From Galerina marginata (Eukaryota > Basidiomycota > Agaricomycetes > Agaricales > Galerinaceae), in the NCBI GenBank assembly GCA_023014335.1, contig JAECYW010000003.1, forward strand, positions 2,294,001-2,358,000: 64,000 nucleotides of DNA, read 5' to 3'. Under the pieces are notes generated by a model, which saw only the letters and a list, made by a program, of their open reading frames with translations, was not told the origin of the DNA and did not search any database. The position numbers and the translations under genes were made by a program. This document shows positions 1 to 64,000 of the stretch, one piece after another; positions within the stretch are counted from its first letter, which is position 1, and the number at the start of each line of letters is the position of its first letter.

Positions 1-1698
1 ATAGTTTCTAGAGCAGGATTGTTATAAGCTTTGAGAGCTCCACTTTTGATCTGTCCTTTGAGTTCTCGCATAAGATCTGTATATAAAGTATCCATCGCGT
101 TTTCATCTGTCAAAAGATCAAGCTGAATAAATAGTAAGTATATATAAAAATTGAAATAAGTATTGACTGACATTAAATATTCGATTGATCCTCATTTCTG
201 CAGGATTTGCTTCATTTAAAGCAAAAGCTAGCCACTGTTTGTAGGCTATCACAAAATTATCCAGATTCAAGAGAAAATAAACAGAGGATGGATAACTTTG
301 TCGAGGAATGATGTCCGGATTTTCTTTAAAAAAGCGCAACAGCTCTTTTCCAGTTAATTTTTTATTTCCCTTTCGCTAGACATCATTAGATGTTATATTT
401 TATATCAAGAAAAAAAAAGAACAGACTGAAAATACGGGAATTTCATCCTGAGGCATCCATGCCAAAACCTCCTCTTTAGGAATCCAGGAATATACAACCA
501 AACTTAAGGATTCGATAATCTTGTTTCTTCTTAAAAGTGATATGGAAAAAGGAGCTTTGCAGTGAAGAAGCATATAACGGCTGCTCCAAAGTTCAACACT
601 TTTGGGTAGTTCCGAGTCCTAGAAACACCAATTAATTAGATTCTAAATTTAGAAAGATACTTTACCTTAACCGCTTTTCGCCAAGCTGCTTGTTTGTAGA
701 TGCCGCGCCTTACACTTCTCATCTCTCTTAAAACACTGAGCACATTCTGATAATGTTGTTCATTGGTTTCTTGCGATAGAGTGGTGTCCTATAGTTGGAT
801 AGTGTAAATAACTTATATTTATTTTTAAAATTATAAAAGTACCTTTCTAAGGGCGTAAGCTTCATCTAGAAAGGTCTTCCAGCTTAAACATTTCTTTTCC
901 CAAAAGCTTGGATTTTCCTGCAAAATTCCATTCCAAACATCGTGGTTTCGGGAAAGGATAGCCATATTGTTGAAGGCCTCAAAAGTAGTAGAAGATAAGG
1001 ATGGCTGGGGAAAGGTAGTCTTTTCAGATTGATTTGCAATTGGTTGGGGTTGTTTTTGACGTTTTCGAGGGGGTGATTGAGGATCAAAGGAAACAGATCC
1101 TGAATCAAGATCTTCTTCATAGTCAGAATCTTTGTCACTACCATCTCCAGAGACCAGGTTAAATTCAGCTGAATCCTTTTGGGATAGGAAATCATGCTCT
1201 GTGATATCTTCAAGGTAATTCAGTTGATGATGTTGTGGTTGGTTACTTCCAAACTAGCAGAATTTGAGGATAAGATTTTTGGCTGACAAGAGGATCTGAT
1301 CCCATACCTGCTTCTTATCCATAATATGTTGGAGTTGCTCCAGATATTCTATGGCTCTCTCTGGATCATACCTCTGCAAAAACTGGTTTCCAAGAAAGAA
1401 CTGCAAGAGTTCAGACACTGAAAGGTTGTCTACATCCATAGAAATGCTTCTCCTCAGCCAGGTTTTGATAGGTCCAATCTTTGATAATATAGAGTCCTTC
1501 CTCCAATCTAGAGTCCAGCAAGGTACTTACAAATTTAGGTTGATCACCAATATCTGACAACATTTTCATCTCCCAAGACACACTTGTAAATTTATCAACA
1601 GGTTTCTTTTCTAGCTCCACAAAGGAGGCTGCCAATAGGTTACCAAGCTCCTGAGAGAGGGGGGAGATAGGCAGAAGAACAGGGGTCTCACTAGCCAT
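1..1698 (-). CDS. Seven-exon gene of unknown function, 3' end beyond window
   Basis: I do not recognise the family. Reading the minus strand from ATG at 1698, exons are 1698-1531, 1478-1308, 1253-843, 788-666, 618-436, 375-172 and 122-off edge. All introns are about 45-57 nt with GT..AG ends and every junction keeps phase 0. About 460 residues are visible. The start (MASETPVLLP) is followed by a helical region, then an acidic stretch with DSDYEEDLDS and a basic PPRKRQKQP patch that could be a nuclear localisation signal. Later parts are rich in Trp, Leu and Lys (VWNGILQENPSFW, KSVELWSSRYMLLH). The intact splicing and lack of stops argue for a functional gene. It is divergent to the JmjC-like gene and inside the proposed giant Helitron, so may be cargo. 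Confidence 0.7.
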
Positions 1699-1985
1699 GA
1701 TGATGAAGATGAAGGTTAAAGCTAAGGTGCTTAAGTCAAAGTCAAAGGCGACTCATCACCAGTGACTCGTCACCGAATCAGAGTCTATGAATAGAAATAT
1801 TAGGCTTACCGGTTCTGAACTCCTAAAACAATCCTTACAGTCAACTCATGTTACTATACATTAGTCTAGAGTACTTCTAGCAACTATCTTAAGTAAATAT
1901 GCACCAACAGAAATTATCTACTAGGGCCACAGTGGCGAGGGAAGGGAAGACTTCAACATTGATCATCAAAGTCAACCTTTACAAC
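1699..1985. other. Upstream region of the minus-strand gene
   Basis: No coding region is seen. Just upstream of the ATG lies a twice-repeated GACTCrTCACC motif (about 1749-1775). It probably contains the promoter of the minus-strand gene; no clear TATA box was identified. Confidence 0.3.
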
Positions 1986-2119
1986 CTCTACAACGCAGGC
2001 GATGGAGGCAGTGCAACCACCAGGCATATCGTCAGTAGGCGGCGAAGTGAGAGGCATGGTGGGTAACCTTGACGGCGGGTACCACATCGACAAGCAAGAC
2101 CGTCAACCCGCAATGCATG

Positions 2120-2330
2120 GATGGTGGTGACTGAACAGGAGAGGGGTGGTGGGCGAGGGAAGCAGATCAAAGCAAGTTGATCACCGGTGAAACGCGAGAC
2201 CGGCAAGCCGTCCGTCGTGCATTGACCCAAACACATGTTGTTGGCCTGCGAAACATAAATGGAGGCGACAGAACAGGAGAGGAGGGGTGGTGGGCGAGCA
2301 GGCAATCAAAGCGAGTCGACCGCCAGCAAA
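2120..2330. repeat. Degenerate tandem repeat, about 135-bp period
   Basis: The segment GACTGAACAGGAGAGG followed by GGTGGTGGGCGAG at about 2128-2157 recurs as GACAGAACAGGAGAGGAGG and GGTGGTGGGCGAG at about 2267-2300. The flanking GCATTGACC and AATCAAAGC motifs also repeat. Two to three degenerate units are visible. Confidence 0.45.
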
Positions 2331-2935
2331 ACAGTTTGAGTCGAAGCAAGGCAGGGCGGTTAGAATGAGGCAAAGGATGATAGGCGGCAGCGGGGCGACT
2401 GGAAAGTCAAGACCGCCGTCGAGATTGCCGTCTGTGTTGTTAAGGGCGGTGTATATGCAAGACCGCCGTCCATGCATTGACCAAAACGCCAGCAGGATGG
2501 GGTGGTGTGGTTGATGACTCCGGTGAGCTGCGAGTCCCTGAATGCTTTGAGGTCCGAGTCAACGGGAGGGTTGTGAGGGAGCTAGCTAGATATAAGGTAA
2601 GCAGGTTTTCAAAAACGGAAACAAATTAGTACAGACCTAACGAACACAGTGTTTCATGTACAGGATGGCGTGTGCAATTCATACCGCCGCAAGAAGAACC
2701 TACGGCGGTTTCAGCATGAGCATGGGCGGTCAAGCTGGGTTGGGAAAGTAAGTAAGTATTCAAACATGAAGACAATGTAGTATGGGGTACGTACAGTCAA
2801 CATCAGCCAGGATGACGACCCGATGGGGGTCGGCTAGCAGTGAACCCCCTGCCGAGTTTGGTTTCAGGTGCTTGATACTTTCTCCACCACAGAGTCAGGC
2901 GCGGCGGCTTCGAGGTAACGGCTCTTCGGCCTCCT

Positions 2936-3996
2936 TCAGTCCTCCCGGAACTGATGAGCATTTCGCATGCCTCGTGGCGGTATCCCGGCGACGAACACGG
3001 AACTTGATGGGGAAGGTGGATGGGGAAGGTGGATGACGACCTGAGCATGAATAAAGGTAAGAAAACAAGTATTTAATACATTTAGGAGTTGGTACTTACC
3101 CGGTAATCTGGATAACAGCTCGATATTCGGCATTCGCAGATCGTCATCGAGCCCTTGAAGGTTTGACACTGATATAAAAGTTGTGGGGTGGCTAGGAAGA
3201 AGATAAGTCAGCTTTTAAACGTGAATGCAACAGATTTTTACTTACATTTAACACCTCCTACTATCCTGCATCCCTCATACCCTCCGCTCAGTATTCCGAC
3301 GACGACCCTCATTCGTGTCCTTGACGGTGGGATAGGGAATTGAACCCAGTCAACCGGTAGCAAAGCGCGGTTCGGGGCGAGACCAGGCAAGGCGAGAGCA
3401 GCGGTGGACTGCAGACCGAGGCGAGTCGATGGCCATGGTGCCGCTTCCATGCTTAGCAAGGCGAGAGTAGGGTGGGTGGGGGTGCAAAACCATGAAGCGA
3501 GGGAGTCGAGGTCAACGAGGTGATGAAGCGTCGTCCACGGTTCAGAGGCGGGTGATGGCGCTGTGCCACGTAGTGGATACGGTGCATGTGCGAGCGAGCG
3601 AGCGAGCGAGTCCGCGCCAGGCCTCCTCAAGGCTCTCCTTAACTCACTGAAAATCAATATTAAGAATTGAATCTAAAGGTAAAGTAGAGAAACAACATAC
3701 CTGGCAGGTAGCGCCGCGGGAGACAGGTGCGTGGGGTTCTTGGTGCTGAGGCGAGAGCGAGGCGAGTGGGAGGGAGGCGGCGGCGGGACGCGTGTTGAGG
3801 GGTTGGTGTAGCACCGAAGTGTCCGAGCGTGTGTATCCACGCCAGGAATCTAGGGGGTGGTTGAATAAGAGGACAGAAAAGTAAAGAAAAAACATGCACG
3901 TACCTCAAGAATCCACGAAACCGTCGCGCAGAGAACCGGTGAACACCGATAGAGGCGACATCGGATGGCCGTCACAGCCAGAGCCTTACGCCTCAT
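2936..3996 (-). CDS. Five-exon orphan ORF, 279 codons, low complexity
   Basis: From ATG at 3996 the exons are 3996-3904, 3849-3701, 3646-3246, 3191-3100 and 3040-2936; the four introns are 54, 54, 54 and 59 nt with GTACGT, GTATGT, GTAAGT and GTAAGT donors. Exon lengths sum to 840 nt with a TGA end, so the frame closes. The product starts MRRKALAVTAIRC and is rich in Arg, Pro, Ser and Leu, with no domain I recognise. High GC makes long open frames easy to get, so the spliced structure is more convincing than the protein. It may be a captured gene fragment or a non-coding transcript. Confidence 0.35.
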
Positions 3997-4530
3997 CGGG
4001 TTCGCAGAAAGGAAGCTGCAAAAAAAAGACGGCGTGGCATCCCCCCATGAGTGAGGTGCACTATCGACCCATCCGGACGGACTCGCGTGAGGAAAGAGAA
4101 GAGGCAGGCGAGGGTTATAAACCAACGCGAAGTGTCACACGACGCGTGACATCAGGTGAGGAGACCCGGCCCACATCTTGAGAGGAGGGGCTCACGGGCA
4201 GGGCGAGGGCGGGTGGTGGTTGGGGTTGAAGGCGATGTTGAACTTGCCACGTCAAGTCAATGTGTCATGTGATCAAAATTGTCAGGTGCTCGCTCAGATC
4301 ACACACATCAAAGCGCGTCGCGTCGCGTTTCGCTTGTTGATCACACACAGGGCATCTGAGAGACTCTTATGTAGTGATTTATTTACCATTTATCTTTTGG
4401 CTTAGATATACATATTGGAAACCATATATATTATTAACTACAGTAGGGACAAATACAATATCTCCTCATCTACCATTGTAAACCAGCTTCAAGCCTCTGT
4501 GGAGGCTTGGTGGATGGGCCGTAAGTCCCG

Positions 4531-4880
4531 GTGCTGTGAAAGAATGGGAGGAAAGGTCAAGGGAGGTTCGATGCACAGGCTTCAGGTGCCAGAATGCAAG
4601 TGCGCCAGCCTGGCGGTGGCGAATGGGTGCCGCGGGTGCGAAACAACGGGCGGGCAAGGTCGCGATAGGCTCGATGCACTGGCGTCGAGTCCCAGATGCT
4701 CGGGCGTGAGCATGGCGGTCGCGAATCGTCGCCGCGGGTGTGAAAGATGGACGGGCAAGGTGGCGGGAGGATTTATGAATGGGCGCCGGGTCCCAGAATG
4801 CGGGCTTTACGCACGAGCGTCGGGTCCCAGATGCGGCATGGGCCTAGCAGTCGTGAATGACTGCCGCGCGCGTGACGGGA
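4531..4880. repeat. GC-rich tandem repeat, about 102-105 bp units
   Basis: Units begin near 4531, 4636, 4738 and about 4869. Each opens with a GTGyGAAA-like motif and contains CGGGCAAGGT-like, TCCCAGATGC-like and GCCGCGGGTG-like segments. The first three spacings are about 105 and 102 bp, then about 131 bp. The reading frame through them repeats a peptide pattern, but I see no known protein. Confidence 0.5.
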
Positions 4881-6169
4881 TGGGAGTGCGCGGCCACGGG
4901 AGACGCAAAGCCCGGGCGTCGGGTTCGCGAATGCGAGGGTGTGGGCATGGGGTCCGGGCGGTCGTGAAGCAGAGGAGGTGAGCGGTACCGTGTTGCGAAA
5001 AGGCGGGGGCTTTAGCCAGTTGCTGCCCGTCGTCGTCGATGTTGCGGGTGTTGGCGACGGCATCGCGTATCAGTTGGGCCAATGGGTGGTTAGGGAGTGG
5101 TTAGGGAGTGGGTTATGGGGACGATGCAGCGGAGGGTGCTTACCTGGTGCCTTTTTCCTTATATCCTGCTGCTGTTGTCCCCACTTCCTAGGCCCGCCGT
5201 AACGCGGGACGCGAGCCAAAGCCGGTTTGTGCTGTTATCGTCCCCATTTCGAGTCACCGTCGTCGTTGTGCCTCCGCTGGGGCACAACGTGTTCGCCCGC
5301 CATCACACACCATGCTGACGGCGTATGATGGTGTGGTCGCGGTTGCGGTCGCAGCACCACATGCGATGGCGGGTGACTGAGTTGGGTGGGGGTAGATGCA
5401 CCGCCATCATTATCAGCGATGGCGGTCGGCTAGCAGGAAAGGCGGCGGAGGGCTCCCAGTACGTCGAGCTGCGAGTCGGCCCACATACCTCCAAGGGCGA
5501 GGGGCACACAACTCGAGCGGTGCAGCTTGTCGTTGCTGTTGTCGAGGTGGGTAAGGTGGGAAAGGCGGGCAAGGCGATGGCATTTGGGGCCCGGGGATCC
5601 TGCGCGGCGAGGTGAGGGGCAGAAGTGGGAGAGACACGGAGCAGAGATTCGAGAAATCATGGAAATGATGTCTCTAATTCTCCACGGTGGCGTGACATGG
5701 CGAAGCGGTCCGGAGATCACGTGGGGTTCGAATTTGAACTTCGGTTGAAGTTCAAGTTCGAACCTCACCTTGACCACCCACCACCATCTCACAGGCCCAG
5801 CACCGCAGCCACCGAACACCGCCAGGAGCGCCGGGAACCGCGACCGCACTACCAACACACCAGGTACGTAGCCAGCACCAATGCAACGTTGGTACTAGCT
5901 AACGCCCTCCACTGTCCCACAGGCCCAGCACCTACAGCCAACGAGGACTGCCAGGACGCCAGATATCACCACCTCCGCTCTGCCATAGCAAATGGCATCG
6001 AGCGTGGAGGATGCCTCCACCTCCGCCTCTGCCCTAAGACGTGGGCGCCGGCTTCTGCTCCCCCCACGTTGACCCATACGCCCCTCCTCCAAGAGATGTG
6101 GGCAGCTCTCGAACACTCGCCAACCCAACCCAATCACCATCCGTAGGCCGGCGAATACGAGTCGGAGAA

Positions 6170-6370
6170 TACGAGGCAGCGAAGGAGGCGACGAGGGCAG
6201 GCGGCGCAATGCAACCGCCCCTTCCCATCATTCTACGAAGCAGCGAGGCGAGTGGCAGGAAGCCGCCATCCCTTGTCGTTGTTCGACGGGGCAGCGAGGC
6301 GGGCGACTGCCTTCACTCGTCGTCGTTTCGACAGGGAAGCGAGGCGGGGGGTGGAAGACCCCATCCGGGT
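6170..6370. repeat. Short degenerate repeats around GCAGCGAGGCG
   Basis: AGCGAGGCG-type motifs recur at about 6177, 6241, 6292 and 6337, at about 50-65 bp spacing, within GC-rich sequence. Probably a degenerate minisatellite; nothing is known of its role. Confidence 0.35.
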
Positions 6371-7965
6371 TTGGACGTCCTCAGGCTGCTGCGATGTGGG
6401 TGACGCCGCCGCCGCCCCACCTTCTCCTCCTCCTCGAACGGCATTGACGCCGTCAACACCGACCCCACCGCCTCTGCCTGTCCGGACGATGACGTCCTTA
6501 ACGCCACCCACTACGTCCGTCCCACCGTTTCACCACCACCACACCCCTCAAACCACGTCGACGTGGATGACGCACGCCCACCACCACCGTCTCCTTGACC
6601 GACGTCAAGCACCATCACCACCGCCATCGCAAACGAGGTCGACATGTCGCAGCCCACCATATCCGCCTCTGCAAACGGCGTCAATATGCACCAACGCGGA
6701 CAGACCACCACCTCCTCAGTCGGCGAGCACGAAGGTTCGGGGATGACAAGGCGACTGCAAAGGACTGAGGATGAGGGGGAAATCCTGAAGGACCAGAAGG
6801 CGAATACGAAGGGTCGATGATGACGAGGAGGACCGTATTTCACACCAGCGCTCGTCGAACGAGGGGTCTAGTCGCACCCTATTTGCATGCGGGTACGTTC
6901 TCCCTCCACTTACATCGCGCCGTGCTGACATCCCCGCGCTCTCCTCGCATTCGCCTTTCCTCCCTCCGCAGCCTTCCTCCTGCATCCCATGTTCCAATGC
7001 CCCATTATGAACACAAGAACAACGGCGGGACGACTGAAATAGTCGAGACCGCTCTCCATGCGGCAGCGGCGGCACCTGTAATCCCCCCCGCTGGTGTCTC
7101 GACTTCCCATCTCCGCTGTAGGTGGTGTACGCACTGGTGAGTGCCCACCTCCCAAACTTTAAACCCCCTTATTAACGGTGCCCCTCCTCTCCAGATGTGG
7201 GCCGGGCTTGCCCATCTCCTCAGTCAGCGCCGAGGTCAATGACGCATGCCCACCGCGTCCCTCTCCCTCCTCTATTGTTGTCAATGCGGATTCCGCTGCC
7301 TCACCACCTGCAACATCCTCGAACAGCGTCAACGTGCCCAACCACCACCTTCACCCTCTCGAACAACGCCCAGCACCTCTACCTCCACAAATGGCGTCGA
7401 CACGCACGATGCGCAGGACACAAACACACCACCTCCGCTTTCCCAACCGTCGTCAACGTGAACGACGCCGCCTCACCACCGCCTCCCCACCTCAGCACCA
7501 CGTTCCTCACGAGGCGTCAACGTGGAGACAGCGCAGTAGCAGCATTGCAGCTGCTGTTGCTCGGATATGAGGAAGGGAGGGAGACGAATTTTCGTCTCCT
7601 TCACCTACCCACACCCGATTTGCTCTCGTCTCCCCATGCCTGCCTCCCTCGGTTTTCCCTGCTCTTCGCCACCTCAAGCCTCTCTGGACACCTCATGCCT
7701 GCCCGCCCCGCTGCTCATGCGTTGGCCCCCTATGCCCTCGCCCTCATCGTTTAGTGGTCACCTCCTGGCCTGCTTCCTCCTACGACCAACCTGTTTTGCA
7801 CCTGCTCTCCAACTCCCTGCACCTCCAGAACTGAAGTGTAGTGTAACTTAGTTATTAGTTTTTAGAATTAGAATTAGTTAGATATCAATAATAAACTATA
7901 TTATATCAAAGTCTTTTTTGGTGTGGTTTATGACCTGACCGAGGGGAGTGGCGGGCCGGAGCATG

Positions 7966-7993
7966 CCGGAGCACAGTCGCGACTCTGCTCCGG
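7966..7993. repeat. Solo imperfect 28-bp palindrome centred on TCGCGA
   Basis: CCGGAGCACAGTCG is followed by its inverse with one mismatch. The same palindrome, perfect, caps both arms of the foldback at 59183-59893. It lies about 115 bp upstream of the JmjC-like ATG and could be a remnant of that foldback family or part of the promoter. Confidence 0.6.
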
Positions 7994-8106
7994 CCCGGAT
8001 ATTCCGGGTGCCACACCGCCACCTGCCAGACGTATGGCGTGTGTTCACGTTGGTTGGTTGGTTGGTTTTGCCTCTTACCTTCCTGCTTCTTTTCTTGACG
8101 ATACCT

Positions 8107-11100
8107 ATGCAATCAACTTCTTCTGCACCTGTTTCTCAGGGTATTTCAACTCTATTGCTTAACTAAAATGGCTCCTAATTCCTTTATTGTTTAGGTCAAA
8201 CCAACCATTCCTATTCACCTAGGGTGGACTCCTTGCTGCTCGCTGCTTACCCCTGGAACACAGATAGCCTGACTGAGCCTAGTCTCTCTGATGTTTTTGA
8301 AGGACAAGGCTCTTTAAATAGATCTTTGAGGGTATGTTTCAGTCTAGAAGATCTAAAGCTTGGATTTTCTCTGATGTTTGCTTTGGTAGCGTCTAGCGCG
8401 AACTCTTGACAGTTTTGAAATCAACTTCAACGAACATTTGATTACAGGGGATGCCCTTCTTCGCCGCCATCTTCTTATACAGGATTCCAATTCTGCTGTC
8501 ACCACTCCTAGCCAGGCCTTGATAGTTTATAAAAGCGGAGGGCGTAAAACTGTCAAAGTCTATAACGATATCGTCAATTTGCTCTGTTTATACCGGATCT
8601 TAGACATCGGTGCAAAGTTGCTGGAGCGCCAATGTAATGTTCCGGTTCCACAGCACCGCAAACCCACCTTGCCTAAATTGACCTTTAGAGTGAGTTTCCC
8701 TTGTATTTTTCCTGAGTTGTATTCTGAATATTTACAGAAAAACTTGCTGAATGACTGTCAAACTATTCTCCAAGCTGCGCGCGTGAATTTTCAGAGCCAA
8801 GCTCAGCTGGAGCAACCTTATTCCCCGGATAACGTCCACGTAAACTCCATGCAGTTCCTAGGTCGTCTGGCAAAGACCGCAAGTGGGTTTCAAACCCTAT
8901 GGAACCTACAACTTGCAGCTATGCACTTGAGACACCTTTTGACTACCGAGTACACCTCAAAAAAGGCTATACCAGATCTTCCAGAAGATCTGCAGGACTT
9001 GTTTTTTCCTTCAGAGACGTAAGTAAATTTATATTTATATACAAGTCACTTTTGATCTTCAACTCTACCTCTATAGCGTCAATAATGCTTTAACGGAAGA
9101 GGAAAAGGAATTGTTCAACAAGGTTGCGGTGGACACCCAACCTGCAGGCTTTCGGCTACCCCTCCAGATAGCCTTGCTGGTATCACCAATTTTTTTACTT
9201 AGTAGCCACAAGCTGGTTTCGGCGGTATGGGACAAAGAAGAACTGCTTTGTGTAAGCATTTAACTTCAAATCCACCCTTGAAGCTATATTCTCACAAGAA
9301 AATTCAAGTTTTCCAAGGCTTTGGGAAATCAAAAGCCTGAAGTCATATCCAGCGTCGAGAAGATGATCTGGACAGCTCTATTCGATATAGCGGAAGGTTC
9401 TACACAACCTTATCTAGCTATGCGACGCCTGGTTACAGAATTACCTTGGACGGACATTGAAGATATGACCGCTTCAGAGATTGAATGGTTTAAACCTGGT
9501 ATTATTGATCTACTCTATGAACTTTTGATTATACACTAATGTTTCTTCATCTTAAGAATCCGTTAATGCAGAGTTGCCCGCCACTGGTCATAACTTTATT
9601 GTTGGCTCCGTTTCACCAAACTGGCCTATGGCATCAGTTCTACGGCCTCTACTTCCTGGCCCTATTGCCAGTGGATCTGAGCAAAGGCATAATGAAAACC
9701 AAGATGGAGAAGAAGATGCTGAACATGATGCAGATCCTGATTCTGAGGTGCCCGCGCCTGCGCCTGAGCCCGCGCCTGCTCCTGAGCCCATGCCTGCTCC
9801 TGAGCCAGAAGGTAAATTTATACTCATCTAAATGTCTCTAGATTTAACCTTAGATTATATAGAATCTACTGGAGATGCACCTGCAGGGCCTGCTGACCAG
9901 TCAGCTCTAGGAGCTGATGGTAAGTAAACCAATATTCTTTTATATGTCACTAGCTTTAACTTTACTTTCTATAGATCTTCCTGAAACTGCGGATAAGGAC
10001 CCTGCAGCTCCTGCTGATCCACCGGCGTCGCATCCTGAGGGTAAATTTAAATTTCATTTGAAGGTTGTTGATACTAAGTCTAGTCTTATTTAGAGCTGGG
10101 GAGGAAATTGCGTGAGCGCGGTAAAAAACGCCCTCTCCCAGAGCCTATTGTCAAGAAGAACCCTAAGCAGAAGAACCCCAAACGCAATACTCAGTCTAAA
10201 GGAAAGGGAAAAGGAAAAGAAAAACGCAAACCGGAACTGCTCACTTACATGCCTATTCCACTTTTCAATTTGGATGAGGATCAAAAGACGTATGTTCCCC
10301 AGGAGGAGATCGAGATGTCATTTCCTGAAGCTAAATTGGATGTGGTTACAAATCCACCCGAGGTAAGAATATATTTACCTTTAAGCTACTTTTACTAAAT
10401 CCTCTGAGATAGAGAGTCAAGATGTATGATGAAGAGAAGTCTGAAGATGTCAACGACGCAGTTCTTTATGATGCTTTTGGCCGGCCCACTATTGTCCATC
10501 CAACCTTTCACGTAAGTCTCATTTCCGGTAATATGACCTAAGATATCTGACTATGGAATTATCACTTCAGAACAAAACTGACGCTCAGAACTTTTATGGG
10601 CTTCTCAAAGCTGTGGAGTCTTGTTATGTCAATGGCAAGCCTCGACACACGCAGAAAGGAGTCTATAGTAACTTCCTTATCATGGATGAAAAGGAGTACA
10701 AGGAATTGGAGCCCGAAGCTGTCCAGGATCGAGTTCGCCACAAACAGCTAGTTCTGACTAATTGCGAGATGTCAGACATTGAATTTACCCAGCGCTCTCT
10801 CAGCACCATAGGCTCTCTCTCCTCACCACTTTGTATCCACGGTAAGCTCAATGATCTTTCTGGTTGAACAAGTACTAACTATTTGTTAGATCATTCGGTC
10901 GTTAGCAAGAATCCTAACGATTGTCATCACACCGGAAACCTGCAGCAGATCCTGGATTGCATTGACCAGGGTGATAAAGGTAAAATCTTGAACGTCTTGG
11001 ACATTCCCAACACCACCGCTCCTCTTCCAATTACCGGGTACTCTTCTGAGCTTATAGCTTGGAATGCTACTGGCTCTGATCTTTTCTGCCATCGCCAAAC

Positions 11101-12662
11101 CGAGCACTTCCCTAATGGTGATATGTCGTGGTATCTCATTGGTCTTAGCGGCGCCTTACATCTTGGCCACATTGATAGTGATGGCCAGGGTACTGTTATT
11201 GAGGTCAGGAACCGCGACGGCGCCAAGTTTTGGATGAAGGCCACAAGGAAAGAACTTGCCAAGATCAGTGAAAACCCAGAAGCAGATCGAGCCGCGGCTT
11301 TATTGGAGCTAGCAAACGTCAATCTCTTTCTTCAATTCCCTTTGGAGTTACCCAATTTGGATTACTGGATTTTGGAAGGCATATTGTTGACTCACAAAAC
11401 TCGCCTGTAAGTTTTTCTCTATTTAGCTATAACTTGTTTATTGACCCCAGATTTCTAGGGTAATGGGTCCTGACTGCCCTCACTGGGTTTATACCCCATT
11501 TCACACTATCTGCTCGGGTGGTCACTATATAGCTTCCTCAACTATCCAGGATACAATGATTGGTCTCATTCACGCTTTCATGTTGGATAGCTACATTTCC
11601 AACACCAACCATACGCCCACTCGCATCCTGCTTTGCCGGCTTGCCTCGCTTTATTATCAAGGTTTGGTAAAGAAGAAGTATAAGCGATATGGTTAGCCTT
11701 TCAGTTTATATTTTTTTCTCTGCTTAATATCATTTTAATTACAGAGGTCACGCATGCCCACCTTTTTGATTTTGAAAGCTTTGCTTCCGTCCTTGACCTG
11801 ATGGCCTTCTGCAATCTTATTATTTTCATCAACGTCCTCGACTTCCAAACCTACATGTTCAACAAATATATCGCGGTCAATGATATCAAGCACCTCTCTC
11901 AAGAACGTCTCGCAGCTATCGAAGCCTTTGACCACAACTCGGTTCCTCCAAAGGATCGCATGCGCTATCAAAATGCTAGAGGCCAGGCTTACGCTCTTAT
12001 CGACTGGCTTTTTAAGGCGGTTGATATCATCGATCTTCAAACCAAGCAGCCTGTCGAGGATCCTCGTACTTCTTTATGGATCCCATATATTGCTCAGCAG
12101 GCTTCAGCTCTTCTCGTTTACAAGAACAAAGCCGAGCAGGATAAACTCAAAGGTGCCAAAGGATGTACACCAGCAACTCTTAAGCGTCAGATCCTGCTTT
12201 GTTTTCAGGAGTCCTATCTTGAAGAGCCTGTGAATGCTGCTATTGAAGCTAAATGTGAAGTTTTCACATTCTTGGAGCCACATAGGTATAAGGCCACACT
12301 ACGAGATGATTTGAAGTCTGCTTTACGTGAGTCCATACTATCTTTTTATATTTAAATTATATTGATAAGTTGTATTTCTAGTCCGACGCGATCCTTTCAA
12401 GTGGGGTGCAACTGAAGGTGATAGAAAGTTTCACTTGGGTGATATCAAAGGGTGGTCACTTTCACCTGAAGCTATGGAAGAGGCTTACTTGACCGCTCGC
12501 GATATGGAACCTGAGCAGCCAGTGGATCAAGATGCGCAAGAGCAAGAGCCAGAGCCAGAGGAAGAGGAAGAGCCAGAGGTACCTGTAAGACCTTCAAAGC
12601 GCCGCAAGACAAACATCATACCTTCCCCTCCAGCCTCACATTCCGTATCGCCTGAAGTATAG
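8107..12662 (+). CDS. JmjC-like (cupin-fold dioxygenase-like) protein, 15 exons, 1264 aa
   Basis: Exons: 8107-8140, 8195-8331, 8390-9018, 9077-9251, 9309-9498, 9557-9811, 9863-9919, 9975-10040, 10094-10362, 10413-10511, 10571-10841, 10890-11406, 11459-11691, 11745-12326, 12382-12662. They sum to 3795 nt and all phases close, which supports the model and the ATG at 8107. The first third has no domain I know. Exons 6-9 are acidic/proline (PAPAPEPAPAPE) then strongly basic (KGKGKGKEKRK). Near residue 821 is HLGHIDSDGQGT, a candidate HxD iron-binding pair, and near 922 GGHY, the candidate distal His, in the context (WYLIGLSGALH, CSGGHYIASSTIQDT) typical of fungal JmjC-like proteins. JmjC enzymes are Fe(II)/2-oxoglutarate dioxygenases, many of them histone demethylases; the substrate here is unknown. 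The tail has a KRRK nuclear signal. Same strand as the helicase, 170 bp upstream. Confidence 0.72.
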
Positions 12663-12832
12663 CTACCGCATTTGTATTATCACGACTTGTATATAATTTT
12701 CTTTGTTTGACAATTATTTATACATGACATCAGATCCAAACAAACAAATATCAACCAAAGTTGAAAGTTGAACTTTGGACGTCCATCCTTCTTGCTCCTT
12801 ACCACCACCTATCAACTCTATCTCCAGCTCCA

Positions 12833-15800
12833 ATGAAGTTATTCCTTGTCTTATTAGTCTTCTTTTCTCTTATACCAAGAGAGCTCAATCAAATTAGCTT
12901 TCTATCTCGCTCTTTGCAAAGCTTGGCTTTAGGTATGCCTTTAATACCCTTTGAGTTCTCAAAACTGACCCTTTTGACTTTAAAAGCTGACACCTTATTC
13001 TTGCAAGAGACTACTTGCTTTTATGACACACATGATATTCAAACCTCATCTGGCATTTTTGGCATTGGCATTCCGCGTCATACTTTTGATATTTCTGACA
13101 TTAGCATTCAACGTACACCTAATATTTCTGGCATCCAACTTAAACTTGTCCAACACATATTTGATATATCTACAACCAAGATCCTTTATAAATGGAATAT
13201 CTCTGATAATGACATTGGTTACCTAGTTAGCAAATTCAAAGCTTACAGTCTCTACATGCCTATATTTAATGCATTTGTAGAATATATTTATTTGACCAGC
13301 TGTTCTCTAAACAAGCTATTGTCCTATGTATATATGGCTTCATTAGAGTCTAATATCTTTTATCAGATCCACAGAGCATATCTACAACTTATCAGAAATC
13401 TTCTATTAAAACATGAATATTCAAACTTTATGAGGCTTAACACTAAATCTTCTCAGTTGGCCCTGCATCAGCTGGCTTTATTTACTTACGACGTATCTCC
13501 AATATTAGTATCTTCTGCAATTCAGACTTTTGTTTTGGCTAGAATTCCAATGCTTTATCTACATGAAGAGAAAGTATCTATGCAGTGGTGGTATAATTAT
13601 CAACAACCTCTATCAAATTTCTGTACAGTTAGTTCTTGTTCCAAACATTTTATAAACCAGTTAAAATGTTTAACAGCACATAATTGGGATGGAAGTGATT
13701 GTATTCTTCAACCTGATAACTCTGCTTTCTTTGGGGCTGGTACTAATAAAACTCTAACATACGCTGCTATTTCAAAATATATTCTTTTTCAAAGTACACC
13801 AATCACTCAAGATAATACAGAATTAAAATTTAAAAGCCATATGCCATTTAAGAAAGCATTGGATAAATATACTAATAAGAAAGATGTTTTTTTAGCACGC
13901 GTACCTTTGGAACTGTTATGTGATAAAATTACTGTAAGTCAAGCCCGCGCTATTGCAAAATGTCATGATATTGGAAAAGTAAGCAAGCACACTTTACCAG
14001 CATTAATGACTGTATTATCTTCTCATCAATGTGTTGGAAACTGTACTGGCTTTTGTACTATTTTTGTACTTCCACCATCTACCTTAACAGCAGCTGCTGA
14101 ACGTCAAAGTAAATGGTATGACAAACTTGATAAAATTGAAAAAGCCAATCTTATCGCCAATAAAATAACTCAAAAAAACTTGAAGAAACAGAAAGATATG
14201 CTCCACTTCAAAAAAAAAAATAAAGTATTTCCTCCTCAGCCACCATCTAAAAGTCTTCTTCATAAAATCATTTCAGGCTTTATACAGTATACAAGTCCTT
14301 CTCAATTTGTAGAAGCAGGCTGTGCAGTTTGTGGAAGATTAACACCATTCAAAAATCTGATACCTTTAGGTGAAATAAAGAATAAATTAAAGATATTAGT
14401 AAATCCAGGTATTACTCGCAAAGAAAGAAAAACTCCTGAAGATCCTATTTCTGATATTACTGGTCCAATTATTGATTCAAAATGTACTCATGCATGTAAA
14501 ACCTGTTGTGCTAGTTTGAAGAAAAACAAAATACCCTCATTTGCTTTAGCTTCAGGTTTTTGGGTCGGTGAAATACCAGATGTGCTTAAAAATCTGACTT
14601 ATGTAGAAAAGCTTTTAATTGCACGTGTAAGACACAACAGATGCATAGTCAAAGTGGCATCAGGTAGATATAAAATGAGAGCCAATGCTATTACCTTTCA
14701 AAATCCAGTCCCAAAAATATATGATGTTTTACCACCTCCTGTAAAAGAGCTTGATGAAGTTCTTGCATTTATATTTACTGGACCTTGCAGACCCACCAAA
14801 GATGATATTAAACGCACTCCTTTACTTGTCCGTCGCAACCATGTAGCTAATGCTTTAAATTGGCTTAAATTAAATCATGCTGATTATTCTGATGTTGGTA
14901 TCTCAAAAGACAACTTAATGCAATATCCTGAAAGTGACTGTCCTGTTGTTATTGACTATAGGGAGTCTATTATAAATAAAGATCCAGAAGCCACTAGTGT
15001 ACATGATAATGAAGAAGAAGATGGTGTAGAATCAGGTCCTTGCTCATTTACTGTTCAAGGTCTTACAGGACAAGAGTTTTCAGAGCTTTCTATTGATACT
15101 ATAAAAGCCAAAGCTTTGGAACATCTTATGAGCAATGGAAAAATTTTATTTGCAGGCCATTCTGAAAAACCTTGCTCAATATTTAAAAATCCTCAGTTGT
15201 TTCCTTCTATGCTTCCATGGCTTTTTCCATATGGTCATGGTGGTATAGGTCAATCAATAATGAACAAAATCCATTCACCTTTGGTCCAGAAAAGACATTT
15301 ATTAATGTACCATGATAAAAGGTTTCAAACTGATCCTAATTTTCCTTTGATTGCATTTAATCATGAACAAATTTCTCAAAGCACCAGTCGAGGAAGATTA
15401 GTAGTACAGAGATCTTATTTTTCTGAAATGGCTAATCGCCTATTAAACCTTAATCATTCAGTGTTATCTAATATTAGCAAGCGCCTCTCTCTTGGTGAGC
15501 GTGTAAAACCTGAAACTGAAGAAGAAAAACTATGCTATAAAGTCATACAAGATTTGGATACAATTGGCGGTCATGTTGAAGGTTCTTTGGCAGGTAAAAA
15601 GTCTATGCGCAATGAAATATGGTCTTTGATTTCCTATATAGGTGCTCCTTCTTGGTTTATTACACTTTCTCCTGCAGATAGTAAACATCCAATCTGTCTT
15701 TATTTTGCGGATAAGGATATTGAGTTCAAACCTGAGATTTGCCTGCCTGATGAAGCTTACCGCCTTGTTGCTCAAAACCCTGTGGCAGCTGCAAGATTCT

Positions 15801-18800
15801 TTCATTTTATGTGTGAAACCTTTATTAAACATGTATTGGGTGTTGGCAATAACTCTCCAGGCTTGTATGGTAAAACAAATGCTTATTATGGAACAGTTGA
15901 ACAACAAGGTCGTCTAACTTTGCATCTACATCTTCTATTATGGATTAAAAATTCACTTTCACCTCAGGAGATCAGAGATCGCATCATGGATACTACTTCT
16001 GACTTTCAAAAACAAATGGTTGAATATTTGGAGAGTGTTCACCAAGGTGAATTATTAAATGAAAAGCCATTGGCTGATATCCTTGCATCTTTTAAATCTA
16101 AGCAAGAACAGACTGGTTATTCAGATCCAACAAAAACAATGCCAAAACCTCCACCTGAGTTATGTAAATCAAAAAGCTGTACAGATTGTTCCAAATGCAA
16201 GGAATTAAATGAATGGTGGATCAAATTTGAAGAAGAGACCAATGATATACTTGCAAGATCTAATAGACATGACTGTAGAACTGATATTGAAACCAAAGAT
16301 GGTAGATCTGTAAGAAAAGGCTGCAAAAATAGCAAAGGTGAATGTAAAGCAAGATTTCCTAGAGATATTGTTGAGAACACAATGGTTGAACCTCTTACAG
16401 GTGCTCTAAAATTGAAAAAAGGTGAAAGTTGGATGAATACATTTACACCAGCTCTGTCTTATCTTATTAGAGCAAATACAGATGTAACAAGTCTTTTGTC
16501 TGGAACTTCAGTCAAAGCTGTTGTTGCTTATGTTACAGATTATGTTACTAAACCAGGTCTTACAACTTATTCGATTTTTGATACTGTGCGCCAAATATTC
16601 TCTAAAAATTCAGAGTTACTAGGTGGTAGCAGTAGTCGGCAAGAAACTGCTAGAGCTTTAATGACTAAAATGGTCAACTCACTTACATCTAAAATGGAAA
16701 TAGGAAGTCCAATGGCATCTTTATATCTATTAGGAAATCCAGATCATTATACTCAGCACAAATTTATAAAGTTTTACTGGAGACTCTATGTCCGCAAAGC
16801 CAGAGATGCATGGGGTGATAATGATAAAGAAGAAAGTCCAGAAAAAGTTGTTCTTGATAAGAATCTTGGAGACTATGTTGGTCTTTCTAAAGTTGATGAT
16901 TATATTTATCGCCCAAACATACACAAAAATATCACTTTATATGAATGGATTCGCAGATCAGAATCTACAAGGCGCTCAAAAAAGAACTTGAAAAAATTTG
17001 ACTCCTTGCAAGATATACTTAATGGACAGCTTGATAATATTGAAGAAGAAGAATTAAATGAGGAACTGGATTCAAATGATGAGCTAGATATTATTTCACA
17101 AGTTGGTGGTGGCAAATCCAGCCAGTCAGATGATGAATTAAATATTCAAAATAGTACTATCAATAAACCTGCTGAAACAAGTCTTAATATAAAGTATAAC
17201 TTCTTACCTGGTCATCCTCTGTATAGAACACATGAGGTAGTTTATAAAACCAATGATCCCTTAGTAGTTCCAGTGTTTTTAGGTGGCATTCTTCCTAGAA
17301 GTGATCAAGGTGATAGAGAATATTATTGTTCAACAATGTTAACACTTTTTAAACCATGGAGAACTGGAAGAGATCTTAAGCTTGAAAATCAAACCTGGGA
17401 TGAAGCTTTTAATGCTTTCAAATTTGCTAAACATCAAAACCAGTTGATGAAGAATTTCAATTTAAGATATGAATGCAATGATGCCAGAGATGATTATTCT
17501 GCTAAATTGAAAAAAGGTGCAGCTCAAAAGAATAGTATATTTGGATCTTGGATTGATAATGAACAAACTTTTAATGAACTAGATCAGACAGCATTGGACT
17601 ATACAGATGATGGTCCACTAGCATCTTTTGATAATGATCAAGACATGTCTGAACTTCTTATCAATGATGCAGCTAAAACTGAAGAAATGGCTCAGATTGA
17701 AAAAGTAGTTCAAAATATAGGCTGGCTAGATAGCTCCAAAGACAATACTATAAAACCTGATAGCACCTTTAAACCTACTGAGAATTTCAATAGCAGTGAA
17801 TGGAATTCTATAGTTGATGCTGCTAAAAAAGATGTCATTGCTCAAAGAATGAAGGATCTGCCATCAGGTATTAATAAATCTACTGATAACCATGAGTCTC
17901 ATGATGAAGTTGTAGTATCAGATATATCATATATTAATAAGGATTTCCAGGCTGAAAAATTGAATGAACAGAAATTCATTGATGATACTGTTAGTAAATT
18001 TAGTTTGAATACAGAACAAGAGCGTGCATTCCGCATTGTGGCTAATCATGCAACCCTTCATAAAACTGAACCTCTTAAAATGTATCTAGGTGGAATGGGT
18101 GGAACTGGTAAATCTCAGGTTATTAAAGCTTTAATTGCTTTTTTTGAACTAAGAAAAGAAAAACATCGCATCATGATTCTGGCTCCTACTGGTTCAGCAG
18201 CTGCTTTACTCAAAGGATCTACATATCATTCAGCTCTAGGTATTCAAACTGAGGCAATGAAAAAAAATGAACAGACCAATTTAGCTCAGGTTTATACTAG
18301 ACTTGAAGGTGTTGAATATATTTTTCTTGATGAAGTTTCAATGTTATCATGTCTTGATCTTTATAAAATCAGTGCTCAGCTTGCTAAACTTAAAAATATT
18401 GTTGATAATCCATTTGGTGGTATGAATATGATTTTTGCTGGAGATTTTGCTCAACTAGCACCTGTTAAAGGTGCTTCTCTTTACAGTGGAGGAGTTGGTA
18501 CTACAATTAATGCTGCTATGACAGAACCTGGCCAGCAAACTGCAATAGGCAAAGCTTTATGGCATCAGATAACTACAGTTGTGATTTTGCGACAAAACAT
18601 GAGACAAAGATTCCAATCTCCTGCAGATACTAAACTTCGCACTGCTTTAGAAAATATGCGCTATGCAGCCTGTACAGCTTCTGATATTCAGTTTCTCAGA
18701 ACAAGAATAGCTGGAAAAAGAAAAGATCAGCCCAATATTGCTAGTTCATTATTCCGCAATGTCTCAATCATTCTAGGTTTAAATTCTGAAAAGGACAAAA

Positions 18801-20713
18801 TCAATGATCTGGGATGTCAGAGATTTGCAAAAGACACTGGTCAGACTTTAACTGATTTTTATTCTGTAGATACTATTGGTGAAAGTGTTCCACCTGAAAC
18901 ACTTAGACTTTTAAAGAGAAAAAATCCTCAAGCTAAAACAATCAGAAAAAAACAAGTTTCTCTTCCTTCAAAACTTCAAAATATTCTATGGAATATGAGA
19001 TATTCAATGACTGAAACTGTTCCTGGAAAATTGTCTTTATGTTTTGGAATGCCAGTTATGATCCGCAATAATGATGCTACAGAATTATGTATCACACGTG
19101 GTCAAGAAGCTCATGTTGTAGGCTGGCAAGCTTCAAAAGGTGCTGAAAATCATTTGGTTCTTGATGTTTTATTTGTCAAACTTGATTCACCAGCTAAGAC
19201 AATTCAACTCAAAGGTCTTCCTCAAAATGTTGTTCCTTTAACTCGCTCTAGCAAGAGTGTTCTTTGTTCAGGTTTAAAATCCCCTATTTCAATTAATAGA
19301 TCTCAAGTTTCTGTGCTTCCAAATTTTGCAATGACTGATTATGCTTCACAAGGAAAAACAAGAGAATACAATGTTGTAAATTTGAATAGTTGTAGAAGTC
19401 ATATGGCTTATTACACTGCATTATCTAGAGGTTCAACTGCTGAAGGCACAATTATTCTTCAAGGCTTTGATGATCATAAAATTACATGTGGTATATCTGG
19501 TTATCTAAGACAAGAATTCAGAGAACTTGAGTTATTAGATGAGATTACTAGACTCAAATATCTTGATCAACTTCCTACTTCAATTACTGGAAATCTTAGA
19601 AATATTATAATAAGACAGTATCAACAAATCAAAGGCACAGGTTATTGTCCACCTTGTATAGATAAAGCACTACAATGGTCTAAAGAAAAGCCAATGGAAA
19701 ATACAGCAGCTGTTAAAGATAGTCCATGGACTATTATCAATAAGAAGCCTGTGGTTTCAAAAGCTAAAACTTTTGTTGCACAACATTTTCAGCCTGCCAA
19801 AGGTTCAATCCCAGTTAAAGTAAACAATTTAAAGAGAAAAATAGAGGATACTGAAATACCTATAGTTCCATTAGAGGCTAAGAAAATAATTAAGACCAAA
19901 AAACCCAAAATTACTTCTGATATTGAACTTCAAGGCTTAAAATGGGATTCAGTCAATTATAGCTGTTCTTATGACTCATTATTTACAATATTGTTCAATT
20001 TATGGTCTCAAAACAAAAAACAATGGACCAAAGAGCTTAGTCAATATGGAGAATTTACACAAACTTTGGTAAAGGGATATAAAAATGTTCAAACTGGATC
20101 TCAAACATTATCTGCAGTTAGAGATTTGGTTAGACATGAATTAAAAACATCTCAACCAGATAAATTCCCTATAGGGCATACAGGAACTGATATCCGTGAT
20201 CTTTTACAATCAATGTTCCAAAAGCCCAATCAGAAAGATATCAGTTATGAAAAGTGCAGTGATTGTAATTATGAAGCAAGTTCTCAAATTCAATCTCAAT
20301 CTTTGATATTTATTACATGTTCTTCACATAAATCTACTCAGTCAAACTTTAAACACTGGCAAAACCAAAAGAAATATTGTGGACTATGTACTAAAAAAGT
20401 TTGTATCACAAGATATTTTACAATTTCACCAAGTTTTATATGTTTTAGTTTGGAGGTTAAAAAGATTATAAGTAAATATATTAAAATTGAAAACCAAGAC
20501 AAGAGTATAACTAGATTATCATTAAAAGGTATTATATATAGTGGAAGCAATCATTTTACATCAAGATTTATAGTTAATAATGAAATCTGGTACCATGATG
20601 GTATTTCTACTGGTGCTAAATGTATAAAAGAAGGACAGTTAGATGATTTTGAAGGAGATTTATTATTTAAGTGCAAAAAGAAAGAAGCAGTGGTTGTTAT
20701 ATATGGAGTATGA
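12833..20713 (+). CDS. Helitron transposase: Rep (HUH-Y2) + Pif1-like helicase + C-terminal cysteine-peptidase-like domain
   Basis: One uninterrupted frame of about 2626 codons from ATG 12833; the frame is open to 12761, but without ATG. Residue numbers count from 12761. The N-terminal 400 residues are unrecognised. About 500-750 resembles fungal DUF6570, with zinc-type Cys/His pairs. About 940-1270 is the Helitron-like Rep domain: HUH-type LTLHLHLLLWI near 1053 and paired tyrosines in AYVTDYVTK near 1256. About 1750-2270 is a Pif1/RecD-like SF1 helicase: Walker A GGMGGTGKS near 1778, Walker B FLDEVSML near 1855, then FAGDFAQLAPV and TDYASQGKT. About 2390-2640 has NYSCSYDSLFTILFNLW, SNHFTSRFI and WYHDG, a Cys/His arrangement of ubiquitin-protease type. 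It nicks and unwinds DNA for rolling-circle transposition. No stop or frameshift, so it may be active. AT-rich, unlike its cargo. Confidence 0.9.
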   Translation: MKLFLVLLVFFSLIPRELNQISFLSRSLQSLALGMPLIPFEFSKLTLLTLKADTLFLQETTCFYDTHDIQTSSGIFGIGIPRHTFDISDISIQRTPNISGIQLKLVQHIFDISTTKILYKWNISDNDIGYLVSKFKAYSLYMPIFNAFVEYIYLTSCSLNKLLSYVYMASLESNIFYQIHRAYLQLIRNLLLKHEYSNFMRLNTKSSQLALHQLALFTYDVSPILVSSAIQTFVLARIPMLYLHEEKVSMQWWYNYQQPLSNFCTVSSCSKHFINQLKCLTAHNWDGSDCILQPDNSAFFGAGTNKTLTYAAISKYILFQSTPITQDNTELKFKSHMPFKKALDKYTNKKDVFLARVPLELLCDKITVSQARAIAKCHDIGKVSKHTLPALMTVLSSHQCVGNCTGFCTIFVLPPSTLTAAAERQSKWYDKLDKIEKANLIANKITQKNLKKQKDMLHFKKKNKVFPPQPPSKSLLHKIISGFIQYTSPSQFVEAGCAVCGRLTPFKNLIPLGEIKNKLKILVNPGITRKERKTPEDPISDITGPIIDSKCTHACKTCCASLKKNKIPSFALASGFWVGEIPDVLKNLTYVEKLLIARVRHNRCIVKVASGRYKMRANAITFQNPVPKIYDVLPPPVKELDEVLAFIFTGPCRPTKDDIKRTPLLVRRNHVANALNWLKLNHADYSDVGISKDNLMQYPESDCPVVIDYRESIINKDPEATSVHDNEEEDGVESGPCSFTVQGLTGQEFSELSIDTIKAKALEHLMSNGKILFAGHSEKPCSIFKNPQLFPSMLPWLFPYGHGGIGQSIMNKIHSPLVQKRHLLMYHDKRFQTDPNFPLIAFNHEQISQSTSRGRLVVQRSYFSEMANRLLNLNHSVLSNISKRLSLGERVKPETEEEKLCYKVIQDLDTIGGHVEGSLAGKKSMRNEIWSLISYIGAPSWFITLSPADSKHPICLYFADKDIEFKPEICLPDEAYRLVAQNPVAAARFFHFMCETFIKHVLGVGNNSPGLYGKTNAYYGTVEQQGRLTLHLHLLLWIKNSLSPQEIRDRIMDTTSDFQKQMVEYLESVHQGELLNEKPLADILASFKSKQEQTGYSDPTKTMPKPPPELCKSKSCTDCSKCKELNEWWIKFEEETNDILARSNRHDCRTDIETKDGRSVRKGCKNSKGECKARFPRDIVENTMVEPLTGALKLKKGESWMNTFTPALSYLIRANTDVTSLLSGTSVKAVVAYVTDYVTKPGLTTYSIFDTVRQIFSKNSELLGGSSSRQETARALMTKMVNSLTSKMEIGSPMASLYLLGNPDHYTQHKFIKFYWRLYVRKARDAWGDNDKEESPEKVVLDKNLGDYVGLSKVDDYIYRPNIHKNITLYEWIRRSESTRRSKKNLKKFDSLQDILNGQLDNIEEEELNEELDSNDELDIISQVGGGKSSQSDDELNIQNSTINKPAETSLNIKYNFLPGHPLYRTHEVVYKTNDPLVVPVFLGGILPRSDQGDREYYCSTMLTLFKPWRTGRDLKLENQTWDEAFNAFKFAKHQNQLMKNFNLRYECNDARDDYSAKLKKGAAQKNSIFGSWIDNEQTFNELDQTALDYTDDGPLASFDNDQDMSELLINDAAKTEEMAQIEKVVQNIGWLDSSKDNTIKPDSTFKPTENFNSSEWNSIVDAAKKDVIAQRMKDLPSGINKSTDNHESHDEVVVSDISYINKDFQAEKLNEQKFIDDTVSKFSLNTEQERAFRIVANHATLHKTEPLKMYLGGMGGTGKSQVIKALIAFFELRKEKHRIMILAPTGSAAALLKGSTYHSALGIQTEAMKKNEQTNLAQVYTRLEGVEYIFLDEVSMLSCLDLYKISAQLAKLKNIVDNPFGGMNMIFAGDFAQLAPVKGASLYSGGVGTTINAAMTEPGQQTAIGKALWHQITTVVILRQNMRQRFQSPADTKLRTALENMRYAACTASDIQFLRTRIAGKRKDQPNIASSLFRNVSIILGLNSEKDKINDLGCQRFAKDTGQTLTDFYSVDTIGESVPPETLRLLKRKNPQAKTIRKKQVSLPSKLQNILWNMRYSMTETVPGKLSLCFGMPVMIRNNDATELCITRGQEAHVVGWQASKGAENHLVLDVLFVKLDSPAKTIQLKGLPQNVVPLTRSSKSVLCSGLKSPISINRSQVSVLPNFAMTDYASQGKTREYNVVNLNSCRSHMAYYTALSRGSTAEGTIILQGFDDHKITCGISGYLRQEFRELELLDEITRLKYLDQLPTSITGNLRNIIIRQYQQIKGTGYCPPCIDKALQWSKEKPMENTAAVKDSPWTIINKKPVVSKAKTFVAQHFQPAKGSIPVKVNNLKRKIEDTEIPIVPLEAKKIIKTKKPKITSDIELQGLKWDSVNYSCSYDSLFTILFNLWSQNKKQWTKELSQYGEFTQTLVKGYKNVQTGSQTLSAVRDLVRHELKTSQPDKFPIGHTGTDIRDLLQSMFQKPNQKDISYEKCSDCNYEASSQIQSQSLIFITCSSHKSTQSNFKHWQNQKKYCGLCTKKVCITRYFTISPSFICFSLEVKKIISKYIKIENQDKSITRLSLKGIIYSGSNHFTSRFIVNNEIWYHDGISTGAKCIKEGQLDDFEGDLLFKCKKKEAVVVIYGV

Positions 20714-20870
20714 ATTGATAATAATTATACAGAGCTGATAATATACTGGTAGTTTGTAGAGTAATTAGTTTAATTGCTAATTAGCTTTTTTCTAACTAAT
20801 GTAGTTTAATTCAAACAGTTAAAAAAGTATTGGTAACAAGTGTACTATTATGAATAAGAAGCAGCAAAGA
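20714..20870 (+). other. 3' untranslated part of the large Helitron
   Basis: AT-rich sequence between the helicase stop and the terminal structure. It contains GTTTAATTGC-TAATTAGC and other short inverted segments but no gene. Confidence 0.4.
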
Positions 20871-20873
20871 AAA

Positions 20874-20915
20874 AGAACTCGTTTTTGCCATGCGAAGCAA
20901 TGGCCTCTAAACAAG
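20874..20915 (+). other. Helitron 3' terminus with hairpin
   Basis: GAACTCGTTTTTGCC leads into a GCCAT...ATGGC hairpin (20887-20904), followed by CTCTAAACAAG. The layout of a short hairpin about 11 nt from the 3' end is that of Helitrons; the last bases are CAAG instead of CTRR. It closely matches the short elements' end (GCCATGCGCAGCAATGGC, CTCTGACCAAG). Confidence 0.8.
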
Positions 20916-21393
20916 TCTGAAGGAGGGATTGGACCTCCCCCGACCGACGCAACCCGGGAGAAGGTATCAAGGCCTCTCTGAGCGATGAGCCCGCGCGGAA
21001 CGCCTTACCCAATGCCTTGCGGTGCTGCCGCTTGGCGGGCGAAGGAGAAAGCTTCCTGATTCTCCAGCAAAAAAATCAACAAACCGTGCAACCGGTCGGT
21101 CGGGGATTGTCTATTGTACCGCGGACAGTACTTTAGGATGTGTGAGCGGGTCTCACGAGGAGCACCGCAGCGGGGGCAGCCATGAGGCTCTTGGATGTTA
21201 AATCGGTCGTAGTACGAGCCGATTGGCGCATGATTCAGTATACACCTGCACAAGTGCGCGAAGGAGGCGGCATCGCCTCCGGATTCGCGAATATAAGGCC
21301 CACCCTTGCGAGTGGCCGGACGGATGGGACGCGGTTTCTTGCCCAGCGTTGAAAGCTGGAGGAAGTCGCGACCCAGATGCTGTGGACGGTCTG
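20916..21393 (-). mobile_element. LINE fragment a (Tad-like), 3' coding end, 5'-truncated
   Basis: The minus strand encodes the C-terminal zinc-binding end, CRCILNHAPIGSYYDRF then CPRCGAPRETRSH and HILKYCPRY, stopping near 21005. Its 3' remainder is separated off by the large Helitron at 20915. At about 21393 it meets LINE b head to head. Confidence 0.8.
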
Positions 21394-21945
21394 GGCTATG
21401 CCCCGTTCACTGGAGCGACCCCCTTGAAGCCCAAGCCGTTCTGGCGATACTTGGGTTTCTTTTTTGACCGCAAGCTCACCTTTCATGAGCATGTGCGATT
21501 CTACTCGACCAAGGCATTCTCGTCGGTGAAAGCCATGAGAATGCTTGGCTCGTCCACTCGCGGTTTGGAGCCTACTGAGAAGAGGCTCCTTTACCGATCC
21601 TGCGTGGTACCCATAGCCACCTATGGGTACCGTTTCTGGTTCTTTGAAGGCACTCAGTGCAAGGGTGCTTTGAAGCTTTTAGGTCAGATGCAGCGTAAAG
21701 CTGCTCTCTGGATTACAGGTGCGTTCTCTACGTCCCCCGGTCCCGGCGTCGAGGCCTGCGAGGCGCCTCTTCCCCTTTCATCTTCTCCTCGAGAGGCTTA
21801 ACTACCGCGCAATCCTGCGCGTCGGTACCCTTTCGGAGACTCATCCCGTCCGGTCTCTATTGGCCGGGCACATGTTGGGCAGGGCAACGCCTCACCCCCT
21901 CTCCTACCATTCGATGTCACGCCGTCAAAAGCTGAACACGAAGGG
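21394..21945 (+). pseudogene. LINE b reverse transcriptase C-terminal piece
   Basis: Translation gives KPFWRYLGFFFDRKLTF and GLEPTEKRLLYRSC, matching LINE e. A frameshift occurs near 21758, where the GVEA reading runs into CEAPLP; the continuing frame is LLERLNYRAILRVGTLSETH. It stops at the Helitron insertion at 21946. Confidence 0.75.
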
Positions 21946-22557
21946 TTACAAGTTCTTACGTAGTAAAAGAACTTGTTTTCCGGCCTGCATAGCAGGCAGA
22001 AATGGTTTCTAACGCAATGGTTGGAAATTCTCCCACTGCTATAGTGACCCTGCATGGTTTCTGTATCTCAGCCATTACTGGGCCAATTTTGATGATCTTG
22101 GTATCAAAAAATTCGTAAAAATCAGGGCTTTCATGTGGCATGTGTATCCAGGGTCGATTAGGTCATGTGACTTGTTTACACAACCCAAAAAGCGCAAATT
22201 TGGAGGACTTATCACTCCCCCACCTTTTCCATATGGATTCCATGGATTTATACATATCCATATGGAATCCATGTAATCCATGGTAGTCCATAGCCATTTT
22301 ATTTTGGCAGAGAACACAGCCAATTTGACATTTTTGTCCATGGATTTTCCATGGATTTATTGTTGAATTTTGTGGTTTCCATGGACTTTTTCGAAGGATT
22401 CCATGGACAATCCACGGACAATCCACAGAATAAATATAAATTTAATTTCCATGAATATTCCACATGAATTCCATGGATTACTAATAGTTTATCCATGGAA
22501 TCCATGTGGAAATGTCCCCAATTAATTATTTAGTGGTCTTAAAAAAAAGTGCACACA

Positions 22558-22629
22558 TGGAGAATTGAACCCAGAGCCTCACGGCACGCAGTAGCTGATA
22601 TAACCGTTGGACCACAACGCCAACGAATA
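22558..22629 (-). tRNA. tRNA-like (degenerate) segment inside T1
   Basis: On the minus strand, GCGTTGTGGTCCAACGGTT resembles the acceptor and D-arm of tRNA-Glu (box A TGGTCCAACGG), and GGGTTCAATTCTC matches box B / the T-arm. The anticodon arm is not convincing. Probably a tRNA-derived or SINE-like module rather than a functional tRNA. It points outward toward the left end of T1, as do the similar segments in T2 and T3. Confidence 0.45.
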
Positions 22630-22639
22630 CGTAGGAAAT

Positions 22640-24190
22640 AATAACTTACATATACGGATTCGGGTCACATGACCTTTCCCGCGCTCCCTTCCAGTAAACG
22701 TTGGCACGTTTGGTTCATTTCTTCCTTCCCACATCCACCACCACCCACCCACCCACCCCATCCACATCCGTTCCCGCCACGCCCAGGCCCATTCCGCACC
22801 CCGCTCACCGCCTCGCGCCCACACGATACGAAGGCAAACGACGCTGCGGGACCGAACGACAACGGCGACACAAAAGCCGACACGGCACGACGGCGTCGAG
22901 GGAGCGAGGTGACAAGGGACACGAGGGACGCCAGAGAACGCAAGGCACCGCCAGTGCCACGTCACATCGGCAGGACGGTGAGTACAACCCCACCGCCCCC
23001 TCACCTCGCTACTAACCACTCTCCGCCTCCCCAGATACCCTCGGACAACGAAGACGACCGCACGAACGACCCCGGAGGAGCGAACGCCGCCGACGACCGC
23101 GACGCCTCCCTCGTATGGCCACCCCCAAGCCCACCCCTCGCTCCGCAAGCCTCGGAGCCCCCACGGTGCGAACAAAAACGACGCCGCGGGACTGAACGAC
23201 AACAACGACACGGCACGAATACCGCCGCGGGAGCGCGCTAACAAGGAACGCGGGCCATAAGGTGAGTACAGCCCACTCTTCCCCGCCTCCGCTAACCCGT
23301 TTCGGCAGGAAACGCGCCGCACCGCCAGTGCCATGTCACGGCGGCAAGACGGTGAGTAAGGCCCCAGCCCAACCACACCTCCTGCTTACCGCACCCAGAC
23401 AGCCCCAGACACGGACGCAAACGAGCCCACGAAGGGCGATTGACGATGACAGCAGCAGGTACCCCAGAAGAGAAAACCACCAAGCCAGCGCGAACAACGC
23501 CGCGGGATCGAGCGACGCGGACGGTTAACAAAGGCGGGGGAACGACGGCACCGGGCAAGGGAGAGAGAACGAAGACCGGCGGGGGCGGCAGGTGCGCCCC
23601 ACCACTTTCCCCCTCCCCCCCACTAACCATTTCGTACAGAAAACACGCCGCCAAACCACGAGGGAGGCGCGTGGGCCCCGCGCCTCCCTCGTGAGTAGCC
23701 AACAGGCATCGCAGGCCGCACAGCCCACCCACCACGTCCTGCACGACGCGGAGTCACGACCACCCCGCCGTCGTCGTCCCGCCTCCGTAATTCTGCGGAG
23801 TACACGGCACGGGGTGGACGCACCGCTCCCTGGTGCCACGTCCGCCCCATCCTCCCTGCGTTGCTGCCTACCCAGCCCCAGACGCCACGCGCTCGCCCTC
23901 GCTCGACACAACCCCGGTGAGTAGGGCCTAACCCCCACCCTTCACCCTGCTGACCCCACCAACAGCTTCCCCACCCCTGTCGCGCTGCCAGTGATGCGAA
24001 CAACAGCAACGCGAGGGACGGCGACGCGAACGACGGCGATACGGGGTACGGCAAACGACGAGGCCGAACCACACCACCGACGACGGCGAAACGAGCGCAC
24101 GCGACGGGGTCGCGTGGGGGTAGCTACAGCGCCGGCGCTCCTGCCGTCGGTCATGCGCTAGCTGCGGGACTTGGTTGGTACTCCCAGCCT
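22640..24190 (+). other. GC-rich block with serial intron-like segments inside T1
   Basis: Intron-like segments lie at 22978-23034, 23262-23308, 23352-23402, 23592-23639 and 23917-23965. All begin GTGAGT or GTGCG, have CTAAC, CTTAC or CTGAC near the 3' end, and end CAG. Exon-like parts repeat one another (AACGACGCCGCGGGACTGAA-type near 23170 and 22848; CACCGCCAGTGCCA at about 22948 and 23319), suggesting duplication of exon-intron cassettes. The right side ends in an AT-rich tail with AATAAATTAA near 24239. No conserved protein is recognised. Possibly captured host gene parts. Confidence 0.5.
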
Positions 24191-26195
24191 CCCCCGTAGC
24201 TGTGTAGTACTAATAATATCATGTATATAGTTGTTTTTTAATAAATTAATTTTTTTATCTATGTCATCCTCCACATTAAAGTGAGTAGTCCATGTGGAAT
24301 CCATGGAATCCATGGACTCTATGGACTCCACATGGACTCCATGGATTCCATAGTGCTTACCTTGGACTTGATGGCTTATTTGTCAAGTTCATGGAGAGTC
24401 CATGGAATCCGTATGGAAATTCATGGAATTACTGTGGATCCATGGTATCCATATGGAATCCATGGAATTATTGCAGATCCATGGAATCCATGGAGTCCAT
24501 ATGGATAAGGTGGGGGACTGAAAAGTACACCAAATTTGTGTGAATTTACACTTGAAACAGATTTCAGTGAGCTAGATATGCTAAAATGTGTTGCCCAGAC
24601 CAATCTGGAATAATGTACAAATATTTATATATGTTTTGCAATGATGTCATGGTGTCCAAATCAGGCAAACAGTCAGCTCAACTTGGTGAAAATCCGAAAA
24701 TTGGTGTTAAACTGACTGGATAACCCATACAAGGCACACCAAACATTGCAAAACATGACCAAATAACAAGAAAATAATGTTCTAGAAGCTTACATAATCA
24801 AACTCACAGCAGGACTTTGTGCAAATCCCTTGAAATCAGTTGAGGCACCAAGTTAGACCAATATATTCTCAGGGGTATGTCATGTGATATGTGTGCACAG
24901 ACCATCCCTTAGGTAAAAAAAACATCATCTGTATTTTTATTTTATTTTAATGCCTTTAAATCTCCCAATATAGTGTATTTCAAACAATATTCCGCATTTG
25001 GTAAGTCACATAGAGATGTGACAATACCTATGTGACACCATCTTTTAGCCCTGATTTTTCTGATAATTACACACTTTGTTTCGAGGCAATCTGATAAAAA
25101 CTAAGTGACGTATGAATTAATCTTTTTACAAGTTCTTATTGTAGTCTAATAATTAATCTTGTTACAAGTTCTTACGTAGTAAAAGAACTTGTTTTCCGGC
25201 CTGCATAGCAGGCAGAAATGGTTTCTAACGCAATGGTTGGAAATTCTCCCACTGCTATAGTGACCCTGCATGGTTTCTGTATCTCAGCCATTACTGGGCC
25301 AATTTTTATGATCTTGGTATCAAAAAATTCGTAAAAATCAGGGCTTTCATGTGGCATGTGTATCCAGGGTTGATTAGGTCATGTGACTTGTTCACACGAC
25401 CCAAAAAGCGCAAATTTGTGTGAATTTATGCTTAAAACAGATTTGAATGAGCTAGATATGCTAAAATGTGTCGCCCAGACCAATATAGAGTAATGTACAA
25501 ATATTTACATATGTTTTGCAATGATGTCATGGTGTCCAAATCCGGCAAACAGTCAGCTCAACTTGGTGAAAATCCGAAAATTGGTGTTAAACTGACTGGA
25601 TAACCTATAAAAGGCACACCAAACATTGCAAAACATGACCAAATAACATGAAAGTAATGTTCTAGAAGCTTACATAATCAAACTCACAGCAGGACTTTGT
25701 GCAATTGCCTTGGATTTGGTAATGCACCAACTTGGACAAAAATATTCTCAGGAATATGTCATGTGATATGTGCGCACAGACCACCTGTTAGGTAAAAAAA
25801 GATTATCAGTATTTTTATTTTATTTTAATGCCTTTAAAATCTCTCAATATAGCTTATTTACTGTGTTTTCAACAATATTCCGCATTTGGTAAGTCACATA
25901 AAGATGTGACAATACGTATGTGACACCATCTTTTAGCCCTGATTTTTCTGATAATTACACACTTTGTTTCAAGGCAATCCGATAAAAGCTAAGTGACCTG
26001 GTCACGTGACCAGGCCGTTTTAGGCTTGTTAGATCCGCCTTATTTTTCTGCTTTTTTTGAGTATAAGATCATCCCAATCGGTTCAGATTTGAGCGGACTA
26101 TGCATTATTTACTCATTTAACCTTTATTTATAGTCGGACTCACCCTGAAAGTAAGAACTTGTTTTTGCCATGCGCAGCAATGGCCTCTGACCAAG

Positions 26196-27300
26196 TCCTA
26201 TTTCGGAGATCGTCAAGAAGCTCCCCATTCTGACCGAGCGTTTGGAGCCCATGGCTTCGCATGCCCGGCCAGGCCATCGATTCCGCGATCGTTATTGGTC
26301 GCGGGTCACCTTCGAGGAATCTCTGGCCCCGCTCAACGAGGACAGAGATTTCAATTATCACCTCGACTTCATCTTTGACATGTTTATGTGGGATGAAGGA
26401 GGTGTATGCATTGGGACCAACGCTAGCGTTTATGTGAACGTCAATCCCAATAGGGCCACTCAGTCCGTCGCGGCTGGGGTCATCTTTTCACAAGGCGTTG
26501 AAGTTGATCGCTTCAGATGGCTTGTGGGTCGTACTACCGCGCCTGACGCGGAGATGTCGGCCATCTGTCGTGCCATTGAGGCCGCCACCAGGTGGCAATG
26601 CAGGCACGTCGCTATCTTCACGGACTCAATTGCTATGGCAAAACGAGCCCTTGACACCTCCTTGCATTCGTCGCAGTCTCACTCACTGCGCGCTTGCAAA
26701 CTCCTCGAAACCTGGCTTGAGGCCGATCCTCAACGCTGGATCTCTTTCCACTACGTTCCCACCAATCTTGAGTGGGGCGTTCATCATATGGCTCACAAGC
26801 ACGCGCGTGGAGCCGCTCACTTCCCCGTGGACTTCGGTTCGCGGGTTACTTTTGATCGTCTTCGCGCAGAAGGCGATTCTCGCGTGGCGGCACGCTGGGC
26901 CAAGGCTGCAGCTGACCGTCCACAACATCTGGGCCGCGACTTCCTCCAGCTTTCAACGCTGGGCAAGAAGCCGCGACCCATTCGTCCGGCTACTCGCAAG
27001 GGTGGGCCTTATATTCGCAAATCTGGAGGCGACACCGCTTCCTTCGCGCGCTTGTGCAGGTGTATACTGAATCATGCGCCAATCGGTTCGTATTACGACC
27101 GATTCAACATCCAAGAGCCTCATGGCTGCCCCCGCTGCGGCGCTCCTCGTGAGACCCGCTCACACATCCTAAAGTACTGTCCGCAGTACAATAGACAATC
27201 CCCAACCGACCGTTTGCACGGTTTGTTGATGTTTTTGTTGGAGAACCAGGAAGCTTTCTCCTTCGCCCGCCAAGCGGCAGCACTGCAAGGCATTGGGTAA
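26196..27300 (+). pseudogene. LINE b RNase H and zinc-binding C-terminus
   Basis: The open frame resumes after the insertion and reaches the TAA at 27298. The RNase H domain has AEMSAICRAIEAA (Glu) and VAIFTDSIAMAK (Asp), but the first catalytic aspartate reads Asn (CIGTNASVY; LINE c and LINE e have CIGTDAS), so the domain is probably dead. The end is CPRCGAPRETRSHILKYC, a zinc-binding Cys/His cluster usual for Tad-clade LINEs. Confidence 0.8.
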
Positions 27301-27967
27301 GGCGTTCTGCGCGGGCTCATCGCTCAGAGAGGTCTTGATACCTTCTTCCGGGTTGCGTCGGTTGGGGGGAGGTCCAATCCCTCCTTCAGACGAGGTTGAC
27401 AGGCCGAGGACGGGGTGGTGTTGTTCCGCGCGTTCTTCGCGTTTCGTACCTGGTTGCATTCGCTACAACCGGTGGTTACTTTGGGGCCCATATCTCGAAT
27501 GGTTGCTGCTTTTTTGGCTTGCGCGGATGGTCTGCTTGTGTGATCATTTGGTTGGGGGCCTTATCCCCGCGTCTGCTTATTTCCTTTCGCTGGTATGGGT
27601 TTTGGGTCGTCAAGGCGTGGGTGGGTGAAGGTTTTCGGGTCGGATTCGGGTTCTGACGTGGGCGTCTGGTTTGGAAGGCGGAAAGAGTGCAGCAGCTGCG
27701 GCTGCCAGGAGATGTGCGGGCAGGCTTCGGTTTGCCCAAACGTGGATGTGCGGCGCTTCTGGGTGGTGGTCCGTCCCCCTCAGCTAAGGCCTGGCGCACG
27801 AAGGACGCCGCTGGAAGGATTGGAAGAAGCGGATGGGTTCGGGTCTGATTTGGGGATTAGTAGTTTACTGCGCGCTTTCGACCGGGGATTTGTATTAGTT
27901 AGGCGACCGGACTGCTTTCGCGCACCGGTATATTATAAATTGTTGATTAAAAAAAAAAAAAAAAAAA

Positions 27968-28519
27968 GAGTCAGAAACAAACATTTTAAAGTTCTTGGAA
28001 ACAGTATGTCCCACTGAGGAGTCCCGACCACAGTATATCTGTATCGATAAAGCTTGCAGAGTCCTGAGAACAAGTATTGCCAATGGTTCTTGGTTACGCT
28101 GGAGAAATACTAGCCGATTCATTGTTAACTCATACCATTACATCAATTATCGAGTCAAGGATCTTTTATGTCGCACTTGGTGTAATCCAGCACCATTAAA
28201 TGGCTCAGCACCAAATCTAGTTGTAATTGAAGAGGATAAAAATGGAGTCCCTCAGCGCAAACGTGCTTTTAATACCCAAGTAAGTTTTATTTTAATTATA
28301 ACTCAAAATAATTAAATAAACTAACTTTGATTTAAGGTATGTGAACAACTGAACTCCTGGCTTGGTGGCTATGATTCAATCCTCAAGCGCATGACAATAA
28401 GTAACTTCAACTGGTTTTTGCACACAACGCTGTTTTTGCATACAAAACGAGTAATACAAAAAGCTGGAAGGAAAGGAACAAATGACGATGAATTTGATGA
28501 TATGGATGAAGAAGAGTAA
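27968..28519 (+). pseudogene. KDZ-associated (CxC5/6-type) transposon protein, C-terminal fragment
   Basis: Two exons, up to 28279 and 28337-28519 (intron 28280-28336). The reading is open from the LINE poly(A) junction: CPTEESRPQYICIDKAC, then SRFIVNSYHYINYRV, LCRTWCNPAPLNGSAPN and, after the intron, VCEQLNSWLGGYDSILKRM, ending DDMDEEE. This pattern is known from large Agaricomycete proteins with cysteine clusters associated with KDZ transposases. The N-terminal part is missing, replaced by LINE b. Downstream lie ATTCCATGGA-type repeats, so the gene may belong to the same TIR element as 28640-28859. Confidence 0.6.
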
Positions 28520-28639
28520 AGTACTCATTGATATACCTATTGCTTATGATGTGTATTTTTTTTACAAGTAGTACTGAATGAAATAACAATTTGAATGATT
28601 TATCTCATATTAAAATTATTTATAACATTTACTAATATT

Positions 28640-28859
28640 GAATTTTCTTAGAATTTCATCCAGAGTCCATATGGAATCCATTCAAAATCCATGGATTTTG
28701 TCTGCGGACTACACATGGACAGAGAAAAAACACATAGAGTTGTAAAATTAAGTAATAAAGTCCATATGGATTCCACAGAATTGTGACAACCATGGAATCC
28801 ACATATTTTTTTTGGGGGAAAATTTATGAATTTATAATCATTTGTGAAATCCATGGACT
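28640..28859. repeat. Left remnant of TIR element T4 (ATTCCATGGA subterminal repeats)
   Basis: GTCCATATGGAATCCAT-type repeats typical of T1. The copia insertion at 28860 with duplicated GGACT splits this element from its right end at 36200-36366. No left TIR end is seen. Confidence 0.7.
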
Positions 28860-30593
28860 TGTTAGACTTTCACAATAAAGTGTGTTACTAGTGATTAACA
28901 CTAATAAGATCACAATAAGCTTAGTTTGCACAATCTGATGATTTGAGTCAAAAAGTAGTAAAACGCTTGTATAAGCCCGAGTTTCAATCGTATGTCTTCG
29001 TTTCCGAGACATAAGAGGGATTACATGTTGGTACGTATGCTAGCTACCGTACGAGGCGAGGCGTGACAATAGGTGTCCACTATATCGCGTTCGAAATAAT
29101 TGTGACACAGAACTCCGAATTACACTTGGTCAGAGGCCATTGCTGCGCATGGCAAAAACAAGTTCTTACTTTGGGGTGAGGCAGTGCCTGAAGACTTACA
29201 CTGTCAATAAATAAATACGTATTAAATATGTAAATAATATGTAGTACGCTCAAATATGAACCGATTGGAATGATCTTATACTCAAAAAAAGCAGAAAAAT
29301 GAGGCGGATCTAACAAGCCTAAAACAGCCTGGTCACATGACCAGGGAGGCCCTGATTTTTACGAATTTTTTGATACCAAGATCATAAAAATTGGCCTAGT
29401 AATGGCTGAGATACAGAAACCATGCAGGGTCACTATAGCAGTGGGAGAATTTCCAACCATTGCGTTAGAAACCATTTCCTTCTGCTATCAAGTGTAGAAA
29501 ACAAGTTCTTTTACTACGTAAGAACTTGTAACAAGATTAATTCATACGTCGCTTAGTTTTTATCAGATTGCCTTGAAATAAAGTGTGTAATTATCAGAAA
29601 AATCAGGGCTATAAAATGGTGTCACATATGTATTGTCACATTTTCATGTGACTTACCAAATGCGGAATATTGTTTGAAATACACAGTAAATAAGCCATTT
29701 TAAGAGATTTTAAAGGCATTAAAATAAAATAAAAATACTAATGATGTTTTTTTACCTAAGAGATGGTCTGTGCACACATATCACATGACATATCCCTCAG
29801 AATATTTTGGTCTAACTTGGTGCCTCAACTGATTTCAAGGGATTTGCACAAAGTCCTGCTGTGAGTTTGATTATGTAAGCTTCTAAAACATTATTTTCAT
29901 GTTATTTGGTCATGTTTTGAAATGTTTGGTGTGCCTTTTATGGGTTATCCAGTCAGTTTAACACCAATTTTCGGATTTTCACCAAGTTGAGCTGACTGTT
30001 TGCCTGATTTGACACCATGACATCATTGCAAAACATATGTAAATATTTGTACATTATTTTAGATTGGTCTGGGCAACACATTTTAGCCTATCTAGCTCAC
30101 TGAAATTCATTTTAAGTGTAAATTTACATAAATTTGCGCTGTTTGGGTCGTGTGAACAGGTCACATGACCTAATCAACCCTGGATACACATGCCACATGA
30201 AAGCCCTGATTTTTACAATTTTTTTGATACCAAGATCATAAAAATTGGCCTAGTAATGGCTGAGATACAGAAACCATGCAGGGTCACTATAGCAGTGGGA
30301 GAATTTCCAACCATTGCGTTAGAAACCATTTCCTTCTGCTATCAAGTGTAGAAAACAAGTTCTTTTATTACGTAAGAACTTGTAACTACAAAAAGGATAT
30401 CGACGGAAAGGTCTCGATGAGGAGATTACGAAACAGTAAAGCTTTTTACGTAATATCGCTTCTATCCTACGTTATAAGCGAATTACTATGCAAATCACAC
30501 TATTTTACAGTGAAACTAGTTGAAACCAATATGAAACCAAAAGTAAAACACTATCTACAGAGTTCAGAAGTGTTTTATCAACTAATTCTAACA
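28860..30593 (-). repeat. Copia 3' LTR, interrupted by Helitron H2
   Basis: LTR halves 28860-29124 and 30386-30593 match 35722-36194. Between them lies H2 with no target duplication: ATTACA|...|CTACAAAAAGG versus intact ATTACACTACAAAAAGG. Confidence 0.93.
29125..30385 (-). mobile_element. H2: composite short Helitron, two 5' tips (1261 bp)
   Basis: The 3' end (CTTGGTCAGAG on plus) is at 29125 and the 5' tip (GAACTTGTAA on plus) at 30385; an internal 5' tip ends at 29531. Non-coding. Exact insertion in the copia LTR. Confidence 0.9.
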
Positions 30594-30746
30594 CAACCCC
30601 CTGATATAACACTTCTGTAACTTTAAGAATTATATAACACAAGAATAGTTCATTCATCAAGCCAAAGTCCATAAATCAAACAAAGTCCATATGAGATGTT
30701 GTATCATCCCATCAACAACCCCCTGATTCAACATCTCTCCCTCTTC

Positions 30747-32698
30747 CTACTTCAACCCTATTTCAGCTCGGAGTTTTTCAACTTGTGGCTTAGCAAGGGC
30801 TTTTGTTAACAAGTCGGCTGGCATATCTTCCGTTCTACAATGAATGGGCTCTATTCGTTTCATTGAAACTTGATCTCGCAACCAGTAAAAGCATAAATCC
30901 AGATGTTTCATCCTTCCATGATGTTCTGGATTCTTTGCAACAGACATAGATGACTGATTGTCCATATATAATGTGGCTGGTGCGGACGGCGTATAACCAA
31001 GTTCCATTAATAAATTCTGCACCCAACGGATTTCCATGCCAGCCAGCCCAGCAGCAATATACTCTGCTTCAGTTGTTGATCTTGTTACAACTTGCTGCAG
31101 TTTGCTTTGCCACGACACAGCTCCAGACCCAATCTTAACCAAATACCCAGATGTGGACTTTCCAGCATCCTTGTCCCCTCCATGATCAGCATCACTATAG
31201 GTTATAAACATCCTATTTCCAATAGATGGGTCTGGGCCATACTCCAGCTTCAAATCCAGGGTTCCTTTCAAATAGCGGAACAAATGCTTAACAGCTTTCC
31301 AGTGTGCCATTCCAGGATTGGAATTAAAACGTGCAAGCACACCCACTGTAAAAGCAATATCGGGACGCGTCATAATAGCCAAATACATGAGGGATCCAAC
31401 GGCATTAATGTAAGGGATGTTCTGCATTTCCATCTTATCCTCAGGAGTTTTAGGACTTTCTTGAGCTGTCAACTTTGATCCAGGCAGCATAGGGGTACCA
31501 AGGGGCTTGCAATCAGCCATATTAAATTCCTCTAGCTTGTTGATGATGTACTGACGTTGGGAAAGATAGAGCTTTCGCTTTTCTCTATTCCGAGTGATTT
31601 CAACGCCTAGCAGGAATTTAGTTTCACCAAGGTCCCTTAGTTTAAAATGTTTTGCCAGCTCAACTACAAAGTTGTCCAATGCCTCCTTTGATTTAGATGC
31701 AAGTGTGATATCATCCACAAACACAGGCATTATGACTTTGATACCATCTCTGTCAAATATATAGAGTGATGCATCACTGTATGTTTTCTTGAACCCAAGT
31801 TCAATTAACACAGCACACAGTGTCTCACCCCATAAACGTGATGACTGCTTTAACCCATAAATGGACTTGTCAAGTCGACAGACAGTTCTTGGTCCACCTT
31901 GCCTAAATCCTTCTGGCTGCTCCATGTAGATTTCAACATCAATATCACTATTTGTGAATGCATAGGATATGTCCACAGAACGAAGTTCCAAATCTTCAAT
32001 AGCAGCAAGAGCCAGAACAATACGAACAGTTGCCTGACGCATTGTAGATGCAAAGGTTTCAAAGAAGTCTTGACCCGGTCGCTGGTTGAATCCCTTTGCA
32101 ACCACACGTGCTTTAAATCGCTCAATTGACCCATCTGCATTATGCTTCACCCTATACACCCATTTTGATCCAATTGCTTTTTGACCATCTGGCAATTCCA
32201 CAATTTTCCAAGTTCCGTTTTCTAAGTGCCAGTTATATTCCTCCAGCATTGCAGCATCCCACTGCTCCGCTTGTTCACTCCGTTTAGCCTCCTTGAATGA
32301 TTGTGGATCACAATTGCTAGAGCTTGCAACATAGGCTTCTTCCTCACTGCCTTCATCATCATCCTCCTCAGAGTCAGAAGCAATGGCAGGTGTTGGATGA
32401 CGCACTTTCCACCATTCCGTAGGTTTCTTTGGAGGACGTCTTTCACGTCGAACAGCAATTGGTCTAGGATCAAAGGATGGCCCAGCTTCAATTTCCTCTG
32501 AGTCTGCATCTTGTTCATCTACTTCTGGTGTTGCTTCCCTTGACTTCGGTTCAATCTTCGGTACAACCGGTTCCTCCACAATCACAGGAGGTTCAGCAGG
32601 AGGTTGAACCATTATCACTGGATCATTGATATTTCTCGGAGGTTGAACTTCAACTTGAGGTAACAATTCCGGGAGTGGAGCATCATCATTTCCTGGGG
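30747..32698 (-). pseudogene. Copia pol: reverse transcriptase and RNase H
   Basis: About 650 open codons on the minus strand, ending TAG at 30747. RT motifs: RVVAKGFNQRPGQDFFETF, VDISYAFTNSDIDVEIYMEQ and the catalytic PVFVDDITLASK. RNase H: FITYSDADHGGDKDAGKSTS and STTEAEYIAA. The N-terminal 100 residues are the acidic Pro/Glu linker (VQPPAEPPVIVEEP). The frame would continue in-frame into the integrase across H3, but about 200 residues of integrase are missing, so the polyprotein cannot be functional. Confidence 0.9.
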
Positions 32699-33952
32699 TT
32701 ACAAGTTCTTACGTAGTAAAAGAACTTGTTTTCCGGCCTGCATAGCAGGCAGAAATGGTTTCTAACGCAATGGTTGGAAATTCTCCCACTCATATAGTGA
32801 CCCTGCACCAATTTCTGTATCTCAGCCATTACTGGGCCAATTTTGATGATCTTGGTATCAAAAAATTTGTAAAAATCAGGGCTTTCATGTGGCATGTGTA
32901 TCCAGGGTTGATTAGGTCATGTGACCTGCTCACACGACCCAAAAAGCGCAAATTTGTGTAAATTTACACTTGAAATGGATTTCAGTGAGCTAGATATGCT
33001 AAAATGTGTTGCCCAGACCAATATAAAATAATGTACAAATATTTACATATGTTTTGCAATGATGTCATGGTGTCAAATCTGGCAAACAGCCAGCTCAACT
33101 TGGTGAAAATCCGAAAATTGGTGTTAAACTGACTGGATAACCCATAAAAGGCACACCAAACATTGCAAACATGACCAAATAACATGAAAATAATGTTTTA
33201 TAAGCTTACATAATCAAACTCACAGCAGGACTTTGTGCAATTGCCTTGGATTTGGTAATGCACCAACTTGGACAAAAATATTCTCAGGGATATGTCATGT
33301 GATATGTGTGCACAGACCATCTCTTAGGTAAAAAAAACATTATCAGTATTTTTATTTCATTTTAATGCCTTTAAAATCTCTCAATATAGCTTATTTACTG
33401 TGTTTTCAACAATATTCCGCATTTGGTATGTCACATCTTGATGTGACAATACGCATGTGACACCATCTTTTAGCCCTGATTTTTCTGATAATTACACACT
33501 TTGTTTCAAGGCAATCCGATAGAAACTAAGCGACGTATAAATTAATCTTGTTACAAGTTTCTTATTGTAGTCTAATAATTAATCTTGTTACAAGTTCTTA
33601 CGTAGTAAAAGAACTTGTTTTCCGGCCTGCATAGCAGGCAGAAAACATTCCTAATGCAATGGTTGGAAATTCTCCCACTCATACAGTGACCCTGCATGGT
33701 TTCTGTATCTCAGCCATTACTCAGCCAATTTTGATGATTTTGGTATCAAAAAATTCGTAAAAATCAGGGCCAGATTTTAGGCTTGTTAGATCCGCCTCAT
33801 TTTTCTGCTTTTTTTGAGTATAAGATCATCCCAATAGCTTCAGAACTGAGCGGACTATGCATTATTTACTTATTTAACCTTTATTTATAGTCGGACTTAT
33901 CTTAAAAGTAAGAACTTGTTTTTGCCATGCGCAGCAATGGCCTCTGACCAAG
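32699..33952 (+). mobile_element. H3: composite short Helitron in copia integrase (1254 bp)
   Basis: 5' tip TTACAAG at 32699, degenerate tip at 33551, full internal tip at 33588, 3' end CTCTGACCAAG at 33952. The flanks rejoin in frame (GKK-TPGNDDAP) but without the middle of the integrase. Confidence 0.9.
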
Positions 33953-35600
33953 TTTTCTTGCCGGTTAAATTCTCCGCATAAGCTTTGAATTGTTTAAACG
34001 CAGCAAAGGTTTCACTCTTTTTCTTGATAGGGATAAGCACTTTAAAGCGCCCACAGTCATCAATAAAAGAGACCCAGTATCTAAAACCACCATGCGATAT
34101 AACTCCGATTTCATGAACATCTGAATGAACTAATTCCAAGACTTCAGTTGCACGATGCTCAGAAGATGGAAAAGGATTGACATGCATTTTACCAGCCAGA
34201 CATGGCTCACAAATAGGATCAGGCTTTTCATCCGAGTCTAACATCAAACCATCAACTAGCTTTTGTGACATCATCATCTTGATATCAGCATAGTTTTGGT
34301 GTCCAAGCCGTTTATGCCATAAAGACAAATCAAGAGGCAGCGTAGAAGCCAAATGTACATTCTCCATTTTATCAATAGTGCAACCATCTAAATACGCAAC
34401 ATCATTATGATCCATAGTAGCACTAAAAATCCATTGATTATCATGAAGAAAGTTCATTGTGGGTCCAGAAATATGTACATCAATGCCTTTATGTTTTGTC
34501 AAATATAGAACAGCAAGAAGGTTATTACGAAGCGCAGGTACATGTAATACTCTAGTGAATTCAACATCTCTATAACGTTTTCCTTTATATACAGGGCGAA
34601 ATAAGACCGTCCCAACACCCTCTGAATAGACTATTCTATGATCTGCAAGTCTAATTGGCACTCTATAAGGTCTATAATTGCGAATCCAATTTCTATGCGG
34701 TGTCATATTAGAAGTGGCCCCTGTATCCGCATTCCAATGAAAAACGTTAGAAGATGTAGAATTGACTTCATGTTCAGCAACAGCACTTGCCTTGCCAGCA
34801 AATTCTGTCACTGCTGCTGCCTTCTCTTCTTCTGTCTTTTTGGCACCCTCTGGCTGCTTGTCCTTCAATTCCGGACAATCCGACGCGTAATGCCCCAACT
34901 TTTTACAGATGAAGCAATTAATGTCTTTGACATCCCGTTTGCCGCGTTTGCCATTCCAAGGCTTTTTCCCTCCGCCACCACCTGTCTTTGCCATATTCAC
35001 ATTCTCCGCCTGACGTTGACGATGAAGTTCTTCACTTCTATAGGCTTGCATTATAACGGTTTTATCCATCTTGTCCATTAACAATAGACTAGAAGCCAAA
35101 TGACAATAGTCTTCAGGCAATGCACGGATAAGCGCCATGCACTGCAACTCATCATCAAGTTCTTCAATCTTAAAATCTTTTGGACGAAGATTTTGGATAT
35201 TCTGCATGGCCTTTTCAATGCGAACTCCCAAATTAACCAAAGACTCGTCATCCTGCTTTCTGATTGAAAACAGGTCATCATAGGCATTGAACCGCGCTCC
35301 TGGCTTCTTAGACAGGTGGGCTTGTTCCAATAACTTCCACATCTCAATAGGGTCTTCTTCATGCCCTCTAAAGTGCACCCTTTGATCATTTTCTACCAAA
35401 AGGTAGATTTCACCAGCAGCCTTTTCTGCTTTTGATTCCCACTTTGTCAATTCATCTGAACCACTTGGTTTAGATTCCTTGCCAGACACTAGTCTCCATA
35501 GTCCATTTCGCATTAACCATGCCTTCATCTCTCCAGACCACTCCGGGTAGTTTGCAGAAGATAAAGGTTTGATCTTTGCCATTGAATTGTCAGAAGACAT
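33953..35600 (-). pseudogene. Copia gag, protease and integrase N-terminal half
   Basis: ATG at 35600 (MSSDNSMAKIKPLSS). Gag of the UBN2/DUF4219 type: PEWSGEMKAWLMRNGLW. CCHC knuckle CFICKKLGHYASDC. Protease active site WNADTGATSNM. GAG-pre-integrase (LWHKRLGHQNY, CEPCLAGKM). Integrase with the first Asp (LVHSDVHEIG) and SFIDDCGRFKVL. It stops at LTGKK, where H3 begins; the second Asp and the Glu of the DDE triad are absent. Confidence 0.92.
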
Positions 35601-35721
35601 TTTCAAAGTTGAGTTTGTTTAAAGCTTCAAAGCTTTCAATTCCAAGTTTCAAAGTTCCCAAAGGGCACAAGCAGTTTAAATCAATCAGATGTGTGCCAGA
35701 CTAAGGCCGGGGCCCATAACC

Positions 35722-36194
35722 TGTTAGACTTTCACAATAAAGTGTGTTACTAGTGATTAACACTAATAAGATCACAATAAGCTTAGTTTGCACAATCTGA
35801 TGATTTGAGTCAAAAAGTAGTAAAACGCTTGTATAAGCCCGAGTTTCAATCGTATGTCTTCGTTTCCGAGACATAAGAGGGATTACATGTTGGTACGTAT
35901 GCTAGCTACCGTACGAGGCGAGGCGTGACAATAGATGTCCACAATATCGCGTTCGAAATAATTGTGACACAGAACTCCGAATTACACTACAAAAAGGATA
36001 TCGACGGAAAGGTCTCGATGAGGAGATTACGAAACAGTAAAGCTTTTTACGTAATATCGCTTCTATCCTACGTTATAAGCGAATTACTATGCAAATCACG
36101 CTATTTTACAGTGAAACTAGTTGAAACCAATATGAAACCAAAAGTAAAACACTATCTACAGAGTTCAGAAGTGTTTTATCAACTAATTCTAACA
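35722..36194 (-). repeat. Copia 5' LTR (473 bp, intact)
   Basis: TGTTAG...CTAACA, same as the left LTR without H2. Contains the promoter and R region by analogy; next to the PBS-like GGTTATGGGCCCC (rc 35708-35721). Confidence 0.93.
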
Positions 36195-36366
36195 GGACTG
36201 TCCACAGATTTCCATGAGATTCCATAATATCCATAACACTGTTTCACTGAATCCACGGACAGTCCATGGAATCAAATGAGATTCCATAACATCCATAACA
36301 TTGTATTGTGAATCCATGGAATCCATGCAGTCCATACGGATAAGGTGGGGGACTGTAAAGTACACA
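36195..36366. repeat. Right end of TIR element T4
   Basis: GATTCCATAA/AATCCATGGA repeats, then GGATAAGGTGGGGGACTG and TAAAGTACAC, the same terminus as T1. LINE c ORF1 starts 3 bp later, so the element probably landed in the LINE 5' region. Confidence 0.75.
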
Positions 36367-36368
36367 TC

Positions 36369-38051
36369 ATGCCGTTCATTCAGATCCCGGAGTCGATGGA
36401 GGTTACAAGTTCTTACGTAGTAAAAGAACTTGTTTTCCGGCCTGCATAGCAGGCAGAAAACATTCCTAACGCAATGGTTGGAAATTCTCCCACTCATACA
36501 GTGACCCTGCACCAATTTCTGTATCTCAGCCATTACTGGGCCAATTTTGATGATTTTGGTATCAAAAAATTTGTAAAAATCAGGGCCTTAGGCTCGCTAG
36601 AACCGCCTCATTTTTCTGCTTTTTTTGAGTATAAGATCATCCCAATCGGTTCAGATTTGAGCGGACTATGCATTATTTACTTATTTAACATATATTTATG
36701 TCGTAACATGCACCCACAAAGTAAGAACTTGTTTTTGCCATGCGCAGCAATGGCCTCTGACCAAGTCGATCAGACCATCCTCCGCCCCCTGCGACCACCT
36801 CCCGCGGCCCTCTTCCCTCCGGAGAGAGCAGCACCTCCTGATGTCCCCCCTCCCCCAGCCAAGCGCAATAAAGGGAAGGGCAACGCCGACCACCCGAAAC
36901 AACCGCAGCCCCGGCCTGCTAAGGCTAGGGAGGTTGTTCCCTTCCAGAGGCCTCCTCCCCCGGTCCCTCTTCATTCCAAGCCCAGCAGAACGTAGAAACC
37001 CCGAGTGGGCTATGCGGCTGCTGCAGCTAAGCCTGCCTCGGCGGGTCCTCCCAAAAGGCCCATAACGCCTTCTGCCCCCCAGGGTAATCCCGCTCCTGTT
37101 AAGAAGCAGAAGAAGGACGCCCCTCTCTTCACCTCGTCGGGGCCCTCGCGCAAGCAGGTCCTGATTGACTTCTCCACGCCTCAGCCCCCCCCGGTTGAGC
37201 GTGACAAATTGTGGGGCACTGTTGTTAAGGCCCTATCCACCCACGGAGCAAGCATTTGCGCCGAATCCGTTCTCCAGGTGTACCGGGGATACTCGGTCAT
37301 CATCCCCGCCGTGCCCAATCAACGTGATATTGAAATCATAGGCGGGTGCGCGCATCAACTCTTCCCCGACCTTGGAGACAAGATCTGGGTTGGCCTCCCA
37401 GCCTCGAAGTCTTACCTCCGAGTGCTCAATGTTCTGGCGTTCCAGCCTAACCAGGCGGGACCCACTCACCCGGATCACATAAGACAGGCTATGTACAAGT
37501 CTGCTCTTGCGGATCTCCTCCACCTCGACGGGCCTGTCAGACTCGTTTGCAATACCAAGACCAGTACCACGAGTACTGCGTACTTCAACATTTGGGACTC
37601 CAAGTCAGGCCCCCGCGCTTGTGCGCTCATTGGGCGCACCTTCATGCTTGGCCCACATGTCCTTGTTATCAAGGAGTCAAACTGTCAAGCCGGTGTCCCC
37701 CAGTGTCAACGCTGCTGGCGGTGGGGTCACACCATGTTGGTGTGCAAGGCCCTGGCTTTGCACTGCCCACTCTGCTCGGGTCCGCATACGGAAGAGCAAC
37801 ACCAAGACCATGCACCGTGCTGCAAGGGCTCTTCTAAGAGCAATCCGCCCATCCCCGCCACGCCGGAGGGTGAGCCGTGCCCTCATCGCCCCGCTGCTCC
37901 AATTGCAAGAAGGAGCACTCCGCCACCTCGAACAAATGCAAGTTCTGGGGCCTCCGCTTTGATCGCCCAGGGATTGAAGCTCTCTATAAGCAGGTACGTG
38001 AACGCCCTGTCGTTCGTCGTCCTGCAGCCTCCTCTAACCTGTTGTCCCTAG
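36369..38051 (+). pseudogene. LINE c ORF1 (CCHC nucleocapsid-like), interrupted
   Basis: ATG 36369 gives MPFIQIPESMEV, then H4 (36403-36765), then DQTILRPLRPPP in the same frame, so excision of H4 restores the frame exactly. A TAG stop at 36993 follows HSKPSRT; beyond it the frame continues GYAAAAAKPAS to 38051. The Pro/Lys-rich N-terminus leads to an RNA-binding-like region and CCHC knuckles: CQRCWRWGHTMLVC and CPLCSGPHTEEQHQDHAPCC. ORF1 proteins bind LINE RNA. Confidence 0.8.
36403..36765 (+). mobile_element. H4: short Helitron (363 bp)
   Basis: TTACAAG start and CTCTGACCAAG end, one 5' tip. Inserted between GGAGG and TCGATC within a LINE ORF1 codon without duplication. Confidence 0.92.
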
Positions 38052-38053
38052 CT

Positions 38054-38887
38054 TGATGCCAAGAACACCCGATGAGATTAGAATACTTACATACAACGTA
38101 GCTAAAAATTCATTAGCCCTCGATGTATGCCTTTCCACGCTCGTTGAAATATACGACGTGATCTTCGTCCAAGAACCGCCGTGGCGCGTTGTAAGACAAG
38201 CCCCCCAGCACCATTTCTAAGAAAGGTGATGATGTTATTGGGACCGCAAATTATCTGGATTGGATTCCGATGTTCTGCCCCCAACCCGCCGGAGTAGCAC
38301 CCCGCTGTATCGCCTTCGTGAGCAGAGGGCTTGTGCTGCTGCAGCCTTCCCTTTGCCGCGATCTCATTGACAGCCGCGATATCGTCCTTATCTCCCTCTA
38401 TGCGGGGAGGTTCACTTTCAACATCATGGGTGTATACTCGGATGATCAACATTCGGCGATCAAGCTCCTTGCTGCGAAAGCCAATTCACTCCCTCCGCTC
38501 GTTTACATGGGCGGGGACTTCAACTGCCACTCGAGGGAGTGGGATCCTGACTGTCACTCCCACGGGACGACGGCCATCTCTCTGCTGGACACAGCAGCTT
38601 CCGTTGGCCTCGAGCTTGCTATTCCCAGCAACCCGGGCCCGACTTTCATCTTGCACAATCCGGATCTTCGACCTTCCGTCATTGATCTTGTATTTGTTCC
38701 GCCAGACCAGGCGGTGTCTCTCACGACATGCCTGGAGCTGGAACTGAAGATGAGATCGGACCATGTTCCAATTTCTTCTTTTGTCCTGATCAGATCGTCC
38801 AGATCCGATGCTGGTAAACGAGCGATCCCCCTGGAAGTCCAGATGCAATATTGGGCTGCCACCTGTTGCAGCTACCTTGATGTGTAA
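38054..38887 (+). pseudogene. LINE c endonuclease (APE-like)
   Basis: ATG 38054: RILTYNVAKNSLALDV, then VIFVQEPPW (catalytic Glu). A frameshift near 38205 after the RQAP segment. The second frame has NIMGVYSDDQHSA, YMGGDFNCHSREWD, ELAIPSNPGPTF, SVIDLVFV and SDHVPIS, the Asp/His motifs of the exonuclease-endonuclease-phosphatase fold that nicks target DNA. Ends at a stop near 38887. Confidence 0.85.
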
Positions 38888-38892
38888 ATAAT

Positions 38893-39835
38893 GGTAAGTT
38901 GCCCAAAGTCCACATTGCATCAGGACTGTAATCTGACCATGACTGTAATCTGACCAAGGACTGTCAACTTACCAAGGGCTGTAAACTGACTATGTACTAA
39001 TATTTGGCTTATATCTCAATAAGGACAGAAGACACAGCCACGATCTTGATGGATTCAGGGTTGCGTAGCTGATTACGTCATTTTTTATTAGAGGCGCAGC
39101 CACATCCGAGCACATCCTGGAAAGGCTCGGCAAACTAGCCTCACTTTTTGACAGCTTGGGCAGTTTACCAAGCCATTCCCAAATGTGCTCGGATGTGGCT
39201 GTGCTATTAATAAAAAATGTGCTGCCAAGCCATCTGACCCTGAATCCATCAAAATTTTGTGCCTAGCTATTTTTCCCACAGAGAAAAATGCAAAAAAGTG
39301 AAAAAAAGCCGGCGGTGAGAAATTTTGGCTGACGGGAAAATTTCCCAAAAAGGAAAGAGGGTCTCAAAAGAACGTAATCTATTTTTAGACTCTATTAAAA
39401 TTTAAATCACATGACTAGGTACCTTCCTCATTAAGATATAAGGCTTTTAGTGTTAATTAATAAATTAAAGAACTTAGCACAAATGCTGCTAAGTCCAAAA
39501 TTAGCTGGCTGACTAAATACTGCCATTTTAGGCAATTGCACCTTGATTGCCTTATATATCATGGATGCAGGGGCCCTGAGAGCCTTTATTTATATTTGTT
39601 TACATTTGAGGCCATAAAATTACATAAATGTGCGACAAGCATGTCAATAGAGGCAAATTCAAAGTCATGTGATCTCAATTGATGCCATCAATCACCAAAT
39701 AAATATATATATTTCTCTCTGTACGTGAGCCACATTGTCGTACGACGTAGTCTAACAAATATGCAGGCTTTTGGTAAACTGCCCAACATGGGCAGTTTAC
39801 CTTCCTGATGCAATGTCCTCCTTGGGCAGTTTACC
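38893..39835. mobile_element. TIR element with internal foldback, within LINE c
   Basis: Ends GGTAAGTTGCCCAAAG... and inverted GGTAAACTGCCCAAGG..., both continuing to ACATTGCATCAGGA. An internal foldback pairs 39046-39115 with 39183-39251 (TTGATGGATTCAGGG and GCAGCCACATCCGAGCACAT with their inverses). No ORF. Target duplication is uncertain (TACCTTGATGT / TACCTGATGT). Confidence 0.6.
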
Positions 39836-39859
39836 TACCTGATGTCTTCAACTAGCGGC

Positions 39860-41103
39860 ATAGGCTGATGTTGGTACCCTCTTGGAGACTCACCCCGTTC
39901 GGTCTTTACTGGCCAGACACATGTTGGGCAAGGCTACGCCTCACCCCCTCTCCTACCATTCGATGTCCCGCCGTCAAAAGCTGAACACGAAAGGTCCTAT
40001 TTCGGAGATCGTCAAGAAGCTCCCCATTTTGACCGAGCGTTTGGAGCCCATGGCTTCGCATGCCTGGCCAGGCCATCGATTCCGCGATCGTTATTGGTCG
40101 CGGGTCACCTTCGAGGAATCTCTGGCCCCGCTCAACGAGGACAGAGACTTCAACTATTACCTCGACTTCATCTTCGACATGTTTATGTGGGATGAAGGAG
40201 GTGTATGCATTGGGACGGACGCTAGCGTTTACGTGAACGTCAATCCCAATAGGGCCACTCAGTCCGTCGCGGCTGGGGTCATCTTTTCACAAGGCGTTGA
40301 AGTTGATCGCTTCAGGTGGCTTGTGGGTCGTACCACCGCGCCTGACGCGGAAATGTCGGCCATCTGCCGTGCCATCGAGGCCGCCACTAGGCGGCAATGC
40401 AGGCACGTCGCTATATTCACGGACTCAATTGCCATGGCAAAGCGTGCCCTTGACACTTCCTTGCATTTGTCGCAGTCTCACTCGCTGCGCGCTTGCAAAC
40501 TCCTCGAAACCTGGCTTGAGGCTGACCCTCAATGCTGGATTTCCTTCCACTACGTCCCCACTAATCTCGAGTGGGGCGTACATCATATGGCTCACAAGCA
40601 CGCGCGTGGAGCCGCTCACTTCCCCGTGGACTTCGGTTTGCGGGTTACTTTTGATCGCCTTCGCGCAGAAGGCGATTCTCGCGTGGCGGCACGCTGGGCC
40701 AAGGCTGCAGCTGGTCAGACCGTCCACAACATCTGGGCCGCGACTTCCTCCAGCTTTCGACGCTGGGCAAGAAGCCGCGACCCATTCGTCCGGCTACTCG
40801 CAAGGGTGGGCCTTATATTCGCGAATCCGGAGGCGACGCCGCTTCCTTCGCGCGCTTGTGCAGGTGTATACTGAATCATGCGCCAATCGGTTCGTATTAC
40901 AACCGGTTTAACATCCAAGAGCCTCATGGCTGCCCCCGCTGCGGCGCTCCTCGTGAGACCCGCTCACACATCCTAAAGTACTGTCCGCGGTACAATAGAC
41001 AATCCCCAACCGACCGTTTGCATGGTTTGTTGATGTTTTTGTTGGAGAACCAGGAAGCTTTCTCCTTCGCCCGCCAAGCGGCAGCACTGCAAGGCATTGG
41101 GTA
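39860..41103 (+). pseudogene. LINE c RT end, RNase H and zinc-binding end
   Basis: From about VGTLxETHPVRSLLARHM. RNase H with all three acidic motifs: CIGTDASVYVN, AEMSAICRAIEAA and VAIFTDSIAMAK. A 3-nt-type shift near 40712 (AAAGQTVHN) moves the frame; the zinc-binding end CRCILNHAPIGSYYN and CPRCGAPRETRSH is read in the original frame to TAA 41102. Confidence 0.8.
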
Positions 41104-41767
41104 AGGCGTTCCGCGCGGGCTCATCGCTCAGAGAGGTCTTGATACCTTCTTCCGGGTTGCGTCGGTTGGGGGAGGTCCAATCCCTCCTTCAGACGAGGTT
41201 GACAGGCCAAGGACGGGGTGGTGTAGTTCCGCGCGTTCTTTGCGTTTCGTACCCGGTTGCATTTGCTACGACCGGTGGTTACTTTGCGGCCCTTCTCTCG
41301 AAAGGTGTCTGCTTTTTTGGCTTGCGCGGATGACTTGCTTTCGCAGTCGTTTGGTTGGGGGCCTTATTCCTGCATCTGCTTATTTCCTTTGCTGGTATGG
41401 GTTTCGGGCCGTCAAGGCGCGGGTGGGTGAAGGTTTTCGGGTCGGGTCTGGGTTCTGAAGTGGGCGTCGGGTTTGGAAGGCGGAAAGAGTGCAGCAGCTG
41501 CGGCTGCCAGGAGATGTGCGGGCAGGCTTCGGTTTGCCCAAACGTGGATGTGCGGCGCCTCTGGGTGGTGGTCCGTCCCCCTCGGCTAAGGCCTGGCGCA
41601 CGAAGGACGCCGTTGGAAGGATTCGGAAGAAGTGGATGGGCTTGGGTCTGGTTTGGGGATTAGTAGTTTACTGCGCGCTTGCGACCGGGGATTTGTATTA
41701 GTTAGGCGACCGGACTGCTTTCACGCACCGGTATATAAATTGTTGACTCAAAAAAAAAAAAAAAAAA

Positions 41768-43225
41768 GAACCGCCGTGGCGCGTTGTAAGACAAGCCCTC
41801 AGCACCGTTTCTAAGAAAGGTGATGATGTTATCGGGACCGCAAATCATCCGGATTGGATTCCAATGTTTTGCCCTCACCCCGCCGGAGTAGCGCCCCGCT
41901 GTATTGCGTTTGTGAGCAGAGGACTTGTGCTGCTACGGCCCTCCCTTTGCCGCGATCTTATTGATAGCCGCGATATTGTCCTTACTTGGTCAGAGGCCAT
42001 TGCTGCGCATGGCAAAAACAAGTTCTTACTTGCTAGGTGAGTCTGACTATAAATAAAGGTTAAATAAGTAAATATTGCATAGTCCGCTCAAATCTGAACC
42101 AATTGGGATGATCTTATACTCAAAAAAAGCAGAAAAATAAGGCGATTCTAGCAAGCCTAAAATCTGGCCCTGATTTTTACAATTTTTTTGATACCAAGAT
42201 CATAAAAATTGGCCCAGTAATGGCTGAGATACAGAAACCATGCAGGGTCACTATAGCAGTGGGAGAATTTCCAACCATTGCGTTAGAAACCATTTCCTTC
42301 TGCTATCAAGTGTAGAAAACAAGTTCTTTTACTACGTAAGAACTTGTAACAAGATTAATTCATACGTCGCTTAGTTTTTATCGGATTGCCTTGAAATAAA
42401 GTGTGTAATTATCAGAAAAATCAGGGCTATAAACTGGTGTTACATATGTATTGTCACATTTTCATGTGACTTACCAAATGCGGAATATTGTTTGAAATAC
42501 ATAGTAAATAAGCCATTTTAAGGGATTTTAAAGGCATTGAAATAAAATAAAAATACTAATGATGTTTTTTTACCTAAGAGATGGTCTGTGCACACATATC
42601 ACATGACATATCCCTGAGAATATTTTAGTCTAACTTGGTGCATCAACTGATTCCAAGGCAATTGCACAAAGTTCTGCTGTGAGTTTGATTATGTAAGCAT
42701 CTAGAACATTATATTCAAGTCATTTGGTCATGTTTTGCAATGTTTGGTGTGCCTTTTATGGGTTATCCAGTCAGTTTAATACTAATTTTGCGATTTTTAC
42801 TGAATTAAGCTGGCTGTTTTCCAGACTTGGACACCATGACATCATTGCAAAACATATGTAAATATTTGTACATTATTCTAGATTGGTCTGGGTAACATAT
42901 TTTAGTATATCTAGCTCACTGAAATCTGTTTTAAGTGTAAATTCACACAAATTTGCGCTTTTTGGGTCGTGTGAACAGGTCACATGACCTAATCAACCCT
43001 GGATACACATGCCACATGAAAGCCCTGATTTTTACGAATTTTTTGATACCAAGATCATAAAAATTGGCCCAGTAATGGCTGAGATACAGAAACCATGCAG
43101 GGTCACTATAGCGGTGGGAGAATTTCCAACCATTGCATTAGAAACCATTTCCTTCTGCTATCAAGTGTAGAAAACAAGTTCTTTTACTACGTAAGAACTT
43201 GTAATCTCCCTGTATGCGGGGAGGT
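41768..43225 (+). mobile_element. LINE fragment d (endonuclease), split by Helitron H5
   Basis: 41768-41984 encodes PPWRVVRQA, then PMFCPHPAGVAPRC and LIDSRDIVL; it resumes at 43205 as SLYAGR-like sequence and then leaves LINE homology. Directly abuts the poly(A) of LINE c. Confidence 0.8.
41985..43204 (-). mobile_element. H5: composite short Helitron, two 5' tips (1220 bp)
   Basis: 3' end at 41985, internal tip ending 42349, outer 5' tip at 43204. Empty site CCTTA|TCTCCC is present in LINE c at about 38384-38394; no duplication. Confidence 0.92.
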
Positions 43226-43316
43226 GGGGTTACTATACTGCATTGGAGGCTTGAATATGTTATCGAATACAGCACCTTGTCCAGATTTCAGCATTGGAAA
43301 GTTTCCAGCCTGCATA

Positions 43317-44462
43317 GAGCACTTATCACTCCCCCCCGCGTTCCTGGTGGAATCCAGTGGAATCCACTCATTCCTGTGGAGTGCTGAGGAATGCTACTAT
43401 AGCAGAGAGCCCTGCCAAATTGTCATTCCTGTGGCACCTTATTCCTGTGGAATAAGACCAAATTCCTCTTTTGGAGAGGAACAGGCCACTGGAATGGAGA
43501 GGAGTGGAATCCACCAGCCAAATAACACGTAAATATTTAATTTTCAGTGCTTATCTAATATATTTGGAACTATTTGTGTACAATACTAATAGGTCTGAGT
43601 CTTAAAAAAATTCTCACAGTAAAAATATTCAATTTACTTAAGTATTACCTAATATACAGCTATTCCTCTTGTTGTTTTTTAGAAAAAAGAAATACAAATA
43701 AAACAAGGATATAGGCTATTTATACACTTTATAAACAAAACCAAACATTGTAACACATCAAAAACTGTTATTTGGATACCTTCCTAAACAGGTAATCTAT
43801 ATTTGGAAAAAAAAATTTCAAAGACTCGTGTTTTTTCGTCTTTTTTGGGTTTTTCTCGTCATCGGAAGCAGCTAGTCACATGATTTCAACTGATATATGA
43901 TTTTTAGATCAGGCTGCATGGTTACTATTTTTGGCAAAAAGTTCCCACGGTATGTAAATCTGCCTAAATATAGCAATAAAACCCTACAAAAATTATGGCA
44001 TATTTATATTTGGAATCTCCTGAAAATTCTGAATCCGATGATACCCTATTGACCCTGAATTTCCCATCTACAAATCATGTAAAATATATATATTTAATAG
44101 GCCATAGGGTATATATAGTAATTAGTTTTGGATTTTTCAAAGGACCAATGGTGAAGTGGTTAAAGTGTCTGTGGCTATTGCTATGGACAGGTCTTGGGTT
44201 CAATTCATGCTTATGCATGTTATTTTATTCCTGGACTTGTTCAAGTACAAGTCAGATGTCTTAAGTCATTCCACCACTGGATTCCACCACTGGATTCCAC
44301 TGGATTCCACTTGGTGGAATGGCAAAATAGAATTCCACTGAAGTTGGCTTTGGCATTCCACAGGAATCCACACTCATTCCAGTGGATTCTACAGCCATTC
44401 CACAGGATTCCAGTGGAATTCGGCCATTCCTCTCGGAATAGGTGGGGGAATAGAAAGTACTG
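43317..44462 (+). mobile_element. TIR element T2 (1146 bp), 8-bp duplication CCTGCATA
   Basis: CCTGCATA at 43309-43316 and 44463-44470. Ends GAGCACTTATCACTCCCCC and, inverted, CAGTACTTTCTATTCCCCC. Subterminal GGAATCCAGTGGAATCCA-like repeats at both sides (43340-43515, 44265-44435). No coding capacity, so non-autonomous. Same terminal pattern as T1. Confidence 0.88.
44150..44215 (+). tRNA. tRNA-like segment inside T2
   Basis: TGGTGAAGTGGTTAAAG resembles box A and TTGGGTTCAATTCATGC box B, about 35 nt apart. The cloverleaf is poor. It points outward toward the nearby terminus. Confidence 0.4.
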
Positions 44463-44470
44463 CCTGCATA

Positions 44471-45860
44471 CACCGCCAAATGTATGAAACATAGATGTCA
44501 CGTTTTCCAATTTCATTGGGAACATATGCTGACATACATGAATCAGACATGGAGCCAGCTTTTTCCCAGCTGAAAGACCTGCTGATAGGTTAGCTGGATT
44601 GCACATGTTTGGACGCGACAGCCATATAGGTGTAAGGCCATCCGGAAGGTCTTATCCCATCAAATCTTCAGATCAAGAATCAGCTCTTTTGCAGGTGAAA
44701 TATTTCATATTGACTCAGCTGGTAGACACATATTTACGCATAATATTTATGTAAGTACCAATCTGTATTCCAAGTATTATTCCACCCATATGCCAGATAC
44801 CAAACAGCGCGACAGCCATGTATGTGTAAGGCCATCCTGAAGGTCTTGTCCCATCAAATCTTCAGCTCAATAATCAGCTCTTTCGCAGCTGAAATATTTC
44901 ATATTGACTCAGCTGGTAGACACATATTTACGCATAATATTTATGTAGGTACCAATCTGTATTCCGGGTATTATTCCACCCATATGCTAGATACAGAACA
45001 GACTCGATTGCACCCAAAATATTTGATGTTACCGAGGGGTTAACTCAGCTGGTCTGCCAGGTCAAAAAACAGCTTCATTGCAGTTGCAATATTTAATGCG
45101 AAGTCAGCTGGTCGGCACCTGTTGACATATAATATCCACGAGGCAGCACGTACAATCTGGAGGTCTCATTCCACCCCTCTGTGAGATACAAAGCTGGACC
45201 CATTGCTGGTGAAATATTTGGTGTCAATTTAGTGTTAATTCATTTGGTTGGCATATGTGCACATGTAACATCTGTAGAGCGGTACATCCACATAGCATCC
45301 TGCAGGTCTCATCTCATCCACACAACTGATTGGATGTGAATAACCAACAGATTATGAGGAATAACAGCGGTCAAGAAGGACGATAAGATAACAAGATAAC
45401 AGCAAGACGATAAGATAACAAGATGACAAAAACCAGAAATCGAGCATCTGAGAATCTATATATCAAATTACTGATCCTGTCCGTTCTCCTGCCTGTTCTT
45501 GAAAAGCACAATCTTCCTGTCCAGGACCGCAATCCTCTCATTCAACGCCACCAGTTCTTGACGCATCTTTTTGATCTTTTGCCTGACCCCTGCGAGTTTT
45601 TGGAGCATTGTTTCATTACGAACTTGCGGTTCTTTTTTTGTAAGAGTACGAAGTCAGCATGACAGGAGCTAGGCGTTGAAAAAAGAAAACAGGGTGTTCT
45701 TACCACTTGAATAAGTGGCGAAAAAAGTCCCCCCGGTAACGATGACAGTTTGCGCATGAATTATCAGGTTTCTGAAGTGCCCGCCAGAAATGATGATGTC
45801 TATCTCTGGGGTTAACGAGAAATCAAGGGCAATGACTCGCGCACTTACTGCCTGAGAGTC
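44471..45860. repeat. Spacer between T2 and T3 with about 194-bp tandem repeats
   Basis: Units begin GCGACAGCCAT at about 44614 and 44808, with GTAAGGCCATCC, CCCATCAAATCTTCAG, GAAATATTTCATATTGACTC and TTTACGCATAATATTTATG in the same order. A third, diverged unit (about 45060-45190) keeps CAATATTTAATGCGAAGTC and TCTCATTCCACCC. The right part holds the small gene listed below. Confidence 0.6.
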
Positions 45861-47070
45861 AGTACTTTCTATTCCCCCACCTATTCCGAGAGGAATGGCC
45901 AAATTCCACTGGAATCCTGTGGAATGGCTGTGGAATCCACTGGAATGAGTGTGGATTCCTGTGGAATGCCAAAGCCAACTTCAGTGGAATTCTATTTTGC
46001 CATTCCACCAAGTGGAATCCAGTGGAATCCAGTGGTGGAATCCAGTGGTGGAATGACTTAAGACATCTGACTTGTACTTGAACAAGTCCAGGAATAAAAT
46101 AACATGCATAAGCATGAATTGAACCCAAGACCTGTCCATAGCAATAGCCACAGACACTTTAACCACTTCACCATTGGTCCTTTGAAAAATCCAAAACTAA
46201 TTACTATATATACCCTATGGCCTATTAAATATATATATTTTACATGATCTGTAGATGGGAAATTCAGGGTCAATAGGGTATCATCGGATTCAGAATTTTC
46301 AGGAGATTCCAAATATAAATATGCCATAATTTTTGTAGGGTTTTATTGCTATATTTAGGCAGATTTACATACCGTGGGAACTTTTTGCCAAAAATAGTAA
46401 CCATGCAGCCTGATCTAAAAATCATATATCAGTTGAAATCATGTGACTAGCTGCTTCCGATGACGAGAAAAACCCAAAAAAGACGAAAAAACACGAGTCT
46501 TTGAAATTTTTTTTCCAAATATAAATTACCTCTTTAGGAAGGTATCCAAATAACAGTTTTTGATGTGTTACAATGTTTGGTTTTGTTTATAAAGTGTATA
46601 AATAGCCTATATCCTTGTTTTATTTGTATTTCTTTTTTCTAAAAAACAACAAGAGGAATGGCTGTATATTAGGTAATACTTAAGTAAATTGAATATTTTT
46701 ACTGTGAGAATTTCTTTAAGACTCAGACCTATTAGTATTGTACACAAATAGTTCCAAATATATTAGATAAGCACTGAAAATTAAATATTTACGTGTTATT
46801 TGGCTGGTGGATTCCACTCCTCTCCATTCCAGTGGCCTGTTCCTCTCCAAAAGAGGAATTTGGTCTCATTCCACAGGAATAAGGTGCCACAGGAATGACA
46901 ATTTGGCAAGGCTCTCTGCCATAGTAGCATTCCTCAGCATTCCACAGGAATGAGTGGATTCCACTGGATTCCACCAGGAACGCGGGGGGGAGTGATAAGT
47001 GCTCCTGAGAGTGCGTGAGTGGGTAGCATGGGGCAGTCGTTGACTCTCGATTCAGTCATTGTGAATTCTA
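45473..47070 (-). pseudogene. Small coiled-coil protein gene split by TIR element T3
   Basis: Minus strand. Exon 1 starts ATG near 47067 (MTESRVNDCPMLPTHAL) and is cut by T3 at 47004-45860. After T3 the duplicated ACTCTCAG is followed by GCA and an intron (GTAAGT...AACCCCAG), then IDIIISGGHFRNLII and VIVTGGTFFATYSS, a second intron (GTAAGAACACC...AAAAAAAG), then EPQVRNETMLQKLAG and KMRQELVALNERIAVLDRKI, a heptad-like coiled coil, and TAA. Removal of T3 plus one 8-bp copy gives about 105 residues in frame. The GGTFF-plus-coiled-coil layout is seen in many small Agaricomycete proteins; function unknown. Confidence 0.55.
45860..47004 (-). mobile_element. TIR element T3 (1145 bp), inverted near-copy of T2, duplication CTGAGAGT
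   Basis: CTGAGAGT at 45852-45859 and 47005-47012. Sequence is nearly identical to T2 in opposite orientation, including the tRNA-like segment (46112-46177, minus). The different target duplications show two independent insertions. Confidence 0.9.
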
Positions 47071-47970
47071 AAAACCCAGATCTATGAGTATGGCATGTAA
47101 TGGAGAAAGACAGCCGACAACTCACTGTTGATGTGAGCAGTTCTTGAGTATGAGGTGTCGTTAGATGGCGTAGAAGAGGAGCCAGACGATCGACAACAAC
47201 AACAACAACAACGATTGGGCCGAATACCAAATATTGGTGTACAAATATGGTCATCCAATAAGCGCTTACTGACCAAATTAGTGAAACTCGTCCAGCTCCA
47301 CAACCCACTACACCGCGGCAAGGGCAAGTACATCCAAGATGTGCAGGTTCTTTGTAAGCCGCCGTATCATGTTCAACGGCGCTGAGAATCGAGACTGAGT
47401 CAGTAACGACTCAAAAGACGACGACGAGGACGACTCACAAACACCATACAATACTACTTACCGCCACAACCCCACGTCCACCCACGGCTGCCAGCTGCTG
47501 CCCTCTATTTCGTGCGCAACATGTCTCTGAGGAAAGGCTAGGTGAGCCGCCGGAGTAATGTCGACTCCGGAACCCAAAGGCGCAGCAGAGAACTGACCAA
47601 GAGCTCGTCCCCGTTGACATCTCTGTTGACCGATCCAACACCCAACCAGCCACCCACTCCTCCTGCACATTAGGCCCAAGTAGCTGCATCTCCGCTGCTC
47701 TCATCTTTGCCCTCAACGCCTGAATCAGTCAAGTAATCTTTAAGACATCATATTTGAGCCGCAGAAACTTACCGAACCCCGTCGTCATTCCTATACCCCC
47801 TCCGTATCCTCGGTGCCGCTCTTTCTCGAAGACAAGGGAAGACGGCTTAGCAGCCAAACTGACAAATAAAACTCATCAACCACCTGTCTGTTAATCTGTC
47901 AACTGTCACTGCTATAATCTATTCCCTCCCTGTCCGCACCTCCACTTCCTTCTCCTCCTGCCTTTGCTCT
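47071..47970 (-). other. Spliced-looking region upstream of the coiled-coil gene
   Basis: Minus-strand intron-like segments: about 47765-47720 (GTAAGTTTCTG...GACTGATTCAG), 47463-47395 (GTAAGTAGT...TACTGACTCAG) and about 47117-47072 (GTGAGTTGTC...CATAG). No frame crosses them convincingly, so this could be a 5' leader or another broken gene. (CAA)n microsatellite at about 47194-47213. Confidence 0.35.
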
Positions 47971-48348
47971 TTACAAGTTCTTACGTAGTAAAAGAACTTG
48001 TTTTCCGGCCTGCATAGCAGGCAGAAATGGTTCCTAACGCAATCGTTTGAAATTCTCCCACTCATACTGTGACCCTGCATGGTTTCTGTATGTCAGCCAT
48101 TACTGGGCCAATTTTTATGATCTTGGTATCAAAAAATTCGTAAAAATCAGGGCCTTAGGCTTGTTAGAACCGCCTCATTTTTCTGCTTTTTTTGAGTATA
48201 AGATCATCCCAATTGCTTCAGATTTGAGTGGACTACATATTATTTACTTATTTAACATGTATTTATGTAATAACATTTCTCAAAGTACTGCCTCATCCCC
48301 AAAGTAAGAACTTGTTTTTGCCATGCGCAGCAATGGCCTCTGACCAAG
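47971..48348 (+). mobile_element. H6: short Helitron (378 bp)
   Basis: TTACAAG start, CTCTGACCAAG end, followed by a (CCT)n run at 48350-48376. Confidence 0.9.
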
Positions 48349-48786
48349 TCCTCCTCCTCCTCCTCCTCCTCCTCCTCTCGTTCACACTTGACAACTGGAC
48401 CAGACTGACTGGTGCATGGACAACCGTCTCGACAATTTCCTCCGTTCCTGCCAATTCGGTGTCGTTGCGGTATCCTTTGCGATAGGCTTCTGGGTCTGGG
48501 GACCGATGCAGAAATCTCACCACTACCCATCTGGGAGCCTACAAAGCGCCTTGGCCTCCATCTCTGTGTCCCTTCCAATCCACGCCCCCACTCCCTCCTC
48601 TGATTCTCGTCCGCCTTTGACGAAAAGACCAGCTGGTACACGGGCAGCTGCCTCGACTATTCCTGTCGTCCGTTTGTTGGTTAAGCTCAGCTCAGCAGCG
48701 GGAATTTGTGTTGAAGGGAGGAGGTTTATGAGGATCGCGAGATCGCAGGAAGGGTGCGCCGCAGATGGTACGTCGGTGTGGCTAGG
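48349..48786 (-). other. Fragment between H6 and H7, possible coding remnant
   Basis: A minus-strand frame reads RSPDPEAYRKGYRNDTELAG and EEIVETVVHAPVSLV before an Arg run from the (GGA)n repeat. It might be an exon of a host gene cut by both Helitrons. Not recognised. Confidence 0.25.
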
Positions 48787-49151
48787 TTACAAGTTCTTAC
48801 GTAGTAAAAGAACTTGTTTTCCGGCCTGCATAGCAGGCAGAAAACATTCCTAACGCAATGGTTGGAAATTCTCCCACTCATACAGTGACCCTGCATGGTT
48901 TCTGTATCTCAGCCATTACTCAGCCAATTTTGATGATTTTGGTATCAAAAAATTTGTAAAAATCAGGGCCAGATTTTAGGCTTGTTAGATCCGCCTCATT
49001 TTTCTGCTTTTTTTGAGTATAAGATCATCCCAATAGCTTCAGAACTGAGCGGACTATGCATTATTTACTTATTTAACCTTTATTTATAGTCGGACTTATC
49101 TTAAAAGTAAGAACTTGTTTTTGCCATGCGCAGCAATGGCCTCTGACCAAG
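48787..49151 (+). mobile_element. H7: short Helitron (365 bp)
   Basis: TTACAAG start and CTCTGACCAAG end with the usual conserved interior. Confidence 0.92.
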
Positions 49152-50492
49152 TCTGTGGAGCGAGGGAAGGTGTCAGGACTATGCCACCTGAGGAGCAGGT
49201 GAGAGCGTACCGAAGTTTGTCTAGGCCGCGTACGCTGGGGTCTATTGCTCCCTTCCCTGTTTTCCCTCGAGTTTGTCGTGCTGTCTGCCGACTTGAAACC
49301 CTGACGAACAAGTGTCAGTTGCTCCAACCGTGGCACGTTCGATATCGCGGGCTTACCTGGCTCCTCGTCGCGGGTTTGCAAATACCCCAAGTGTGCTGGG
49401 CAGGCGTTTGTCCGCTATTGTCTCTCTTGATGTCCCGTTTGTCAGTTGAATGTCGACGAATGGTATGTGACGGATGGTGAAGGACAATTGGGAGAGGGAG
49501 GAGGAGGCTCATGAGGACGATCATAGGCACGTCCAGGTACTAGCAACTTTGCACGAAGGTGCTCATTTGTGAACAACCTCCTCTGTGACTACCTTGCCAA
49601 GCTGCAGTCCGTGGCGTATCACGAGTAGCCACCCCACCCCGCCCCACCCTCGCACTTTTGCTGCCTTCGTCTATTTGTTTGGTCCTCCCCCCCGATATTG
49701 GCCTCGTCAAACGCGGCCTATAACCCAAACCTACAACAGCGCGGCTTATAGCACCTGCTAAATCTCAAGCTGAAGTTGAGGTCCACATTGAAACATTGAA
49801 AAGCGTGGACTGGACAAACATCTCATGAACACGGATCCACGCCAACTGGTAGTTGTCACCCTGCCCTGCACCCTCCCCCTGCCCCTGCGGTTTCCTGAAT
49901 TCCTGCTCTCTACTTTTCTCCTCTCCCCGCATCCCCGCTGCTCCACTGCCGCCTGCCAACCCCCCCCCTTTCTTTAAACACTGGCCTCTTTCTCCACGTC
50001 GACATCAATATGATAATGATAATCCACTTTACTTATACTACACAATTCGAGGGACACAAGCATGGAAGCTCGATGTGGAAGCAGCAGGTGGATTCTCAAG
50101 ATCCAAGCCTCAAATTTCAAACCCAAGCTCGACCTCAAGTCACACTGGTACACGCGCGAACTTGAACCTGACTGTATCGGAATGCTGCCCTCCTTCTGAC
50201 TATGCCCCCGTCCTCCTTCATCCCTCTTTTACTCGTATACCAATCAACCTCTCTTTCTTGTTCCTTCCTCACGTCACGTCCTCCTCTCCTTTCAATCCTC
50301 CCTTCAATGTTTCATAAACAAACTCAACTTTAACCCTGTGCCACGTAGCCGCATATACACGTACAACGAACGATACAAGAAATGCAAGACCGCAGGACGA
50401 AGCCCAAGGCTTAGCCACACATTTTGCTCACCCATTCGCGCAGTCGACCAAAAGCAGGGCAGGAGCAGGAGGAGAGCCAGACGCGGAAAGTA
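49152..50492. other. Gene-poor stretch between H7 and H8
   Basis: One good minus-strand intron (49356-49301, GTAAGCCCG...TTCGTCAG) suggests a broken transcription unit. 49860-49960 is C-rich (CCTGCCCCTGCACCCTCC-like). No convincing protein seen. Confidence 0.3.
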
Positions 50493-50840
50493 CTTGGTCA
50501 GAGGCCATTGCTGCGCATGGCAAAAACAAGTTCTTACTTTGTGGGTGCGTGTTACAATATAAATATATGTTAAATAAGTAAATAATGCATAGTCCGCTCA
50601 AATCTGAACTGATTGGGATGATCTTATACTCAAAAAAAGCAGAAAAATGAGGCGGATCTAACAAGCCTAAAACGGCCTGGTCACATAACCAGGAAGGCCC
50701 TGATTTTTACGAATTTTTTGATACCAAGATCATAAAAATTGGCCCAGTAATGGCTGACATACAGAAACCATGCAGGGTCACTGTATGAGTGGGAGAATTT
50801 CAAATGATTGCATTAGGAACCATTGCTGCCTGCTATGCAG
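50493..50840 (-). mobile_element. H8: short Helitron, 5' tip lost
   Basis: CTTGGTCAGAG 3' end at 50493; homology stops inside the CCTGCTATGCAG hairpin near 50840, where Plavaka-like coding sequence begins. Confidence 0.8.
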
Positions 50841-51515
50841 CTTGTTGAAGAAGTTTTTGGGGTAGGTTTCGGTGACTGATATAGATATTCCAGTGTTTAT
50901 TCCAGCTCTTGCTACGGTTTCCAGATATGTCACTTGGTCAGAGGCCATTGCTGTACATGGCAAAAACAAGTTCTTACTTTTAAGGTAAGTCCGACTATAA
51001 ATAAAGGTTAAATAAGTAAATAATGCATAGTCCGCTCAGTTCTGAAGCTATTGGGAAGATCTTATACTCAAAAAAAGCAGAAAGATGAGGCGGTTCTAAC
51101 AAGCCTAAAATCTGGCCCTGATTTTTACGAATTTTTTGATACCAAAATCATCAAAATTGGCTGAGTAATGGCTGAGATACAGAAACCATGCAGGGTCACT
51201 GTATGAGTGGGAGAATTTCAAACCATTGCGTTAGGAATGTTTTCTGCCTGCTATGCAGGCCGGAAAACAAGTTCTTTTACTACGTAAGAACTTGTAATCA
51301 CCGAAAACATCTATCCAGCTGGTATATAGAGGATCGCCTTCTGCTAATGCGCGGTCTGGGTTAGGCATACGTGCCAGATATCCAGATTCTATGGCTTGAC
51401 CTGTTCTTCATGAGCAACTTTAATATGCAAAATAAATGTGACTTATTGTTCCAGGTCGGAAGCAACCTCATGTCTTTCAAGTCTAGAAAATTATTCTGCA
51501 AATCGGATGCCTTTA
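50841..51515 (-). pseudogene. Plavaka-like (CACTA-related) transposon protein fragment, split by H9
   Basis: Minus strand: RMPNPDRALAEGDPLYTSW and IDVFGD up to 51298, then H9, then [18 protein letters not shown] and [12 protein letters not shown] down to about 50845. The DDxSGNRSKxxNKHxNxY...NLPxxLLQQ signature is that of Plavaka-type transposon proteins of basidiomycetes. Removing H9 restores GGTGA|TGACATATC in frame. Upstream (51515-51400) LDLKDMRLLPTW may be an earlier exon. Truncated on both sides. Confidence 0.65.
50933..51297 (-). mobile_element. H9: short Helitron (365 bp)
   Basis: 3' end at 50933, 5' tip GAACTTGTAA at 51297. Exact insertion within a codon of the Plavaka-like frame. 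Confidence 0.92.
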
Positions 51516-51996
51516 CAAGAATTGTTTCACGATTTTTTTTTTTTTTTTTTTTATTTATATCAACAATTTATATACCGGTGCGCAAAAGGAGTCTGGTCGC
51601 CTAACTAATACAAATCCCTGGTCGAAAGCACGCAGTAAACTACTAATCCCCGACCCGAACCCAAGCCCATCCGCTTCTTCCAAATCCTTCCAACAGCGTC
51701 CTTCGTGCGCCAGGTCTTTGCTAGGGGGGACGGACCACCTAACCGCCCAGTCCCGCGAGGGAGGGACGGCCCCCATTGCTATGCCAATACCACGTAAGGA
51801 CCGAAGCCCGAACATCTCCTGGCAGCCACAGTTGCTGCACTCTCTCCACCTTCCAAACCCGACGCCCACCTCAAGACCCAGACCCAACCCGAAAACCCTC
51901 GCCCACCCGCTCCTTGACGACCAGAAAACCCATACCAGCAAAAGGAATAAGCAGATGCGGGGATAAGGCCCCCAACCAAATGATCGCAAAAGCAGA

Positions 51997-52575
51997 TCAT
52001 CCGCGCAAGCCAAAAGTGCGGCTACCATTCGAGATATGGGCCGCAGGGTAACTACCGGTCGTAGCAAATGCAACCGGGTACAAAGCACAACGAATGCGCG
52101 GAACTGCACCACCCCGTCCTTGGCCTGTCAACCTCGTCCGAGAGAGGGATTGGACCTCCCCCAACTGACGCAACCCAAGAGAAGGTATCAAGGCCTCTCT
52201 GAGCGATGAGCCCGCGCGGAACGCCTTACCCAATGCCTTGCGGTGCTGCCTGGCAGCTTGGCAGGCAAAGGAGAAAGCTGCCAGGTTCTCCAACAAAAAC
52301 ATCAACAAACCATGCAAACGGTCGGTCGGGGATTGTCTGTCGTACCGAGGGCAGTACTTCAGGATGTGTGAGCGGGTCTCGCGAGGAGCGCCGCAGCGGG
52401 GGCAGCCATGAGGCTCTTGGATGTTAAACCGGTTGTAATACGAACCGATTGGCGCATGATTCAGTATACACCTGCACAAAAGCGCGAAGGAAGCGGCATC
52501 GCCTCCGGATTCATGAATATAAGGCCCACCCTTGCGAGTAGCCGGACGAATGGGTCGCGGCTTCTTACCCAGCGT
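51997..52575 (-). pseudogene. LINE e zinc-binding C-terminus
   Basis: CRCILNHAPIGSYYNRF, CPRCGAPRETRSH, HILKYCPRYDRQ. A small duplication/indel near 52250 (ARQHRKALG) changes the end of the frame relative to LINE c. Confidence 0.75.
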
Positions 52576-52942
52576 TTACAAGTTCTTACGTAGTAAAAGA
52601 ACTTGTTTTCCGGCCTGCATAGCAGGCAGAAAACATTCCTAACGCAATGGTTCGAAATTCTCCCACTCATACTGTGACCCTGCATGGTTTCTGTATCTCA
52701 GCCATTACTGGGCCAATTTTGATGATCTTGGTATCAAAAAATTCGTAAAAATCAGGGCCAGATTTTAGGCTTGTTAGAACCGCCTCATTTTTCTGCTTTT
52801 TTTGAATATAAGATCATCCCAATTGGTTCAGATTTGAGTGGACTATGCATTATTTACTTATTTAACATATATTTATGTCGTAACACGCACCCACAAAGTA
52901 AGAACTTGTTTTTGCCATGTGCAGCAATGGCCTCTGACCAAG
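52576..52942 (+). mobile_element. H10: short Helitron (367 bp)
   Basis: Start TTACAAG 52576, end 52942. Flanks CCCAGCGT|TGAAAGCTGG equal the intact LINE sequence (rc of 26947-26964), with no duplication. Confidence 0.93.
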
Positions 52943-55702
52943 TGAAAGCTGGAGGAAGTCGCGACCCAGATGCTGTGGACAGTCAGCTGCAGCCTTGGCC
53001 CAGCGTGCCGCCACACGAGAATTGCCTTCTGCACGAAGGCGATCAAAAGTGACCCGCGAACCGAAGTCCACGGGGAAGTGAGCAGCTCCCCGAGCGTGCT
53101 GGTGAGCCATATGATGTACGCCCCACTCGAGATTAGTGGGGACGTAGTGGAAAGAAATCCAGTGTTTAGGATCAGCCTCAAGCCAGGTTTCGAGGAGTTT
53201 GCATGTGCTCAGTGAGTGAGACTGCGACGAATGCAAGGAGGTATCCAGGGCTTGTTTTGCCATAGCAATCGAGTCCGTGAATATAGCAACATGCCTGCAC
53301 TGCCACCTGGTGGCGGCCTTGATGGCACGACAAATGGCCGACATTTCCGTGTCGGGCGCGGTGGTACAACCCACAAACCATCTGAAGCGATCAACTTCAA
53401 CGCCTTGTGAAAAAATGACCCCAGCCGCGATGGACTGAGTGGCCCTATTAGGATTGACGTCCATGTAAATGCTAGCGTCGGTCCCAATGCAAACACCTCC
53501 TTCATCCCACATAAACATGTCAAAGATAAAGTCGAGGTAGTAATTGAAATCTCTGTCCTTGTTGAGCGGGGCCAGAGACTCCTCAAATGTGACCTGCAAC
53601 CAATAACGATCGCGGAAACGATGGCCTGGCCGGGCATGCAAAGCCATTGGCTCCAAACGCTCGGTCAGGATGGGGAGTTTCTTGACGATCTCCGAAATGG
53701 GACCCTTTGTGTTCAGCTTTTGACAGCGGGACATCGAATGGTAGGAGAGGGGGTGAGGCGTAGCCTTGCCCAACATGTGCCTGGCCAATAAAGACCGAAC
53801 GAGATGAGTCTCTGAGAGGGTACCAACACACAAGATTGCGCGGTAGTTGAGCCTCTCAAGGAGAAGATGAAAGGGGAAGAGGCCTGCGAGGGCCTCGACG
53901 CCGGGACCGGGGGACGTAGAGAACGCACCTGTAATCCAGAGGGCAGCCTTACGCTGCATCTGACCTAAAAGCTTCAAAGCGCCCTTGCATCGGGCGCCCT
54001 CAAAGAACCATAAACAATACCCATAGGTTGCTATGGGCACCATGCAAGATCGGTAAAGGAGCCTCTTCTCAGTAGGCTCCAGACCGCAAGTGGACAATCC
54101 AAGCATTCTCATGGCTTTCACCGACAAAAAGGCCTTGGTTGAGTAGAATCGCACATGCTCATGGAAAGTGAGCTTGAGGTCAAAAAAGAAACCCAAGTAC
54201 CGCCAAAACAGCTTGGGCTTCAAGGGAGTGGCTCCAGTGAACGGCGCGTAGCCCAGATCAATTGAAGGATTGTAATCCGAGTGCGACCTGTCAAAGTGAT
54301 AAATCTCCAACTTGTTGTGCTCGAGGACAAGAGCAAACTGAGTAAACAATTTGAAAATAACCTTGTAAGCTTTTTTGAGGAGCAAACAATTTATGTCAAG
54401 CAACTTCGACTGCACAATGAGTGTACCATTGTCAACGTAGGAAAGGAGCCAGCATTTATCACGATGCTGCTTGAAGAGGCGCATAATAGGCGCCAATGTA
54501 AGGGCCGACAGAACGGGTGATAGAGCAGAACCCTGCCCTACCCCCACGTCTGCAGACCGATGCGGAGAGACGAAGGCATTCCACGCATACTTTGTGAAAT
54601 GGCCAACCAAGTAAGAAGCAAAGAAATTCACCACATTTGGTGGAAATCCCTGCTTGGCAAGCACCGCCAATAAAACATCATGGTTTATCGACGGAAAAAA
54701 TTGGGCCAGATCGAACGCAAGAACGCTTGTTTTAAGTCCCTTAGCCCACCCAGCGTGCACAATGTGCATTAGGTAGAGGCCAGCATCCTCAGTGGAGCGC
54801 TGCCGAACACCCCCAACCTGATTTGGATGAAAAACATCAAATCTGACAGCGTCAAACTGAATGCGATTTGAGATCATCTTCTTGATAAGCTTCCCCAAAG
54901 TATTCAGGAGCACAATCAGCCTGAAAGACTTTGGGGTGGAGTAGGAAGGCTTGCCGGGTTTCGGAATGATAACCGACAGCGAATCCTTAAAGGTGGAAGG
55001 CCAATGCGAATGCTCAAGGCATCCGTTGGCAATCCGGAGGAAGAGGTCGGCCGAGCCGCCCTCCGATTTGACAAACCACTTCAGGTGTGCCCAACCAATA
55101 TGGTTGGGGCCCGGAGCAGATCTGCTCAAACACGCGGAAAGAGCTTCTGTGAGTTCGAACATGGAAAAAGGAACCCAATCCCTAACCGGCATGGCGGGGA
55201 TTTGGTCCAGAGGAGAGAGGTTATACTCTCGGCCAGAGGCCGAGTTATACATACCATGAAGGGCGTCCCAGAGGGAGTCAAGGGAAATGCACAGGGCTCC
55301 CTGGTAAGAGAGAGCCTTGCAGGCGGGTAACACATGCTTCTGGGTCCAATTCATCAGATCCCAGGGGTGTTTGTTGGAGTATGCAATATCAACGATGCGC
55401 TCTTTGAAGAACTTGCGTTTAACCTCTTTGCAGAGTTTGCGGAAAGACTTCCAATCATGCCTCAAAAGAGAAGCACAATAAGCAGCCAGGGATTCGGCAC
55501 ACTCGGGAGTCCACCAAGAGGAGGACCGGGAGGTGACAGATTTCGGCTTCGAGAAGCGATTGAAAGCTTCTGCGAAGATCTCAGCAACGGTGTTAGCCAC
55601 GGCCTTGACGAGTTCCGGGGAAGTGAGATCTGTGATCGGGAGACCCCAGATCTGCGCAAGAATGCCGGTCAGGTATTGATGCTGATCGATGAGCGGTACC
55701 AA
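52943..55702 (-). pseudogene. LINE e reverse transcriptase and RNase H
   Basis: An open frame of about 920 codons. RT motifs: FKDSLSVIIPKPGK, SFRLIVLLNTLGK, VLAFDLAQFFPSINH, GVGQGSALSPVLSAL and SYVDNGT, where the usual catalytic YVDD reads YVDN. RNase H: CIGTDASIYMD, EMSAICRAI, FTDSIAMAK. The upstream endonuclease lies in another frame (join near 55690) and the C-terminal zinc module lies beyond H10 with a frame change. The protein would reverse-transcribe LINE RNA at the nicked target. Confidence 0.85.
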
Positions 55703-56265
55703 TCTTTACCGGCATCTAACCGGGAAGATCTGATGGGGACAAAAGTGCAAATCGGAATGTGGTCCAATTGCATCTTAAGTTCCGGTTCAAGGCATGTTGT
55801 GAGAGACACAGCTTGAGCTGGCGGAACAAACACCAGATCAATGACCGAAGGCCTAAGATCTGGATTGTGCAAAATGAAAGTCGGACCCGGGTTGCTAGGA
55901 ATAGCAAGCTCGAGGCCGAGGGTAGCCGCTGTGTCCAGCAGAGAGATAGCTGTCGTGCCATGAGAGCGGCAGTCAGGATCCCACTCGGAAGAGTGACAGT
56001 TGAAGTCCCCGCCCATGTAGAACATAGGCGGGAGAGAATTGGCTTTTTCAGCAAAAAGCTTAATAGCCGTATGTTCAGCATCTGAGTAAACACCCATAAT
56101 GTTAAAGATTTGCTTTCCTGAGTAAAGGGAAAGCAGGACGATATCGCGACTGTCAATAAGATCACGTCGCAGAGAAGGCCGAAGCAGCCCAAGCCCTTTG
56201 TTGACAAAAGCAATACAACGGGGGGATACTCCTGCAGCCGCAGGCTGGGGGCAAAACATCGGAAT
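55669..56265 (-). pseudogene. LINE e endonuclease, N-terminus cut off by a copia LTR
   Basis: FCPQPAAAGVSPRCIAF, NIMGVYSDAEHTAI, YMGGDFNCHSSEWD, SVIDLVFV. The first catalytic part is absent because LTR sequence begins at 56266. Confidence 0.85.
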
Positions 56266-56495
56266 TGTTAAAGCTGCTTTCCCACTCTCCATAACATTCT
56301 ATTCTTTCTATCTTATCTTATGAGATTAGATTAGATCCTTATCAGAACATACTTCATTTATGTAGTTCTTCATTTGATCTTTATCAGATTCTTATCACTT
56401 CTTTCCCCATTTGGGTATATTGCTCATTTTTATATATAAAGGCTTAGCTAGTTGCCAGAAGTCCCCAGTTACTCACTCCGGACTTCAGGCAAGTA

Positions 56496-56857
56496 TTACA
56501 AGTTCTTACGTAGTAAAAGAACTTGTTTTCCGGCCTGCATAGCAGGCAGAAATGGTTCCTAACAAAACCAATGGAAATTCTCCCACTGCTATAGTGACCC
56601 TGCATAGTTTCTGTATCTCAGCCATTACTGGGCCAATTTTGATGATTTTGGTATCAAAAAATTTGTAAAAATCAGGGCCTTAGGCTTGTTAGATCCGCCT
56701 CATTTTTCTGCTTTTTTTGAGTATAAGATCATCCCAATCGGTTCAGATTTGAGCGGACTATATATTATTTACTCATTTAACATATATTTATGTCGTAACA
56801 TGCACCCACAAAGTAAGAACTTGTTTTTGCCATGCGCAGCAATGGCCTCTGACCAAG
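56496..56857 (+). mobile_element. H11: short Helitron (362 bp) in the copia LTR
   Basis: Start TTACAAG, end CTCTGACCAAG, followed by T; flanks GGCAAGTA and TATAGTC. Confidence 0.9.
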
Positions 56858-57376
56858 TATAGTCATTTCACAATATCATTAGTTACTCACTCCGGACTTC
56901 AGCTCTTCATAGCTCATCTCTCCTTTACACTGAGTTCCTCATATTTGCACTCCGCTGCCTTACGTGTTCCCACGCTTGCCTGCTTTAACAGGTTATGGGC
57001 CCCGCACTATAAGCACTCCAATTAAGTGTTTTGCAAACTCGGTCTATTTGCACTTTTTGCACAAATTGGTCATTTTAGTCTTTTTGCTTTGTAACCCCTA
57101 TCAGGCCCGGCCTTACATTGCCGCTGCTAGTAGGGAGGAACGTGCACGCTATTAGAGCTGCGTTTCACTCGGATCTGCCTACCCGGTTGCCAAGTTACAT
57201 ACAATTTTCCATTTTTGTCTAGTTTACCTAGTTAGCACTTTTCACCTTTCTTGAGTTCACAAAGCACCAAGAGCTCGGAACATTGTATAACTCAGTTTGG
57301 CATGTCCACACACATCCATACACGTCCTCACAAACATCTATCAACACACATCACTTTCCCATCACTCAATCACATC

Positions 57377-57605
57377 ATGACTTCCAACACTCCCAATTTC
57401 ACCAAATTGTCTTCTTCCAACTATAACACCTGGGCTGGCGAAATGCAAGCCTGGCTGCAAGCTCAAGGTGTCTGGCGCATAGTCACTGGTGCCAAGACCA
57501 AACCAACAGTTACCTTGCCAACTGCTACTGATGCTGAGACAACTGCCCTTGATGCTTGGTTGGACAAAGCAGATAAGGCTTCCGGCCAAATCTACTTGAT
57601 ATCTA
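57377..57605 (+). pseudogene. Copia gag N-terminal fragment
   Basis: ATG 57377: MTSNTPNFTKLSSSNYNTW, AGEMQAWLQAQGVWRIVTG, then DKASGQIYLI. Same gag type as at 35600. The frame then enters unrelated sequence. Confidence 0.8.
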
Positions 57606-57609
57606 TCAC

Positions 57610-58745
57610 CTTTACCATCATGTGGATTTTCTCCAAATTGCGGTTCAAAGGGAAGCAACAACAATCTTCTTTGAATGTGTCAACGCCTCCCAACCTTTCA
57701 AGCTCAATGATCACAAAGCCTTCCTTACATTGACATCGATACTAGGTCTCCTTCCCCGCACCACAGCCTTACTTTCGGTCAACCAGATAGCATCAGATAA
57801 GATTCCCAATAAAGTGCACTGTGACGAATTGCGGTTTTGTGAACTGTTTGCGAAGCTAGCCGTATGTGACCATGAGGTCGTGGCAGTAGTCACAGACCGC
57901 GTCCTCAATGACACAAAGTAATGTCTGATATTTTGTAAAATAATGATTTCTCTGCTGACGAGAGATCGTCTAACTGTAGGGAAACCTTGTCTAACAATGG
58001 AGGTGTCCTCCACATCTGCATCACAAAGAATTGGGCGAGGGACGGCGACAGTAAAGATTCACTCAAGGCTCTCGCAATTACATGCCCATCAGAGCCGTGC
58101 AACCTAGGGGAGCAGAACGCGTTTGACTACATTCTGGGACTTGAGTCTTCTTGGTGAGTGCAGTGTAATAATGCTACGGCAACGCAATATTCACATGTAT
58201 ATAAAACAGGCGAAGGCCAACCCTATCCGAGCACCTGTGGCTAATTCAGGAGGTCCTTACGCCGCGAGGTCGTCAAAAGGAGAATGAATTGAGGAAATTG
58301 TGGCCCAACCTCTCCCACCACCTATTGAAATATATGACAGCATTGTCCCACCAAAAAATGCTACGTTGGATGAAGAATCTGTTGACATTACCCTACCAAC
58401 AATCACTGTGCCAAGTAACGAATATTCCGACCAACGTTCCAATCATTGCTCACCCCCCACCAGAAAAGCAGTCTAAGCGACATGAACTTAAGTTAAATAG
58501 CGATCAAATGCTATTGGAATATCTCAAGCTTTATTCGGAGTCTCCCAGAAGTGATGCCTTTGACCCCCCAATTCCAAATTTAATAAAGGCGGCCAACGAC
58601 GTGCCTCCCAGGGGCATTGACTTCCAGCTTTACACCTCCAAAACCGCGGCCGAATTCCACTCCTTACTAATTCAGCTCCTGCAACGCTTCAGTCTTAGTT
58701 TGGATGTCATCAAGAAGAGTTCTGCCGACAACTTCAGTATGAATG
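57610..58745 (+). pseudogene. Unrecognised multi-exon gene remnant
   Basis: Frames FFECVNASQPFKLNDHKAF to VAVVTDRVLNDTK (about 57660-57920), GVLHICITKNWARDG to AFDYILGLESSW (about 58003-58153), then after GTGAGT...AAACAG, RRPTLSEHLWLIQEVLTP, and a later frame RHELKLNSDQMLLEYLKLY to SLDVIKKSSADNF. Intron-like breaks and frameshifts separate them. I do not know the family; it could be a host gene or transposon gene. Confidence 0.4.
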
Positions 58746-58752
58746 TTGAGTG

Positions 58753-58850
58753 TTACGAGTTCTTACGTAGTAAAAGAACTCGTTTTCTACACTTGATAGC
58801 AGAAGCAAATGGTTCCTAACAAAAACGATGGAAATTCTCCCACTGCTTCA
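58753..58850 (+). repeat. H12: diverged Helitron 5' tip
   Basis: TTACGAGTTCTTACG, then AAGAACTCG and a TTCTACACTTGATAGC variant hairpin. It uses ACGAG like the large Helitron's GAACTCG instead of ACAAG. Homology is lost after about 100 bp; no 3' end follows. Confidence 0.65.
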
Positions 58851-58859
58851 CTTTTTGTG

Positions 58860-59175
58860 ACTGACCCTGAATTAAAAGTCTACAAACTTTTCTAATAGTT
58901 TCAAAATTATTATTGACCATGGGAATGGTTGTCTGATGTCCGTTGCTAGGGTCTATTTTTAGCTTTTGTTCCTGTACACCTAATCTAAGGTTAGGTCTTG
59001 CCAGTAACATGACTAATTATGAGCCTTCTACATGTCTCTTTTTACTTTTTGGTCTGTTATATGTCATTGCTCTGGTTATGATGGTATATGTATAGCTTAT
59101 ATGGCTAAACCCTGAAAGTTTCTATTTACTTCAGTTGTATTGAATGAAGTACGCTTTTCTGAAGTTTTTTTTTTT
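58860..59175. other. AT-rich stretch without gene
   Basis: No convincing coding or repeat structure seen, apart from a T-run at 59167-59176 next to the foldback. Confidence 0.4.
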
Positions 59176-59182
59176 TGGGGTT

Positions 59183-59893
59183 GCCGGGCCGGAGCACAGT
59201 CGCGACTGTGCTCCGGACCGACACAGTGAAAGATCATTAAATATTGTTTTCAGTGTATTTCAGTGATTGCTGGATCAAATCTTACAAAGATAATATCAAA
59301 AAATTTGTAAAATTCAGGTCTTTCCACTGGTAATATGACAGCCACATGGTATTTTGCACAGCCACACTAAAACTTTGTTTCCACTGTATCTGAATCATTA
59401 CTGGGTCAATTCTCACAATAATAATATCAAAAAAATGTTAAAATTTGGATTTTTTAAAGTCATAAATTTGATAAATTTTTTGGTTGTAAAAGTGTGAAAA
59501 TTGAGATGTTATTGCCCAAAGTACACTCCAATCAGTTATTACTTGCTCTAACATTGTTATAGTGGTAATAAGGATATGAAAATTCAGGTTCTACTGTGGC
59601 TGTGCATTTTACCATCATAAAGACCTGAATTTTACAATTTTTTTGATATTACTTTCATGAGAATTGCCCCAGTAATGGTTGAGATGCACTAAAAACAAAG
59701 TGTTGGTGTGGCTGTGCAAGATACCATGTGGCTGTGCATATTACCATTAGAAAGACCTAAATTTTACAAATTTTTTGATATTATTTTTGTAAGATTTGAC
59801 CCAGTAATCACTGAAATACACTGAAAACAATATTTAATGATCTTTCACTGTGGCGGTCCGGAGCACAGTCGCGACTGTGCTCCGGACTGCCAC
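59183..59893. mobile_element. Foldback element capped by 28-bp perfect palindromes
   Basis: Arms of about 200 bp (59183-59380 and 59695-59893) are inverted copies. Each ends in a perfect palindrome of CCGGAGCACAGTCG and its inverse (59189-59216, 59858-59885), so each tip can itself fold. The interior has CACAGCCACA-type repeats. T-run and A-run flanks (59167-59176, 59899-59911). No ORF. Confidence 0.7.
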
Positions 59894-59899
59894 CCAGAA

Positions 59900-60480
59900 A
59901 AAAAAAAAAAACTCAAATTTTCATTTGGAACGTCACTACTGGGTCAAATTTCATGAAAATAATATCAAAAAATTTGTAAAATTCAGGTCTTTGCAATGGC
60001 AATATGCACAGCCACAAGGTATTTTGCACAGCCACACCAACAAATTATTTTTTCTGTATCTCAGCCATTACTGATTTAATTTCTCACAAAAATAATATTA
60101 AAAAATCGTAAAATTTGGGTATTTTAAGTGTCCAAATTTTACAAATTTTTTGATATTAAAATCATAAGAATTGTCCTGTTAATGCCCAAGGTACACTGAA
60201 AATTCTTGTAGTGTATCTCAGTTGTTACTCAATCAATTGTCACAAAAATACTATCAATAAAATTATAAAATTTTAGCCTTTCCAATGGTACCCAGCACAG
60301 CCACAAAAACATGATTTCAGTCTATCCCAGTCATTACCACCTCAATTCTCAAGATATTAATGTAAAAATTAAAAAGTTTTCAGTTAATATTTTATTGTGT
60401 ACTACATTAATTATCTATAAGTATAGAGAATCCTGAAAATTGACTGTAACCAGTATATATGACATTAGTGTTATCTTTTT
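59900..60480. other. Degenerate repeats related to the foldback arms
   Basis: AATATCAAAAAATTTGTAAA and CACAGCCACAAGGTATTTTG recur in decayed form. No gene seen. Confidence 0.4.
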
Positions 60481-60483
60481 ATT

Positions 60484-60524
60484 TTATCTTATCTTATCTT
60501 ATCTTATCTTATCTTATCTTATTG
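60484..60524. repeat. (TCTTA)n microsatellite
   Basis: About eight perfect TCTTA units. A short run of the same motif occurs near 56308-56322. Confidence 0.9.
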
Positions 60525-60734
60525 GATTAGATAAATCTGTGTGACTTGTAACATATGTCACATAGTTATAAACTGCCAGCTCATCATTTCTCTCTTTCTT
60601 CTTTACCAGCATGTCTGTCCACCCGGATAGGTCGATAGTGTACCTCTTGCTGAGGGGATACCATGATATGCTGGTCAAGGCTTACTAACTGTTGTCTCTT
60701 TCTCTTTAGATTCATTATAAGTTTGTATTGAGCA

Positions 60735-61228
60735 GAAAAGTGCATTGCTGGCACTTTTCCCTTCTTTTTTCAATGCTTTTTATATGGTTTAGAACTTTAT
60801 AGACAATACTAACTAGCTAAATATGTGTCTTTAATGTACTTTGATTAGTAGATAGCTTTCTTTCCTAGCATAGATTATAGTGGTTGACTGTTTACAGGCT
60901 AAAAAAATGCTTTGCTGGCGCTTTTTTACCTTTTTTTTGTTGCTTTTGTATAGATTAAAACTTGATAGACAGTAGTAAATAGCTAGGTATATGTTTTTAT
61001 ATCACTTTTATTTGTAAATAGCTTTCTTTCCCAGTACAGGTCATGTCAGTTGACTGTCTATGGGCTAAAAAAGTGCTTTCCTGGCGCTTTTTTAGCCCAT
61101 CTTTTGCTTTTTGTGTAGATTAAAACTTGATAAAAGGTAGTCACTAGCTAGATATATGCTTTAAAACACTCTTACTAGCAGATACCCTCATTTCCTAGCA
61201 TAGATCATGTCAGTTGACTGTTTAGGGC
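60735..61228. repeat. 166-bp tandem repeat, three units, each with a hairpin
   Basis: Units start at about 60735, 60901 and 61067 with AAAAAAGTGCTTTCCTGGCG-like sequence that folds with the following CGCTTTTTT. GATTAAAACTTGATAGACAG, AGATAGCTTTCTTTCC and GTCAGTTGACTG recur. The third unit is cut by H13. Confidence 0.75.
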
Positions 61229-61568
61229 TCTTGTTTTCTGGCCTGCATAGCAGGCCAGAAAACATTCCTAACGCGATCGTTTGAAATTCTCCCACTGCTA
61301 TAGTGACCCTGCATGGTTTCTGTATCTCAGCCATTACTGGGCCAATTTTTATGATCTTGGTATCAAAAAATTTGTAAAAATCAGGGACCAGTCGATTTTA
61401 GGCTTGTTAGATCCGCCTCATTTTTCTGCTTTTTTTGAGTATAAGATCATCCCAATCAGTTCAGATTTGAGCGAACTATGCATTATTTACTTATTTAACC
61501 TCTATTTATGACTTACCTTGAAAGTAAGAACTTGTTTTTGCCATGCGCAGCAATGGCCTCTGACCAAG
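61229..61568 (+). mobile_element. H13: short Helitron lacking its 5' tip
   Basis: Begins in CTTGTTTTCTGGCCTGCATA (normal tip missing) and ends with CTCTGACCAAG at 61568, followed by TGTTC in a coding region. Confidence 0.85.
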
Positions 61569-62866
61569 TGTTCTTGAAAACGGATATGCGCTCCTGAAAA
61601 TATCTAGAGGTCTTGCCTTCAAAATGCACATAGAAAATATTGGGGCTCAACTTCAGGACCACCGTCGTTTTGAGAGCACACCCACCCCTCCAAAAGGCTC
61701 ACCTGAAGCACAGGCTGCTCTGGTCAAATCATACACATCTTGGATTCAAGTCTTGGTCAGCCAACTCGATGCAAGTGATGGAATTACCAGACATTTAACC
61801 TCAGACAATTTCAACTATGACTCCATCTCTGTGAGTCTCCTTCAGGCCCCACCGGCACTGGCACACACTGATCTTCCATGGACTCAGCTATTTGAAGATG
61901 ACAAATATCTTCCACCCAAGGTTCAAGGTGATGTGCCAACGCTTTCTAATCTCGAGATCAAAAACCTCATTTCTAGTGGTATAACTGCTTTGGAAAGCCG
62001 TGTACCGGATGTTCAAGCCGCTATCTCTGTCCAGGCACTATGGAGAGGCGACCAAACCAAATACGAGAAGATCCGGAAATCCGTACAAAAGTTAGAAAAG
62101 TCGGTGAATCCAGCCGTCGTGGAATGGGAAACACCTCTTGTACCAATTCTTGAAAACTGGAACAAGGCCAGACATGAGTGGACAAAAGCCATATCGGACT
62201 CGAAGAAAGTCAGATTGGCGGAAGAGAAGACCAAGCTTGCTACTCAAATCGCTGAAAAGGTTAAAGTATTGGGCAGACTGGTCAAACCACTGACTGAACG
62301 CGAGAATTTTTTCAATGCGTTGAAAGGCCTTACATTCACAGGCACGCTTCATTGCGAGGCAAGCCTCGCAAGTCTCCTTTCTGCACGTACCGAAAGTATC
62401 TCAGCTGGCAGTCCTGAATACGAGATGTTATCAGATGTGATGGAATTTATGAAGGTGGAAGAACAACGTCTCTCCTGTTTGTCTCCGTTGTCTAATCTTT
62501 ATTTCATTTTCTTGTGATAATAGGCTTACGGACGAATTGTTGGGGTATCAAAACGGGGTATCAAAACTTTGCTGCCCCATTTGTTGGTATTTGCTGTCCA
62601 TCTTAACAGGTAATAAAGATCCGTTTATCATATGGGGCTGCCACACCAGCATAACAGCATGCGCTCTACCACCATGGATTCCTGCTGATATCTCCGACAT
62701 GATGATTCGACATTTTGGTGGGATTTTGAGGGAGGATCTCCTGAACTTCATGGTTGAAATGGATCCGGGCCTTTGTCGCCTGTCCACAGGCTCACATAGA
62801 CTGTCGCTAGGCAGTTTCGAAGGGGATGATGAGGGCTCATCTCAAGAATTCTTTCCCCTTACCTGA
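61569..62866 (+). pseudogene. OTT_1508-like deaminase, 5'-truncated and frameshifted
   Basis: Frame from the Helitron junction (YALLKISRGLAFK, ATG 61624) to about 62453, then an intron with GTGGAA donor to TAATAG (62522). Helical domain, then LHCEASLASLL (candidate His/Glu of the zinc-deaminase site). After the intron: AYGRIVGVSK, then a 13-bp tandem duplication of GGGGTATCAAAAC (62542-62567) shifts the frame; skipping one copy gives LCCPICWYLLSIL, the Cys pair of the site, then PPWIPADISDMM. OTT_1508-like proteins are fungal members of the cytidine deaminase-like fold of unknown substrate. Length is shorter than usual because the 5' part is missing. Confidence 0.72.
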
Positions 62867-63545
62867 CATTAATATGCCCACAAAACACAGCAGCAGTCTA
62901 CATTGGGAAGTACGAAAAGGACGCATAGTGTTCACAAGAGGATATAGAAGATGCATATGCCATGCGGTTGTTTCAGAGTGTCAATGGCCACCACATCTCT
63001 ACGTAGTCTTGATATTGGTTTAGGTAGTTGCCCTTTCTTTGCATGTATTCCCTAGATTCGTGAAGTACATCGTATTTTCTAATGCCCAAACAATTAAAGA
63101 TGCTCTTATGTTTATTTAATCCAAGACTCGAATTGATCATGCAACAGGTTCTCATTGCGGCTGTTCTGCTGTCCTTTATTTATTTTGGAGTCTCGCAGCC
63201 TCAGTGCCAGTCACTGGCATCGGCACTCCCTCATCACCATCCCGCTACGTTTTGTGTCATGGAACCCAGTTCCGACTTTGTATAACTAATTACTTGTAGC
63301 TTAGATATTATAAACGCTGATTTACCTTCGTTGAGATCCAAAGAAGAGAAAATAATCCCACTTCAAAAACATAGACAGCAACGACTTCTTGCAAATGATA
63401 CCACCTAAATATGTTCTCGACAATATTATATACAAGGTAGGTGCTATTATATAAGTACAGATCTGACTCCAGCATATGACTCAAACGTAGATATATGTAT
63501 ATATATTACCTCTGCCTTCATCCTTTTTATACTATAATAATATCC
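62867..63545. other. Stretch without convincing gene
   Basis: Short frames only; AT-rich toward 63500 with TATATGTATATATATTA, which could be promoter sequence for the next frame. Confidence 0.35.
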
Positions 63546-63550
63546 CCCTT

Positions 63551-63907
63551 ATGTCTGACCGCAAATCCGGGTCTGACGTGCTCATGAGACGCCCTTCCAG
63601 TGTTACTGGCAACAATTTCTACCCACTCATTCATGTCACAAAGGAGATGACCTATGACAAAAAAGTCGCGTATTGCAAGAAGCACGGTGTCCCCAGCACC
63701 ATTGTACGCACCCTGGACTCCCTCCCACCGCCTATTCAACGCAATGCCTATGCTGCTGCATCGTCGAGGGTGCGAGGCTCAGCTCACGTCGTACACCGTT
63801 CGAGCTTATTGTGCTCCTTATCCCATCCCATTCCACCCTACTTGGGGGAGTGGGCCATTGCTGCGCATGGCATGTATGAGTTTTTTTTAAATTGGATAGA
63901 ATATTAA
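63551..63907 (+). CDS. Short hypothetical frame, 3' end fused to a Helitron 3'-hairpin remnant
   Basis: ATG 63551: MSDRKSGSDVLMRRPSS, FYPLIHVTKEMTYDKKVAYC. No domain known. The last residues WAIAAHGMYEFF come from a GCCATTGCTGCGCATGGC hairpin (63853-63870), identical to the Helitron 3' hairpin on the minus strand, so the C-terminus is probably foreign. Confidence 0.3.
   Translation: MSDRKSGSDVLMRRPSSVTGNNFYPLIHVTKEMTYDKKVAYCKKHGVPSTIVRTLDSLPPPIQRNAYAAASSRVRGSAHVVHRSSLLCSLSHPIPPYLGEWAIAAHGMYEFFLNWIEY
63853..63870 (-). repeat. Isolated Helitron 3' hairpin
   Basis: Same 18 bp as the 3' hairpin of H1-H11; the outer CTTGGTCAGAG is missing (GGGGGAGTGG instead). Confidence 0.7.
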
Positions 63908-64000
63908 TCATATAAAAAAGCATAAAATACAAAGAATATTGTGCTGTGTGATGAAGTCTGGGCCAAAAAACATGATCTTATGCACAAATTGTAGGGATTA

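Follow-up and report, generated by a model that had tools for sequence, protein, structure and literature searches.

A probable 32.6-kb autonomous Helitron2-type transposon with a conserved multi-gene cargo in Galerina marginata

Beyond the enzyme that they encode, Helitrons usually carry little except gene fragments. Fungal Helitrons have been reported to measure 6-7 up to 14 kb, and full-length host genes in Helitrons have been described as exceptionally rare (PMC6431247). Maize Helitrons reach up to 39 kb and carry up to nine gene fragments (PMC6431247). HELPO1 of Pleurotus ostreatus (6.6-13.7 kb) consists of RepHel and one to four carried genes that are located downstream of RepHel, and capB, one of these cargo genes, has been found with RepHel in other basidiomycetes (PMC4289320). 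TET/JBP genes have been reported from 11 lineages of transposons, among them a Helitron2 of Agaricus bisporus, with escape from methylation-based silencing as their suggested role (Kojima 2025; PMC12730594).

The element described here (E1) occupies C23:2282299-2314915 in an assembly of 69.3 Mb and 43 contigs, and it measures 32,617 bp. The window, which is the whole stretch of 64,000 nucleotides that was analysed (C23:2294001-2358000), holds the right 20,915 bases of E1. Window positions equal E1 positions minus 11702. Judging from the sequence, E1 is with a probability of roughly 0.87 one autonomous rolling-circle transposon of Helitron2 type, about 32.6 kb long, that carries RepHel together with at least six long-travelling genes, most of which are spliced. 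We call E1 a Helitron2 variant that is autonomous, about 33 kb in length and equipped with a multi-gene cargo that has long been conserved.

E1 is similar to Helitron2/FoHeli of Fusarium oxysporum in its asymmetric terminal inverted repeat, end hairpins, RepHel, T-adjacent insertion and short non-autonomous relatives, whereas its terminal sequences are different, its length is far greater and it has at least six conserved cargo genes (PMC5148889). HELPO1 also resides in an agaric host and combines RepHel with carried genes, but the genes of E1 number at least six in about 33 kb, lie upstream of RepHel and have measured constraint (PMC4289320). Large maize Helitrons are of similar length and belong to the rolling-circle family; they carry gene fragments, whereas E1 carries whole genes that are conserved between copies (PMC6431247). 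The Agaricus bisporus element is likewise a Helitron2 in Agaricales with a dioxygenase gene, gene E of E1 being dioxygenase-like by motif only, and the dioxygenase type reported with the Agaricales Helitron has HxE whereas gene E has HxD (PMC12730594). No SET or JmjC cargo was found in the available text of Kojima 2025, which was searched for the word JmjC (PMC12730594). In the open-access literature, no description of a Helitron with the size and the conserved multi-gene load of E1 was found.

The characteristics of E1 and the coordinates of its features are listed in Table 1. The 3' end reads AAGAACTCGTTTTTGCCATGCGAAGCAATGGCCTCTAAACAAG, with ..CAAG as the last bases, and it is followed by T and LINE DNA, so the exact 3' junction with LINE DNA that had been proposed in the preliminary description of this DNA stands. 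The 5' tip was located at C23:2282299 on the same strand as the tail, 11,702 bases to the left of the first base of the window. The preliminary description had expected such a tip, preceded by the other half of the LINE with a flank ending in ACCTCG; the tip and the LINE half are present, and the flank ends in ACCTTG instead. It had also recognised a Helitron2-like element of at least 20.9 kb, and the element itself is upheld with a size that had been underestimated. The 3' arm AAGAACTCG lies 34 bases inside the 3' end and is complementary to CGAGTTCTT of the tip, which gives the asymmetric terminal inverted repeat. Both ends are predicted to fold into hairpins (5' -13.0 and 3' -8.4 kcal/mol with RNA parameters).

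Table 1. Features of E1, with positions in the element and in the window.
Feature	E1 position	Window position	Strand	Basis
E1, right part (left 11,702 bases outside window)		1..20915	+	tip, tail, flanks, empty sites, length
Gene A	1773-3958		-	home-made spliced model
Gene B	4148-5389		-	home-made spliced model
Gene C	about 6900-8500		+	home-made spliced model
Gene D, predicted SET domain	8759-10028		-	SET E=6.1e-13
Gene E, dioxygenase-like	10265-13400	1..1698 (part in window)	-	home-made spliced model, dN/dS, Galerina homologues
GC-rich block between genes E and F		1800..7950	.	poorly or not alignable among three copies
Gene F, multi-exon, JmjC-like by motif only	19809-24364	8107..12662	+	models, genomic copies, dN/dS, homologue
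Gene G, RepHel, 2,626 aa	24535-32415	12833..20713	+	intact frame
3' tail		20714..20915	+	28 full genomic copies, 92-100% identity
AAGAACTCG, 3' arm of asymmetric terminal inverted repeat		20873..20881	+	pairs with tip ..CGAGTTCTT
3' terminal hairpin GCCATGCGAAGCAATGGC		20887..20904	+	fold
Target T		20916	+	LINE sequence after

The flanks of E1 were joined for the search of empty sites, using 151 bases on the left that included the first base of the tip and 150 bases on the right of the tail (301 bases in total). All 40 scored matches, from 95 candidates, cross the junction at 89-97% identity and are uninterrupted LINE copies, and the best of them spans positions 1-301 of the join. The second copy tested (E2, C39:655868-686592, 30,725 bp) gave five matches with its joined flanks, comprising three uninterrupted sites at 100% identity and two that are the own flanks of the filled site. 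Empty sites were tested for these two copies, and upstream flanks were read for three. Because the empty sites close over the whole block, the 32.6 kb entered as one insertion, and the genes and the GC-rich block upstream of the helicase lie inside the element as the preliminary description had claimed. The join counted T twice, and the best empty sites are shorter than it by one base; the element is thus TTAC..CAAG inserted before T or, as an equivalent reading, TAC..CAAG plus a duplication of a single base. The insertion is T-adjacent and is not accompanied by a multi-base target duplication, as in Helitron2.

The RepHel frame is open, as had been claimed. The protein of gene G has five Pfam matches, which include DUF6570, Helitron_like_N (8.8e-35) and PIF1 (1.9e-25), and these provide the protein feature of Helitron2. 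From known Helitron biology, RepHel would nick at the 5' tip and would then displace one strand as far as the 3' hairpin, and the displaced strand would integrate via a circular intermediate. For FoHeli1, a 3' end joined to a 5' end has been reported (PMC5148889). Two other classes were considered for E1. Canonical Helitron1 needs 5'-TC and 3'-CTRR, and E1 has TTAC.. and ..CAAG. The endonuclease domain of Helentrons is absent among the five Pfam matches of the RepHel protein.

The cargo genes were modelled with a home-made gene finder that scores conservation on both strands, and many antisense models were also called. The strand was picked by long conserved frames and the other models were dropped. 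The exon borders are provisional because the finder scored both strands and the strand was chosen afterwards. Gene A acquired an F-box match at E=0.039, which is below its cut-off, and no other Pfam placement. Genes B and C acquired only weak or low-complexity Pfam matches. For genes A, B and C, neither Pfam nor PDB supports a function. Gene D is a predicted SET-domain protein: the E1 model scores 49.5 bits against a curated cut-off of 22.4, the truncated model of E3 scores 19.5 bits, which is under the cut-off, and the best PDB match is KMT5B (1.6e-6).

Gene E has a total of about 12 exons. Its 5' part, with six complete exons and a portion of another, falls in the window, and the remainder is located to the left. 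The 7-exon gene that had been placed inside the element is rightly placed there and is the visible part of gene E, which is longer and extends past the left edge of the window. The closest proteins of gene E are from Galerina marginata (68-83% identity) and Flammula alnicola (49%), and a profile search adds Laccaria bicolor. No Pfam or PDB match was found for gene E, and two structure predictions of its homologues (mean pLDDT 35 and 46) were unusable for fold search. Its C-terminal end reads TYHCNNYTAPLHKDNDTVPG..YSFIYGDYRKY..NSLWSFSGSTMHGTMLPS in the E3 model. Four host loci belong to the TET/JBP family PF20515, and one of them reads CQDFDNFLHEDNDEIG..GGAFFWGAYKI. A comparison of the gene E profile with the four host sequences aligned the HxD stretch at a score of 21.4, against 12.0 when reversed. 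That score was reached by two of 300 column shuffles, both of them outliers of 5-6 columns, with 19.7 as the next best; the maximum of an earlier run of 200 shuffles was 130.8. By motif only, gene E resembles TET/JBP dioxygenases, which is a lead and not membership.

Gene F contains a motif that we take to be JmjC-like. The gene F proteins that were scanned gave no JmjC match and one FlgE_D2 match under the cut-off, and searches against PDB and families likewise left them unplaced. The nine PF02373 matches in the genome are all located elsewhere than gene F and its relatives. Gene F has 24 close copies in the genome, and its homologue GALMADRAFT_146664 of Galerina marginata is 80% identical over 583 aa. 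This protein and the E-like GALMADRAFT_146658 of the same species are both encoded on a contig of 426,354 bases, and the equal length together with the near locus numbers suggests one contig and a kept E-F pair.

Selection on the cargo was assessed by comparing E1 with E2 and with a third copy that was read whole (E3, C6:1792274-1825605, 33,332 bp), with dN/dS calculated for the chosen strand alone. The ratios for E1 against E2 and E3, respectively, were 0.22 and 0.29 for gene A, 0.10 and 0.13 for gene B, 0.06 and 0.09 for gene C, 0.26 and 0.32 for gene D, and 0.16 and 0.22 for gene E. Gene F was saturated against E2 and gave 0.26 against E3. The cargo ratios are hence 0.06-0.32 in 11 of 12 comparisons, the twelfth being the saturated one, and ratios this low indicate that the cargo has been kept by selection. 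As far as these home-made models allow, the cargo genes are under purifying selection over a long divergence.

The SET, TET-like and JmjC-like proteins could help to keep the element expressed within silenced chromatin, or could assist it in settling there, and the retention of the cargo would thereby be explained. We therefore put forward, tentatively and at slightly less than even odds, that mushrooms hold giant autonomous multi-gene Helitrons with their own chromatin kit (a histone methyltransferase and DNA and histone dioxygenases) by which silencing would be escaped or exploited. Such elements would have a fixed gene set, would be more like an integrative element than a Helitron with random captures, and would have swapped the 3' RepHel module between lineages. 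Alternatively, the cargo might serve the host or be neutral baggage, retained for past help to the host and not for the element. Thirty-three distant relatives of gene F (31-44%) are spread over the genome and form an unplaced host gene family, from which gene F probably came; this would suit such a role. However, the copies of the element were themselves the ones compared, with dS reaching about 2, and their low dN/dS places the constraint in the element lineage. For this reason neutral baggage is improbable, while a benefit to the host is possible, and we consider the alternative as a whole the less likely one. With 33 kb inserted as one unit, elements of this type make the practical length limit of rolling-circle transposition testable. 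Protection of a transposon by chromatin enzymes that it carries itself, and the transport of complete genes by Helitrons, likewise become testable.

The 202-base tail was identified in 28 full copies (92-100% identity) among 40 scored of 561 candidates. The remaining 12 scored candidates match its last 49 bases only, and a second, independent pattern likewise found 28 full tails. T is directly after all 28 full tails. Their downstream flanks are all distinct, which is the pattern expected from separate insertions. The tip form that fits the tail of the helicase element (CGAG) has 84 genomic sites at no more than one mismatch, and the reversed control has none. Within 75 kb upstream, 19 of the 28 tails have a CGAG tip on their own strand, and the other nine are without a tip by that pattern. 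Genes C, D, E and F, the cargo genes that were searched for, are all held by 16 of the 19 tip-tail units, with the expected orientation demanded by the count. The gene order is C-D-E-F in 13 of these 16, and gene D is at the 5' end in the other three (E2 and both copies on C14). Three units are without the full set: the one on C43 has only gene F, and those at C23:2199719 and on C9 have none of the four genes.

The 16 full-set units measure 30.7-72.1 kb, and six of them, E1 included, measure 30.7-35.0 kb. Extra DNA inside copies was directly seen on C4, C12, C43 and C9, and many copies are lengthened or broken in this way; gene D of the copy on C1 is in pieces about 6 kb apart. The three copies that were read whole (30.7, 32.6 and 33.3 kb) have seven genes in common and are collinear except for gene D.

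The 112 CGAG tips and full tails counted are all on 15 of the 43 contigs, and each of these contigs has them confined to one stretch of 52-512 kb. LINE copies share those repeat stretches, which may be centromeres.

A 33-kb composite that seldom moved and that multiplied chiefly through segmental duplication of repeat-rich blocks would fit this confinement to one to a few hundred kilobases per contig, and two copies on C6 are nearly equal in length (33,330 and 33,332). Nevertheless, the 28 distinct downstream flanks, the T beside the end in every case and the clean empty sites of E1 and E2 argue for transposition of E1 as one element, and spread by duplication is very improbable.

The copies also differ in how far their parts have diverged. 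From about window position 14,700 to the end of the element, all three pairs of copies are 0.96-1.00 identical, whereas in gene F the identity of 500-base blocks is 0.49-0.63 when E2 is one of the pair and 0.60-0.90 between E1 and E3. Synonymous divergence between E1 and E2 ranges from 0.6 (gene D) to 2.1 (gene C) in the cargo and is saturated in gene F, against 0.12 in RepHel. The RepHel frames have 2,626 aa in E1, 2,485 aa in E2 (which starts 141 codons later) and 2,608 aa in E3, and dN/dS is 0.21 for E1-E2, 0.23 for E1-E3 and 0.16 for E2-E3. A 3' helicase module of 96-100% identity over far more diverged cargo makes the element a mosaic. The simplest reading of these identities is that lineages with old and different cargo have a young 3' module in common through exchange between copies, and the exchange would have been repeated. 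Given the open RepHel frame and the 96-100% identity of the module in the three copies, the recent activity that had been proposed earlier is plausible.

A normal Helitron of about 8 kb that starts just before the helicase, with the cargo as ordinary neighbouring DNA, would have the usual size of fungal Helitrons with RepHel and tail alone and would match the sharp climb of copy-to-copy nucleotide identity near the helicase start, but it is hardly credible since no tip is present at 12662-12833, two copies have empty sites from which the full length (32.6 kb and 30.7 kb) is absent, and 16 of 19 tip-tail units combine the tail with the same cargo. The search of the window for CGAGTTCTT and the tip pattern found no 5' end at 12662-12833, between the JmjC-like gene and the helicase, in agreement with the preliminary description; CGAGTTCTT occurs in the window at 20873(-), 58756(+) and 58774(-) only, and the tips found by pattern are all to the right of 21900.

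The GC-rich block is located between genes E and F in all three copies that were read. Window positions 4001-7800 of this block have 106 matches (66-94% identity) on many contigs, also outside the repeat blocks. Inverted arms at 4154-4191 and 7180-7217 suggest a putative nested element. A foldback of 705 bp that is 90% self-complementary is nested near the 5' end of the element (L032:9128-9832). The claim that no other transposon interrupts the region is contradicted by the foldback and by the resemblance of the GC-rich block to dispersed repeats.

At C13:1227034-1239069, a sequence distantly related to the SET gene (47%) lies about 11 kb from a match to PF20515. This pair is possibly another element with a similar load.

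Short non-autonomous Helitron2 relatives are densely packed at window positions 21946-61569, and several of them measure about 360 bp from tip to tail. Their tip form is TTAC(A/G)AGTTCTTACGTA(G/A)TAAAAGAACT(T/C)G, and their tail type is the same as that of E1. By pattern, the whole window has 15 tips and 13 tails, with the tail of the helicase element among the latter. Each of the 13 tails has T as its next base, and the 15 tips are preceded by differing bases (10 G, 3 A and 2 T).
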